From contig CM074695.1 in assembly GCA_037367355.1 (NCBI GenBank), positions 1,364,001 to 1,428,000 of the forward strand: a stretch of DNA of 64,000 nt. Reading direction: 5' to 3'. The notes beneath the pieces are model-generated. The model was not told the DNA's origin. It searched no databases and saw nothing but the letters and a program-made list of their open reading frames with translations. The stretch is from Neoscytalidium dimidiatum. Its lineage: Eukaryota > Ascomycota > Dothideomycetes > Botryosphaeriales > Botryosphaeriaceae. Each line of letters opens with the position of its first letter. The first letter of the stretch is position 1. Below, one piece after another: positions 1 to 64,000 of this stretch. The position numbers and the translations under genes were made by a program.

Positions 1-579
1 CGCAGTTCTGAGCCATGCAGAAATTTCGGACCATGTAGCATTTCCGAACCAAGTCCATGGAATTCTTCTCCGACGTATTCGTTGTCGAATCAGTATCCCA
101 AGAAGGCGTCTTGCGATTCATCGGAATTCTTCGGCGGAGCTCGGATTTCCATCCGAGCCGGGAATGACTCCGGCGCCGGCAATACTACGATATGCACGTT
201 ATGAGTAGATGATTACTTACAATCGCTACACGAATTCCGAGATAAAGAGTAGTCTTAAACTAAAATAAGTTTAGTGGAGAAACATTCCGGCACGAACGAG
301 TACGTGCGCACTTGACACACTATGAGTGGAGAACAGACAGAAGCACTGAGTAGCGGATAACTAAGATGACGGCGGTGAATACTCGTTGCTGACATGTGGT
401 AAGCTGAGAAAGGTAAGGACTCTGCAGTATCACCGTCTACAGACATTTTGCCCTCCTGCGTCGCAGCCTACCGCAGAAGGCTACTGTGTTGGTCAAGAAT
501 GACCGCGACAGTGCGGTACCGTGGTCTACAACTATAAAATCTGGTTTTCCCGGTAAGAATGAGCTAGCAGAAAACTGAA
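1..579. other. intergenic, left edge
   Basis: No coding sequence is recognised. The stretch holds a perfect inverted repeat at 139-158 (arms GCTCGGAT and ATCCGAGC, 4-base loop) and a TTCCGAG site at 235-241. Both lie upstream of the methyltransferase and share the CTCGGA half-site that recurs in the PKS promoter. Confidence 0.5.
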
Positions 580-636
580 TTGCTAGCCTCTCATATTGGT
601 GGCCTGTCTGTCAGAAACCTATTTATCTCCTTCAGT

Positions 637-1584
637 ATGAGAGATGATTATAGTCTTGTAAGGGGAGGACATGAGTCTCAAAGGTCAGTTTATTACATGT
701 ACACGAATAAACGCCTCTCTAAACCCATCTTCAGGCTCGACAAGCAAGTTCTCCTATACGGCCGGTAGGCGTACCCTAAGACTCATGTACAAACACGCTC
801 GTGTCGCTGACTCGCCGCACAAAGCGCACTCGCTTATCAGCTTGCACCACGGATCAAGACGGAAACTATCTCCGCTGCCCGAATCGCAGACGTCGGAACG
901 GGCACAGCCGCATGGATCCGTGAGGTGGCTAAGGAAGTCCCGCCGTCTTCCGAATTCCACGGATTCGATATCTCGGATGCTCAGTATCCGTCAACAGACT
1001 CGCTGCCGCCGAATATCAGACTCCACTTACACGACGCCAAGTCCGTATTTCCAGCGGAGTTCCTCGGCTCCTTTGATGTCGTCCATCTCAGGCTTCTCAG
1101 CTGTGCCATGGAGCCGGATGAGTGGAAGGTCGTGGCTCATCACTGCTTCCAATTACTGAAACCTGGAGGGTATATTCAATGGGATGAAATAGATCTGTCT
1201 CCAATGACTACTATGTTGCGAGACAGTCCCGGAGCAACAAGGAAGTCCCTCGAAGCTCTGACGCAGAAGACTCTGAAACTCCAAGGGCGGCGCTTGTTGG
1301 GCTCGATGGGTCTCGTCAATGTGCTTCCCCGCGTAGGTTTCTCTGAGGTAGACGTTGACCAGGTGTGCAATGACAGGGTTCATAAAGACCGCATCTGCTT
1401 CATGGATGGAATGATGACGTTCATGGAGGGTATCCTTACAAAGTGTAGGGAGATTTTCATGCCGGGTGCACCATCTGAAGCTGAATTGGACGCTATGCTG
1501 AAGGGAGCACGAGAAGATCTCGTGTCCAGCACGTACTTCCATTTTTACATCCGTGTCCTCACGGGACGTAAACCAGTAGAATAA
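637..1584 (+). CDS. SAM-dependent methyltransferase, LaeA-like (class I)
   Basis: Likely exons are 637-683, 735-764 and 825-1584, giving 278 residues. Both introns (684-734 and 765-824) run GT to AG and phases agree, which restores the N-terminal part in front of motif I. The protein carries the class I SAM-binding motif IADVGTGTAAW, the acidic loop HGFDISDAQ, the post-I segment FDVVHLRLL and LKPGGYIQWDE, the pattern of fungal LaeA/UMTA-type methyltransferases. The first ATG could also be at 580 in the same frame, or an upstream exon may exist, because a pyrimidine-rich CTTCAG lies just before 637. LaeA-like proteins are either global regulators or small-molecule methyltransferases; the position at the edge of the polyketide cluster favours tailoring, as inference. 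GC content is lower than in the PKS, so cluster membership is not certain. Confidence 0.8.
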
Positions 1585-1826
1585 AGTATATGCGGCAGGG
1601 TTGAGATTTCTCCGAATGTCTTTCAAAGGCCCTTTCTATCCTCTGATACTTCTTGAACTTACGAACATACCCAAGTCTAATTCCCACAGATTCCCGTTGT
1701 CCTTGTGGCTTCTTTTCGACGTAGGTCTCTAAGACAAAACTCTTGCAAGGGGTGATGTTATGCTCAATGCCCATAGAATTACTTGAAGGGTTCTCAAGGT
1801 GCCGATACTGACTTTAGCTCTAATGA

Positions 1827-4446
1827 TCAATCGTGGGCCAAGATCTCAACGAGTCTGCTGATATCCTCGAACAAAGGGGACCCCGGCAGGAGAATTCTTA
1901 TTCGGGCGAAAAATCCACAAGCAACGCTCAACAAAGCGTGCTCGTCTTGTCCGCATCCAGTATCCAGACTTTGTATGATCTCAATTGCAAGCAAGCAGAC
2001 TGCGAGTTTGTTGACGTAGGCGTGATTGCTGGTTCACGTGACGTTAGCGGTAGAGATGGCTCGTGGTACTCGAGGTAATACTCACACGTCTTGCAGCAAG
2101 CTCTCGGATGAAATGGTATTGGATGAGGTGATGACTTCCCTTATCGACTCGCCACGTATTTGTTTGCTCTTCTCCGACCACGCGGGCAAAGTCTGATCCA
2201 GAGGTAGACTCAAACTACCCAAATGCAACAGCGCCTCGTGGTAACGGTTAAACAATTGAAGCTTGATCCTCTTCACTGCCTCATCTGACGAGGAGGATAT
2301 CACGGGGTTGGTGTTGGTCAAAGTGTACCATTCCTTGAGGGCCGCTGCCAGTGCCAACATTGCACCTGAATGGTCTCTGGATGCATTTCCCTTCAAACTT
2401 CCACGGAGTTGCAAGATATTCGAGCAGATTCTGGCATACTTAGAGCGAATCTCTAGCCAATCTACTGAAGGAATTGGTGCGATGACTTCCCGTGCTGCAC
2501 TCTTTGGCGGCGTCGTGGTCGGAAGGAAATCGTCACCCAGTATCTGTTGCGGTGAGGTCAGTGATCATATCCCCGCTTCATCAGGCCCGGCAAGCCGTAC
2601 TTACGGAGAACGTTTGTACCCGCAGAGCAAATGACTTTTCAACGCAGTAGAGCATCCACATAGCGCACTGAACCTGGATTACCTCATCGTCGTTGATGCA
2701 GCGGTCGAGTATGCTTGGTTGTAGGTGTAGGCCAAGAGCTGCCGCTGTTGAGGCACTTTGGACAATCAGTGTGTACATTATATCCGAGCCTGTGACCTCG
2801 ACAAGAGCGAGCTGAACATGTTAGCACGCTTCGAACCGGTAAGCGAGCCGAGGTCTACATACAGTAGCGACGAGAGCCTGGAATAGTTTAGCAACCCTCT
2901 CCTTACTGAAACTGCACTAAACTCACCAGGAACTTTCGGATTGTATTTCTCTGGAGGAACAGCGCTTTTAAGGCGTCACACGCAGCATCTATTAGTACTG
3001 CCCTGGTGCGGAAGTCCATACTGGGATCCAGCAAGGCCCCCCAAGCAAGTGTGGTAATCAGAATTGATACATCCTCCACGTGTATTGCTGGTTTCGAAGG
3101 AGATTGCAAGTTTGAATATATGTTCCGGACCAGCGCGGGCCTGATAAACATGTTCAAACTGTCCACACATTAGCTCTTGGTCCATGAGTGTCATATTGAT
3201 CCTGGCTCACCCTGCTGGCTCCTGGAAAGCCTCTGCAAGTTATTAGTGGTCAATCATGATTCGGTACATTTGACAAACGTACTTTGTATCAAGCTGTCCA
3301 TGGGAAGGGAAGCCAGATTGAGGCTATGATAATCTCGGCCAGGGCCAGTGTCTGACAAGAGTGATGAAACACTGAGCTGGTAGTCTGGGGACAGTAGTTT
3401 CTCCACCTTCTCCACAACAACCTGTTGTCTACGGTTTCGAAATATTGCTTGCTGGAGCGGGATAGCAACGGCCGGTTTCTTCGGACCTGTGTAAATGTTC
3501 TCCTAAAGATGTTAATACTATCTTCTACCCCTACGAGGGATTTTCTATATCTTCGGAAGACTGCGGAATGGGGGTCATACTTCTCTGTTCTCAGCAACAA
3601 CCTGTGTGGGAAACAGTCCAAGGATGGATTCTGATGAGCAACTCCCCCTTCTGCTTTCCAATGAGCTGGTAGTCCAGGTAGTCCAGTCTTGGAGCAAATT
3701 TCTTCCATCGGCGTTCCAGCTAAGGGAATCGAATGTCATGAAACCGTTCCCTTGGCGATCAAGGAGAATTTCGTCCTGTGGAGTATTCGTGTGCGATTCC
3801 TCATCTGGGTTTGATATCAGCATCCTTTTTTTTTTTTTTTTAGCAAGTATTCTCCTCTCTGAGAAGCGAGATGTGGAGTACTACCAAGGTCCTCACTGCG
3901 ACTAGAAGCTGCAGCATATCCAAACGGGAAATCGAAGTCATCAAAAGTGATTGTGTGATCGGGAGATAATTGGGAGAGAAACTCATCAAGAGTTGATGTA
4001 GTCGCGGAGTCAAGCGAGTACGATAGACTCTGAGTGATGTCGAAGTGAGCTGCATCATTTCGGCCCACATAATCACTGGAGGGATGAGATTCGGGTGTGA
4101 GCCGGACGTCTACGCCTTGGTGGTCCACCTGTCGAGCACCGCGCACAGGTATATATTCGCAGGGAGAACCAATCCGCTGATCTTCTTATTAGACACCAAA
4201 GGTTATCATGTTCTCGAGCAGGGTTGACGAACCTCGCAGTAACTACACGGACGTCCTCCATCACCTTTGCGCTCGAGTTAGTGCATTACAGAAACAACAG
4301 CAGTAGGAACACTCACATCGGACTTTTTTCTGTCGGCACCCTTCACAAGCCCCCCTTCTGCGGGTCAGCTTGGGACGACTCGAATTCATTCTGGCCCAAC
4401 TTCGGTTCTTTTCTAGCAGGCAAGGCCTAATAGGCCAGTGGGGCAC
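1827..4446 (-). CDS. Zn2Cys6 transcription factor with fungal_trans domain
   Basis: A multi-exon regulator. Exon 1 ends at 4317 and starts at ATG 4389 or 4446. Exon 2 is 4229-4264 and exon 3 starts at about 4181; joined they give the cluster ACEGCRQKKVRC, then DGGRPCSYCEVHQR, then the last Cys in SPCEYIPV. That last loop has 9 residues, one or two more than usual. Downstream exons I could fix are 2863-2877 (a 15-nt microexon), 2605-2811, 2086-2543 and 1827-2028. The 2605-2811 exon carries CAMWMLYCVEKSFALR, typical of the fungal_trans (PF04082) domain. The final exon follows a good GTGAGT...CTAAC...CAG intron (2029-2085) and is easily missed. Boundaries between about 2.9 and 4.1 kb are not all resolved; a run of 16 T at 3826-3841 sits at or near an intron end. 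It is a likely pathway-specific regulator; targets are unknown. Confidence 0.8.
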
Positions 4447-7400
4447 GGGCGGGACCGATAACGCGATTGAGCAGTTCCACAGCGTAAAGGATAGTGGATA
4501 TTATGAACAATCGAACCATAGATTCCAAGCATATATCTGGCAAGAACCCACCCGTATGACTATTTAGAGAAGATGTGCGGTAATTAGCGCGGCAGAAGAT
4601 TCAAGAACGTCAGGAGAAGTACTGAGCGGCCGAGCCGCTGATCAACATGTCTGAGTGCCGATGGTGCCGTATAGAAATATGGACAAAGAAGATAGACGGA
4701 TGGCAGCCAATCCAGTCTTGCACGGCATGAGATATCTGCAGCGGTCGAGCGGGTCCTCGATAGCTCCAGGTCTCCAAGAGCGTGCCCACATGTCGGCTCG
4801 GTACTCTTCTGGGCTGGATTGCGAAGGGGAAGATTACAACAGGAGCTCGTCAGTCTCACTTCCCCTCACCATGGGGCATCTATCTCCGAAGCTCCTTTTG
4901 TATATAGATCCACATCTGATTCCCCGCTGCCGGTAAAGCCAAGCAATAGGCGTTCTGTCAGTTGACGGGGGGGATGTCAGCAGGATTCAAAGGATTCGGA
5001 GGATTCGCCGCACTAGCGCTCAGAGACGCGCAACGGGTGGTTTTCTTAAATTTTTTTTTTATGTCCAGGGGCATGATCTAATGATTCGAAGGGATAAGCA
5101 GGATCCTTGGAGAGTAAAAAAAAGCCGTCGAACGATGATGGATTCGAAATGGAAGATGCTTTCGCTATTCGAGCAGGAGCCAGCGGTCTGGATGTTCGGA
5201 CGCATTTTCCTGATGGAGTAGTGCGGCGGAGAAACAGGCCGCATAATGTCTAATCATTACACGGCCCAGACAGGGAATCGACGGAATGGACTTCGTACCC
5301 AGCACAGGTGCAATTAGCAGCATACTTACACTCGTGGCCCACTTTAAGCAATGCAAATAATATTCCGTAATACTGCACTGCAGATGAGTGCTTCTTTGCT
5401 GTTGGTGTAATATAGATATTATCTTATGTGAATGTGAATATTAACACCATATGGGAATAGTTGAGTTGGGAGTCGAATCGATGCCTCGATGAGTACTGCA
5501 TATGGGGCAAGAAGTCAGACCTGTCACCAAAATAAACATGCTTCGTAAAGTGGGTATCAGCGACGGGCAGGGAGCGAAATTGTCTACTCTACTGCAACGG
5601 GAAACTTTCTGCGGCGGTTGATTCCGTCGTCACTCGTACGACAAGGTAGTTCGATAAGCGATAGGTACGATGGCTTGCGGCTGATGCATGGGAGATGGTG
5701 AGAGCAGGAGTGTGGGAAATGGAGCTCCCACTCGTAGTAGGATAGCAGTGCCCACTGGGGCAGGTGTTGCACATAGTCAGGATCTGCGGCCAGGGGCCCT
5801 GGGGGGACGGCGGGGCAGGCCTTGACATCAACACCAAGCACCGAATACCACGCCACAGCGACTTCCGGCCGTCTCCGAAAGCTTTCTCCGTGTCCCCGCA
5901 CACTGCCGTAAGCTTAGTGATTTTGCGTAACCGGCAGAGACAGTCTGGAACGCCGACGAACCATGTCATGGAGCACGATCGGCTGAGAGCATAATCCTTC
6001 AGGTGGGATGCTTAACGATACTCAAGAGCTCGCTATCGCATTGACGTACTGGGGCCCAACGAATCCTGAATACCGGCCCCACAGTAGGTGGTGGCAATAG
6101 AAGTCATCCTTCAAGTGGCAGTGGGGTGTTCCCAAAGGCACTGTCAAATCAACACTTCTCGGAGATGGTGCCCAATGGGCGTACGAAACGACTGTATATG
6201 TCGCCAGTCTTATCACGTCTGGACGAGCTACTCCAATTCCCATTGAAAAGATCATTCTTTCTCCTGCCACGTGCATCCGCAGCAGGCTCGCGAAAAAGAA
6301 CGCGCGGGGGCCCCGACAGCCCTGATTCGCGGAGATCGTCGGCTGCGCGTCTTGTCTCCTGCCGCTCTGCTCCACTGACTCCACCAACAACATTAGCCAC
6401 AGCTCTTGACACGCCGCTGCTACCGCTCTCCGTCTTCAACACCGCCAGTATCCGGAGCTCAGGCATATCCGTCCAGCCGCGTCGTAAACAACACGATGCG
6501 ATCTGGTCCAGGCGGAAGCGCCGCCATGTGGTCTGACTTCAACAATCCCTGCGACCCTCTTCCCCTCCATCGCCACCTGATCATCTTTCCCTTCGCATGT
6601 GTGCCCAGACAGCCAAGACCGCCCACACTGCCCCGATGCGCTGGCCTAGATCGCCATTACTCAGGGTCTGCGCGCCATTTGCCATTTCGAGGCCGCCTCC
6701 CTCGCTCGGAACTCCGCAGCGCTTTGTTTTGACCGCTTCACTGATTTCGACACACTTCAGCACGACCACGAAATAGCGCAGGATCAAAAGCTTGCCTGCG
6801 GCCCGCAAGCCTCGGCCCGTTCCTCCGAGAGCTTGTTATTCTGACAGCAAGCTTTTTCTCAACCGACCCGCTTGAACGGCCCCAGCTCAGCCGGTTCTGT
6901 TCACAGAAAGCGACAAGGCGCGCCTTTGTGTTTGTATTGTACCGCACGTGTTCAGGCCGTCCAGCCCAACGTTCTGGGTCCTGACGTCTCTTCCCTGCAC
7001 ACACTACTGCAGTTTCAGACATACCGCGTAAGTTTCGTCACTTGCTCCACCCCGACAAGGGGGGACGCGCAAAGAGAGCCCAGCCACAAGATTATCGAAG
7101 CATCGCTGTGCGCAGGGTGATCCGCAACAGCTTTGCACAAAAGCAACCCTCCGTTCATGCCCAGCGCTATAGAGCAATTGACTATCTGTATAGCGAGTCA
7201 TTCGGGGAAGTCGGTCTGCTTTCGCCCGTTGACCGCGACCGCCCATCTGAGTCTCCCTTTCTCCCGTCGTCTCTCTCCCGTCGTCTCTCTCCACGCTCTA
7301 CTTTTTTTTTTTTTTTTACCGAAGATCACGTGTGTGTCTTTCCGGTCGGGTCTCGCCTATCGAACCCTTTTCGAGACATGCATCGAGATTTCTGCGCTCC

Positions 7401-7592
7401 AGGTTGACGAGAACATTGTTGCTGCGTGCGTGCGCCCTTGCCGTCTTTTCCCCATCCTTTCCCCGCTTACAGCTACACGCGCTTCACGGTTTCTGGCTAA
7501 CCCTTTCCATTTGCACGCCAGCACCAGATTGTAATTCCATCTGCCCAGAAAAGCAGACGCCGCAAAAAAAAAAAAGGGAAAAAAATGGGGAG
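4447..7592. other. 3.1-kb gene-poor stretch between two regulators
   Basis: Only short overlapping reading frames on both strands, none with a recognisable domain, plausible splicing pattern or signal peptide. Visible landmarks are CT-rich tracts around 7250-7300 and a 16-T run at 7302-7317. A CTCGGAA site lies at 6705-6711. It may hold the promoter of the left regulator and the 3' region of the AflR-like gene, but no feature can be supported. Confidence 0.4.
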
Positions 7593-9530
7593 CTACGAAT
7601 ACACACCACCCAAACTATCCACCTCCCCCCTCAACAACTCAAGCACGAACCGCCACGACGCGTGATCCGCCCCACCACCACCACCACCACCACCACCACC
7701 AACATCATCATCACCACCCTCCATCGCCACCACCACCTCCAGCTCCTCCAAAACCGGCCCTACGGCTTCCCGCGCCTGCAGCGCCACGATCCGCGCCGCG
7801 AGCGCGCGCGCTTCCTCGCCGCTGCCGACGTCGACCGCGTGCGAGCCCAGCCGGATGTCCAGCCGACAGGCCGCCTGCTGCGCGGCCACGCGATAGTTGG
7901 CCAGGACGGCGTGGATGAGGTGGAGCAGGAGCAGGAGGGGCGGATGGCGACCATGGCACGGGCGGCGGCGCTGGTGGCGGCAGCAGAGGCAGTGGCAGCA
8001 GCAGTGGCAGGCGAGGCACGCGCGCGCGAGGTCCAGGGCCGTGGCATTGAGGCGGAGGAGGTGGTCTGGAGAGGGAGGGAGAAGAGGAGGAGGGGGGGGA
8101 GGAGGAAAGGGAGAGACGGAGCTGGGCTGGAGGCCGCGCAGTGTCGCCATCAGGGTGGTGGTGCAGGTGCAGTGGGGGTGCGGCGCGGCCGCTCCTTCGC
8201 CGTCTTCCCGTCTTCTGCCCCGTTCTTCCCCTTCATCTCCTTCGCCCTCCTCTCCTCGTCGTCGTCGTCCGTCTTCGTCCGCCCGGCTCGCTCCCGCGCC
8301 TTCTGCTCCTTCTGCTCCCGCTCCCGCTTCCGCGACCTCGAACAGGCCGTCTGACATGACTGGTGGGGAAGGTGCCCCGGAAAAGCTGGCCGTTGATCCC
8401 ACCTGGGGGCCAATTGTGACGTCAGCCGCCTTGCTGCCTGTAGTGGTGACTCCACCACCGCTGCCATCATCGTCAAACAGTGCCGCACATCCCGCCGTCC
8501 AGTCAGCGGTGCTGTCGATCCACAGGTCCAACGCGGCCGGGGCCGGAATGTCTGCCATGAAGTTCGGCATCAGGGGGTCTCTGCCGCCGCCCCTGTCGAG
8601 AGAGGCAAAGTCGAAGTCCTCGTAGCTCAAGTGGCAGGCGTTGGACATCGGCTGCTGCTGCTCGCCTATAACAACCGCTGGGCTCGTCATCACGTCGTCG
8701 CTGTGGTAGCAACAGTCACCATTGACCTTGTCCAGCGGTCCTGCCGTCGTGCTCCTCGTCGACGAAGCGGTTTGCGGAGTCATCACGTCGGCAGGGAATG
8801 AAGACGACGGATCGGGACTGTCATCGGTGTTGTTGTTGCTGCTGGTGCCGCTGCTGCCGCTCCTACGCATCTGACTAACCGCGTGGCCATCCGGATGCGT
8901 CGCCACGGACGACGACGGTGACGACGACGACGACGACGATGAAGAGACTCCGCCATCGCCGCCAGCCCCCTGCGCCTTCGCCAACAGCTCCTCCTGCTTC
9001 GGCCGCTGACGCTGCTGGCCGCGCCGCGCGCGCCCCAGCGGCTTGGAGATGCTGCGCCGGCAGTCGCGGCCGCGCCGCCGGCAGCGCTCGCACGAGCCGG
9101 CGTCCGAGCCAGCGAAGATGCACTTCACCTTTGCGGCGTGACGGTCGTTGCAGGCTGCCCGGAGCGTGGTGTACGGGGGCCGCTCTCCCTGGCTCTTCGC
9201 CGACGATGAGGCGGAGCCCGTGCCGTGATAGCGGCCGCGGTGAGGGGGGTGGTTCTTCCGTAGCAGCATGCTGTCTTTGGAGTCGGGGGTGGTGATGATG
9301 GTTGACGGCGTGCTACTAGCGCTGGTGCTGCTGGTGCTGCTGCTGCTTCCGGCATCAGGGCTGGTGCTGAAGGTGTGCAACATTTCGAGAGGATTGAGTG
9401 ATGTTATTTGTGTATGTGTGGAGCGCGGAGAAGTTGAGATGACGGTTTCTGTCAGAGACTTCGCTTCTTCATGTCGGGAAGGGCAGTCTGGTGGCCGGAA
9501 AATAACGACAGTTGAAGGCTCACGATGCAT
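7593..9530 (-). CDS. AflR-like Zn2Cys6 regulator with a substituted zinc ligand
   Basis: One open frame; 645 residues from the first ATG, or 596 from Met50 at 9383, a more usual start. The zinc cluster reads RAACNDRHAAKVKC, then a loop, then SCERCRRRGRDC. The family pattern is C-x2-C-x6-C, but the second Cys is Arg (codon CGT at 9149-9151), so one of the six zinc ligands is missing. The C-terminal third, with LACHCCCHC and a segment ending in LANYRVAAQQAACRLDIRLG, resembles the aflatoxin-regulatory domain (PF08493) of AflR, which activates polyketide clusters. Ser-, Asp- and Pro-rich linkers and a Gly10 run near the C-terminus are low complexity. The gene lies 5.3 kb from the PKS start in the same cluster, so regulation of the PKS is a fair inference, provided DNA binding survives the substitution. 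Confidence 0.8.
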   Translation of the reverse strand: MHREPSTVVIFRPPDCPSRHEEAKSLTETVISTSPRSTHTQITSLNPLEMLHTFSTSPDAGSSSSTSSTSASSTPSTIITTPDSKDSMLLRKNHPPHRGRYHGTGSASSSAKSQGERPPYTTLRAACNDRHAAKVKCIFAGSDAGSCERCRRRGRDCRRSISKPLGRARRGQQRQRPKQEELLAKAQGAGGDGGVSSSSSSSSSPSSSVATHPDGHAVSQMRRSGSSGTSSNNNTDDSPDPSSSFPADVMTPQTASSTRSTTAGPLDKVNGDCCYHSDDVMTSPAVVIGEQQQPMSNACHLSYEDFDFASLDRGGGRDPLMPNFMADIPAPAALDLWIDSTADWTAGCAALFDDDGSGGGVTTTGSKAADVTIGPQVGSTASFSGAPSPPVMSDGLFEVAEAGAGAEGAEGAGASRADEDGRRRRGEEGEGDEGEERGRRREDGEGAAAPHPHCTCTTTLMATLRGLQPSSVSPFPPPPPPPLLPPSPDHLLRLNATALDLARACLACHCCCHCLCCRHQRRRPCHGRHPPLLLLLHLIHAVLANYRVAAQQAACRLDIRLGSHAVDVGSGEEARALAARIVALQAREAVGPVLEELEVVVAMEGGDDDVGGGGGGGGGGADHASWRFVLELLRGEVDSLGGVYS

Positions 9531-10044
9531 GAGGGTCTAAAGCTTCTCTACTTTCGGGGTTTCCAGATCGGTATATCACGCATACACGCATGCATGTCAG
9601 ATTTCCGAGTCGGAATACTTCGCACCGTTTGGCCGATACGAGTTCCGCCCGCGGCCGAGAAAAAAAAAAATAGGGTCACGGATAAAGCGAGATGCCGGAT
9701 CGGAATGCAATGTATCCCGTTGATTGTCCGAAAAAAAAAAAAAAAAACTAAGGCATCGGGTTTGGCTTCGCAAGAGCTTATTCTTCTGCCCCCGGTGAGT
9801 GGAAGAAGTGGCCAATTACGTCTACATGCGTTTGGGACTAACTCTTGTTGAAATTTTATTGTTTTCTATTCTACATAGCCAACTGGCCAATTGATTATCG
9901 TGCGTAATTTTCTATTCTACGTCTTTCCAATTTCCTTTTCTTCATGTACCATTCCCTTACAGCGTTTCAACCGGTCTCTCTCTCCTCCAAACGCAATCTC
10001 ACTCCCCTACCTCCAGCAAACCCCTTCTCCCTTCCCCCAAGCGT
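9531..10044. other. intergenic between transporter and AflR-like regulator
   Basis: Promoter side of the AflR-like gene and 3' side of the transporter. It contains the palindrome at 9602-9614 and A-tracts at 9661-9670 and 9731-9747. No reading frame here is convincing. Confidence 0.4.
9602..9614. promoter_or_regulatory. palindromic TTCCGAGTCGGAA site
   Basis: A 13-bp palindrome with a single central base (TTCCGA-G-TCGGAA), 72 bp upstream of the first ATG of the AflR-like regulator. It contains CTCGGAA on the minus strand, the same heptamer found three times in the PKS/oxidase promoter. The symmetry is what a dimeric Zn2Cys6 regulator would bind; this is inference. Confidence 0.35.
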
Positions 10045-11403
10045 TCATTGTCCCCGTAACTTCAGTCCACTAAGAGACAACCGGGCGCCAGCATAGCAGA
10101 ACGCGCCAGCGATGACGAAAACACCAGAGAAGATCTTCATATCATCATAGTTGTCACCTCTGACAAGTACCGAACCAATAGGCAAGCCGGCCAGAGCACC
10201 CAGTCCGGCAACGCCAAACACAGTGCCAGCCCGCACGCCCAGCTCCTGGGGCTGGGAGACGTGGGCAATCAGGACGGGCATGGCGGCGATGACGGCGTTG
10301 GCGGCCCAGCCGAAGAGCACGGCGAAGGCGACGAGCGGGGGCGTGCCGGCGGCGGGGATCCACAGCGCGAGGGTGAAGACGCCGGTGAGCAGGCAGCAGA
10401 GCGCGGTGATGTCGAAGAAGCCGGTGAAGTGGCCCACGACGCCCGGCGTCAGGCGGCCGACGAAGGCGCCCGCGTTGTAGATGCTGACCAGGTAGCGCGA
10501 CAGGCCCGTGTCCAGCCCCTTGGCCACCGCGTTCTGCGTCATGTACGTGATGGGCAGCAGCACGCCGACGGTGAAGCAGAAGAAGGCCGCGACGAGGAAC
10601 AGGAAGGGCGCCGATGCCATGCGCCGCGCGACGTCGCGGTCGAGCCGCCGCTTGACCGGCGCCGCGGGCAGATGCGTCGTGGCGATGGCGAGCAGCATGA
10701 GGGCGAGCACGATGAACGCGCACGCCCGCATCGCCCACCCGAAGCTGGATGTGTCGAGCAGCTTGTTCACGACGATGGGGTAGATGATGCCGCCGATGGG
10801 CGCGCCGGTCGAGGATAGCGCGATGGCGAACCCGCGCCGCGACGGGTTCTTGAACCAGGCCGGCACGCTGACCGTGGCCGGATTGAAGATGAAGGACGTC
10901 CCGATCGCGCTGCACACGCCCTGCGCCAGGACGAACTGGTAGTACTTGTCGCTGATCGACGCCATCATCAGGCCGAAGACGTGCATGAACGCGCCGAAGA
11001 TGAGGAGGTAGGTGGGCCCGAAGCGGTCGAAGAGAATGCCAACGAACGGCCCGCAGAACTGCAGGAAGAAGTTCTGAAGTGTCGCGATCCAGCCGACGTC
11101 CAGGGATGAGTATTCTCGGAGCTCGACATTCTTGTAGTACTCCTGGAACACGCCGAGTGCGCTGCGTGTCATGTTAGCAATTTTTTGGTCGTTAAAAGTG
11201 AATTGCACGTACTTGATCCAGCCGTAAGAGCAAAAGTAGCATGCCGCGCAGCCCAAGACACAGAGCCAAGCCTTAATCCCACCGTCTGGAGGCTGAGGCG
11301 GCTGCGGTTGCTGAACGCCGCTTGGATCTTCCTTCTGGGCCGCTGACGGCTGCTCCTCTTCCTTCGACGGTGCATTCTCGATCGAAGATTGTTCGTCAGC
11401 CAT
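10045..11403 (-). CDS. MFS transporter, monocarboxylate-porter (MCT/SLC16-like) type
   Basis: Exons 11213-11403 and 10045-11161; the 51-nt intron (11162-11212) is a multiple of three and reads through in frame, but removing it gives the family sequence YGWINALGVFQEYY. The spliced product is 435 residues. A 40-residue hydrophilic N-terminus is followed by PDGGIKAWLCVLG, the DGG start of MCT-like transporters, then about 12 membrane segments with GPFVGILFDRFGP as the loop 2-3 signature. Fungal members move carboxylates, riboflavin or pathway products across the plasma membrane. Its place between the AflR-like regulator and the oxidase suggests export of the cluster product or an intermediate, as inference. 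Confidence 0.88.
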   Translation of the reverse strand: MADEQSSIENAPSKEEEQPSAAQKEDPSGVQQPQPPQPPDGGIKAWLCVLGCAACYFCSYGWIKYVQFTFNDQKIANMTRSALGVFQEYYKNVELREYSSLDVGWIATLQNFFLQFCGPFVGILFDRFGPTYLLIFGAFMHVFGLMMASISDKYYQFVLAQGVCSAIGTSFIFNPATVSVPAWFKNPSRRGFAIALSSTGAPIGGIIYPIVVNKLLDTSSFGWAMRACAFIVLALMLLAIATTHLPAAPVKRRLDRDVARRMASAPFLFLVAAFFCFTVGVLLPITYMTQNAVAKGLDTGLSRYLVSIYNAGAFVGRLTPGVVGHFTGFFDITALCCLLTGVFTLALWIPAAGTPPLVAFAVLFGWAANAVIAAMPVLIAHVSQPQELGVRAGTVFGVAGLGALAGLPIGSVLVRGDNYDDMKIFSGVFVIAGAFCYAGARLSLSGLKLRGQ

Positions 11404-12441
11404 CTTTTTGATACGCTGAAATCACTTCAAAATGGTTGGATTGGCTTCTTCAACAGGCGTATATTTGCGAAGGAGGCTGAACGTATAGACAAAATAAAAA
11501 GACGCCTCATAACGCATCTCGCACCGGCGTTAACACCAGAAGTCCGAAGAGCCCCTGGACAGGCATGTAGTGGCACGTCACGTGCCCGGTTATCCGAAAT
11601 GATTTTAATTCCGTCCTAAAGTCCGAACGAGATGTTGTATAGTAGCCGGGGGGTTGGTATTGCCAAGAAAAATTCATGCAAGGAGGACGTGGCGTGAGAG
11701 GTTTGCTGGAGCAAACCCAGTCGCCAGCCTGCCGCCTGAGCCCAGATCGTATCATGCTACCCTACCCTGCGAGCGTGGAACCGGGCAGGATGGAGGGCCC
11801 ACAGAAAATCCTACAGAGCATTTTTTGCGCATTTCCTCTTGATTGGTCCGTGTGAAGCCAGTACCAGCTTATCTGCTCAAGCAAATGGGGAAACGGAGAA
11901 CCGGGTCCGGAACTTGCAACGGAAAGAGGGAAGTGTCAATTATTGAAGTGATATGCGGTGTACCCACCAAACGCGCTTACAGGAATCCCGAAGAAGGTGG
12001 TATTTGCATAGGACGCGCCTCTAGCAAGACGCTCTCTCAGCGTGACAAAGCGAGCCAGCAGCTTTGACAATCACAAAGCTGCGGAGATCAATTTACGAGG
12101 TTATGGATTGGCCCCTGTTCCAGCCGGTGAAAAGGGACCTTAAACGCGCATGATAGCAGCGAAAGTGGATATGTGAACTGCAATGACATAGGAGTAATTT
12201 GAATCACGGAGACGCGTCTGTTAGTGGAGAGGGGCGCCTTGGCGAGAAGGCTTGAATCATCCCTGATCACACTTTGGCTGAATCTAGAGCAGGGCGAGAA
12301 AGTCCTTCTCGAAACCCAAAATCGACATATTCTCAGACTTCACTTTTGCAGACCAAGTTTCAAGAGGGACCGAGAGACCAATATGCAGTAATTTTTGCTA
12401 TCATTGACGGATACGCCGACAATTCACATAGGATCAAGAGT
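11404..12441. other. intergenic, 1.0 kb
   Basis: Promoter of the transporter (minus strand, from 11404 upward) and 3' flank of the oxidase. Small frames on both strands lack any domain. No motif beyond scattered short repeats was seen. Confidence 0.4.
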
Positions 12442-14179
12442 TCAGAGCCGGGAAGATTTCGCCGCTCCCTCATCAGGCCAGAAGGGCTGGTACCAGCGGA
12501 ACCAGTTGTCCGGATCGTACTGCTTCTTCAACGCACGTAGCTTCTTAAGTCTCCACTCATCGTACCCGTACATAGCCTCGACCGGGTCGTTGACATTGGT
12601 GCCATGACCGTAATTCGAGTACTGCTGCAGGCGGCCATAGCCAGAGACCTCGATGAGCCTCTTCTTCCAGCGGTTTAGCCAATCATTCGAGGAGGCCTCG
12701 CGCTCGAGATCCTTCAAGGAGACCTGAAGCAAGCTGTGGTTCTTGGTCAGTAAATGCGGACACTTGAGAGCACTGGCTCGTAGGCTTACAGGAAGATATC
12801 AGAGCCGTGACGCCACGGGAACGCAGTTGCATTGTCCGGAATCTCCTTGGTTCGTTTGTGCGAGAAGGCCTCAAACATCACGAGGATGCGCGTATTACCC
12901 TTCGCCTCTAGCCTCATCACCTCCTCGTAAAGCTGTTCCATAGCGTCAAGGTCGAAGTGGTTGGCACTGACGGCGGAGAAGATCTTGTACGGGTAGACAT
13001 TCCATGTATCCGGATTGCCCAGATACTGCGTGTTCAGCCCCTGGTAAGCGACCCAGGGGAGCTCAGACCATTCCACCGACTTCAACGTGACAGCTATTGG
13101 ACCGATCGCCTCGAATTGGGAGATGCACTCCTTCGCCTCGTCTTTCGGGCCAGACCAGACGGCGTTCAGAATGATCACGTTCTGCGGTTTACCTGTGAGC
13201 ATTTTCCTGGGATAGCGGAGGGGAGGGGTAAGAGGCAGTAAGACAAACCTCAGCACCAGAAGCAGCCTTCTTGGACCAGATGATGAAGCAAGCAAGGTTC
13301 GGATGCATGTCGGGAACCAGACGATTCATCACGGTGAACAATTGTCGGACCTTGTCGACGCCGATCTCGAAATCCCAGCTGTGGTGGATTCCACCATGCG
13401 GCTGGGGATAGACCCTGAAGGTGGCCTCGTACACGATGCCAAAGTTGTGGCCCGCGCCGCGCATTGCCCAGAACAAGTCCTTGTGCTCGTTTTCTGACAC
13501 ATTGATGATGGACCCATCCGCAAGTACAAGCTTGCAGGAGACCATATTGTCACTCAAGTATCCGTACTTGCCCTGCAAGCGGCCAATGCCTCCGCCCAAG
13601 GCTACGCCGATGAGACCCGTGGTAGGACATGAACCGATGCCTTTAGAGTCGCAAGCCGGTCAGCGCGCCGAAAACAGATTCTGGCATGTCCCCACAACTC
13701 ACCGAGCTCTCGCTTCCTGTCGTGAATGAACTTGGCAAAATCACCGCTGTAAACACCACCACCGGCTGTGACCAGCTCATTCTCCGGGTCGTATGTAAGG
13801 TGGTTGATTGTTCGCATGTCGACGACAATGCCGTCCTGCAGAGCCTTCATGTAATTGGTGACGCAGTGACCACCGCTTCTGGCAGTGCAGCCAATGCCAC
13901 GCATGTGCGAATAGCGCACTGTGTTCGCCACATCCTTCTCATTGGCGGGATGAACAGCAGCGATATACGTCTGAGCTGAAGTCAGAGCCAACCCACTCAA
14001 TTCGTGCCACAAATTTGAAGACGTACCGGACGGCCGTACTCGGTGAACCGGGCGTAGGAGTCTTTGAATCCCTTGGTCCCCGGAAGGTACACTTTTGCTT
14101 TCTCAGAAAGCAGGCGGCTCAATTCAGCCTGGACTGAAGCGGCCAGATACTGCTTGTTGTTGACAAGCTCTTGAGACAT
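12442..14179 (-). CDS. FAD-linked oxidase, berberine-bridge-enzyme (BBE) type
   Basis: Five exons: 14027-14179, 13703-13970, 13257-13640, 12790-13192 and 12442-12733, giving 499 residues with all phases consistent. The PCMH-type FAD domain holds ARSGGHC (His86, the usual 8-alpha-histidyl FAD link) and GSCPTTG (Cys145, aligned with the cysteine that makes the second covalent bond in bicovalent family members). The C-terminus ends with the BBE substrate-domain signature, KKQYDPDNWFRWYQPF. Such enzymes oxidise or cyclise small molecules with O2. There is no clear signal peptide, so it is probably intracellular. It is divergent from the PKS across a 702-bp shared promoter, strong context for tailoring of the polyketide. 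The fourth intron splits Leu codons right after GSDIF. Confidence 0.92.
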
Positions 14180-14881
14180 TGCGGGACAGTGTGGGCAATT
14201 TGCACCTTGCTAATGACGAATGATGGAAAATTTTTGTATCTGACAGATTCACCTTCTGCGGACGGCTCTTGCCCACCTTGGAGAGCAAAGCATAAATACA
14301 GGATGGAAATTCCGTTAAAATTGATTGCGTAGGGCTCGCTTTTTTTCCGCGGCTGACATTCACGTGACGAGAGTCATTCTCAACCGGCTTTCCGAAGCCA
14401 TGTTTCCGAGCCTCATCGCCGGGTTTGGTACTCCTCCGTTATCTCGGAAGATCTCCCTGATAAGAGAATTGTCTTTTCGAATTCAGGTGCACGTTGCAAC
14501 CGAAGGATTCGGCGTCGTATCATTCGGTAATGTTGCGGATACTCACAACAAGTGCCCTACATCTCGGAATACTGCAAATGTGGGACCAGAGTGCCTGTTC
14601 GTGGAATCCTCCTGCTCCCACAATGGCCTACCCGAAATAAGATCCGAGACAGCTCCAGTCCTTCGGATGGATTATACTGCACCCGATTGAGGCTTTCACG
14701 TAACGTCATCCGTATCAAAGGCCCTCTTCATCCACTCACGCTGCCTATACAAATCAGGCCAGGAAAGCACTTCAGAGCTCAAGGCTTTGCATTTACCTCC
14801 ATTGTGCTGATAGAGGTCTTCTTTTCTCTTCTTTTCCTCAACGAAGATTGAAGACACAATTCGAAATCCTGCTGGGACGCC
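14180..14881. promoter_or_regulatory. bidirectional oxidase/PKS promoter
   Basis: 702 bp between the divergent oxidase and PKS starts. A TATA-like TATACAAA lies at 14746-14753, 129 bp before the PKS ATG. On the other strand TATTTAT (14292-14298) lies about 115 bp before the oxidase ATG. CTCGGAA occurs at 14443-14449 and 14563-14569, and on the minus strand at 14404-14410. Three copies in 166 bp make it a candidate binding site for one of the cluster regulators. Confidence 0.5.
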
Positions 14882-17800
14882 ATGGATATTGCTATTGTTG
14901 GCATTGGGGCAAGGCTGCCTGGAGACGACTCCACCCCGAAAGGGTTCTGGGACCTTCTTGTCAAGGCTCGCTCAGCTCAAAGCGAAGCACCGAAGTCTCG
15001 ATACAACGCCAGAGCATTCTACCATCCGGACCCAGACAGGGCGGGCTCAGTAAGCAACTCCATTCCTGAAATGGCTGCATTCGATGTAGCACTAATAGGA
15101 CGTAGACGCCCGTTACGACAGGCCACTTCCTGAAGCAAGATCCTGGTGCCTTCGACGCACCATTTTTTTCAATCACGCCAGCGGAAGCCAAAGCCATCGA
15201 TCCGCAGCAAAGACTCCTTTTGGAAGTCGCGTACGAAGCTCTTGAGAATGGTGAGATATTGGAGCAAATTTCCTAAAGACCTACCCGAGAGGCTGACAGA
15301 ATTTCTTTTGCAAAAGCCGGTCTCCGCATCGATGATCTGAAAGGCTCCAAGACGTCATGTTACGCGGGAAACTTCACCGGCGACTATAGAGATCTAACCA
15401 TGCACGATAACGAAGGGCATGGCCTGTACACGGCAACCGGTACTCACACCAGCCTGGTTGCCAACCGTGTATCATGGTTCTTCGACCTGGCTGGGCCAAG
15501 CGTCACGATGGACACGGCGTGCTCGGCGAGCTTGACTGCTTTCCATCTCGCCTGCCAAGGCATCCGCAACGGGGAAGCAGATATGGTGAGTCTCTTGCCA
15601 TGTTCTTACATCTTTCCCCGCCTTCCATGCGCTGACACTTGAGCCGACGCGTAGAGTCTCGTCGCCGGCACCCACCTGATCCTGGGCCCAGATTCAACGC
15701 TCCTGCTCAGCGCAGGCAGAATCCTCTCTCCCCAGGGGACATCCAAAGCCTTTGACCACCGTGCCGACGGGTACGGGCGTGGCGAAGGCGTCGGGGTGGT
15801 CGTGCTCAAGCCGCTACACGCGGCGCTGCGCGACAAGGACACGATCCGCGCCGTAGTGCTGGGCTCTGCGGCGAACCACAACGGGCGGACGCCGAGTCCC
15901 AGCCAACCGAGCTCGGCGGCGCAGATGGCGCTGATACGGGCGGCGTACGAGCAGGCGGGCATCCCGCCGTCGCGCTGCGGGTTCGTGGAGGCGCACGGCA
16001 CGGGCACGGCTGTGGGCGACCCGCTAGAGACGGCCGCCATTGCGGAAACGCTGGGAAAGGACCGGACGTCTGATCTGTACGTCGGGTCGTCCAAGACGAA
16101 CATTGGCCACCTAGAGAGTGCGGCTGGTATGGCTGGCCTGATTAAATGCATCTTAGTTGTGGAGAAGGGGGTCATACCTCCAAATATCTGGTCAGTTCTC
16201 TCCCCTTTGTCCCAGCCTTCCCATCTCTTTCCGTCCAAATTACCTTTTCCCCACTCCCATTGCTCCAAACTCTGACACTTTCTCAACAGGTTCGAGAAGC
16301 TCAATCCTAGAATTCACCTCCCGGACCACGTAAGGTATGATATGCTCACCTGATCTCTTTGATCCCCATCCTGTTCCACTCATCAATATTCGCAGCACTG
16401 ACACACGACAGATTCCCACCACCCCCGTGCCGTGGCCGGACAACGGCGCCCGCATCGCCAGCGTCAACTCATTCGGCTTCGGCGGCGCCAACGCGCACGT
16501 CATCATCCAGGACGCCTACCACTTCCTGCGTGAACGGGGTCTCTTCGGGCTGCACCAAACAGACATCCAACCCAAGCTCCCCGAAACGACCGTGCCTAAC
16601 GGCATCAACGGCCACACGAACGGCCATACGAACGGCCATACGAACGGCATCAACGGCCACTCAAACGGTACCGGCGCCACCAACGGCCATACCAACGGGT
16701 CCAACGGCGTCAACGGTGCCAGCAGCAAACCACCAGCTCACCCCAAACTGCTCGTGCTCTCGGCGCAAGACAAGCAAGGAACGGAGCGGCTGAGCAAACA
16801 ACTCGCCGCCTACCTCGCCCGCAAGCGCGGGCAGCGCCAAAACGACGACGACGACGACGACGACGACGAAGAAAACGCCCGCCTCCTCGACAACCTCGCC
16901 TACACGCTCTCCCGCCGCCGCAGCCGCCTCCTCTGGAAGACCTTCCTCCTCGCGCCCAGCCTCTCCGCCGCGCAAGCCGGTCTCTCGGGCGGGCCCCCCC
17001 TCCGCGGCGCGACGCGCTCCTCGCGCGCCCCGCGCCTCGCCTTCGTCTTCACGGGGCAGGGCGCGCAGTGGCACGCGATGGGCCGCTCGCTGTTCGCGCA
17101 CTACGCCACCTTCCGGCGCTCCGTCGCCGCGTGCGACGACGTGCTGGCGGCGCTGGGGTGCCCCTGGCGCATTCGCGACGAGCTCTTCCGCGACGAGCGC
17201 GACACGCGCGTCAACGAGGCGCAGGTGAGCCAGCCCGTGTGCGTGGCGCTGCAGACGGCGCTGGTCGACCTGCTGGCGCGCGACTTCGGGCTGCGCCCGC
17301 ACGCCGTCGTCGGCCACTCAAGCGGCGAAATGGGCGCCGCGTACGGCGCGGGCGTGCTGTCGCGGCGGGCCGCCGTCGCGCTGGCGTGGCACCGCGGCGT
17401 CTACGCGGCCAAGGTCGAGGAGGCGCGCGACCTGGACGGCACGATGCTGGCGGTGCGGGCGGGCGGGGACGCCGTGCTGCCGTGGCTGGAGAAGCTGGGG
17501 AAAGGGGGCCGCGGCGGTATGGCGGTGGTGGGCTGCTTTAACAGCCCGCAGAACTGCACTGTGTCGGGTGATAGGACCGCGCTGGAGGAGCTGCGGGTGG
17601 CGCTGGAGGCCGAGGGCATCGGGTCGACGCCGCTGAGGGTGGGTGTCGCCTATCACTCGCCGCACATGCGGCGCATCGCGGCGGAGTACGAGGAGGCGAT
17701 TGCTGAGGCAGTCAAAGGCGAGACACCGCCGTCGTCCGCGTCCGGGGTCCCCTTCTTCTCGTCCGTCACGGGCAAGCTGCTGCCGCCGGCCGAGCTGGGG

Positions 17801-20800
17801 CCTTCGTACTGGGTGCGGAACCTGGTGTCGTCCGTCAACTTCACCGGGGGCGTGCAGGCAATGCTGCAGAGCGCAAGGGAGGGAGATGACGGCTCCTCTG
17901 GCGCGCCTTTCGTCGACGCCTTCGTCGAGGTTGGGCCGCACTCGGCGCTGAAGACGTACCTAGCCGAGATCTGCGCGGGAGAGAGCGCGCCGCTCAGCAT
18001 CCCCTACACGACGCTGCTGCGGCGCAAGACCGACGCCGTCGAGACGCTCATGACGGCCATGGGCGAGCTGTGGTGCCTGGGCGCCGACGTCGACCTCGCG
18101 CGCGTCAACCTGGCCGACCCCGGCGCCAGGATGCTCACCGACCTGCCGCCCTACCCCTTCAACCACTCCTCCTCATACTGGGCCGAGTCGGCCCTCACGC
18201 GCCAGTACCGCTTCCGCGAGCACCCGCGGTCCGACCACCTCGGCGTGCGGTTCGCCGGCGCGGTGACGCCACAGTGGAGGAACTTCCTCAAGCTGCGCGA
18301 AAACCCATGGCTGGAGCATAGCAAGGTAAGCTGATAGACTGTAACCCGCAAAGAGGGAGAAGAGGTAGTAGGCAGACATGGCCGGAGGCTGACTGAAGAT
18401 GTATAGGTCAATTCGGAAATCGTGTACCCGCGCGCCGGATTCGTGGTGATGGGTAAGTCGAAGCAGCCCCCTTGGACGGCGGCATGATATTAGGAAGACC
18501 GAATAACTGACGGACACGTGAATCTCTCCAGCCATCGAAGCCATGCAGCAGCTCGCCGACCTCAACGAGGAGCCCATCGTGGCCTTTGAGCTGCGCGACA
18601 TCGCCTTCTCCGCCACCGAGCTGCGCATCCCCTCCGAAGACCGCAGCGTCGAGGTCATGACGCAGGTGCAGCCCCCCTCTTCAAAGGCAACCGCCAGCAG
18701 CAGCAGCTCCTGGGCCGACTTCACCATCGTCTCGCGCTCCGCCGCAGACGAAGACTGGCAGCCTCAATGCCACGGCAAGATCCGCGCCGTCCGCTCGTCC
18801 GCGCTGAACACCCCTACCGCGCAGACCGAAGCCCGCTGGGAGCACAAGCGGCTGGCGGAGGCGCACAACGGCGCGCTTACCGCCTGCACGCGGCCCTTCC
18901 CGGCCTTCTACGAAGCCTTGGCCACCTCAGGGGCTGCCAGCAGTCGCGAGTACGGCCCCGTCTTCCGCAGCCTGCGCGGCGTGCACCTGGGAGATGGGTG
19001 CGGGCGCGCCATCGCGCGTGTGCCGGACACCGCGAGCACGATGCCGCACGGCTTCGAGTACGGTGCAAGAATAATCCATCCGGCGGCTCTAGACGCGTTG
19101 CTTGCGCAGATGCTGGCGCCCGCGCTGATGAGGCCCGGGGACGCGCTCGCGGACATGCTGCCTGCAGCGCCGGTGGCCGTGGACCGGCTGTACGTTGCGG
19201 CGGAAGCTGGGGTCGGGAGCCCGGGTAAGGAGTTCGATGTCTTCTCCAAGGCGGAGAGAGAGGCGGGACGGAAGGTGTCCGTGTACGCGCTGCAGGCGGC
19301 GTCGCCCGTGCCGGCCGTCATCGTGGAGGGCGTACGGGTTGAGGTCAATGGGCGCAAGGAGGAGGGGGAGGCTGGTGGGAGCAGCAGCAGCCTCTGCCTC
19401 AAGACGGCCTGGCGCGAGGATGTCGACCTCCTCACGGCGCCGCAGGCGACGCGCGCAATCCTCGAGCGTGCTGAGCCCGACGCCTTTGATGGCGCGCACT
19501 ACGCCATGCTTGACCTGGTTGCCCTGCCATACATCCGCGATGCCGTCGAATGGCTCGCGCGCGATGGCAAGCCGTACGAGGTGCCCGAGGAGGCCGACTT
19601 CCTCCGGCTCTTCCACGCGTGGATGGTCGACAAGCTGCGCGAGAAGGCGGCGCTGGAGGCAGATCTGGCGACTCTGCAGGCGCGGGCGGACGCTGCTGTG
19701 GGCGAGCTGGTGAAGAGCGAGGCTGGCGTCGTCACGGTTGAGCTGATTCGTAGGGTCGGCGAGAATCTGCGCGGAATCATGACGAGGGAAGTCGAACCGT
19801 TGCAGGTGATGCTGGAGGGCGGGCTGCTGTACGAGTACTAGTAAGTCAGAAGACAAACGAAAAGGAAGTTGAGGGGAAAGGGTTTTTGAATACTCACCCA
19901 CACTCCTTGACTACCTCCTCCCTCTCCCTCATTGGACAATTTTATACTGACAGACCTCACTCTCCAGCCGCGTCGGCCTCGGCACCAGTTTCAACAGCAA
20001 CGTCGCCGAATACATGGGCCTCCTCGCGCACAAGGGCGCCGGGCAGCTGCGCATCCTCGAGGTCGGCGGCGGCACGGGCGGCACGACGCGCCGCATCCTT
20101 GACGCCATCAGAGACGACACGGGCGTGTCCAAGGTCGCCAAATACGTCTTCACCGACGTCTCGCCCGGCTTCCTCGGCAACGCGGCGACCAACTTCGCGC
20201 GCGACGCGGCGGTGCTGGACTTCCGCACGCTCAACATCGAGGAGGACCCGCTGGCGCAGGGGTTCGAGGCGGAGAGCTTCGATGTGCTGGTTTGTGCCAA
20301 CGTGCTGCACGCGACGCACCGCATTCGAGACACGCTGCGGCGCTGCCGGGCGCTGCTGAAGCCGCGCGTGGGCAGGCTCGTGCTGGCCGAGCTGACCGAG
20401 AACCCCGTCTTCATGGGTCTGATGATGGGGCCCCTGCCAGGCTGGTGGTTGGGCGAGGAGGACGGCCGGCATGGTGGACCCATCATGACGGCGGCGGATT
20501 GGGACGCCGCGCTGAAGGACGCCGGCTTCACTGGGGTCGACCTGCATGTCCGCGGCGACAGGAATTCCGGAGAGGGCAGTCCCACGGCTTTGATCGTCTC
20601 GACGAGGGATGATGACGATGATGAGCAGCCCGCCGTCAAGAAGAGCGCGGTCTGCTTGCTGGTGGAGGATGGTTCGGAGGCCAAGGTATGCGCCGGAGCT
20701 CTCCAGTCTCTCCTTGCGGATCGCGGAGAGAAAGCGTCAATCCTGCCGTGGGCCACTTTGTCGCCGTCCGCCGTGCGTGGCTCCTACTGCGTCTGTCTCG

Positions 20801-23657
20801 TCGGATTGCAGAAGCCTTCCACAATCGACCTCTCAGCAGACGAGGTAGCCAAGGTCAATGACCTGCTCGCTAGCGCCGCAGCCGTGTGCTGGGTCACGAA
20901 AAACGGCTCACCACACCCCTTGACCAGCCTGATCACCGGCACCGCCCGGAGCGAAGGAGACAGCGATGCCAAAGAGGTCATCACCGTGAGCCTCGACCAA
21001 GTCAATGACACAGCAAGCGTCGACCGGCTGGCAGAGCTCGTCTTGCGCCACCAACTGAGCAACAACCAGACGCCCCACGACACCGAATACACCATCAGCC
21101 ACGGCATCGTGCGCATCCCACGCGTCACTGAGGCCGCTCCGCTGAACGGCGCGCTCGCCGCCGCGCAGAATAAGGCTGACGCGCAGCCCGTCGTCCTCTC
21201 CCAGACGACGGCACCCCTGACGCTGGCCATCGGCACGCCGGGCCAGCTCGACACGCTCCATTTCGTGCACGCCGACGCTTCTTACTCCTCGTCCACGCTG
21301 CCAGCGGGCTGGATCGAGATCGAGGTCGTCGCCGCGGGTGTCAACGCGCGGGACGTCGCCGTCGCGGCGGGCACGATCGAAGACCAGGACGGCGACGGCG
21401 CACTCGGCCTCGAGTGCAGCGGGACGGTCGCCCGCGTGGGCGATGGCGTGGCAACTTTCCGGAAGGGGGACCGCGTCGCGGCGCTCGCCCGCGGCGGCGC
21501 GCTGGCCAAGTACGTGAGGGTGCCCGCGGGCATGGCGCTGCCGCTGCCGCTGCGGGCCGGTCTTGCGTTCGAGGACGCGGCGGCTTTCGTCTTGGCGTAT
21601 GCCACTGCGTACCATGCGCTCGTGCAGGTCGCCAGGCTGCAGCGTGGCGAGAGCGTTCTCATCCATGCAGCGGCTGGGGCCGTTGGACAGGCGGCGATCG
21701 TGCTGGCGCAGAGGCGGGGCGCCGAGGTGTTCGTCACCGTGGGGTCGGAGGAGAAGAGGAGGCTGCTGGTGGAGGAGCACGGCGTGCCTGGAGATCGTGT
21801 ATTTGGCAGTCGCGATCAGGCGTTTGCCAAGGGCGTGGTGAGGATGACGGGTGGTAGGGGCGTCGGTAAGTGCACACAGGCTGATATGGAGAAATTGCAG
21901 CAGGGAGGGCTAACGCGGTTGCTTAGACGTCGTGCTTAACTCGCTGGCTGGGGAGTCGAGGAGGCTGTCGTGGCACTGTCTTTCGGATTTTGGCCGCTTC
22001 CTTGAAATAGGTGAGTGCTCTCCCTTTTTCTTTTATACGCCGTAACAATTTGGGCGTAGACTCACGAATTTCAAACAGGCGGCACAGAGGCCGGCCTCGA
22101 AGCACTGCCCTTGCTCAAGAACCGATCGTACATCGGCATCGACATGTACGAGCTCATCAAGAAACCGAATAAGGTTATAGCGTCCATCATGGACGGTGTA
22201 TCGGAGTTACTGCAAAGCGGCGCTGTCAAGGTTGCGAAGCCGTTATCCGTATACGGTGCCGGGTAAGTCCCAACTCGCCACGGAAATGCTGATAAGTGGA
22301 AAATAGGAAAGAAAGCTGACTCAAACCACCAGGAAAATCGAGACGGTCTTCGCTTACATGCGGACGGGCGAGCACATGGGCAAAACCGTCATCAAGATGT
22401 CAACGGACGATCAAGTCATGGTAAGCCGCAAACCCATCTCTGCTCATTAACGAGTTGCACAGAATCTCACCTTTTCAATAGTACACCCCGTCTCCTCCAC
22501 GCATTAACTTACATCAAGACGCAACATACGTTTTCGCTGGCAGCCTCGCCGGAGCCGACCGCGCACTGTCGCGTTGGCTGATCTCAAGAGGTGCGCGGCA
22601 GCTCGTCTTCCTGTCCGGCAGCGCCGCCAACCACAAGACCGACGAGGCATACGCACGTAGCCTCAGCGCCGAACACGATGGACTCCAGGCCGCCGCCATC
22701 ATCTGCGATGTCGCCGATAAGGCCTCTTTAAACAAAGCGCTCCAAAGCATCCAAGGGTCGCTCCCTCCCATCAAGGGAGTTATCGTCGGCGCAATGGTGA
22801 CGGAGGAGAATGAGGAGTCGCAGGCGCAGCCAGCCAAGCAGTTCAGTGCGGCTACCGCCCGCCAGATGCGCATCTCCTACAATCTGCATGACGCGCTGAG
22901 CGCTTCCGCACTCGATTTCTTCGTCCTGCTTTCCTCCGGCCATAGTGCCCCAGGACTGGCCGCCTTCCACGACGCCCTGGCTCAGCAGCAGAACCACAGC
23001 AGCGGTAGGACTCTCTCGGTCTCCCTTGGCCTGGTGGGCGACAACACCAACAGCGGCCTACGCGAAGCACCGCGCCTCCGCGACGTCGAGACGGCAATCG
23101 AAGCGGCGCTGTTGAGCGAGCAAAAGAGCAACAACGCCGCCGCCATCACCATCATCAGCCTCCCCGCAGCCTCCGCCTCCACCACCACTACCACCACCAC
23201 CCCTCTCCGCTCCCCCCGCCTCGGCGCCCTCCAGCGCCGCCTCGACCTCCTCGCCCACGCCTCCTCCACCACCGCCGCTAACGACGCCACCTCCGCCTCC
23301 ACCGAAACCCTCAGCGCGACCCTCACCCGCCTCGCCGTCAACCCACCACCTTCCTCTTCCTCCGACAACAACAACAACACCGACGACAGCACCACTTCCG
23401 CCGCGGCGTCCGTCGTGACGCAGCACCTGCGCGCGCGGCTGGCGCGCCTGATGCTCGTGCCGGCCGAGGAGGTGGACCCGCAGCGGCCGCTTGGCGCGTA
23501 CGGCGTCGACAGCCTGGTCGCGGCCGAGCTGCGCAACTGGCTGCGCGCCGAGACGGGCGTCGACGTCGGCGTCGCCCGCCTCACCGGCGCGGACGTGCCG
23601 ATCGCGCGGGTGGCGTGGGACGTCGCGCGGGAGAGGGCGAAGGGTAAGAAGGAGTGA
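14882..23657 (+). CDS. highly reducing type I polyketide synthase, KS-AT-DH-cMT-ER-KR-ACP
   Basis: Thirteen exons: 14882-15049, 15106-15250, 15317-15585, 15655-16190, 16290-16329, 16412-18325, 18407-18452, 18532-19840, 19968-21865, 21927-22010, 22079-22262, 22333-22420 and 22482-23657, about 2618 residues. KS has Cys173 in DTACSAS, EAHGTGT and [12 protein letters not shown] has GHSSGE (Ser689). DH has WLEHSKVNS near 1019-1027, with Ser where the catalytic His is expected, but keeps Asp1227. cMT has LEVGGGTGG near 1506. ER has HAAAGAVGQ near 2042. KR (about 2242-2400) has AGSLAGAD in place of GGLGGLG and lacks the Tyr block after LLSS (2378-2379). ACP has GVDSL (Ser2571). No thioesterase or reductase release domain is present. 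The KS-AT linker carries NGHTNG repeats and an Asp-rich run. Exons are GC-rich. KS, AT, cMT, ER and ACP look functional; KR and perhaps DH do not. Confidence 0.95.
16594..16719 (+). repeat. in-frame NGHTNG-type repeat in KS-AT linker
   Basis: Tandem 12-15 bp units such as AACGGCCATACG encode a run of NG(H/I)(T/N) units in the PKS linker. A second simple stretch of GAC codons at about 16842-16867 encodes an Asp run just downstream. Both lie between the KS and AT domains where length variation should be tolerated. Confidence 0.8.
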
Positions 23658-26600
23658 GAGATTGCCGGAGGGGGTTTCCTTTTTCCTGATGGGTTTGGGA
23701 TGGTTATTCATTTTTCTTACTTTGCTCTTTCATGTTTTAGGGATTCTTAGGCGGGCAAGAGGGGCTTCTCTTTTTTTTTTTCCTTTCTTATTCTGCCTCA
23801 TTTGGCAGCGGGGGTGGTGTTGCGTTAGGCGTTGAGTTTGGTGGTGGGTTGGACGAAGGAAGTTGGGATTGGTTGATCGATATTGCGTTTGTAGTTGCGC
23901 GGGCATCTTGCTACTTATAGTCCGTACCTTGTGAGATGAAAGTCTGCTTATTAAGACAGCTTAGTCATATGGCACTCACATTTCTTTCGGACAGTCTATG
24001 AGAGGAGCAGCTATCCTTTCCCTCTTGTCAAGCAACATATAAAATACGGATGGAACAAGAAAATTTCCCTGTTATGCTTTTAATGTTATCACCGCGACTC
24101 AGAGGTGTTGTAGAGGAAAATGGCAAGTATGCGTTTAAGCATAACCGGCAACATTAAACCAAGACGCACTTTTCTCAAATAGTTCTCCGCACGTACAGTG
24201 AACGAAAACTTTTTTTTAATACGTTCTAGGCCAGCCACATTTAAAGATCTATTCATTTCTCTACCATTGCTACACGAACATGAATAAGCGAAGTGCGGTA
24301 CTCCGCCGTTGTCTTTGCTCAGTTTTAGTATCAACTACGAGAGATGTATAGGGTGTTAGGGCATACTGTACAACGACTCTCTCTTGAAAAAAGTCACTAC
24401 AAGAGTAGTAACCGGCGCGGAACGCCTCGCCGCATCGCATGTGCTGCAAACCCCTTTCATCATGAGCCAACCCTACAAATACTACTCACCAATTCCGCTG
24501 AGGTCTTTTCCAAAAAAAAAAAAAAAAAAAAAGACTGGCACTTCGTCACATGAATGCCGCATGTGGTATCGAGTGTCCGTCCACACGCGGTTCTGGCTGC
24601 ACATCTCTGCAGACTGCAGTGAGCAATTGAACAGGGAAAGCTGCGACAATATCACACTGACTCAATGACACAAGCAAATGACGATCTATTACGGTTGATC
24701 TATGATAGCGCGTCAACAGCAATCTTGCTACAGGTTTTGATAGAATCGTAGGTTTCCCTGGCCCCAGAGCTTACGCTGATTAATTTACTGCCAAGTTTTA
24801 CATACGCGACTTATTACAGCCACCTCCAGTAGTCTTAGGCCAGCCTCGTGTTTGCATTGGCCAACGTTGTCAGCACCCAAATTGACAACCATCTAATAGA
24901 CATATGTGGTGTATAGCAAGAAAAGAAGATAGGAGCTGATTCAGGTTACTAGCATGCATCGCCTCATACTTTCAGCCTACCCGCTCTCGGAGTGAATGAC
25001 CATTGTTGATCTTGTTTCATGGCTACCAAAGATCGGCAATTTAGAAGCTTATCTAACTGATAAGAGAAGGCTGTAGCAGACAATATAGAAATTTGGAGGC
25101 TTACAGCGTTTGGGGCTATATTGTCATCTACGTAGAAATTAGGCTCGACACATGTAAAATAATGTGTTGGAACCCCCTTCCACTAGGCATTGTAAATATT
25201 GCAGACATTCACCGTTCCCACGAGACCCTTTACAAAAGAAGCATTCCTTTTCGTTGGCTTCTCCAGTCATGCCAAGCAGTATATTCGCCTCTTTCGAGCA
25301 AGGCTCGGTTGCAAAAAAGACGACATTCCAACCAGTTAAGGGATCCTCCAAGATTCTTACTGTGTCTCAAAGCATGGTGGTACTTCCCAGCACACCTGTT
25401 ATGGGCCATGGCCGTGTCCACCACCGTACCATTGCTGCTGAATCGCCACCCGTTTCCTTTGCATGACACTGCTGGATATCCACTTACGCAATCAGACGTT
25501 TCAGCCCTGATTTCCGTCGATGGGTATATATTGCGCTGGAACACAAGGGGCTCACCCTGTCCCAAAATTTGATTTCAGTTAAGGAATCGAAGTTGAGCAA
25601 TAATGCGGCTGTAACCTCTTCCGCTGTGTTGTTGGAGAGAGCTAAAACAAGGTCAACATACTGATTACTGGAAGGCCAAAATAAAGGGCACGTAAATTAG
25701 ACCAAGCAAATAGAAGGTCATTACATTGTAGCACAAGAACGGGAGATAGAAGCACGGGAATTCGTATCGGAAACTACCGGTAATAAAGATAATTCATATC
25801 TGGATAGACGCTAAGACAGATTTAGTTCATGGAAGCCTGTATGGAGAGAGGTGGATTTGGACAGCCTTGAGTCAATGGGAGCCCTTATTCTAAAGCTCAA
25901 CGATGAATCCGGAGCCGAGACACCGCTTCTGAAAGCCGAAAAGACCCGCTAAGAAGCCCGGAGAAGCCCGCCCAGCGCACGAATGTGGCAACTTATCATT
26001 CGAGGTCAATCATTAGGAAGAAACCCAAACTTGACCACGTTCTCCCCCCAATCCGCGCATCAAAGAACCATCTCCGTACCATCTCGCGTCTCACAAAAGA
26101 AGAACTCTCCTCCGTCCTGCCTGCGGCGTCTGACGAGCCTCGCATTTCAGGCACGGCATTAGGTAAAAGGATCCCAAGGCAGTGGTCCGGCCCCTCCACA
26201 TGAATCCCGCAGCAGGGATTACGGCATCGAAGGGAAAAAAGAAGGAACGCGATCCCGCACCAGCCACAGGCACGCCCCTCTCTGCATTCTCCCAGACGAA
26301 CATAATCCCGACACTGCGTCACACGCCCGCATCTCTTGGCCATCCCTCCTCCCCCGCCGGTTCCCACCCACTTCTTGGCGCCATGGTTCCTGTGGCAGAA
26401 AATCGCCAAGCCCCGATAGACGAGGACCCTTGAGGCAGAAACGACTACACCAACTCGGAGCGGAGACAACGACGGCGGGCGTGCCAAGCAAAACGGGAAT
26501 AAAGCAACGTCGCCCACGGCTCGCGACGACCTACCCTTTTAATTTTCTTTTAACCTTTGGGTTCTCCCCTCTTCATGCCCTTCTTACAATCGACGTCTCC

Positions 26601-28604
26601 GAATTTGGTCGATCACGCGTTATCCCCGGATAATGGATCGGCGTTCAATGCCAAGAGCGAGGGTAAAGAGAGAGAGAAAGAGAAAGAGAGAAGCGAGCCC
26701 GCGTCTCTCGACGTACCGCGTCTCAGACGCGAACTGTGAGTGCCGTGTTACAAGCGCAACACTCGCACGGCTTTAAAAAAAAAAAAAAAAAGACAGTTTG
26801 TCTTCTTCTTTGCGAAAATCTCCTGACCGGTGATCGGCGCGCATTCAACGAGAAAGAAAAAAAAAAAAAGTGACGGACGTCAGAGAACGCGCGCACCGGT
26901 CGGTGCGATCGTCATCGTCGGGTTGCGGTGATGGAGGGAATGGATGGATGGGGAAAATGTTGGGTACGCGCGGGACGTGCTGAAGGCCTGAGAATTGTGG
27001 CGAAGCAGTGTCTTGGTGCGAAGTGTAATTGGCGCGCGTAGCAAGTGAGCGACAGGAGAAAGAGAGAGAGAGAAAGAGGCGGTGCAGTGAAGATCGCAGC
27101 GTCCAATAGGGCAGGTCTGTGATTCTCGGTACCTGACGCGCGCGGGCAAAGCAAAAAGCGCCGCGCGTGGTCGAGCTGAATAGCAAGCTGCAGGGCATCC
27201 AGTACACCTGCAGCTAAGAGGGGGCGGGAGGGGAAAATGGCACCGTTAAGCTCCCGAGAGCGAGAGTTCGGCAGTTCGGCCGATGTTCGCTGTAGCTGCG
27301 GCCCTCTTTTTCTTTTGGTCTGCCTGTTTTTTTTTTTTTTTTTTTGGCAAGATCCCGGGGCGTCCGGAAGGAATTCCGACACGAGAGAGGCTTGCACGGC
27401 CTGGCAGTGCTAGTGCTTGCCTATTCGCAACTCTGGCATACTTTTCGACCACTAAGCCGAACACGTGTATGTAGGTTTGTCTGCCTTAACCTTCTTGCTC
27501 CCGTTCGGTCTTTGCGCCTTCTCCGCGCGTTCGTTCGTATATGTCCGAGTGTGCTTTCGTATCTAACCCGTACCCGAACATCCCGTGCGAGTCATTGTGG
27601 GGGGACAGTTGGCGGTGGAGTAAGAAATATAAGGGCTTCAGCAAGCGGAAATGTCGTGCCTTGCATGCTTCTATGCGAGTGTGTGGGTTCGCGTGGGGCT
27701 CGCTTTGGGCGGGGGTTTTCCTCTTTTCCGCTCCATTCCTTCTCGATCAAACAGCGTGGCATGCTCCAACTGGAAGCGTTTCTTGCATGCAGAAAGCCAT
27801 CGCCGTTGCCATGGTGGAGAAGAGGCGCCTTGGCCGGACCCTAGCCCTAAAGCCCACCGCTCGGCGGAAAAGGCAACGGCATGTGTGGGGAGACTTGGGC
27901 TGTGCGTCTTCTTCAGGTTTCATCTAGTGCCTGAGGCTCGATGCGCTGTCTGGCAATCATTCGTCCGCCAGGCGCACAACAGTCGCAAGCGAAACGGTGA
28001 AGCAACAGCATGTGGGTGTGCCTTGCGCTCGGACGCTCCCCGACAATTCTTGCTTGCTCTTCATCGACTGCTAAGATGCCAAGTCGAACTCGCAGAAGCG
28101 ACGTATGCAAGCATGATTCCAAGTAAGCAAAGACGCTCTAGTCGAACGACATGGTCTTCGTGACACTCTGTTCCGTTGATGGTTAAACTTTCGGCCGACA
28201 CGTGCTCAACACTTGGGCGCAATCGAGATTGAGGTCATGAGTGCCATTCTTATGATTTTATTTGTACAGACTATTGTTACAGTGGCAACCGCGTTCCCTT
28301 GGGAAAGTGCCGAATGAGATGTTTCGTTCATTCATATCGCCCCTTCGACCACCTCTATATCCCCCGTGTCCAATGCGTGATCCAGCGCGCTAACCCAAGG
28401 GCTTCCCAGACCCCCCATACCAAGCAGCAAACCGCGAACGCCTCGCTCCAAATACATGCAGTGTTTTCATAAGAAAACGAACTAGACCCGCGCTCCTCAT
28501 CGACAAGTTTTGGAGTGTTGCGGTGATCAGAATCGAGTGTGTTGTGTCTATCGTTGTAGTATAAGATTGAAAAAGAGAAAGAGAGAGATAGAGAGAGATG
28601 AGCT
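23658..28604. other. 5-kb gene-poor stretch
   Basis: Apart from the possible Cys-rich remnant at about 25.14-25.72 kb no gene is supported. Long A or T runs occur at 24512-24532, 26775-26791, 26857-26869 and 27327-27345. The short frames at 26.0-28.2 kb overlap on both strands and have no recognisable content. The stretch separates the polyketide cluster from the housekeeping genes that follow, and may be its right border. Confidence 0.4.
25139..25721 (-). pseudogene. possible small Cys-rich secreted-protein gene, frames interrupted
   Basis: Three protein-like segments follow each other on the minus strand but not in one frame. A hydrophobic signal-like stretch starts at ATG 25719-25721. A segment in the next frame (about 25557-25669) reads YVDLVLALSNNTAEEV. 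A segment with CKGNGWRFSSN (about 25400-25530) then joins, across a possible 70-nt intron in phase, to GWNVVFFATEPC and further Cys-rich sequence ending at 25139. The first two joins need a 1-nt shift or unseen introns. It could be a decayed gene, a gene whose introns I misplace, or chance. I recognise no family; the Cys pattern is in the style of small secreted fungal proteins. Confidence 0.25.
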
Positions 28605-30392
28605 CTAGGTAGAGTAAGAACCAGTAGACCATTCAACGGTCTCTAGCGCAAGCATGACGAGCATGAGGGTCGAGGGAAGGATCCAAACCACGTAGCTCTG
28701 GAATAGGAGCTTGCTCATCGCGCCCATGTACACATTGTTGAGCTGGCAAATCTGGGCCAGTTGCAGCGCACTAGGAGCACCGCTCAGCAAGAAGCAGACG
28801 ATCATGAAGATGGGATCGCCGATGATGCTGACTGGAGCGTAGCGGGCAAGCAGAGCCAGGATTGGTGCCATGATGATGGTGGGCAGGAGCATACGGCTGA
28901 TGAGAGATGCATAAAGCAGCTTCTTCTCATCCTTCGCATCCTCGATATCCTGGGCAGTTTCCTCGGGCAGAGTGTTTCGAGCAAGATTGGCGCCAAGAAC
29001 GACAAGAATAAGAGGAACAGCGACACCGCCAGATTGTTTCACAGCCCGAGTGACCGAGTTGTTGACAAAGGTACCCGGATCGAAGAAGAGGTGCTGGAGC
29101 TGCGGGACGGAAGCGACGATAAGAGCTACCAGCATAGCCCAGAGCGGCGGGTTCATGAAATCCCAGACACCGTTCAAGAAGCGCCTGACGCCGGAAGCAA
29201 TCTTGGAGAGAACCTTCTTAACTGGCCGAGGAAGAGCCTCAAAAGCCTTGACGGAAGTGGCCGAAATCGACTTGCGGGCAGAGTTAAGCTTGTGCTTCAT
29301 CCAAAGCTTCGAGCGCGTCGGCCAGCCCTTGTACCCCTTCGGAATCTCCGGCTCAGGCTCCGACTCATCCTCATCAGTGTCGCGACCAGCCAAACTTCCA
29401 GGACCAAGGGTAACGACATCGCCGTTGGTCGGGGTACCAGAGACCTTTCCATTTGCCTCGTCGGGTGCGTACCTCTTGTTCAGGTTCGACGTAGACGAGG
29501 AACGAGAGACATCGGTGCTGGTGCGCAGGTTGTCGTTAACCGGAGTGATGGCCCCGGATGCGAACGATGATTCCGGGACAGGGCTGGCCGAACGGAGCTC
29601 ATCATGATCTTCATCGTCATCATCATCAACATCTTCGAGGAGATTGCGTCGCTCAATAGAGCTAGCGTCGTCGAAGTCGCCCTGTTCCAAAGCTGCGGTT
29701 CTCCCGGCATCTTCATCAGGATACTCGCTAGCGGGCTTGAGAAGGACCTGATATCCCCAACTCCAGCGCACAAGCTGGCCCAGTTGCTGGAAGATGAGCA
29801 GATATAGGATACCACGGGCGCCAACCTCGTCATCATTGTCGCCGGGCACCTCGCTCCAGTGGAGACCCTGGATGGTCTTAGAAAGCGAAAGAACAAGAGA
29901 GATGGGCAACGAGTTCGAGTTGCCGAAGACAGCCATGGCCGTAATGAAGTTCTTGGGCCTTTGTTTCTTGAACCCGAAAAGCCGGGCTACGATGACGGCG
30001 GAACCCCATGACACCAGAGTCTGAACGATGAAGATTGCGGGAATAATGGCGAGGTCGATGAGTTTCTCGGCGGTAAGTTGCGAGGCCAGCTTGGTGAAGA
30101 CTATCCGAGGTCAGCTATACCGGTTGCAGCGGCGGGGGGGAGGGCAGACAAAGAGGTACGTACTCAGACACGGCGTGAAGAGTTGCACGTTAAGGTTGGC
30201 GACGAATTTCTGGGCATTGGCGTCGAACATGCCCTGGCGGGCGACGATGTAGCCGGGCAGGCTGACGCAGACGACTTCCATGACGGCCTCGAAAACGAGA
30301 AGGCACAGGTGGCCAAAGTCCGGATGCGAAGAATGGCTGTTCATGGCGTCGACGAGGCCGGTGGCCAAGGAGGAATGTGAAGGGTTTGCCAT
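28605..30392 (-). CDS. auxin-efflux-carrier (AEC) family membrane transporter, Ecm3-like
   Basis: Exons 30164-30392 and 28605-30100, split by a 63-nt intron, give 574 residues. The splice restores FTPCLIFTKLASQL, strongly conserved in fungal members of the AEC (Mem_trans, PF03547) family. About ten membrane segments fall in two groups: residues near 25-200 with FGNSNSLPISLVLSL, and a C-terminal group from VPLILVVLGANLARN onwards. They flank a long acidic and Ser-rich central loop (LLEDVDDDDDEDHDEL and following), also seen in the yeast relatives ECM3 and YNL095C. Such proteins sit in ER or other internal membranes; their substrate in fungi is not settled. I chose ATG 30390-30392 because further upstream Met codons give Pro-rich, unlikely sequence. 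It is divergent from Pbs2. Confidence 0.9.
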
Positions 30393-31823
30393 GGAGGCGA
30401 GTTCTGGAGCTGCAGGTTGCAGCAGACGATGGGAGGAGAATAGCATTTTGAGGCGCGCGCGCTGGCGCGGATGGTGTTTGGGAGGTGGAAACTGGGGCGG
30501 GCGGGCGCGGGCGGGCCACGGGCGCGATGGTTTGTTACAGGGTTTGTCTGAGCAGCGGGACACGGGGGCAGGCGCAGTCGAGGGGCGATGGGAGGCAGCG
30601 GATTCAGGCCGGTGAGGCGCGAGGCGGCGCGAATGAGTTTATAGGACGAGCTGGGCACGATAAGACGCGCGGCGGTGCAGGCGGGAATCAAGAATTACGG
30701 TGTCCGTCGAGTTGAGCTGTGCTGGGGCTTGGCGGGCGTGCGATTGCAGCGCTATCGCGTCAGGCAGTCTGGGCGTGCGCTCGCCGCAGCTGCCTCTGCA
30801 CCAGCACCAGCGCCAGCACCCTGTCCAGCACCCATGCGCCCACCGAAGACGCTAGAGGCCCCGGCCGCCGCCTTGGCAGGCATCCTGGCCCGCTGCAGCG
30901 CCACCCATCTGCCTGGGCCTCTGACGCCCACCCCTGCTGCCCACGCCCGCGACCGGCTGGATGCCGGCTGCTGGCTGCTGGCCCACCGCTACCGCTACCG
31001 CTACCGCTACCGCTACCACTGCCGCCACCGCGCCCGCGCCCGCCCCCGTGTCCGTGCCCGAGCCCGCGTCTGCGCCTGTGCCTGCGCCCGCGACCGAACG
31101 TGTCACGTGGGGCGCCGACTTCGATTGTCGCACGCTGCTGCGCGCTGTGGCGATCAATCAGTGGTGAGGCCCGGGAAGCTGCCAGGCTGCTGCTGCTCAG
31201 GCTGCTGCCAGGCTGCTGCTGCTGCTCTTTGACGCGCGATCCAAGGCACGCCCGCCAGGCCCGTCGCTGCGAGCTGTGAGACGAGACACAGCTGCGCTCG
31301 TCCGAACACGGTTCCCAGGCGCGCCCAAAAAAAAAAAAAAAAAACCTGCTGTCTCTCCGGCTGCGCTGTCCTCGCGCGACACACCGGCGACAGCTGCCCG
31401 GGCCCAGTTGCCTGCCGCCCGCTGCCCGCTGCCAGCTGCCAGCTGCCAGAGCCAGACGCCAACCGCCAGCCGCCAGCGCGCTGACTGACTGCCGAAGCCA
31501 GTGCTCAGCTCCGCGCGCTCGCTTCGCGCCCGGTGTTGCGTCGTCGCTGCAAGTCCCCACGCCGCCGCTCTCCACTCTGTAACACCACCTCCCGCTGGCT
31601 ACGTCACGCCTGGCTCACCTCTCCCAGTCCTTCCCTTCGCACCGCCACACTCCACCACCCGCTCCAGACCGTCGCGACAGTCTTCCTCCCTCGCCTCCCC
31701 CCCTCTCTCCCCACGCGCTCCCTCGGCGAATCTCTTACCCGCCCATCCCTCGCCGCGAAACAAGCCCTTCGCCGCCCCGCCAATTGCTGCCGGCCTGCCT
31801 GCCGCCGCCTGAAGACAATCGCA
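30393..31823. other. GC-rich divergent promoter and long Pbs2 leader
   Basis: 1.4 kb between the AEC transporter and Pbs2. It holds a CCGCTA hexamer repeat at about 30985-31018, followed by CCN-rich sequence, CTGCCAGCTGCC-type repeats near 31180-31450 and an A18 run at 31327-31344. Long open frames on both strands here are products of GC-rich simple sequence. Confidence 0.5.
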
Positions 31824-33960
31824 ATGGCCGCCTCAACCCCCGATGAGGACCAGCTCTCCGATGCCTCCTCGCCGCTCGAGTCGCCCTCGAGCCCCGATCT
31901 CCCCTCGCCCTCCTCTCCGTCCGGCCAGCCGCCCGTGGGCCGCTCCGTGTCGACCGCCCCCATCACCTCCGGTATGACGGCCTCGTCGACGCCCTTGGGC
32001 ACGCTCAATGCTGCTCGCCGACCCGCTCCAAAGGCTCCGACTCTCTCGAGCCGCGGCAGCGGCCCCAGTCTACCGCAAGACATCATGAACCGCGTAAACG
32101 CCCTGCATCTGGCCAGACGGGGTGCTCCGCCCCCCAATCCCATGCGGCAAACCCCAGGCGCTCCTGCGCCCACCGCCGCCCGGAACCCAATGCCTCAATC
32201 CCCTGGCGGAGCGTTCGTGGGGGGCGTTCCCAAGAACTTCCCGCTGCCTGGCCAGCCTGGCAAGCCGGCAATAGGCCACTTCCCCTCCGCTCCTGCTGTG
32301 CCGAGTCTCCACGGCCCCAGTGGTGTCAAGAAGCCTTCACTGGCAGAAAAGCGGGGCTTGGCCCTGCCCGGTGGTCTCCCGGGCTCTCAACCAAACGGTA
32401 CACCGGGTCCAGCCCCGGGTGGAAGGAAGAAGCCGGGCCTGAAGTTGTCAGATATCAACGGCCCGCCAGGTGGAGATGCAGGTGGTCAAAATGCTGGAGC
32501 GCAGCCCAACGGCGGCTCGATGATGGATAAATATGCCGAGTTTCTGGACAAGGAAACGGGGAGTTTGCGGTTTGCGGGCAAAGCCGTCCTGACCAGCACA
32601 GGCGTCGACTTTGAGAGTGGATCTTCGTTTAGGATATCTCTTGACGAGGTGGATACTCTGGACGAGCTTGGCAAGGGCAACTATGGCACGGTGTACAAGG
32701 TCCGGCACGCTCGGCCGCAGATGAGGCGACCAGGTCTTGGTCTGGCGGGAAACAAAGCCCACTCCATGCCCGTCGTCCCTGGATCGCCAGCGAACAAGAC
32801 CGATGGTGCCGCTGACTCGAGCCCGACATCCGCCAAGGCTACCGGGGGTACTACGAACGTAGTCATGGCCATGAAAGAGATCCGTTTGGAGTTGGATGAT
32901 GCCAAGTTTGCAGCCATCATCATGGAACTCGACATCCTACACCGTTGTGTTTCACCTTACATAATCGACTTCTATGGAGCTTTCTTTCAAGAGGGCGCGG
33001 TCTACATCTGCATGGAGTTTATGGACGGAGGATCAATAGACAAACTGTACGGAGACGGCATTCCTGAGAACGTACTGAGAAAAATCACGCTGGCCACGAC
33101 AATGGGCCTCAAGTCGTTGAAGGACGATCACAACATCATCCACCGCGATGTGAAGCCAACCAACATCCTGATCAACACGAAGGGACAGGTCAAGATTTGC
33201 GACTTTGGTGTCAGTGGCAACCTGGTTGCTAGTATAGCCAAGACAAACATTGGTTGCCAGAGCTACATGGCCCCTGAAAGAATTTCGAATGGAGGCATAG
33301 CACAGGCTGGTGCCAACCCGGGTGGTGGCACGTACAGTGTGCAGAGCGACATCTGGAGTCTAGGATTGACAATCATCGAATGCGCCATGGGCCGATACCC
33401 CTACCCGCCTGAGACTTACAACAACATCTTCAGCCAGCTGAGTGTAAGTCTCCTTTTTTCCTTTTTTTTTCCACGCTATTTTTCCTTTTCGGTGACGGAC
33501 GTCATGCAATCTGGAACAGCTAATGACGTCAAACCAGGCAATCGTCGACGGCGAACCTCCGGATCTCCCCGCCGATGGCTTTTCCGAGGCCGCGCGGAAC
33601 TTCGTTCGCGGATGTCTCAACAAGATTCCTAATCTCCGCCCCACATACGCCATGCTTCTTCAACATGCTTGGCTGGCACCCCTCCTTAAGCCCGCAACTA
33701 TCAGCGAAGAGGAAGAAGAAAGCGAAGACGCTTCTTCGGCTTCCAGCCTCACCGTTGACTATACCGGCCCTGAAGCTCCCGAGGACCCAGAAGTTGCCCA
33801 GTGGGTGCTTGACGCGCTAGAGAAGAAGAGGACCGGCAAGTTGGCACAAAGCCTGAAGCCCGCATTGCATGCAGCGCCTTTGGACGCAGTCTCGAGCCCT
33901 CAGGGCACTCCGTCGGCAACGCCCGACGCGCCTCCACCGCCTCCCGCCGAGGAGGAATAA
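31824..33960 (+). CDS. PBS2: MAP kinase kinase of the HOG osmostress pathway
   Basis: Exons 31824-33443 and 33538-33960, with intron 33444-33537, give 680 residues. A Pro/Ser-rich N-terminal half precedes the kinase domain (about 300-590). The domain shows GKGNYGTVYK, the ATP Lys351 in VVMAMKEIRL, HRDVKPTN (Asp442), DFG and APERI. The activation loop reads SIAKTNIGCQSYMAPERI, with phosphosites Ser470 and Thr474 as in yeast Pbs2 (S-x-A-K-T). A 50-residue insertion between the Gly-loop and the ATP Lys is normal for filamentous fungal Pbs2. The kinase passes signals from Ste11/Ssk2-type MAPKKKs to Hog1. ATG 31824 has a good context (GCAATGG); the frame stays open upstream to 31533 but that part is low-complexity leader. 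The C-terminus is acidic and Pro-rich. Confidence 0.97.
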
Positions 33961-35435
33961 GCATTATGTACGATTTTTTGTCTGTTTTGAGATACGAAGA
34001 GAAAAGCGAAGACGATCATTTTCACGCACTGGATTTTATTTCAACCCCTTCCCTTTCTCGCCTGGGGCGAAAAGGAGTTTTACTTTGAACCACGAGCAAC
34101 AATGAATTTTGTTTTCTTTTTCTCCGACAGGGCACAAGAGTTTCGGGATGTTCGGTTAGTTCTCGAGATGGGAATGCTTGCAGCTTATGTGGCCTAACGC
34201 AATGGGATGGGTATGGACGATCAGGATGGCATGGACTGGGATGGGATAGCGGGTCAAACACGACGGTCTGTGAGTGGGCGTGATGTGTTTCTTCTATCTC
34301 ATAGCGGAACCGGACTACCTTATTTCTCTATCCCTATATCTCTCTATCTCCTTTGCGAGGCTCACCTATCTATCTCTTCTTACCCCACTCCTATCTCCAC
34401 ATATCGCTTCCTTACCTATCTTCCATCTGTGCGCATAGACTGCCTCGCTCTAGCGCAGATTCAACCTGTAGTCCTCAATCACGCAGCCTCACGAGACTTT
34501 GTGTCCTTTTACGTGTTTACGAATATTTGCGAAAGCTTTCATTTCATTTTCTCGTTTCATATGAGCAGGAGAAACATATATGCATGGGATGCGTTTTCTT
34601 GAGGGCGGATTGTTTGAACGTACGGAGCGCCAAGCAGCAATGGAACAGGCGAAAGGTCTCTCAAATCTTGTAGTAGAGCAACTTTGATTCTTAATACGGC
34701 TCAATCCCGAATGAAGACGAGTTCGACCAGTCCACCGGGCGGCGCCTTCGAATCTCGTTTCTCGTCATGCAGTCCCTGCGGGCGGTGTTTTCGTCCCACA
34801 CCAACATCTTGCACCAAAATTTCAACCGAATCCGTATCACGTTCTCTGCATCTGCCGTTGTTAAGTTGACCATGACGGAGCCTCTCCTCCCTTATACCTG
34901 AACCCGCAAGCTGCGACGTTATCTCGCTGGGGTAGGGAGTGTCATCCGACCGGCCCTTCGCGGCGCGCGCTCTCTTCCGCCGTGTGCGCGCGTGTGTGTA
35001 CGCTGATGAGAGATGATGCGACGACGCTATGACCGCGCGCGTCCAGCTGGGAAGTGGGATGCAACGCCGCAATTACGGCAACTTCCTGCTCTCTCTCTCT
35101 CCCTCTCTCTCTTTCTTTCTCTCCATCTCTCTCTCTCCCTCCCTCCCTCCCTCCCTCCCTCAAATCTCCCCATGCCTGCGTGACTCTCCCCTCACGAACC
35201 AACGCACGATCCGCCCTCCCCGCCATCGCCATCATCATCGACCCACCGGCCAACCGTCGAGCGGGATGGGCCGGCGCGGAAGCACGGAAAACAGGCATCA
35301 TCTCGCGCCCGATCGGCCACTTGCGTACCGTCGTGCGACCCGTGCGATGATGGGATGGGACATTGATTTGGGAGAGGGGAGGAGGGGGAATGATACAGAG
35401 AAGGGAGAAGAGTGTGTGCGATGCGGTACGCCCGC

Positions 35436-35473
<38 letters not shown>

Positions 35474-35663
35474 AGCCCTACGCGCGCACGCACGTACGCA
35501 CGCACGCACGCGCCGTCATCTCACTTTTTCTCAACGTACGTTGCGAGCCCAAGCCTTTTTTTTTTTTTTTGGTCAGACGCTGCTTGCTATCTTCCTTTCT
35601 CGCACGTATATAGATGGTAAGAGCTCTTAGTCGCCGTGACCAGGCCGGCCGGAGCCAGCCGTT
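33961..35663. other. Pbs2 3' flank with CT microsatellites
   Basis: No gene. TCTATC-rich sequence occurs near 34310-34410. CT-rich tracts lie at about 35089-35160 and 35440-35475, GCAC repeats at about 35485-35513 and a T15 run at 35556-35570. It leads into the interspersed-repeat array. Confidence 0.5.
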
Positions 35664-38600
35664 CAGACGTTCGATGTTGTTTCGTTTTCTACAGTACGCG
35701 GTCCCGTAATTGCGACGTGCCACTTAGTTTTTTTTTTTTTTTTTCTCTTTGCGGAGGTCGCCTGTCCGGAACGTTTGTTTTGGTGGTAGGGGCGCGGCGG
35801 AAGATGCCTCGCAGACGTTGGAAGGAGGTTCGGAAGGTGCCTACCGACGTTCGAGGGTGGAAACGGGCACGGGTGTGGGGTGGGGGCTGCGCCTTGCAGG
35901 GCGAGCGGTTGGGGACGGAAGGTGCCTTTCAGACGTTTGAGGACGGATGGGAAGAGGCGGAGGTGGCCGTGATATGGAGTGAGATCGGGATTGTGGGGGA
36001 GTGGGTCGGGGATTGGCGTTGTGGTGCGGTGTATCCTCTCTCTTCTTGCAGCCGGAAGATGCCTTTCAGACGTCGGAGGTTGGGGGTTGGCTGTTACTGT
36101 TCGTTGTTGACTATGCCGCACGTTTGTTTTCTTGTTTTTTTTTTTCTGGGCGACCACGTGGATGCCTTCTGGAAACAATAGGTCAGTGGTGGCGTCCTTT
36201 GGACACACGCGCTGGTCCGAAACGGTGGAGGGTTACCAGACCAGAGGAGACGGAGAGTTGTGGTTCGTGGCATGCGGTGTATCGCGGTGGGAGGCGGCTT
36301 TACTGGGCGCAGAGGAGCGGTAGGAATGCGTGGCTTATTCCTGCTTCCTCCGCCTTCAGGGACAAGGCTTGTTTGCGGAGGACGAGCGACGGGATCAGTG
36401 TTCTGTTCCAAGAAAGCGTTGCGACCACGTGAGCAGCGGGAAGAGAGGAACCGTGGGAGTTTGGGGCGTCACTTTTGGTACGCATGGTGTGCAGGAATAC
36501 CGCCGAGAGAGGAATCCGACGTTCGAAGTTGTTTCACGCTCGCGAGGAGGAATTGGCGTTTGGCGCGTAAGATTTCTACGTGGGGAAAGTGTCCGGATGT
36601 CCTTTTCGCTTTTTCGTTGGTAAGCTACGGTGCTGGCGCCTGGCTGGTTTTCTTGGGTCCTCCTTTCGTCGTCTCTCCAAACCATCCCCCCTCTGCTCCT
36701 TCGGTCCGCTAACGCAACGGAACCGTTTTCCACACCGCGTGCCTAGGCATAGGGCTTGGTCCGGCCCACCGGAGTCGCGGATGTTGCTCCGTTGACGAAC
36801 GACTGGTTACCTGCAGTGGTTGAGCCGTGTTCACTGCTGCTCAGCTCTTCTCCGCAGGCGAGGAAGTCATCGTCTTTCAGCGCAGCGCGGGAACGCCTCG
36901 CGCATGGAGCGGTAGTGCGTTTTGGCAGGGCCGCCCCAACCGCGAGAACAGTTAAACCTGAGGTATTTGCATTAACGCCGCACTGACCAGCTATACGGGA
37001 TGCAAGATACTTCTACTCTTTCATGGCTGGGCTGCGAGGCGGCTACGGTCCGTCACTGCCGAGCTGCGCTACTTGATGGCGGCCTACAGAGGTGGGGGGG
37101 CGTGGTGGCGTCGTTGGTCTCTTGTTCTGGACCCATGCGTAAGAGAGATCTTCGAGTAGCCACCTTATCATCCGCTGTCGGCAGGATCCTTTCAGACGTT
37201 CGATGCTACAGTGTTGCTTAAAGGCTCTAGGGATCGTGGAGAGTCCAGTGGTCTCGCCTTGATGGACCAAGGGCTATAGACTATCGAAGCGTGGTCGCGG
37301 TTTGAGAATACGACGTCTTTACGAAGATCTCTACATTGATTTCTCCGGAGCACCCAGGTTGTGATAGTCGTAGCGGTGCTATTTTTGGAGGCGATGCAAG
37401 AAGACGTCTGGAGAAAACTTCGGGGCTCGGTGAAAGAGAGTCTTGGTTTGACTGAAGTCTGGTCGATCCAATGGCGGCGGCAAACCTTGCCTCCATCATG
37501 CATTGAGCACGAGCAGGGGTGGAACGACGTTCGAAGTTGTCAAGGGTTATGAAGATCCTACGCCTCGTCCCTCGGAAAGTCGTTAGTTGGTGTCACTGTC
37601 TGGGCTGAAAGATGCATAGTGTGCCTGGCACAGAACGGGAGGAGATCGAAGGAATATTTCAGACGTTCAAACATGTAATTAGTCAAAGTCAAAGCTGTAC
37701 TGTACAGTGTTTGGAGCAGCTGGTAGCGCTGAAATGGCAGCACAGGCCGGTGTTGGTTTCTCAATGAAGTAATAGTCACGGCTGTACTTGAAAGCGTTCT
37801 CCCGAAGGATCTCTTCCGACGTTCAAGGTTGCGAGCCAAGGCAGGTATCTCAGAATTTTAGCTTTCCTGGACACCCCAATTGTGGGAACCATGCTGCAAC
37901 GCACATGATCGTAGCCGAGAGGCCGGTAGCTCACTCTCAACCCGCGGGCACGGAAGGATTTCTCCGGGCGTTCGAAGTTATACTCAGGGAAGAACCCAAG
38001 AAACCTGCATGTGGGTAGGGCCCGAACCGCTGATGGATCTTAGACGGGCCTGTAAGAATCCCAGTACATTGCCAGAACCGGTAATACTTGCGGCCGTACT
38101 CCCGGCCGCTGAAGGTCCGAAGGATTTTTTCAGACGTCCGAAGCAAAAGAACCTGCACCCACTGTATTTCAAAGCTTTACGGAACACACAAGCCCAATGA
38201 CACGAGGCCTAGGTGGTAGGCAGGCAAGGCGCACCACTGCTGTCCCTCAAATCCGCCGAAGGAATCCCTCAGGCGTTGGAAGTTGTGTGAAAAACGCCGA
38301 GTTTTAGAGGCCGGGACAAAGAGCAAAGAACAGAGGAAGCCCCCTGCATCTTTGTAAAGCCAGGGAACGATGTTTCTCTGGGCGTGTCGTGCAGCTACAA
38401 GGTTGCAGGGTCGGGGCCAAAGCGTGCTGGCCAATGCCCGAATAGGAAAATGCAAGGGTATGTCGACGTTCGAAGTTGTCGAAGCAGAGGTGAACCGTGT
38501 GGCCTGCGCACTCCTACTGATGGCGGTATTCCGCAGCGGTACGGCCGCAAAGGAGATCCAAATTCCCTAAGCGTTTTCCCCATGTAGTAGTCCCTTGCGG

Positions 38601-41600
38601 CGAAACAAATAACCCCGGAGGATTTCCCCGACACCGCGACACCTCGAATTTGAGTTGTTGGAAGAACCATAATCTGCTGCCATATGGTGAAGAATAGACG
38701 GCGCGCCATTTGAAGGCAGAAGAGCACTACTCAGGCACGCCAACGAGGACCGAAGGCTTTGTGGGGTTGGTGCGTGAGGTGGCTACCTGACGTGGCGGTA
38801 AGTCTTGACGGACAACCCAGCTTGGTCCCCCTGAAGGATTCCTTCAGACGTTCGACGTTGCCATAGTGTTATCGTGACTTTTGCTTTTTCCGGCCCTGCA
38901 AGGCGGGAGAAAGGCTAAAAGGGTGCTGGGAACAGGATCCTGCAGATCTTAGAGCTTACCCTGGGGAGCAGCTTTTCCTCCCAGGAAATGCCCGATGGAG
39001 TAATGGTCTCGGAGCACTTAATCTGATATGCGTGCAAGGATTCTTCGCGACGTCCGAAGTTGTGCAATATAGAGTGTGCAACAGTGAGGCGAAAGCCAAG
39101 TACACCACCTGTCTCAAACGAGTGGCGGGGATGCCGAGGCTTGCACGTCCAGCAACGTAGCCATTGCTGCAGCAGTCAGTCGGAAGGACCCTTTCAGACG
39201 TTCAATGTTGCCTCCTCTGCGCTACGCCAGGAAGCCAACGACAGCCAGATTGCGCCGCCAAAGCAAGAAAGTCCACAACGGCGTCGGGTTCGAGAGGTGT
39301 GGTGTGAGCCTCGTAGAAAACCTCGGCGCCATTGTGGATCTCGGCGGCCGGAATGAGCCTTCAGACGTTTGAACGTGTTGTGATTACAGCGATTCGCATG
39401 TAGCTACATCTCCGCTCGTTATTGAGGACTAGGTTTGTTAGCAGGGTCGAGAACACGATGCACTCGCCCATAGCGTTGTCCGGGGGGAATGGGGGATCCA
39501 CAGTAGCGTCTGTACTCATAGAATGAAGCACGGGAGCCTGCTGAAAGCAGTTAAAACAAAAGGCACTACAGATAGACTTGCCTTAAGCAGGATGATATCG
39601 TTGTGCAGAAGAACACAGTGGTCCGCCAGCCACTGGCCCCGGGTGACATCAAAGGATTTTTTCAGACGTCGGAAGGTCGTCTCATAACCTAGAGATTATT
39701 GGCAAAGACGGACTATGTTGCTAATGTGGAGGCCTGGTAAGTGCTAAAAGACCCTTGGTTGTCCGGCAAAGCTCGTGCCCCTCGCACCGTCGAGTTGTCT
39801 TCCAGCGGCACAGAGGTGGAAGGATCCTTTCCTACGTTCGAACGTGACTGAAACAAAGAAAGAAACCAAGTGGTTCTGAGAGCCTTGCGAACGCATGTCA
39901 AGAGCGGCAGCCAAGTCTGGAACGGAACGCCGGTTGCCGTCCAAGACGTCGGAGCAACCCGTCAGCCAAGGCGCCTCAACAGCAACCACTATCTTTTCGG
40001 CCGCCGCCACGCATGTGTCTTCCAGCCTCCTGTGTAGCAGACGCCCGTAGATGGTCTGCTGCCGAGCTCCGTGGTTCTCACGGGAACTGCTTCAGGAACG
40101 CTGCGAAGGTGGCGTCTCCAGCTGGGACACTATTGCATTACCCGGTTCCGGAACGGAGCGACGTTTGCCGTCCCATGGCCCACAAGTGTTCGCGCGACCA
40201 CAAAACAGAATGACCAGGGCCTGACTTTTCCTACGTTCAAAGTTGCTCGGAGGGAGATCCATGAAGTAACAGGTTCCGAATTCAGCACTCGGAGTAAAAA
40301 TGGATTGCCTTGCTTGCCCGACTTCCATCAACCTCAATATCTGAACAGTAATCAAAGATTGTTCGAATTCAAAAATGCCTTATTCCTCGAACACATAGGT
40401 TTTCAGGGCCAGGCTCTGAGCTTCCAGAGTACAGGCCGGCTTTCAAACCCGGATGATAGCGTTGCAGCCTAAGGACCGTCAGCGTCGTCTTCTAATGGGC
40501 AAAGCTGTCTCCGACCATAATAGTATCGTCACATGGAAGGATTATTTCCTACGTTCAATGTTCTTGTACACTTATCTTAGCAAAACTGACAGAGCATCGG
40601 CTCGGACCTGCATGCAGGCCGAGCAGAAGGCCAATGCTCTACCAGTGCCACGGCCCCGGCTACCTTCGTACAACCACGTCGTTCCGGTGTTCTGGGAAGG
40701 ATTTTTCCCTACGTTCGATCTTCGTGCTCGAGCCATATCGACAAGGCAAAACAAGTACCCATCTAGAATTAGGCTACTCAGGCGGCGTGGTCAAAAAGGT
40801 CCAGTCCGCGTAGTTCACTTTTGTACAAGCGGCATTGCTCCGATACCCGCGAAGGATTGTTTCCTACGTTTGAGGGTATTTCGACGTGAGAAACGCTAAA
40901 TAAGCTGAAGAATATCCAAGGCAGCGTGCAGGAAGACTATCGGAAGTGATAGTTCTGGCCTTGTGGCGGGGATGAATTACTAACGGTCAGCCACAAGGCT
41001 ACGGAGCCTGCGAAAACCAGGACAGGATTTTCACCTACGTTCGATATTGCGTGCTCTTCTTAACACTTGTTTTACGGCCCATCACTGGAACCTGAGGAAC
41101 TCCAGGCAAGAGATCAAGGACCGGAAGACTTCACAGGTGGAGAGATGGTTCTGACAGTAGTTCTCACCGGAAATCTACTGGAAGGCTGTACCGAGCGGCC
41201 AGCTCTACTTAGAGCATCAAAAACGTGACACTCTCACTCTAAGTCCAGAGGACATAATCGCTATTTTTCTCAGAACGTACAAGTAAGCGAGACGCATAAC
41301 CTCTGAAGGATTTTTCCCTGCGTTCGAAGTTGACAGCAATGGAGAGGCCAGAACACCTCAGACGTGCTTAAAGCAGTCCGAGGTAGTAGATAAAGGAACT
41401 CTGCAGTCGATCTCTGTCAGCCACCACGTAAGAGCGCATGGAAGGATCCTTTGCTACGTTCGAAGATACTCACAATAGAACCAACCAAGAAACAACCAGA
41501 GTTTCCCATCACGAGAACCCGCCGCCTCACCGGCTGGGTGCAATGTGCATCCACCGGACCCTTCTCCGCAGCCACCTCGCATCGAGGGCGCTGGAAGGAT

Positions 41601-42034
41601 CCATTCCTACGTTGGAAGTTGTGCTCTGCCAAAACCTCCAGTCCACCTTAGCATGCACCAGAAAGAGAGCCGCGCAGACCAGCTTCGCCAGGGGAACAAC
41701 GGACCACGCGTTCGTCCGTCAGCCTCGACGCAATGGCGCAGCGGAAGGATCCTTTGCTACGTCTGAAGATGACAAGGCCTGGCCTCACCTACGCAAGCCG
41801 TCAGAATCGCCGTAGGTCTGTGAGCGGCATCCACTATTCGCCTCTTGAACGGACGTTCGGCAAAGAGGGTTCAAATCAGCGTGTTCGAGAACACGAATAA
41901 GGATGCGTGAGGACCGGATGACGATGATGCTGACGAACCGTCCGGCGCCACGCAAACACACGCAACGCACATACATTCCTCCCAACACGTGTAGAACGGA
42001 AAACAGAAAGGATTTCTTGCGACGTCTGAGGACG
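35664..42034 (+). repeat. array of about 31 directly oriented, spaced copies of a motif of about 28 bp
   Basis: Consensus block GAAGGATYYTTTC is followed directly by MKACGTTCGAAGTTG. Positions of the ACGT-like core: 35667, 35814, 35847, 35933, 36070, 36519, 37196, 37527, 37663, 37819, 37968, 38134, 38273, 38466, 38638, 38848, 39050, 39198, 39365, 39666, 39834, 40233, 40551, 40711, 40866, 41037, 41320, 41456, 41609, 41759 and 42022. All copies have the same orientation. About half of the intervals are 135-170 bp and several others are near twice that; weak extra copies are visible at about 36568, 39917, 40148 and 40358. Spacers do not resemble each other to the eye. No reading frame spans the array, so it is not a coding repeat. 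It might be a non-coding transcript with a repeated element, an array of protein-binding sites, or a decayed tandem repeat in which only this block is kept. Variant types are ordered along the array. Confidence 0.85.
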
Positions 42035-43401
42035 ATGACCAGCGTACCAACAATCGCCCCAAAAAAAAAAATAAAAGCCCTCGTCTCAAACCCTGCCACT
42101 CCTCCCACGGTAAAAAACCCGTAGTGCCTTCCGAACAAAAGAGATGAAGAGTAGGACACTTACGGCCGTCGCGTTCCTGTTGCGGTAATCCCGCCCTCCG
42201 CCGTGGCGCCGGCAGGATTCCAGAGCACCGAGCCCGCGGCCGCTCACCCCCGTCGCCCAGAACCGCATCCCTTAGCGTCGTCATCATCATCAGCAGCAGC
42301 AGCAGCAGCAGAGCAGCCGACCGCCGGCGCCGGGCGGCGGTTGCCCTCTCTTACTAAGCGCATCTCTCCTATAGTAGCGCGAACCATATAACGTACGGCA
42401 CGCCGGAGGGTGAAGGGAGAGGAGAAACGCCCGCGCAGCAAGCCACTCAAAAAAAAAAAAAAAAGGGAAGCGGGAGGCAGAGATTCCAAGAAATACGCCA
42501 CGCCTAACGACACGCAACGCCCGAAACGAACCGCGGTTTAGCAACTCATCTTTTCTTCTTTTTATGGGGGCGGTTCGCGCACGTTCCGAACGGGATACGC
42601 ATGCCTAAACGGGAAATGCGCGAGAATAGAGTAGAAGGCGAGCTCCCTTCCCCCCCCGCTTACCTTAGTGTACCTGAAAACGAATGAATTCATACCCAGA
42701 ACGGAGTTCTCGGAACGGATCCGAACCTCCAGGCTACTACGTGCGTGGCTCCTGTCCCCTTTGGTTTCCTGCTTTCGGAAGTGCCGTTAGCTGTGCACAG
42801 CGGCGGCGGCGGGCACCTCTCCCGCCGGAGTTGACACCAAAAAAAAGGCTGGGCGGTCTGCCTGCCATTTGGTGGCGGCGTGTTGCACGTCACCCACTCG
42901 CACATGGGCGGCGTTGTGCGTCTGGACCGTTCGATGGGCCAAGGGGGCGTCAACCACCAGCGTCAGAGTAGTGCTGACCGTGCATCAAATAAGTGGACTG
43001 CTGCCCGCCGCGACACTTGACTCTGGCGTGCACATACACCCACAGGCCACTATTCGATGACCGGCCAAGCTGAAAAGAGAGGGAGAGAGATCCAAATTCG
43101 CATTAGAGTGCCTTTCAAAGAAGGGAATATTCCGCTACTAACATCTCTGCCCGATTTCTGTACAGTGGATTTTTGGAGATCGAAGGAGAGAAAAACACCG
43201 CTCGAGCCCCCCAGGGTGAATCAAAATGGGCGGCCCTCGAGAGGAAAAGGGAACGCGCAACAAGAAGAGAATGAAACCCACTTAAAGAGCAGAGCACAGC
43301 AGAGCACAGCAGAGCAGCAGCCTTTCTTTGCCTCGTAAAACGCCTAACCAATGCATACCAATCATACACTTTAAAAAAGGCCGCGGCTCTAGATCTCTCC
43401 A
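42035..43401. other. intergenic right of the array
   Basis: No gene. AGC repeats at about 42290-42313, an A16 run at 42449-42464, a CAGAGCA repeat at about 43280-43320, and the 3' flank of Sec63. The spaced motif is not found after 42034. Confidence 0.45.
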
Positions 43402-45652
43402 CTACTCCTCGTCGGTGTCGGTGTCGGTGTCGGTTTCGCTGGTATCAGACTCTTCGTCTCCCTCAGTGTCGCTTCCGCTGGACTCCTCAACCTTACGAGC
43501 CTTGGGCTTCTTCGTCTCACCACCCTTCATGGCAGCCATCTGTCCTGCAATGGTATCTGCATTCTCATTAGCCATGTTCTAGGAGATGTTTTCATATCGT
43601 GTAAACTCACCCTCATCCGGCTCGCTAATGTCCTCTTCCTCCTCAATCTCCGCTGCCTTCGAAGGGTGATCAACGACAAGAGTCACATCCATCTTGGTAT
43701 CCATGCCAACGTAGCTGTCACACACAAGGTGCATTGTGAACTTGTATTGGCCGGGCTGGGGTGGGGCACCGAACTGCATCTTGAGAGTCTGGACGTTGTA
43801 GGTAGGGTTGCCCTGTTCGTCGAACAGCGGCTTGTCGAACTTGGTGAACGTGAACGGAGGAACTGCAATCTTGCCTTGCCTGCTGTCGGCGAGGAAGACA
43901 TGCCATCTCGGGGAATGATCCCTGGGGAAGTACGGAGCGTAGGCAAGCGGAGGCTGCCCTGCGATTTCAGCCTTCTTGGCCTCCTCGGCCTCGACTCCCT
44001 TCTTGCGGCCGTGCAAAGCATCCAGGTCTCCCTCCTTGGGATCAACATCCTCAAGATCCTTTTCGCTGACCGGGGGAACGTTGGTGGAGCCAGGAGGAAT
44101 GACACGAGCCTTAACGACGAACTGGACCAAGCTGCTAGGAATGATAACCTTCTCACCCAAAACCTTGAAGAAAGCCTTTTCGACCCGCAGATGCGGGAGC
44201 TGACGAGCAACTTTCTCAGCTGTAGCATACTCGCTCTCTGAAAGAAGGCCAGGACCAGTTGCGCGCTTTCGCCTCTCCTCAGCCGGCAGATTCATAAATT
44301 CCAAAACACTCATGTGGACCCGGGCGCTCTCACCCTCGACTGCGCGGACAACGGCTGGAGTGAAACCGGGGAGCTGAAGAAGAGGCGAAGATTTCGGAGG
44401 AATGGCCTGGAGAATGTTCTGGGAGGTGTGGTAGGATGACAGGAGAGGCTGGGTGTTACCGTATGCAAGGGCAACGGCGAAGAAGGCATCATTCAGCTTA
44501 TGAGCAATAGGCGCAACTTCAAACTTTTCGGCGTTCAATGTTTGGTCCTCAAGCTCTACGCGTCCGAGATAGGCCCAAAGCAGAGCCAGAGCCTTCCTGC
44601 GCGCGCCTTCATCGAGCTCCTCCAAAGTCTGACGGTCCTTGATGCTGAGGCCGCCGGCAAGAGGTGACAGCTCACCCTCTTGGAAAAGCTTCGACTCGAT
44701 CTTGGAAAGGCCAGCTTCTGCCTTACTTCCCTTGAATGTCTCTTCAAATTCAGTTCCAGTGCTGAGGGCCGAGAGAACACCACCCTCGCTGAGATCCGGC
44801 TTGTATTCCTTGAAGATGTTTCCGGCACTCGAAACCAAGACCTTCTCTTTGGTAACACGCTGTGTGCCGTACCACCATTTGCCCACTAGGTATGGCAGGA
44901 CAACACCGAGGACGATTCCGTAACCCAGCAAAACATATCTCCCATGGCCCTCGGTAACAATCCACTTCGGCAAGGCGATGCCGATGCTGAAGCTTTGCTT
45001 CCCGTCCGGGTGACCGTATTGCAGGTAGTTGTTGCGAACCTCCTCGTCCGTGAGCGCCTTGAAGGCCTTGGTGTATTCGACCCATTGCTCATTGATGGCT
45101 TCGATAGTCAGGTTCTTCGAGGGATCGGGCTGGGCTTTGTCGGGATGGTGTTTGAGGGAGAGCTTGCGGTAATGCGACTTAATTTCCTTTTCTGATGCGG
45201 ACTGGATGTCATCAGTATTCTAATTTTCCCGTATGGACTGCGCAGACCTACCTTAGAGACATCAAGAACCTCGTAGGGGTCCCAGATCTTGGGGACTGTT
45301 CGCGCAGTCACGATCATCAGGTAGACCATCCAGGCCATGACCAGCCAGCCACCCAAGGCAAACAGAAACTTTCCTAGCTTGCGCTCCTGGCGGCGCAATT
45401 TCTTGCGCTGGCCATCAATGAGGTCGACATGTTCGGGCGTGAAGTCAGACTGTATTCTCGGAGCCGTGTTCTCAAGGTCCTTGCTGCGGGTAAGCAGCGA
45501 GATGGTGACCGGAATAGTCACCAGGCCGGTGATAGTAACGACGAAGTAGGGGAAGAATTGTCCCTGGCAGAGCAGTCAGTCGGGTGGGCGTTGTGCGGAG
45601 GCGGGGCGCGAACGGCGCGTACCTGTTCGTCATAGTTGTAATCGGTGGACAT
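43402..45652 (-). CDS. SEC63: ER translocation protein Sec63, DnaJ-domain subunit
   Basis: Four exons: 45623-45652, 45252-45563, 43611-45201 and 43402-43556, giving 695 residues. The first exon holds only ten codons and the last, behind a 54-nt intron, carries the acidic tail of GSDTEGDEESDTSE type. Membrane segments lie near residues 12-34, 72-94 and 190-215. A J domain between the second and third has HPD at 133-135, followed by two Sec63/Brl domains and a C-terminal acidic region. Sec63 is a membrane partner of the Sec61 channel and recruits the lumenal Hsp70 (BiP/Kar2) for post-translational import. Length and order match fungal orthologues. Confidence 0.96.
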
Positions 45653-46900
45653 AATGAACGACGATGTCCCAGAGGGACGGCGGTGCGGCGGTGACGGAGC
45701 TCAGGCGCGGAGAAAGTCCGTGGAGATGGTGACTGGACGGGGGCGGGCGAAGAGGAAAATTCAGGCAGTTTTGGCCCGGATATGTGGCATGTTCTGAGCG
45801 TCGTATCGAAGGGGACCGGGAAGTTGCGCCTTCAACTGAACAGGTGTCTTGCGCTCGAGCTCCGCCCGCGAATTACAGCCCTAGCTGCGCCAAGATCCAC
45901 GCACGTGATGGCGTGCATCTGCCCTCCCATCGTGCCGCGACAGTAGGTCTCCACCACCAACACGGAAAATCCTAGTGCAGCGACAAGCGGCGTGGCATTC
46001 ACTGCATAATTTACCGGAAATCATACTACTTACTTGTTCATCAGCTACGGCCTTTCAATCGCTGTTATGCACTGCTGAGGAAACAGGAAGGCGACTTGAG
46101 CGCCTTGGCGATAAAGCACGCGCGACGTTTTGCAAGCACGGTCGTGAAGCTGTAGATCTCTCCACGTTTCAAGTCGAAAAGGTAGTTATAATACTCCACG
46201 TGTTCTTTCCAGATCTGGCATATACGTACCTTTTCTTCCTAGACGGTACAGGGTATTTGTCTCGACATGTGGAGCATATTCAATTTCCTACCACGATGGA
46301 CTTTACCCAATTCCAAAAAGCGGCGGCAGAAAAGTCAGGATCGTGATGCTGCGAACAAAGATTGTACGGCCTCATTTTCAAAGAGAGTCGGCCATGTTTG
46401 GCTTTCCCCATTTGTTTAGGTCTGTTCCTGACAAGCGCCCAGGCTCGAAAAACGGACTGGGAGCAATGTGTAAATGCGAGCTTGGAAAAGTAGCGATAGG
46501 GACTACTACACTCCTTCAGACCACTTCGTTGCAATACTTACCAAGCCGGCACATAGTCTGAAATGCCTGGAAGCATGCAATGTCACCGAGCGGATGCTTT
46601 GTCAGCGCCTCTCGGCCGGCTCGGGAAGATGGACTCCCACTCCCGCCCCGAAACTACTCCTCCGTGTCGGCCAGGTCTGTGGTGCCGACAGGAACAGCCA
46701 ATCACTCGCCACTGCTTTCCGAGCGTGAGCCTCATGGAATTAATTCCGTCCCCTAACTCAACCACCAGCTTACGAGATCTCGCCGCTCGCCCTGCTACAC
46801 CTCTCCGGCACATTACCCAACCCAAATACCGAACGCCTCACAATGGCACCATCCTGCAGCAGCACAAAGAGGGGCCTCACCCCGGACGCTGACGGCCCAT
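45653..46900. other. divergent promoter region, Sec63 and dioxygenase
   Basis: 1.25 kb without a supported gene. A short protein-like start at 46292 (MDFTQFQKAAAEK) stops after 18 codons and is not joined to anything I can see. No repeats of note. Confidence 0.4.
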
Positions 46901-47944
46901 ATGAAGTCCCCTAGCCCGCTCTTCCTGATGGCGTCCATACTGTCAGCCATCCGCAAGACCCTCCTGCCCGCCGCAGCAGCAAGCGACCTCCAGCAGCAGC
47001 CCTTCCACTTCGCCGCCAACCAGACCTCAGCCAGCATGCCGCGCGCCCCGGTCGTCTGCGTCTCGCACGGCGGCGGGCCCATGCCCATCCTCGGCGACCC
47101 GGAGCACGCCCAGTTCGTCAAATCCATGCGCGAGCGCGTCCCCGCCATCCTGAAGCTGGGCACGCCCGAGCAGCCCCGCGCCATCGTGCTCGTCACCGCG
47201 CACTGGTCCGAACGCAACCCGACCATCTCCAACGGCCGGAAGCACCCGCTGCTCTACGACTACTACGGCTTCCCGCCTGAGGCCTACAAGCTGAAGTACG
47301 ACGCGCCCGGCGCGCCCGACGTGGCCGCCGAGGTCGCCGAGGCCCTGAAGGCCGAGGGCCTGAAGCCGGACTTCGATGAGGAGAGAGGTAGGGTTCTCCC
47401 CAGGCCAACGACAACCGACATGCGCAAAGCAGTCGAACTCGCTCCCGGAAAGGCTGGCTGACGCGCGACAGGCTGGGACCACGGCGTCTTCATCCCCATG
47501 CTCCTGATCAACCCCAAGGCCGACGTACCCATCGTCCAGATGTCCGTCATGCGCTCCGAGGACCCGGCCGACCACTTCCGCGTCGGGCGCGCTCTCCAAA
47601 AGCTCCGCGATTCCAACGTCGCCATCGTCGGCTCCGGGTTCCCGACCCTACACAATGTGCGAGTTATGTTTACAGGCTTGACGTACGAGAAGTCGTTTAG
47701 GAGCAAGAACGAGGCATGGAGCAGGGCTCTGAACGAGTCGGTGCGAGAGAAAGACCCCGAGGAGAGACAGAAGAAGCTCGAGGAGTGGAGGAAGTTCCCC
47801 AGCGCGTACGACATGCACCCGAGAGGAGGCGCGGAGCATTTCCTGCCTCTGGTCGTGTGTGCTGGAGCTGCCGGCGAAGGGAAGGTTAAGACATACTCGG
47901 ACAAATTCATTGGTCTGGATATGTATTCCTATTACTGGGAATGA
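46901..47944 (+). CDS. LigB-type extradiol ring-cleavage dioxygenase, 4,5-DOPA-dioxygenase-like
   Basis: Exons 46901-47387 and 47472-47944 give 319 residues. The metal and catalytic histidines of the LigB/DODA family are all visible: His56 in CVSHGGGP, His101 in VTAHWSE, His166 in GWDHGVF and His285 in GGAEHFLPL. These enzymes use a non-haem metal to open catecholic rings; the bacterial YgiD and plant betalain enzymes act on DOPA. The 46 residues before MPRAPVVCV are basic and Ser/Ala-rich and could be a mitochondrial signal; a start at 47036 (MPRAP) would remove them. It converges with an ABM-domain gene, a frequent partner of aromatic oxidation. The substrate is unknown. Confidence 0.9.
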
Positions 47945-48206
47945 ACTGATGCACAGCGAGGCGTATTTGGGTATTAATGGGCGGAGTTGAGGTCTAGTTA
48001 TGTAATACAGCCGCAGAGCGTCATCATGTAGAATCTGAGCCAATGTTCTGCAGCCGGCCATTTCGTGCTTCCTTTCGAATTCCCTTTTTTTTTTTTTTTT
48101 TTTAGCTCTCCACCAGCTGCGAAGCCACCATGAACTCTGAGTAATCGCTCAACTTGCAAACCAACGGCGTCAGCGGTCGACATGGAGCTGTTGCTATATT
48201 CAAAAC

Positions 48207-48635
48207 TCACATCTTAGCCCTAGCCTCGAAGCCAGCGACGGCTTGCAACGGGAAGAATTTCAAATCCGCCAGGCTGGCTATTTGGGGAGCTATCTCCTGG
48301 AATCTGGGGCTTTTCCCATGCGCATCGAAAGCGGCCTGGCTCTTGTAACTATTCAATTAAGGTGAGCGATCCGTACAAGGACTCCAACAACGCGGGGCAA
48401 GCGCACGTTTCGAGCATGACGAAGACGGGCGATCCCTCGCCGACCGTCTTGTGCAGGCGGTAGCGGAGGGTGTCGGGCTCATTCTCCTGGACCCAGGCGG
48501 CATGGGACGCAAGAAGTTGCTCGAGCTAGCGTTGAAAGTCAGCGAGTGATCGCCGTGACGGGAGGCGGAGCGCACCTTGTCGGCCGATTGGCCGGGCTTG
48601 GGCGTGACGATGGCGGTGACGACGAGCTCAGACAT
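48207..48635 (-). CDS. ABM-domain protein, antibiotic biosynthesis monooxygenase fold
   Basis: Exons 48576-48635, 48407-48525 and 48207-48348 give 106 residues. Read without the second intron the frame would end early. Splicing at GAAAC|GTGCGC to TAG|TTACAAG restores LETYKSQAAFDAHGKS and the rest of the dimeric alpha/beta-barrel fold. The start MSELVVTAIVTPKPG and the central HAAWVQENEPDTLRYRLHK are typical of small fungal ABM proteins. Family members include quinone-forming monooxygenases and proteins of unknown role. Cytosolic. It converges on the dioxygenase gene. Confidence 0.9.
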
Positions 48636-49466
48636 TTTGCTCTTCTTTTAGTCGGCGATGAGAGTTCAGGTGAAAACGGCTTTGGCCGACAGGAATCGTC
48701 GTCGAGATAAAAGGCGCGGAGCGGGGCGGGTACATATGCGCTCAGGTTGATGAGTGAACTGCTTACAGCACGACCTCGGATGGACAGCTCCCGACTGACC
48801 AAAACAGCCCAATCGCCGAGGCTCAATCCGACGAAACTTGTCCGTACGCCGTGCCGTCAAACTATGGAGTGCAGACTTCGCAGAGCCGCATTTGGTAAGA
48901 TGATGGATTTTCTGCGTATCAATTGACGCAGAAGAACTTGTAAATAGCATTCTCCACGGCGTCAGGAGAGCTCGCATTCACCCGGGGCTTATCGCCCGTC
49001 CCGCACGAGCTTCTTACCACATAGCGCTCTCCAGTGCCCAGATGGTCCTGCAATGAGGCTCGGTCTCAAAGCTCGGGTGCTCAGTCTATCAGCTTATCGT
49101 CGTGCGACTTACCTCCCAAGCGTACCGGTACCTGAATAACTCAATTCATGGCTAATTACGTCAACAGCGGGGTGATCTAGCAGCAGCCTCCGCCCGCTTA
49201 TCGGCCGACCCCCTGCTAAGTATGTCGGCTTCTCCCTTGACCGTTCCGTTCCAATTACGCGGACGCGGTACATAGCACTGGCGGGCGGCTCCGTAGGATC
49301 TTTTGGGGTCCGACTTACTACAGGGTATAATTCTCGTACTACTGCCAGCTTCATTTGGATAAAGGCGGGCTTCCTTCCCCTCAGCCAAGCTAGAGTACGT
49401 CCCGCTCGACGCTCCGCCCCCCCCTCTCAACTCCGCGAGCTCAGCCGTCCTCAATTGCTCTCGACA
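48636..49466. promoter_or_regulatory. divergent promoter, ABM protein and amidase
   Basis: 831 bp between two divergent starts. No clear TATA box or repeated site was seen; short frames on the minus strand are not credible genes. Confidence 0.3.
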
Positions 49467-51887
49467 ATGCCCTCCTCAGTCGGTTCTCTGAGGCACGGCC
49501 TCCTGTATGGGTGCATCTTTGCAATCGGAGCTTTGGCTGCCTATTCGACCAATTCCGACTATGACGTTCTCGCCGTGGACCCTCTGCAGGATCCGTATCC
49601 CTACGAGTTCCCCCGGCTACAGAGTGCCAACTCGACCAGCCTATTCCCCATGCCGCTCTGTGGAGATGTCGTGATCGAGGAGGCAACCATTGACCAGCTC
49701 CAGGCCTACATGCGCGAGGGGAAACTCACAGCCGTGAAGCTCGCGCAGTGTTATTGGAAGCGTGTTATGCAGACGGATGATTATATCAAGTACGTCTTCT
49801 CTTTGAAGCTCTTAAGTCACAATGCAAACAGAGGAAAGAGAGGGGGAAAAAATCTCAAATAAAAGGGAGATTGTTGTATTCTCAAGCTGCTTCCAATTTT
49901 CAATCTCATTCAAATCTTATGTCTACTCTTGGTTTTTTTCTTACCATACATAACCGTCGTCCTCTTTGCTCCTCATGTCATCGTGCCTACAAACACAACA
50001 AAAATACAAGAAAAGGAATATCCCCAACAGATCCGCATAATCCTAACCATACGTTCCAATTAGTTCCGTTCTGGAAATCAACCCGGACTTCCTCGACATC
50101 GCTGCAGCACTCGACGCCGAACGCGCCTCCGCTGGCGGCAAAATTCGCGGCCCCCTCCACGGAATTCCCTTCCTGGTCAAAGACAACATCGCCTCGAAAG
50201 ACAAGATGGAGACAACAGCCGGATCCTGGGCGCTGCTGGGGAGCGTCGTCCCTCGAGACGCTTTCGTAGTAGCTCGGCTTCGCGAAGCTGGTGCGGTTCT
50301 GATGGGTAAAGCGACGCTGAGCGAGTGGGCGGATATGAGGAGTGAGTGTTTCTGTCCATAATCTCCCCACGAAGGAGGGGAAAAAAAAAAAAAAAGAGAA
50401 AGAGTCCTTGTTGATACGCGTGAAAACTAGGCAATAACTACAGCGAAGGCTTTTCTCCTCGCGGTGACCAAGCCCGCAGCCCGTACAACCTAACGGTTAA
50501 CCCGGGCGGAAGCAGCTCGGGCAGCGCCGCCGCCGTGGCCGCCAACGTCGTCCCTTTCGCGCTCGGAACGGAGACGGATGGAAGCGGTGAGATTTCTCCA
50601 ATTCATTTTCACTTGATAAAGCCTCAATCGACTGCTGATATCCCCAAGTCATCAACCCCGCCGAGCGCAACGCCATCGTCGGATTCAAACCAACAGTCGG
50701 CCTGACGTCGCGAGCCGGGTGAGCTCTTTTGCTGCTGCTGGAAAAGCCCCTATCAAGCTGCACACTCACTCACATCTCGCCATCCACAAGCGTCGTCCCT
50801 GAATGCGAGCACCAAGACACCGTCGGCACGTTCGGCAAGACCGTCCGGGATGCCGTATACGCACTCGACGCCATCTACGGCATCGATCCGCGCGACAACT
50901 ACACCTTGGCCCAAAAGGGCAAAACCCCTGCCGGTGGATACGCGCAATACCTGACCGACGCCTCCGCGCTGGCCAACGCGACCTTCGGGATCCCGTGGGA
51001 GAGCTTCTGGCAGTACGCGCCCACGGAGCAGATCCCGGTGCTGCTCTCAATTGTCGACACCCTGCGCGCCCACGGCGCCACCATCGTGAACGGAACCGAG
51101 ATCCCCAGCCGGGCGCAGACCATCTCCCCGGACGGCTGGGACTGGGACTACGGCAGCACGCGCGGGTACCCCAACGAATCAGAGTACACGGTCGTCAAGG
51201 TCGACTTCTACAACAACATCAAGACGTACCTGTCCGAGCTCGAGAACACCGACATCCGCAGCCTCGAGGACATCGTGCAGTGAGTAATCACCATTCCTTC
51301 CTTCCCTTCCCCACCTCACGCACTCAAAAGAACGCTGAAAAACCCATCATCTCCTCTCCTCCCACAGGTACAACTACGACAACGACGGCACCTCGGGCGG
51401 CAACCCCTGGCCGCTCGGCATCCCGGCCTTCTACAGCGGGCAGGACGGCTTCCTCGCCTCGCTCGCCACCAAAGGGGTCAGGAACGCGGCCTACTGGCAG
51501 GCGCTGTCCTTCGTGCAGCGCGCCGCGCGGGCCGACGGGATCGACGGGGCCCTCCTGTCCGGCCCCGACGACCGCCGCCGCCGCCGCCGCCGCCGCCGCC
51601 TCGACGCGCTGCTCGTGCCCCCGGACGTCGGGCAGACGTACCAGCTCGCGGCGCAGGCGGGCTACCCCATGGTGACGGTGCCGGCCGGCGTCGGGCGCGG
51701 GAGCGGCATGCCGTTCGGGCTCGCGCTGATGGCCAGCGCGTGGGAGGAGGCCGCGCTGGTGCGCTGGGCCAGCGCCGTCGAGGACGCCCAGTGGCGGGCC
51801 GGATCGCCGTACAGGCGCACGCCGCCGAGGTGGCTGGATCATTTGCGGAAGAACGTGCCGATTCTGCCGGGCGGTGGGTGCTGTTGA
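49467..51887 (+). CDS. amidase-signature hydrolase with N-terminal signal or anchor
   Basis: Six exons: 49467-49789, 50064-50341, 50431-50586, 50649-50718, 50791-51279 and 51368-51887, giving 611 residues. The hydrophobic stretch at residues 8-25 ([18 protein letters not shown]) is a signal peptide or membrane anchor. The Ser-cisSer-Lys triad is present: Lys147 in PFLVKDN, Ser228-230 in GGSSSGS and Ser252 in GTETDGS. Such proteins hydrolyse amides; fungal secreted members are poorly characterised. A CCG/GCC microsatellite at about 51569-51600 encodes nine Arg in a row just before [11 protein letters not shown], inside the catalytic domain, which is unusual. The first intron is unusually long (274 nt). 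Confidence 0.9.
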
Positions 51888-52956
51888 TTTTTCCTTTTTT
51901 TTTTTTTTACCCCCTCAAAAGTCCTTTCTTTCTGCGCTTTTTGTGTGAGCGTGACTGTGTGTGTGTGTGTGGCTGACTGTGGGTGACTAGTGTGAGCGAG
52001 GTCATAAGCGGAGGGGAGAGTTCTGGCATGTGGAGGGTTGTCGTGGTGGGACGCTGCAGCGTTGCATGTGTTTGAGCGTTGTTTAGTTACGGGCGTCCGT
52101 TCGAATGGGCGCGCTATTCATCAATGTGCATCGTGCATATACCGTGGTTCGTGGATTTGGTGTTGGTATTCTGATGCTGGCGGGTTGAATGTTCCTCGGC
52201 TGTTTGCTCGTAGATTATCGGTGGATCAACGATGGTCTCTAATGAATCCTCTCTGCCGCGGTCGACCGGGCTAAGACACTGTTAGTCCGAGAGGCTTATC
52301 CTCGCTTTGGCTGATGCTATATAAGCGCTCATAGCCCTGTAAGTCCGCGCCCAGTCGAGACAAATACACCAGATGTTGAATATCGAAGCTACGTCCTCAA
52401 GGCGCTTATGTGAGGCCAAGACCGTTGACATTCATTGGCCTACACGGAAACTGTGGTGAGTGAGGCGGATTCCTGACGTACATCAAAGGAGAATCACTTT
52501 GACAGCTTGTTCAGCGCTTTCGGAAAATCCATTAGCCAGTACGCAGGAAATCAGAACGTGGGATCCGAGAGCACGGTTCAGAACAAACATTAACGCAATG
52601 CACAGCGCCTATGCGGCTCCACTGATTAAGTTTCGTTGTCTACTAGGCATAAATGAGCGGATACCAGAAGGCCGTTTCACACTCTTCTATCTTGCAAAGA
52701 GAGACGAAAGGTAAACGGACTGAGCGAAAACACAAGCGACCCAAATTCCATCTCAAATCCATTTCCTGCACACGTCCCATTCATGCCCCCCACATAATAC
52801 CCTTGCCTCTACAATGAAGCATCTGACAAATTCCACCTGCGTGTAAGTTCACGTGTAGGTGATTTAAGCCAGTCCATCAAGACCTCCTTCAAGCTTGAAA
52901 CCAGGCCCCGTATACACATCATCCGAGAGGTCTCTCTTTGCAGCCAAGTCTATCTG
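51888..52956. other. convergent 3' regions, amidase and secreted protein
   Basis: 1.07 kb without a gene. A T14 run at 51895-51908 and a GT repeat at about 51957-51970 lie just after the amidase stop. Nothing else was recognised. Confidence 0.4.
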
Positions 52957-53711
52957 CTACAAGGGGCCCGTGATCAGTTTAGTTTCGCCAGTTTTTACAT
53001 CGTACCAGTACTTTTTGCCCAACAGAGCGTTGATCATTTCGTCCACGCCTCCTTCGAAGTGGTTCTCAAATTTATCCAGTACGGCAGGCACAAATATGGG
53101 TTTCCCATCCTTTACACCGTGTCCTGTCTCCCAGTCCAAATAGTCCTGTCTCTTTGCCAAGTCCCGGCTACCGTTCCCTTCCTGGATCAAATCCACTGGC
53201 GACCTCGGCAGAAATCCGAAGAAGGCATCGGCGAATCCACGAGCGGGGATGTTCTCGAAAAAGCCAGCAGTATCGTGGCATACCTCGACGCGGAGGGATT
53301 GAGAAGGATAGGTATATCTCCTTTCACGGCAGCCATGGGATCCTACGCCATCGACGGAAGAGAAGCCCCCAACACCGGCAGAAAATGATCGGATGGTCGT
53401 AGAAGCGTTGCCGTAAACCGGGAGAAAGAGGTCCTCGTTCGGTTCCGCACCTGCGGACGAGCAAGCCTCGCTGTAAATGTGCAAGAAGGGGGGCAGATGC
53501 TGGGATTGACCCTTGCAACCCATCTCGCCCATCCAGGTGACAGTGGTGTTCTCTTTCAGATCGCGAGTCGTACTCATACTATTCAAATTAATGCGTTGAC
53601 CATGTTGTGTCCGATCAGGTGTTAAGCTTACATCTGAGCAGTCTTGTCGCTGTCCAAAATAGGAGCTGCGATAGCACCGGCAGCGCCTAGGATAAGCAGA
53701 TAAGGTAGCAT
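52957..53711 (-). CDS. small secreted protein of unknown function
   Basis: Exons 53632-53711 and 52957-53578 give 233 residues. The first exon encodes a clear signal peptide, MLPYLLILGAAGAIAAP, and the 53-nt intron follows at once. The mature part has at least four Cys (in EMGCKG, SEACSS, SHGCRE and EVCHDT) and a C-terminus with YWYDVKTGETKLITGP. I recognise no domain. Candidates are a secreted enzyme without visible motifs or an orphan extracellular protein. Without the first exon the open frame begins in unrelated sequence, so the spliced start is preferred. Confidence 0.75.
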
Positions 53712-54605
53712 GTTGCTTGTACTCGTAAGGCAATATAATATTATGAGTCGTGCGTTCGAGATCAGCGGCCGTTCAGTCGAAATCGTAACGTACAGAAGCC
53801 ATGGGGAGAGTTATTTATATGCATTCCGGACACGCTATAGACCATGAGCGGGTCATCTTTCGAGCTCTTTGCAAACCCAAAATCAATAGTTAGTTCAACA
53901 AGGACCAAGATGTTTAAGCCAGCCATTGAGGAAATCAACAAACATTGTTCACCTCGGACCATCAGATCTCTCTAAAGCGTGCCTTCGCTCAGAAAATACC
54001 TCAAGTTATTTCGGCTCAGGTACTACCAACATCGTAGTAAAGGCTCGTTCTATTGCACAAGTGCACAGGGACTAGCTCCACGAGATCCATGGAGATAGCA
54101 ATCACAAGCTTGACAGAGCCAACCCCGGTCAGTTTGGTACCTGGCGGATGAGATATCCAAGAATTGTCGGCAATTCGAGGTAAGTCATTGGTAATCGCTC
54201 ACCTAAATGCATCCGTAGAGCTAGCAATCTTGTCACCATCCGCGTGGGCTTGGCATCCCGGCGGCTTTCCCTCCCTGAGTTTTTGCCTGAGTGGATTTAG
54301 AGAGCGGAAGCAGGGCCATCAAGGGTCCAGAATGCCACTAGATTGGTTCTAATATACTGCTGAGGTAGACTGACGTCAGGTGGCTCGGTGGATAGTCCCT
54401 GAGCCATGCTTGCTTGGTTCAGCTTAGTGCAGAGTTTCAGCCCACTGCCAGCGCTAGGCAAGGGAAGATGAAATTGGCTATGTAAAATGACGAGCTCCAG
54501 TAATGGGATTTGTTGCACAGGGGTATGTTCTTCTGAATGCTTGGGCGTAATGCCACCAATGAACAAACTAAGCAACTAACATACCTTGGCCGTCGATGAT
54601 GGTTA
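53712..54605. other. intergenic, 0.9 kb
   Basis: Promoter of the secreted orphan and 3' flank of the esterase. Two short minus-strand frames at 54297-54625 have no domain and are not supported. Confidence 0.4.
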
Positions 54606-55699
54606 TCATAGCGTAAACTTTCCAAAGAACTCCATGATCAACGGCGTTGCATCGTAGCAAGTCTGGCGACCATCATCCGCATTTGGATAGCTATCTGGCC
54701 AAGTGTGACCAAGATTCGAGGCATTGTAATGCTGCACAACGCCATTGCCCCAGCTATGCTTCCATGCGATAGGGAAATCCGTGTCTGTGCACAAAGTTGT
54801 TGTCTTGTTCCGGTCCGGATCAAACCCATCGCGAGCCGCCCAGTCATTCATGTACTCTGGAATATTCGCTGTCTGTCCGCGGGCGGAAGTGCCATTGTAT
54901 CCGATCTGGCCATCTCTGAAACCGTGAAACTCCAAAATAGGGATAGGTATGCGACCGGGCTTGCACGCTGGTATTTCACCTTCTGGGGCTCCCAGAACGC
55001 CTTTGTAGATGGCAGGGCTCACGGGAGCGAACGCGGCGATTTGGAGGGACGCGTCTTGGTCACAGGCAAGCAAGGTGATAAAGCCGGCGCCATTGGACTT
55101 GCCGGAGGCATATACACGGGCAGGGTCGATGCAGTAAGTTAAGGTAAGGTTTTTTATCAGCTCCGTCGTGAATTGAATGTCGTTGTTCACTGACACATCG
55201 GCGGAGATATCCCCAAGCCATTGACGTGTGCCCGCAGCAGTCTGAAGTTTTGGTTAACAAGGGCCAGATTGCCACGAAGCTCCAGCAATATGGGCACGCC
55301 CGCGCAGAGGAGTGAATTTAACGGGTCCGAGTTACTTACAGGTACTCCCTGCGGGTAAACAGCAATGGCATCAGGATTGTTCGACTTGTTCGAGAACTGC
55401 GAGAGCTCTTCTTGGAACTTCATGTCTTTTCCGCGGCCATGGTATGAGAGGATTAACGGAACCGGGTTATTTTCATCGTAGTTCTCAGGCAAATGGATGC
55501 GATATTCCCGTTTAACGCCGTCAATGTCGATGGTTGTGTTCTTTGAAACACCTGGTTGGATACCGTCTGGGAGGGCGTTTCCGCAGCCGCTCGGAAGAGC
55601 GGCTTCCCGTGCAGGGGTGCCTGCATCAGACGTTGCAGATGCAGCACCAAGAGAGAGGATGACGATCAGCACTGCTGGTATCATGGAACCTGGCTGCAT
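54606..55699 (-). CDS. secreted CE1-type esterase, feruloyl-esterase/LpqC family
   Basis: Exons 55340-55699 and 54606-55241 give 331 residues; the 98-nt intron is removed between QGVP and TAAGTRQWLGD. The signal peptide is MIPAVLIVILSLGAASA after a short extension. The alpha/beta-hydrolase triad is visible: Ser169 in ASGKSNGAG, Asp230 in FHGFRDG and His299 in NLGHTWP. Early motifs YRIHLPENYDENNPVPLILSYHGRGKD match fungal feruloyl esterases (type C, FaeC-like) and polyhydroxybutyrate-depolymerase-like CE1 enzymes. It probably acts outside the cell on ester-linked phenolic acids in plant cell wall or on related esters. Confidence 0.9.
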
Positions 55700-56820
55700 T
55701 GCGATGAGACGAAAGGAGAGCGAGTCAAAAGGCCGCCAAAACCGTGCGGTACGGAAGCTGACACGGCGCCGGACGGCAAGACCTTAAATGAAGACTGAGA
55801 AGCACGGTCAGCGTCGGGAGCTACTCACGCTTCAGTACACGGCCGAAACGGCGCGGTAGTCACTGATGTCACTGGCGTTGAGAAGAGGAGTAGGGCTGCG
55901 GCTGAGGCGACGGTGCTTATTTTTAGCGGCTTCTTGTCAGTCGGCTATGAGCAGATGAAGCTGCTGTCAAAAGGGCACTAGAAGTGTACATCGACGCCAC
56001 GCGGGCTGTAGCACCTGCCGGAAAGACAACAAGCCGATGGCAGCAGGGCCTGGAGTGGGGACCGCAACGTGTGCCGGCGCGTGCGTAAGCAGTGCGATAG
56101 CGACGCTGGACTGTGAGCAGACAATTTGAAGGGAGCCGGATGGACATCCGTGCTGTCTCGAAGGAGCTAGCTATGCGACCGGGAAGACTGAATGCAGCAA
56201 AGATGCTCGTCAGTGGGGACGGTAGAACCTGGCTCTCACTAAGGCTTGTGGTTTGGGGGCCGTTTCGTGCGGGCGCCGGCAAAAAAGATCGTAGGACGAT
56301 GCTAAAAGCTGACCGCCAGGAAGGTGCATACTCGACTGGATGCGAGGTAGTGCAGAGCGCTGATCATTGCCCAGGGCCCATCGTGTTGGGCTTCAAATTG
56401 ATGTGCGTTGCCGTGCGGAGAGGGTATGAGAGCGTGTGGGAGGGTGTGAGCAGAGTGAGCGAGAGCGGGGGAGCCCTGTAGGCACTTCTGTCAGCCCGCG
56501 AATCATGCTGCCTTTGGCCGGCAGAGTCCCTGCTTCTGCTGCTGCTCAAACCGCCTTCAATAGATCGCTCAGCTCGCAGTCGGATGATGCGCCGTGGGGG
56601 CTAAGTATAATAATCCTTCCAATCCTTCCCGCTGCTTTCCTGCTCTGCGCTCCGTGAGCCTCTTTGGCCACTGCACTACGACGTCAACCACGCGCCAGGG
56701 AGGAGGCAGCAGTCAGCAAGAGCTCGGGTTTAAGGGTTGCGTTCGACTCTCGGACCACCCATCATCATCTTCACCACCTCGCGCTTCTGCCATATCAAAG
56801 GCTGTTGTTCCGCATCCGCT
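55700..56820. promoter_or_regulatory. divergent promoter, esterase and membrane protein
   Basis: 1.1 kb with only short frames on both strands and no recognised element. GTGTGAG-type repeats occur near 56430-56470. Confidence 0.3.
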
Positions 56821-57911
56821 ATGTGGAGATCGCATCGCCGAAGAGTACTGGTGGTTCTCCTGTCTTCGTCAGTCCTTTTCTCCGGAACAGCCTCGGCTCA
56901 AGGGACCAGCAACAAAGACGACAGCCGCGATTGCTTCTTCCCTGATGGTATTCAATCAAGCGGCAGCCCTTGTTTCCCAGACCAGGCGGTGTCAGCATGT
57001 TGTGGGCCAGGCTTCATTTGTCTCTCCAACGGTCTGTGCGAGCCAGGCCCCGACACCAGACGCACATACAATTACAAAGTCTATCGCTCGTCGTGTACTG
57101 ACCGGACGTGGAACTCGACCGACTGCCCCAGAATTTGTCTTGGACGTAAGTCACTCCGCTCGGAGATATTGGAGTTCCTCGCGACTTGAGGCCCTCATCA
57201 AATTTGTAACACCGTGAGATGTGTGTGCTGACTACGACTCCAAACATAGCTGATGACCGCCTCGACGCTGGTCAAGGTCTAGCAACCTGCGGTACGAATG
57301 GCTCCTACTGCTGTGGTCGGGGTTACGACTGCTGCAGTAATGGGACCAGCATTTTCAGCTATGGCACCGCTGAGATCGTGACCACGATCCCGTACGGGTC
57401 TTCGACAGCCTCAGCAACTGCATCTCCAAGCGCCAGCACGTCCTCATCTTCATCGACGTCCTCCTCATCTTCAAGCAATGCCACAGCTATAGGAGTAGGC
57501 GTAGGTGTAGGAGTTGGCGGCTTTGCTGTTCTTCTGGCCAGCGTCTTGCTCTTGCTCTTCTTCCGTCGCCGGCGAAAAGCAGGGACGGAGCAGCCAAAAG
57601 GACACCCAGGTTCGAACGATGAGGAAGGAAATCCACCGCGCGGCTCGGAGTTACCTACGAACGAGATGAAAGAACGAGGTCCTGGAGCAATCGGCGGCTT
57701 GACATCGCCGCCCCCGACTTACCGCTCCGACTCTAACATGCACAGCCCCGTTAGCAGTCAAGCCGGTGGCATGGTCCCGGGAGCACCTTTGAATCCTGCC
57801 GAGTTCCCCTCCGGTCCAGAGCGCGAACGGTTTGAGATGGAAGGCCAACAGCCCGAGTCCTGGAAAGGCCCCTCTGCGCGGGAATACGGACAGAGACATG
57901 AGCTAGAATAG
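56821..57911 (+). CDS. Cys-rich single-pass membrane protein
   Basis: Exons 56821-57145 and 57250-57911 give 328 residues. A signal peptide (RVLVVLLSSSVLFSGTASA) is followed by a Cys-rich outer domain with ACCGPGFICL, TDCPRICL and GSYCCGRGYDCC, a Ser/Thr stalk (about 155-186), one membrane segment (about 187-213, IGVGVGVGVGGFAVLLASVLL), the stop-transfer RRRRK and a Pro-rich cytoplasmic tail. This layout is common in ascomycetes and recalls WSC-type wall sensors, but the Cys pattern is not that of a WSC domain and no function is assigned. It probably sits in the plasma membrane. Confidence 0.82.
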
Positions 57912-59010
57912 AAGCGATACGTCAGAAGAGCTGCTTGAACGAGAAACGCGGAGGAGGCGATTATGTGATGACGAAGCTATATACTTACCTATACCCACGA
58001 GCCTTTGTATATACCCATGCTCGATACCTCTGTATAATTTAGGTCAGGTGCCGCGTTAAGTCCCCTTCACTACTGTGTTAATACGCGAATGATTTCGTCC
58101 ATAGGCTGAAATCGGAAAGAGGATAATTTGTAACCACGTTCAACAAGTCGGAACTCTTGTCAGTTTCGGGATGGCCAAGCCGCGACACAGTGGGTAGTAC
58201 AAGAAATAATCCCTCAAATCGCAATAGGGCGAGATTGGCACGGGCATACAGAACGATCGTCTAGTAGAAAATGTCACAAATCATATCGGATGTTCACGTC
58301 CGAACAATTGCTTCGACTTCCCCATAATTCCAGGACTCCTATCATTATTATATCTTCAGCAATAACCCTCCAGGGTTCGAAGTGTGGCTTTCTTTTCCAC
58401 TTACCACGTACCGTGCCGGAGACTATGAAAAACTGTGTTACACAAGGCATGTCAGAGTAACTTTGATAAGACTTGCAAAATCGACATCATAGGACCTTTA
58501 GACTCGTCACCACACTCGTGATCAGAACTGTCGGTCTGTTGTTAGAGGGTGATCTCGAAGCTCCCAGCCGCTACCGCACTCACTGGATGGTCACGGACTC
58601 ATTCCATCAAAAACCATGTGTAAAGTATAGTGAGTCGTAATGCCGTAAAAACCTTCCAATTTTTGCATTGTGAAAGTGTCTTCTCTTCTCATACACAATG
58701 AGACCCAAACTCAGAAGTGCTGTTTCGAATCTTGAAAGCAACGCCCTGGTCGTGTCAGTAACGTAAATACAGCCAAAGACCTTCTTAGCCTGTAACCTGG
58801 GGATTTTCCTCCCATCTTCTCCTTAGCCATGTCTCATCTCCAAGTGACCTAGGGTCTGCTTGAACGATGCCGTCGTACACATATAGAAACCCCCCTTTCG
58901 TAAAAGACAATTGCTCAGTTGTGGCGGAATCTGCTCCAGCTCCCGATTTCTTGTCAGCAGCTCGCCCAAGGAGCTCTTCATTTAGGTTCTGCCGAAAAAA
59001 TCGTAGCGAA
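57912..59010. other. convergent 3' regions
   Basis: 1.1 kb, relatively AT-rich, between the membrane-protein gene and the decarboxylase gene. No gene, repeat or RNA feature was recognised. Confidence 0.4.
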
Positions 59011-60222
59011 TCATTTCTTGGCGATACGTTCCTCATATGCAGCCCAAGCCTCCTTCCTGTACCTCTCCGCCTCTTCGGCCCTGTCGTCTGCCTCGATTAT
59101 ACCACGACCCACAATAACAACGTCTGAACCTTGCTCGTAAACGATGTGACGAGGGCTGTTGTATTGTTGGCCTTTGCCATCCCCCATTTTACCCTCTTGG
59201 CCCTTTGGCGGAATCTTGACGCCGGGAGTCATGGTGAGGAAATTATCTCCAGGCTCAGAATTTAGCGAACGCTGCGCGATAAAGCCCATCACGAAGTCCT
59301 TGTGTTCACGAGCAATTTTAACGCATTGCTCGGTGTAAGGACCGGTCAGCAGATTGCCGGCAGAGCTCATCTCCGCAAGCAGTAGGAGGGCACGCAGGAA
59401 GGGAGTACTGCCGAGTCTTTCGAGGATTTCGTGCGCATCGTCATGGTGACCTTCATCTTCGATAATTGGAGTGGGCTGCGGGCTGATACTCTGCGAGATT
59501 GTGGTGGAGATCGAGACAACACTGTGCTTGCGGTCCTCTGCAGGGTTGCCGTGTTCGTCGACCTCGAGGTGACTCGTATCAGCATGGTGTGCGGACGTGG
59601 GATCCGATGGCTCGGCACTGATCTCGGTCTGCACGGACTGGTTGAATGTAGCGATAGCTGTAGAGGCTGCATCCTTGAGGGAGGACACGATGGCAGGGCC
59701 GGGGAAGATGTGAGCGTTGGTTATCTCTGCCCAACGAGCTATGGCTAGTGGGCCACCGGTATACTGCTTCTGGACGGTCTCTAAGGTGGAGCAGGATCAT
59801 AAATCAGCCAACATTATTCTCAATGCGAAATCGCGGCATAGCGGGGTGGCTTTGCTGTATTTTGCTGCGCCAATGAAGCTCTGTGGCAGGTCAATGGGTG
59901 GGCGTTTACCTCCAATGTCACCAAACTTCCTGTCCTCGAAGACCAAAAACCTCTTGCGCTTAGCAATATCCCGCAGCTGCTTGACGGTGCGATCGTTGAA
60001 ATCGCAGATGATGTCGGCATGGGTCTTGAGCAGACATATGGAATCGCCGACCTCCTCAGCAAGGGAGAGCAGGGCTTGGGTGGTAGTCACGTCGGCGGAT
60101 AGGCACAGGTTGGTGCGCTTAATAGCGATGAGACGCAGCAGGTAGGCGGTCAGAGGAGAGGTGTCGGGGAGCAGGGCGCGCTCGATGTAGGACTGGGTCC
60201 AGGTGGGATGGCGTTGGGCCAT
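59011..60222 (-). CDS. URA3 (pyrG): orotidine-5'-phosphate decarboxylase
   Basis: Exons 59910-60222 and 59011-59780, with a 129-nt intron at the position usual in Pezizomycotina, give 360 residues. Active-site residues are visible: Lys66 in LLKTHADI, Asp75 in CDFND, and Asp97 and Lys99 in FEDRKFGDIG. The second exon holds GSDVVIVGRGI, the phosphate-binding end of the barrel. A hydrophilic insertion of about 70 residues between the central strands is normal for filamentous ascomycetes. The enzyme makes UMP in the last step of pyrimidine synthesis, in the cytosol. Confidence 0.97.
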
Positions 60223-61033
60223 GGTAGGAGGGCTGAAGGTCAGAGGAGGAGAGGCGGTGGTGGAGCAGGCGGGGCAGGCGTCACAGGCGTGCGAGAGGGC
60301 GGGAACAGGCGGCTTGGACTTGGCTGGCGGGGCAGCGAGGTATATGAGCGATCAGGGACCTCTTCGCAGCGCTGGCGGCCGGGATTGCAGGTTGACGGGG
60401 ACGACGAGGTGGTACAGGAGCACTGGAGAGCATGCGGGCTGTGCCTCTCGAGAAATTCATGCTGCAGATGTTTAGTGGCTGCGGCCACGCAGGGATGGCC
60501 GCCCCACTCCCGCCTGCACGGGCGCGCCGTTTGGCGATCCATCCATCGACGAGTCTGTCGGTGTCGCCCAGCCCTCAGACAGCCAACTGCCCGAACAACG
60601 CAGCCAGGCGCCGCAGCCCCCGCGCGACAAGCGCCGTCGCCTGCTTTGCGCGTTGTCCGCGGAGGCAATGCGCTCCGACTACGCCCGCGCTCTGGGCATG
60701 TGCAGCCGCTCGCGCCCCGCGCTCGTGCCCCAAGTGCCTCAGCCCTCCCGCGCGCGGCGTCGGCCAGGCCCTGGAAATTAGGAGAGAGAGTGAGGCTGGC
60801 CTCTGTCCGATCACTCCAAGAGCGCCCGTCTGCTGGCTATCGGCCCCACTGACGGCTCCGGATGGGCTGATTCTTCTCCAGCCTGCCTCGGCCGGCCCGA
60901 CGCGCCTGCTGCCTCCTATCGCGCTCGGATGCTGGCGGCGAGCTATATTCAGCCCGCGCCCGAATCCATTCTGTGCCTGTCTAGCTAGCTACTGCGCTAC
61001 AACACCTCCTCCGCTGCACAGACACTGACAAAT
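60223..61033. other. intergenic, 0.8 kb
   Basis: Upstream region of the decarboxylase and 3' flank of the acetyltransferase. GC-rich and with open frames on both strands that lack any domain. Confidence 0.4.
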
Positions 61034-61875
61034 CTACCCCTCCCGCAACAAACTGCGCAGCTTGGCGTCCTCCGCCTGTGCCTCGCCAAATGCCAGCCAT
61101 TTGCCGCGACGGCCATCAGGCTCCCACATCATTACCACGCCATCCAGCCTGTCGCAGATGACGCTGCGCTGCACGATGCGGAAGCCCAATCTTGCATATA
61201 GCGCCCGGCCCATTGCGCTGGCTTCCAGCGTCACAGGTACCTGTTCCTCCTGAGCCCTGCTCTTCCCCCAGGCCACTAGGCTGCTTCCCACGCCCTGGCG
61301 GCGCCGCTGGGCCGACACGCCAAGCATGGCCAGATGCCAGCTCCCTGTCTCCCCGTCCAGCGCGTTCCAGAAGGCCTCGAAGGCTGTTGAGTCGTGAAAG
61401 ATCTGCACTCTATCCCACGCCGTGGCCTGGTCGAGGAACCTTTCGCTGTACCAGCCCTCGGTGGACAGCAGCAGCCTCTCGACCTCTGTGCGTCCCGGTC
61501 CGGTCAGCGACGGCATTTGCCAGTGACGGCGGCGAATCTCGTCGGTGGGGGAGGTGATTTACTGTGCGCGAGGCAATCCATCCTCCATTTCTTCGCCGCC
61601 TCATCTTTGCCGTTCCTGATCCAGAAGGCGAAGCCGACAACTTCCGGCGAGCCACCCCACTTACTGTCGTCCGCCTCAGTTTCAGCGACAATGCAGCACG
61701 TCCCTGGCTCGACGAGCCGCTGGCGCACGCGCAGACGCATGTATCGGCGGAGGTCGTCAGGGTGCTCGTCATGGTAAGGGTAGAGCCAACTCCACAGCTC
61801 GTCCGGCCCGAAACAGCTGACGGCGAGGTCGGTAACCCGGGGCACGTCGCCCTGAATCATGGCCCGGTAGCGCAT
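61034..61875 (-). CDS. GNAT-family N-acetyltransferase
   Basis: Exons 61563-61875 and 61034-61485 give 254 residues from ATG 61873-61875 (MRYRAMIQGDVPRV). The frame is open to further Met codons up to 62010, so the N-terminus is uncertain. The 77-nt intron is removed between DCLAH and VERLLLSTEG. Acetyl-CoA motif A is LAMLGVSAQRRRQGVGSSL (Q/RxxGxG at about 167-171) and motif B is ALYARLGFRIV. The N-terminal part carries a GNAT-like start with IQGDVPRVTDLAVSCF. The substrate is unknown; most such fungal proteins acetylate small amines. Confidence 0.85.
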
Positions 61876-62649
61876 GCTTTGTTGATCATCTGCGGAGTCT
61901 GGAGTGAGTCCCTGGACAAAGTTTGCAGGGCGAAACGGCGTGGTGGTTCCTGGCTCCTGAGTCGTGTAGTGTGATGGACCGTCGTTTGAGGAAGCGATTG
62001 TCGCGAACATCTCCGCATAGACGCGCTCTGGGAACTCCCGGCTGCGCCGAAGCCAAGGCGGCTCGGTCCGTGACGTCTGCTGCGAGCTCCCAAACGCCTT
62101 GCGGGGCAAACCTAAGATGCAGTGGCAAATTCTCCGTCCAGCTGGCTGCGAAGCTTTGGGACAGCGATCTGCTGCCATTGGGGTCTGCCGTGCATGATAT
62201 GACTCAGGCGTTGATTAGCCTCCAGCCTTGAGCAAACTTTCTTACAGCCGCAGCTTGGCCCAATGATAAGCAGCCAACAGAGTTGATACGAACAATACGA
62301 GCTACTCTCGTAGAAGGACAAAAGGGGGTTGAAAGCATGCATCACGAGTCAACCCATTCTCCAGATGAGGAATTAGAATGGGATGTGGAAGAACCAAGAA
62401 TGCTTCTATGGAATTAGTGAATTGAGACTGACTTTTTAACTCCTTCTGGTGCAAAGCCTTGTCCGCAACTGTCGGAGGTAACCTTCATCTGTCGTCTCCG
62501 TGATCATCTGTACGGCTTTCGTCCAATCGGTGAATGTCCTACTGCCGCAGGACGAAGACGTCTGATCATAACCAAGTCTAGAGTCAGACCGTGCTCGTAG
62601 TTCCAAGTGACTTTCGTTCACCACTTCCGATATGATATCGTCTAATCGA
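61876..62649. other. intergenic, 0.8 kb
   Basis: Possible longer N-terminus of the acetyltransferase (to about 62010) and the 3' flank of the basic protein. No other feature was seen. Confidence 0.35.
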
Positions 62650-63289
62650 TCAGACCACCTCGACTTCGGATTCTGCGCGAAGAAGGAGGGTTATATCAGC
62701 AAAGAAGTTAAGGCGAAAGATATAACTTCGAAACTCACCACTCTCACTTGGATCCTCCTCGGCCTTCTCCTTCTTCACCCTCGCTCCGCCATCACCCTCA
62801 ACATCGCTGGAAATAGCAGCGGCAAATTGCACGGTCTGCGTTGAAGTCTTGTCCTTGTCCTTCTTCTTCGAAGGGCTTTCAGAAAGAGCATCTGCACGCG
62901 CCTCTTCCTCGCTGCCTGCCGTCATAGCTGCAGCAGAACGCTTCTTGCCAGTCGTACGAGGAGTCTTCTTAGGCGTGCTCGGGCCGCTGCTTCCATTAGC
63001 ACCCCCGGGAACGCGCGCATCGAGCTTACGCCGAATCGCGCGCATAGCGTTGCTGGCCGAACCGGGGTGAGACATGCCGGCGAGGCGCGCCATGACGTTG
63101 TAGTCGATCTGTAGTGATGAGATTGTTCAGTACAACATCAATGGTGAGATTTCAAAGTATTGCACTGATACAATGCACCATGGATGATTTTGATGGTATT
63201 ACGAACGGATCACAAACCTCCGGGGGTGCCTTCATGGCCTGGAAAGCGCATGCCATGAGCTGGAGCTCACGTTCTGAGAATGCGCTCAT
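62650..63289 (-). CDS. small basic, probably nuclear protein
   Basis: Exons 63218-63289, 62739-63108 and 62650-62672 give 154 residues. The N-terminus reads MSAFSERELQLMACAFQAMK and continues after the first intron with IDYNVMARLAGMSHPGSA and NAMRAIRRKL, a short helical domain found in many small ascomycete proteins of unknown role and reminiscent of a Myb/SANT-like fold. The rest is Lys-, Ser- and Glu-rich (TPKKTPRTTGKKRSA, ESPSKKKDKDK) and probably disordered, with nuclear-localisation-like clusters. The last exon encodes only seven residues and the stop. Confidence 0.75.
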
Positions 63290-64000
63290 GATGGGTAGAG
63301 TGATGTCAGCAGGAAACGGCTGTTTTGTTGGAACTGAAGCGTAGATGTCTGGCTATCGATTGTTCCGAATTCGCGGTGGAGTGAGGTTGGTAGCGCAGCA
63401 GAAACCAGTGGGTGTGTTGTGGAGGAAGAGAGGTTGTGCAGGATTGTGGAGCAAAGAAGTCGTAACCGCTTGCTTCACAAGAAAAGCTCTGAAGTGGTGA
63501 GCCTTGGTCCGTGTGTTTCAAAGTGTTTCAGAACCTACCCCGCATGGAAAGGCATTATTCTTGTGTGGCTAGTTGTTATCGACTGTATATTGACACAGGA
63601 TTCACACCAATTCTGTGAGGCATATCTGTACCTTTTCACAGACCAATCCGGGTTCTGGCAGCCTTGTCGAGGAACACATATGCAGAAAATTTATGGTAAC
63701 TATTCCACAAGCGTCCATGCGAGTCGGGTCTCGACGTTAGTGGCTTTTGGAAGCGGCGTGAGCTAAGGCAGCTTGAAGTGCGCTGTTGCATCCGATGCTC
63801 ACACCATCGGATCATTCAATTGCATAATTCAAAGTATAAACAGCGATGGACAGCTATTTGCAGCAAATAGAAGATTTTCGCATCTCCATCTACCTAACAA
63901 TCCACCGCCTTCTCATCATTCGTATGTATACTCTCATCATCGAACTTTTACTTTGAAACTCGTCTCCACGCGAAGGGAGCGGCCGTCTCCCGTAGCATCA
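63290..64000. other. right edge, no gene recognised
   Basis: Promoter of the basic protein. The remaining frames are short and without recognisable content; a gene could begin beyond the window. Confidence 0.35.

Follow-up and report, generated by a model that had tools for sequence, protein, structure and literature searches.

A two-box motif repeated 30 times in a gene-free gap of the Neoscytalidium dimidiatum genome: a candidate array of bipartite DNA-binding sites

In fungi, the DNA between genes tends to be short and poorly conserved. Within the window, which is the whole stretch of 64,000 nucleotides that was analysed, one short motif is repeated along a 9.4-kb gap between two convergent genes of Neoscytalidium dimidiatum. 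The question raised by this locus is what such an array may be: a row of sites for a protein, a module of a long RNA, or the remnant of a satellite.

Anatomy of the array

The left neighbour of the array is a PBS2-like gene (31,533-33,960, plus strand), a MAP kinase kinase by sequence that was named PBS2 by eye, with its start taken from a mechanical ORF list and its stop at 33,960 from the translated last exon. The right neighbour is SEC63 (43,401-45,566, minus strand), delimited by a tblastn span and the translated stop, its start being approximate. An earlier note on this DNA had described the interval between Pbs2 and Sec63 as gene-free and had excluded a coding repeat. Both statements hold, with the gap running from 33,960 to about 43,400 and no reading frame spanning the array; the longest listed ORFs that overlap it are 181, 181 and 150 aa. 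No tRNA genes were found within 33-44 kb. In a genome search that skipped common words, the whole-array sequence matched only itself. As a separate observation on base composition, the keto/GC skew is keto-rich at the left edge of the array and amino-rich at the right edge.

The array comprises 30 copies of a 29-bp two-box motif at 35,651-42,034, all on the plus strand. An iterated weight matrix yielded 28 copies, all on this strand, with matrix starts from 35,649 to 42,004. The total of 30 follows from adding 2 copies found by a search with the right box, which consist of the right half only (37,526 and 38,465). The array and the uniform orientation reported previously are real, and the earlier figures of about 31 copies and about 28 bp are adjusted to 30 and 29. 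Copies 1 to 5 lie at 35,651-35,679, 35,799-35,827, 35,831-35,859 (spaced 32 bp from copy 2 and overlapping the weak right end of its neighbourhood), 35,917-35,945 and 36,054-36,082. Copy 6 (36,503-36,531; matrix start 36,501) has a perfect right box only, with 9 mismatches in the 13 positions of the left box, and is followed by copy 7 at 37,180-37,208. Copy 8 (37,511-37,539) and copy 14 (38,450-38,478) are the two from the right-box search, and their right boxes are also perfect. Between them lie copies 9 to 13, at 37,647-37,675, 37,803-37,831, 37,952-37,980, 38,118-38,146 and 38,257-38,285. Copies 15 to 22 occupy 38,832-38,860, 39,034-39,062, 39,182-39,210, 39,349-39,377, 39,650-39,678, 39,818-39,846, 40,217-40,245 and 40,535-40,563, and copies 23 to 30 occupy 40,695-40,723, 40,850-40,878, 41,021-41,049, 41,304-41,332, 41,440-41,468, 41,593-41,621, 41,743-41,771 and 42,006-42,034.

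The edges of the motif are sharp. Conservation stands out at offsets 2-30 (29 bp), and the flanking columns average near the random value of 0.35; the downstream columns do not exceed 0.43, and six upstream columns reach 0.50-0.54, compared to a 99th percentile of 0.50. Gaps between copies range from 32 to 677 bp with a preference near 150 bp: 16 of the 29 gaps measure 130-175 bp versus 3.0 expected under random placement, a count reached in none of 20,000 random placements. When the matrix built from the 28 copies was applied to both strands, no match above 8 bits was found outside 35,000-43,000. A single weak minus-strand match lies inside these limits, at 41,420 (10.4 bits).

A genome-wide right box and array-specific left boxes

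The motif is composed of two boxes with different distributions. The right box, MKACGTTCGAAGTTG, is an element of the whole genome, whereas the left box, GAAGGATYYTTTC in this array, hardly occurs elsewhere. For the pattern AAGGATNNNTYNNKACGTY, 13 of the 14 genome matches fall inside this array, so that equal frequency across the genome, which the earlier note had named as a ground for abandoning its view, is not what is seen. The full motif is nearly restricted to this place, and the right box recurs in other arrays and at single sites.

The recurrence of the right box can be seen from comparisons to a reversed control. The exact 13-mer has 49 genome matches versus 1 in the control, MKACGTYBRARGTTG has 97 versus 14, and SMKACGTTCGAAGTTG with at most one mismatch has 104 versus 17. 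The enrichment of the 13-mer is lost when 2 mismatches are tolerated (1052 versus 1372 in the control). The box is found in at least 7 other clusters and at 28 other places, mostly non-coding. The M,K rule for the two bases preceding the 13-mer is kept in 27 of the 28 exact matches outside the listed clusters, and isolated sites on both strands obey the rules of the array copies. Codon scoring, for which this same array served as the non-coding reference, classed 21 of these 28 matches as non-coding, 5 as mixed and 2 as coding-like. A six-frame test over 301 bp found an open frame at 16 of the 28, no lower than in controls (0.47-0.52), and the non-coding bias of the single sites therefore rests on the codon score. 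Single copies outside genes, as would be expected of an array of transcription-factor binding sites, thus appear by the codon score and not by the open-frame test.

Two other array types carry left boxes of their own, CGANTC and CACGGCCG. The C, G, A, T and C of CGANTC are invariant in 15 aligned copies from two other arrays, and the distance from CGANTC to ACG is 6-8 bp (17 copies). In the listed copies of the array on C2, ACGGCCG is exact in 8 of 11, has one mismatch in 1 and is absent from 2. The motif is therefore not one 28-bp unit unique to this place, and consists of a right half found across the genome and a left half specific to each array.

Within the window, the two halves show a weak trade-off in mismatches (Spearman -0.39, one-sided permutation p 0.017). 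The right box is perfect in all 3 copies that lack a left box and in none of the remaining 27. The trade-off is of modest size, and 2 of these 3 copies came from the right-box search itself, which allowed at most 2 mismatches. Neighbouring copies resemble each other (Mantel p 0.0006). This signal comes mostly from the 3-column linker, with p rising to 0.066 once the linker is removed. Among titles and the opening parts of abstracts, with subscription journals and preprints outside the coverage, no description of the motif or of such arrays was met; the published matches to a 12-mer of the right box that appeared there look like chance.

Decayed spacers and a possible satellite origin

The spacers of the array have no detectable homology to each other. 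Their mean local score is 15.97 compared to 15.65 in shuffles, and 2 of 378 spacer pairs exceed the 99.9th percentile versus 0.4 expected, the best pair holding T tracts. When the two copies with a right box only are set aside, the gaps contain 2 weak matches versus 1.2 expected; half-decayed relics are therefore absent. The spacers thus look unrelated, as the earlier note had said, and the homology between them that it had named as the mark of a plain satellite is not detected. Whole-unit homology, by which an ordinary tandem satellite is recognised, is present only in a sister array at C3:3628k. This sister is built of 5 units, 141-142 bp in length, in which the same right box is found; inspected by eye, its boxes show no better preservation than the remainder of the unit. 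Since it is a whole-unit tandem repeat, it suggests that such arrays begin as satellites and that their spacers decay. The array in the window is accordingly not a plain satellite at present, although an origin from one is still compatible with the data.

It is improbable that the array is simply an ancient satellite without function, of which the boxes are leftovers. The modal spacing near 150 bp and the 141-bp tandem sister would suit such a history. However, 29 bp have stayed sharp-edged while the similarity of the spacers has gone, no half-decayed copies are seen, and the right box stands at 28 other places under the same flanking rule.

The explanation that we favour, with about even confidence, is that the array represents some 30 bipartite recognition sites, to which a putative sequence-specific DNA-binding protein, or a pair of such proteins, would attach. 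At every genomic occurrence, a common factor would recognise the right box, and the left box, which differs between arrays, would be recognised by a second module or by a partner. An array would be born when amplification turned a single site into a short tandem satellite, its unit length being about 75-150 bp. Decay would then erode the spacers, while selection acting on the total strength of binding would preserve the two boxes. The motif is conserved inside diverged sequence, and the binding-site selection proposed previously is the best fit. In its long gene-free gap, the array would probably form a multi-site chromatin or regulatory platform. Arrays of this kind would be kept by selection and, at this locus, perhaps transcribed. 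If so, a single genome would display satellites at various stages of decay on their way to becoming binding platforms, and a family of such arrays, several kilobases long at this locus, with universal and private half-sites would offer a rare and directly testable handle on how particular places are marked in a compact genome.

The site of the yeast general regulatory factor Abf1, RTCRYNNNNNACG, is similar in being bipartite, in ending in ACG and in having a short linker. The Abf1 consensus TCRYNNNNNACG fits none of the 30 copies in the window and 5 of 15 copies of the CGANTC type. A search of the genome for the Abf1 family found no member, and the same search was silent in control genomes as well.

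RNA and chromosome-level readings

A possible but rather doubtful alternative is that the array is transcribed from left to right as an unspliced lncRNA of about 6.4 kb, in which the motif would be an RNA module for an RNA-binding protein, as a sponge or scaffold. The 30 copies all share a strand, and the listed copies also keep one orientation in the arrays C2, C7, C3:3628k, C1:4466k and C1:3667k. The uniform orientation in the window is also compatible with an RNA element. Possible transcription signals bracket the array on the plus strand: the pyrimidine tract that scores highest on the two strands of the window (35,082-35,161), a possible promoter feature; a possible TATA box, TATAWA (35,607-35,612), which precedes copy 1 by about 40 bp; and a possible polyadenylation signal, AATAAA (42,070-42,075), which follows the last copy at a distance of about 36 bp. 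Each of the last two has a chance of less than 1% within a given 60 bp, by a post hoc test. However, the TATA/AATAAA bracket is not shared by the other arrays (seven clusters examined), the isolated sites on both strands obey the same rules, and copy orientation is mixed in the clusters C1:1170-1179k, C9 and C8:2368k. Because of this mixed orientation, we argue for a site in DNA. Of the lncRNA element suggested earlier, the bracket remains suggestive; RNA structure is not seen. For a hairpin in the left box, statistics on pairs of columns revealed no nested Watson-Crick excess or covariation, the mean folding z of the 30 units was +0.19 and -0.15 compared to a control of -0.15, and 10 Rfam matches on the array were all far below gathering scores, with none on the motif. 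In S. pombe, meiRNA carries many Mmi1-binding DSR motifs, and a possible long RNA packed with one repeated short motif would resemble it. The present case differs in its motif of 29 bp rather than a hexamer and in the mixed orientation of sister clusters.

It is highly improbable that the copies are Pol III or snRNA-type promoter elements (B-box, TFIIIC or snRNA boxes), each serving one small RNA. GTTCGA resembles the core of the tRNA B-box, in which GTTC is invariant. Within the window, however, the position that corresponds to the B-box C is only 64% conserved, and the array contains no tRNA or Rfam gene. The cluster C1:1170-1179k has a U2 and a U1-like match at distances of 2.5-3.6 kb, but the 5 other U1-like matches and both U4 matches are at least 49 kb from every listed box. 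An association with snRNA genes was accordingly dismissed, as 1 of 6 U1-like matches (all below the cut-off) and 0 of 2 U4 matches are near a box cluster. At gathering scores, the other ncRNAs near boxes are one U2 and three tRNAs (27 sources).

Returning to binding sites in DNA, one extension seems unlikely, namely that a common genome-wide box and a private array-specific box together mark each locus as a modular address. In gene-free gaps, up to tens of such pairs would follow one another at intervals close to those of nucleosomes, and a common protein and a locus-specific partner would recognise each array for chromosome organisation or pairing. Quite improbable is a related reading, in which the arrays would be chromosome-level elements (a centromeric core, a meiotic pairing centre or a replication-fork barrier) with array-specific addresses. 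At least 2 boxes occur within a few kb on each of C1-C10, the array-specific left boxes resemble address labels, and several arrays have uniform polarity. However, at least 4 clusters lie on C1 alone, no such cluster is on C11 or C12 among the matches listed, and the arrays lie amid ordinary genes, such as those for PEPCK, a class II tRNA synthetase and a SWIRM protein. The genes neighbouring the boxes (40 open stretches, 20 with a Pfam match) display no functional theme by eye.

The meiotic pairing centres of C. elegans are arrays of short motifs read by the ZIM/HIM-8 zinc-finger proteins. Both systems have spaced short-motif arrays with variants by place, and the fungal arrays differ in occurring several to a chromosome and in having a common and a specific half in each. 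The consensus of the CENP-B box is NTTCGNNNNANNCGGGN, and it has no match on either strand of 35,601-42,100. A CENP-B box is shared by otherwise unrelated satellites, those of human (alpha satellite) and, in one report, of Meloidogyne (PMC3694981), and one short box common to repeats of otherwise different sequence is likewise seen here. Unlike those satellites, the array in the window has fully decayed spacers, and the box occurs at isolated sites and is joined to an array-specific second half. A search for CENP-B/pogo-type HTH domains (HTH_Tnp_Tc5) gave two genome matches, both on C2 and unlinked to the box.

The array between the PBS2-like gene and SEC63

As seen in the window (C1:1,364,001-1,428,000 of a genome of 43.76 Mb in 40 contigs), 30 copies of one motif lie on a single strand at 35,651-42,034, inside a 9.4-kb gap between two convergent genes. 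The same-orientation, spaced array described in the earlier note is confirmed. A weight matrix found 28 of these copies; the other two are right halves, perfect in sequence, that lack a left half. The left neighbour, with a stop codon ending at 33,960, is a MAP kinase kinase, its name PBS2 being assigned by eye. SEC63, on the opposite strand, ends near 43,400 and shares 94% identity with Macrophomina phaseolina and 92% with Diplodia intermedia (about 95% of the query), which places the fungus within or near the Botryosphaeriaceae. Codon scoring gave no coding signal in the gap, a result that is partly circular because the non-coding reference of the scale was taken from the same gap. Elsewhere in the window (16337-23657), open frames resemble, by eye, fragments of a highly reducing polyketide synthase.

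Conservation is limited to 29 bp: columns downstream are at the random level, and six columns of the upstream flank are at or slightly above the 99th percentile. The motif reads GGAAGGATYYTTTC, a two-base linker, and ACGTTCGAAGTTG. All 30 copies keep CGT and the A that follows TTCG, and the interval between left box and ACG is of one length in 21 of 27 regular-expression matches and different in 6. The linker is AG in 12, CG in 6 and GG in 1 of the first 19 copies, and CT in 10 and CG in 1 of the last 11. The left edge of the array (35601-36800) is keto-rich (G+T), and the right edge (41201-42800) amino-rich (A+C).

Spacing falls within 130-175 bp in 16 of 29 gaps, compared to 3.0 expected for random placement; the remaining gaps range from 32 to 677 bp, several being about twice 150. 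The spacers, which had looked unrelated on first reading, do score at the shuffle level in pairwise comparison, with the exception of 2/378 pairs; one match covers 54 bp at 70% and extends about 25 bp past the motif. Half-decayed motif copies in the gaps showed no excess over chance. Adjacent copies resemble each other more than distant ones (Mantel p 0.0006; linker 0.0002, left box 0.027, right box 0.67, linker removed 0.066). Local duplication within the array is likely, albeit weakly shown because this likeness stems mainly from the linker. A 27-bp spacer repeat outside the motif (39916-39942 and 40147-40173, 85% identity, 231 bp apart) is possibly a relic of local duplication.

Genome-wide behaviour of the two halves

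The two halves of the motif differ across the genome. The 13-mer of the right box has 49 exact matches versus 1 for the reversed pattern; the degenerate form MKACGTYBRARGTTG has 97 versus 14 in the control, and SMKACGTTCGAAGTTG with at most one mismatch 104 versus 17. With two mismatches the 13-mer is not enriched (1052 versus 1372 in the control), so weak matches alone carry no meaning. The left box is private to the window array: 13 of 14 genome matches of AAGGATNNNTYNNKACGTY, a pattern capturing 13 of the 30 copies, lie inside it and the remaining one on contig C12. No copy of the whole array was found elsewhere by a DNA search skipping common words.

Other clusters possess the right box of the window array without its left box. 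CGANTC accompanies it in 12 copies on one strand at C7:1985-1989k and in 5 copies at C1:1177-1179k; its C, G, A, T and C are unvarying in 15 aligned copies. At C2:875-877k, ACGGCCG occurs in 8 of 11 listed copies, in a one-mismatch form in one, and is absent in two. The left box stands 6-8 bp from the ACG in 17 CGANTC copies, compared with 10-12 bp in 9 matches at C2. Left boxes of the smaller clusters were described by eye: GGANTCGAYTCC-like in some copies at C9:1952-1956k, C1:4466k and C1:3667k, GCCAAGCAACC in two copies at C1:1171-1172k, and CACTTCTATTGACT in five units, one altered, at C3:3628k. Strict privacy does not hold for every left box, since CGANTC is shared by two arrays and, judged by eye, by parts of other arrays. 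This census, drawn from pattern lists (some giving the first 100 matches) and examined stretches, is a minimum, as arrays with drifted right boxes escape it. A separate stretch (L012:8926-9024) holds a roughly 100-bp imperfect palindrome that is 78% identical to its reverse complement.

The C3:3628k array (L016:4143-4823) consists of five 141-142-bp tandem units with the right box, matching at 75-83%, and adjoins a phosphoenolpyruvate carboxykinase gene. It is younger than the window array and shows that a two-box-type site is able to reside in a tandem satellite. The same stretch contains a 135-bp direct repeat of 99% identity (L016:3368-3634), lying where an open stretch partially matches M35 deuterolysin.

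All 28 exact 13-mer matches outside the named clusters and the C3:1705-1706k pair were taken as single sites; three (C5:3711713, C6:270901, C10:1704946) have a further box less than 1 kb away. The two bases ahead of the 13-mer fit M,K in 27/28, unrequested by the search pattern, and T stands five bases ahead in 19/28. Codon scores were non-coding for 21, mixed for 5 and coding-like for 2, near the all-non-coding expectation (threshold passed by 76% of 90-mers from coding and 13% of those from non-coding DNA); a cruder open-frame test gave no non-coding bias (16/28 versus 0.47-0.52 in controls). Nine single sites were viewed in 10-kb surroundings; by eye, several of them occupy multi-kilobase gaps, like the arrays. 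Pfam searches of genes flanking boxes, with a match in 20 of 40 stretches, revealed no shared theme.

Possible readings of the motif

Copies with more mismatches in one box tend to have fewer in the other (Spearman -0.39, one-sided permutation p 0.017). The right box is perfect in all three copies without a left box and in 0/27 others. The trade-off is suggestive only, because two of these three copies were detected by searching for the right box with up to two mismatches. Two contacts binding additively would yield such a trade-off. Orientation is single among listed copies at C2, C7, C3:3628k, C1:3667k and C1:4466k, and mixed at C1:1170-1179k, C9 and C8:2368k; at C1:1175.8k (L010:2789-2829), two perfect right boxes are opposed, 11 bp apart. 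An RNA element would agree with the one-strand window copies and with the pyrimidine tract, TATAWA and AATAAA bracketing them; however, this bracket was not found at other clusters, and the motif showed neither covariation, fold stability nor Rfam matches. Together with the single sites and mixed orientation, the trade-off favours a candidate DNA site recognised by a single protein through two contact surfaces or by a pair of partners. Both readings could be true of a transcribed platform.

Among known systems, Abf1-type sites were unsupported by motif comparison, and a search for the Abf1 protein family was silent here, as in all control genomes, and therefore does not speak against the protein. 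Transfer RNA B-boxes and snRNA promoters were also considered and unsupported. HTH_Tnp_Tc5 gave two matches, on C2, with no link to the box. Near the cluster richest in perfect right boxes, at 2.5-3.6 kb, lie a U2 snRNA gene (C1:1181426-1181616, L010:8426-8616, minus strand) and, about 1 kb from it, a U1-like match (C1:1182579-1182727, plus strand), which is below the Rfam cut-off, as is every one of the six such matches in the genome.

No description of the motif or of such arrays was found in open-access publications, and within that literature both appear undescribed. The CENP-B box, a short box common to unrelated satellites, may be regarded as the nearest known case to the right box. Conserved motifs of CENP-B box type are reported for nematode satellites (PMC3694981). 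Unlike the CENP-B box, the right box has another sequence, also occurs outside satellites, and is paired with an array-specific second half.
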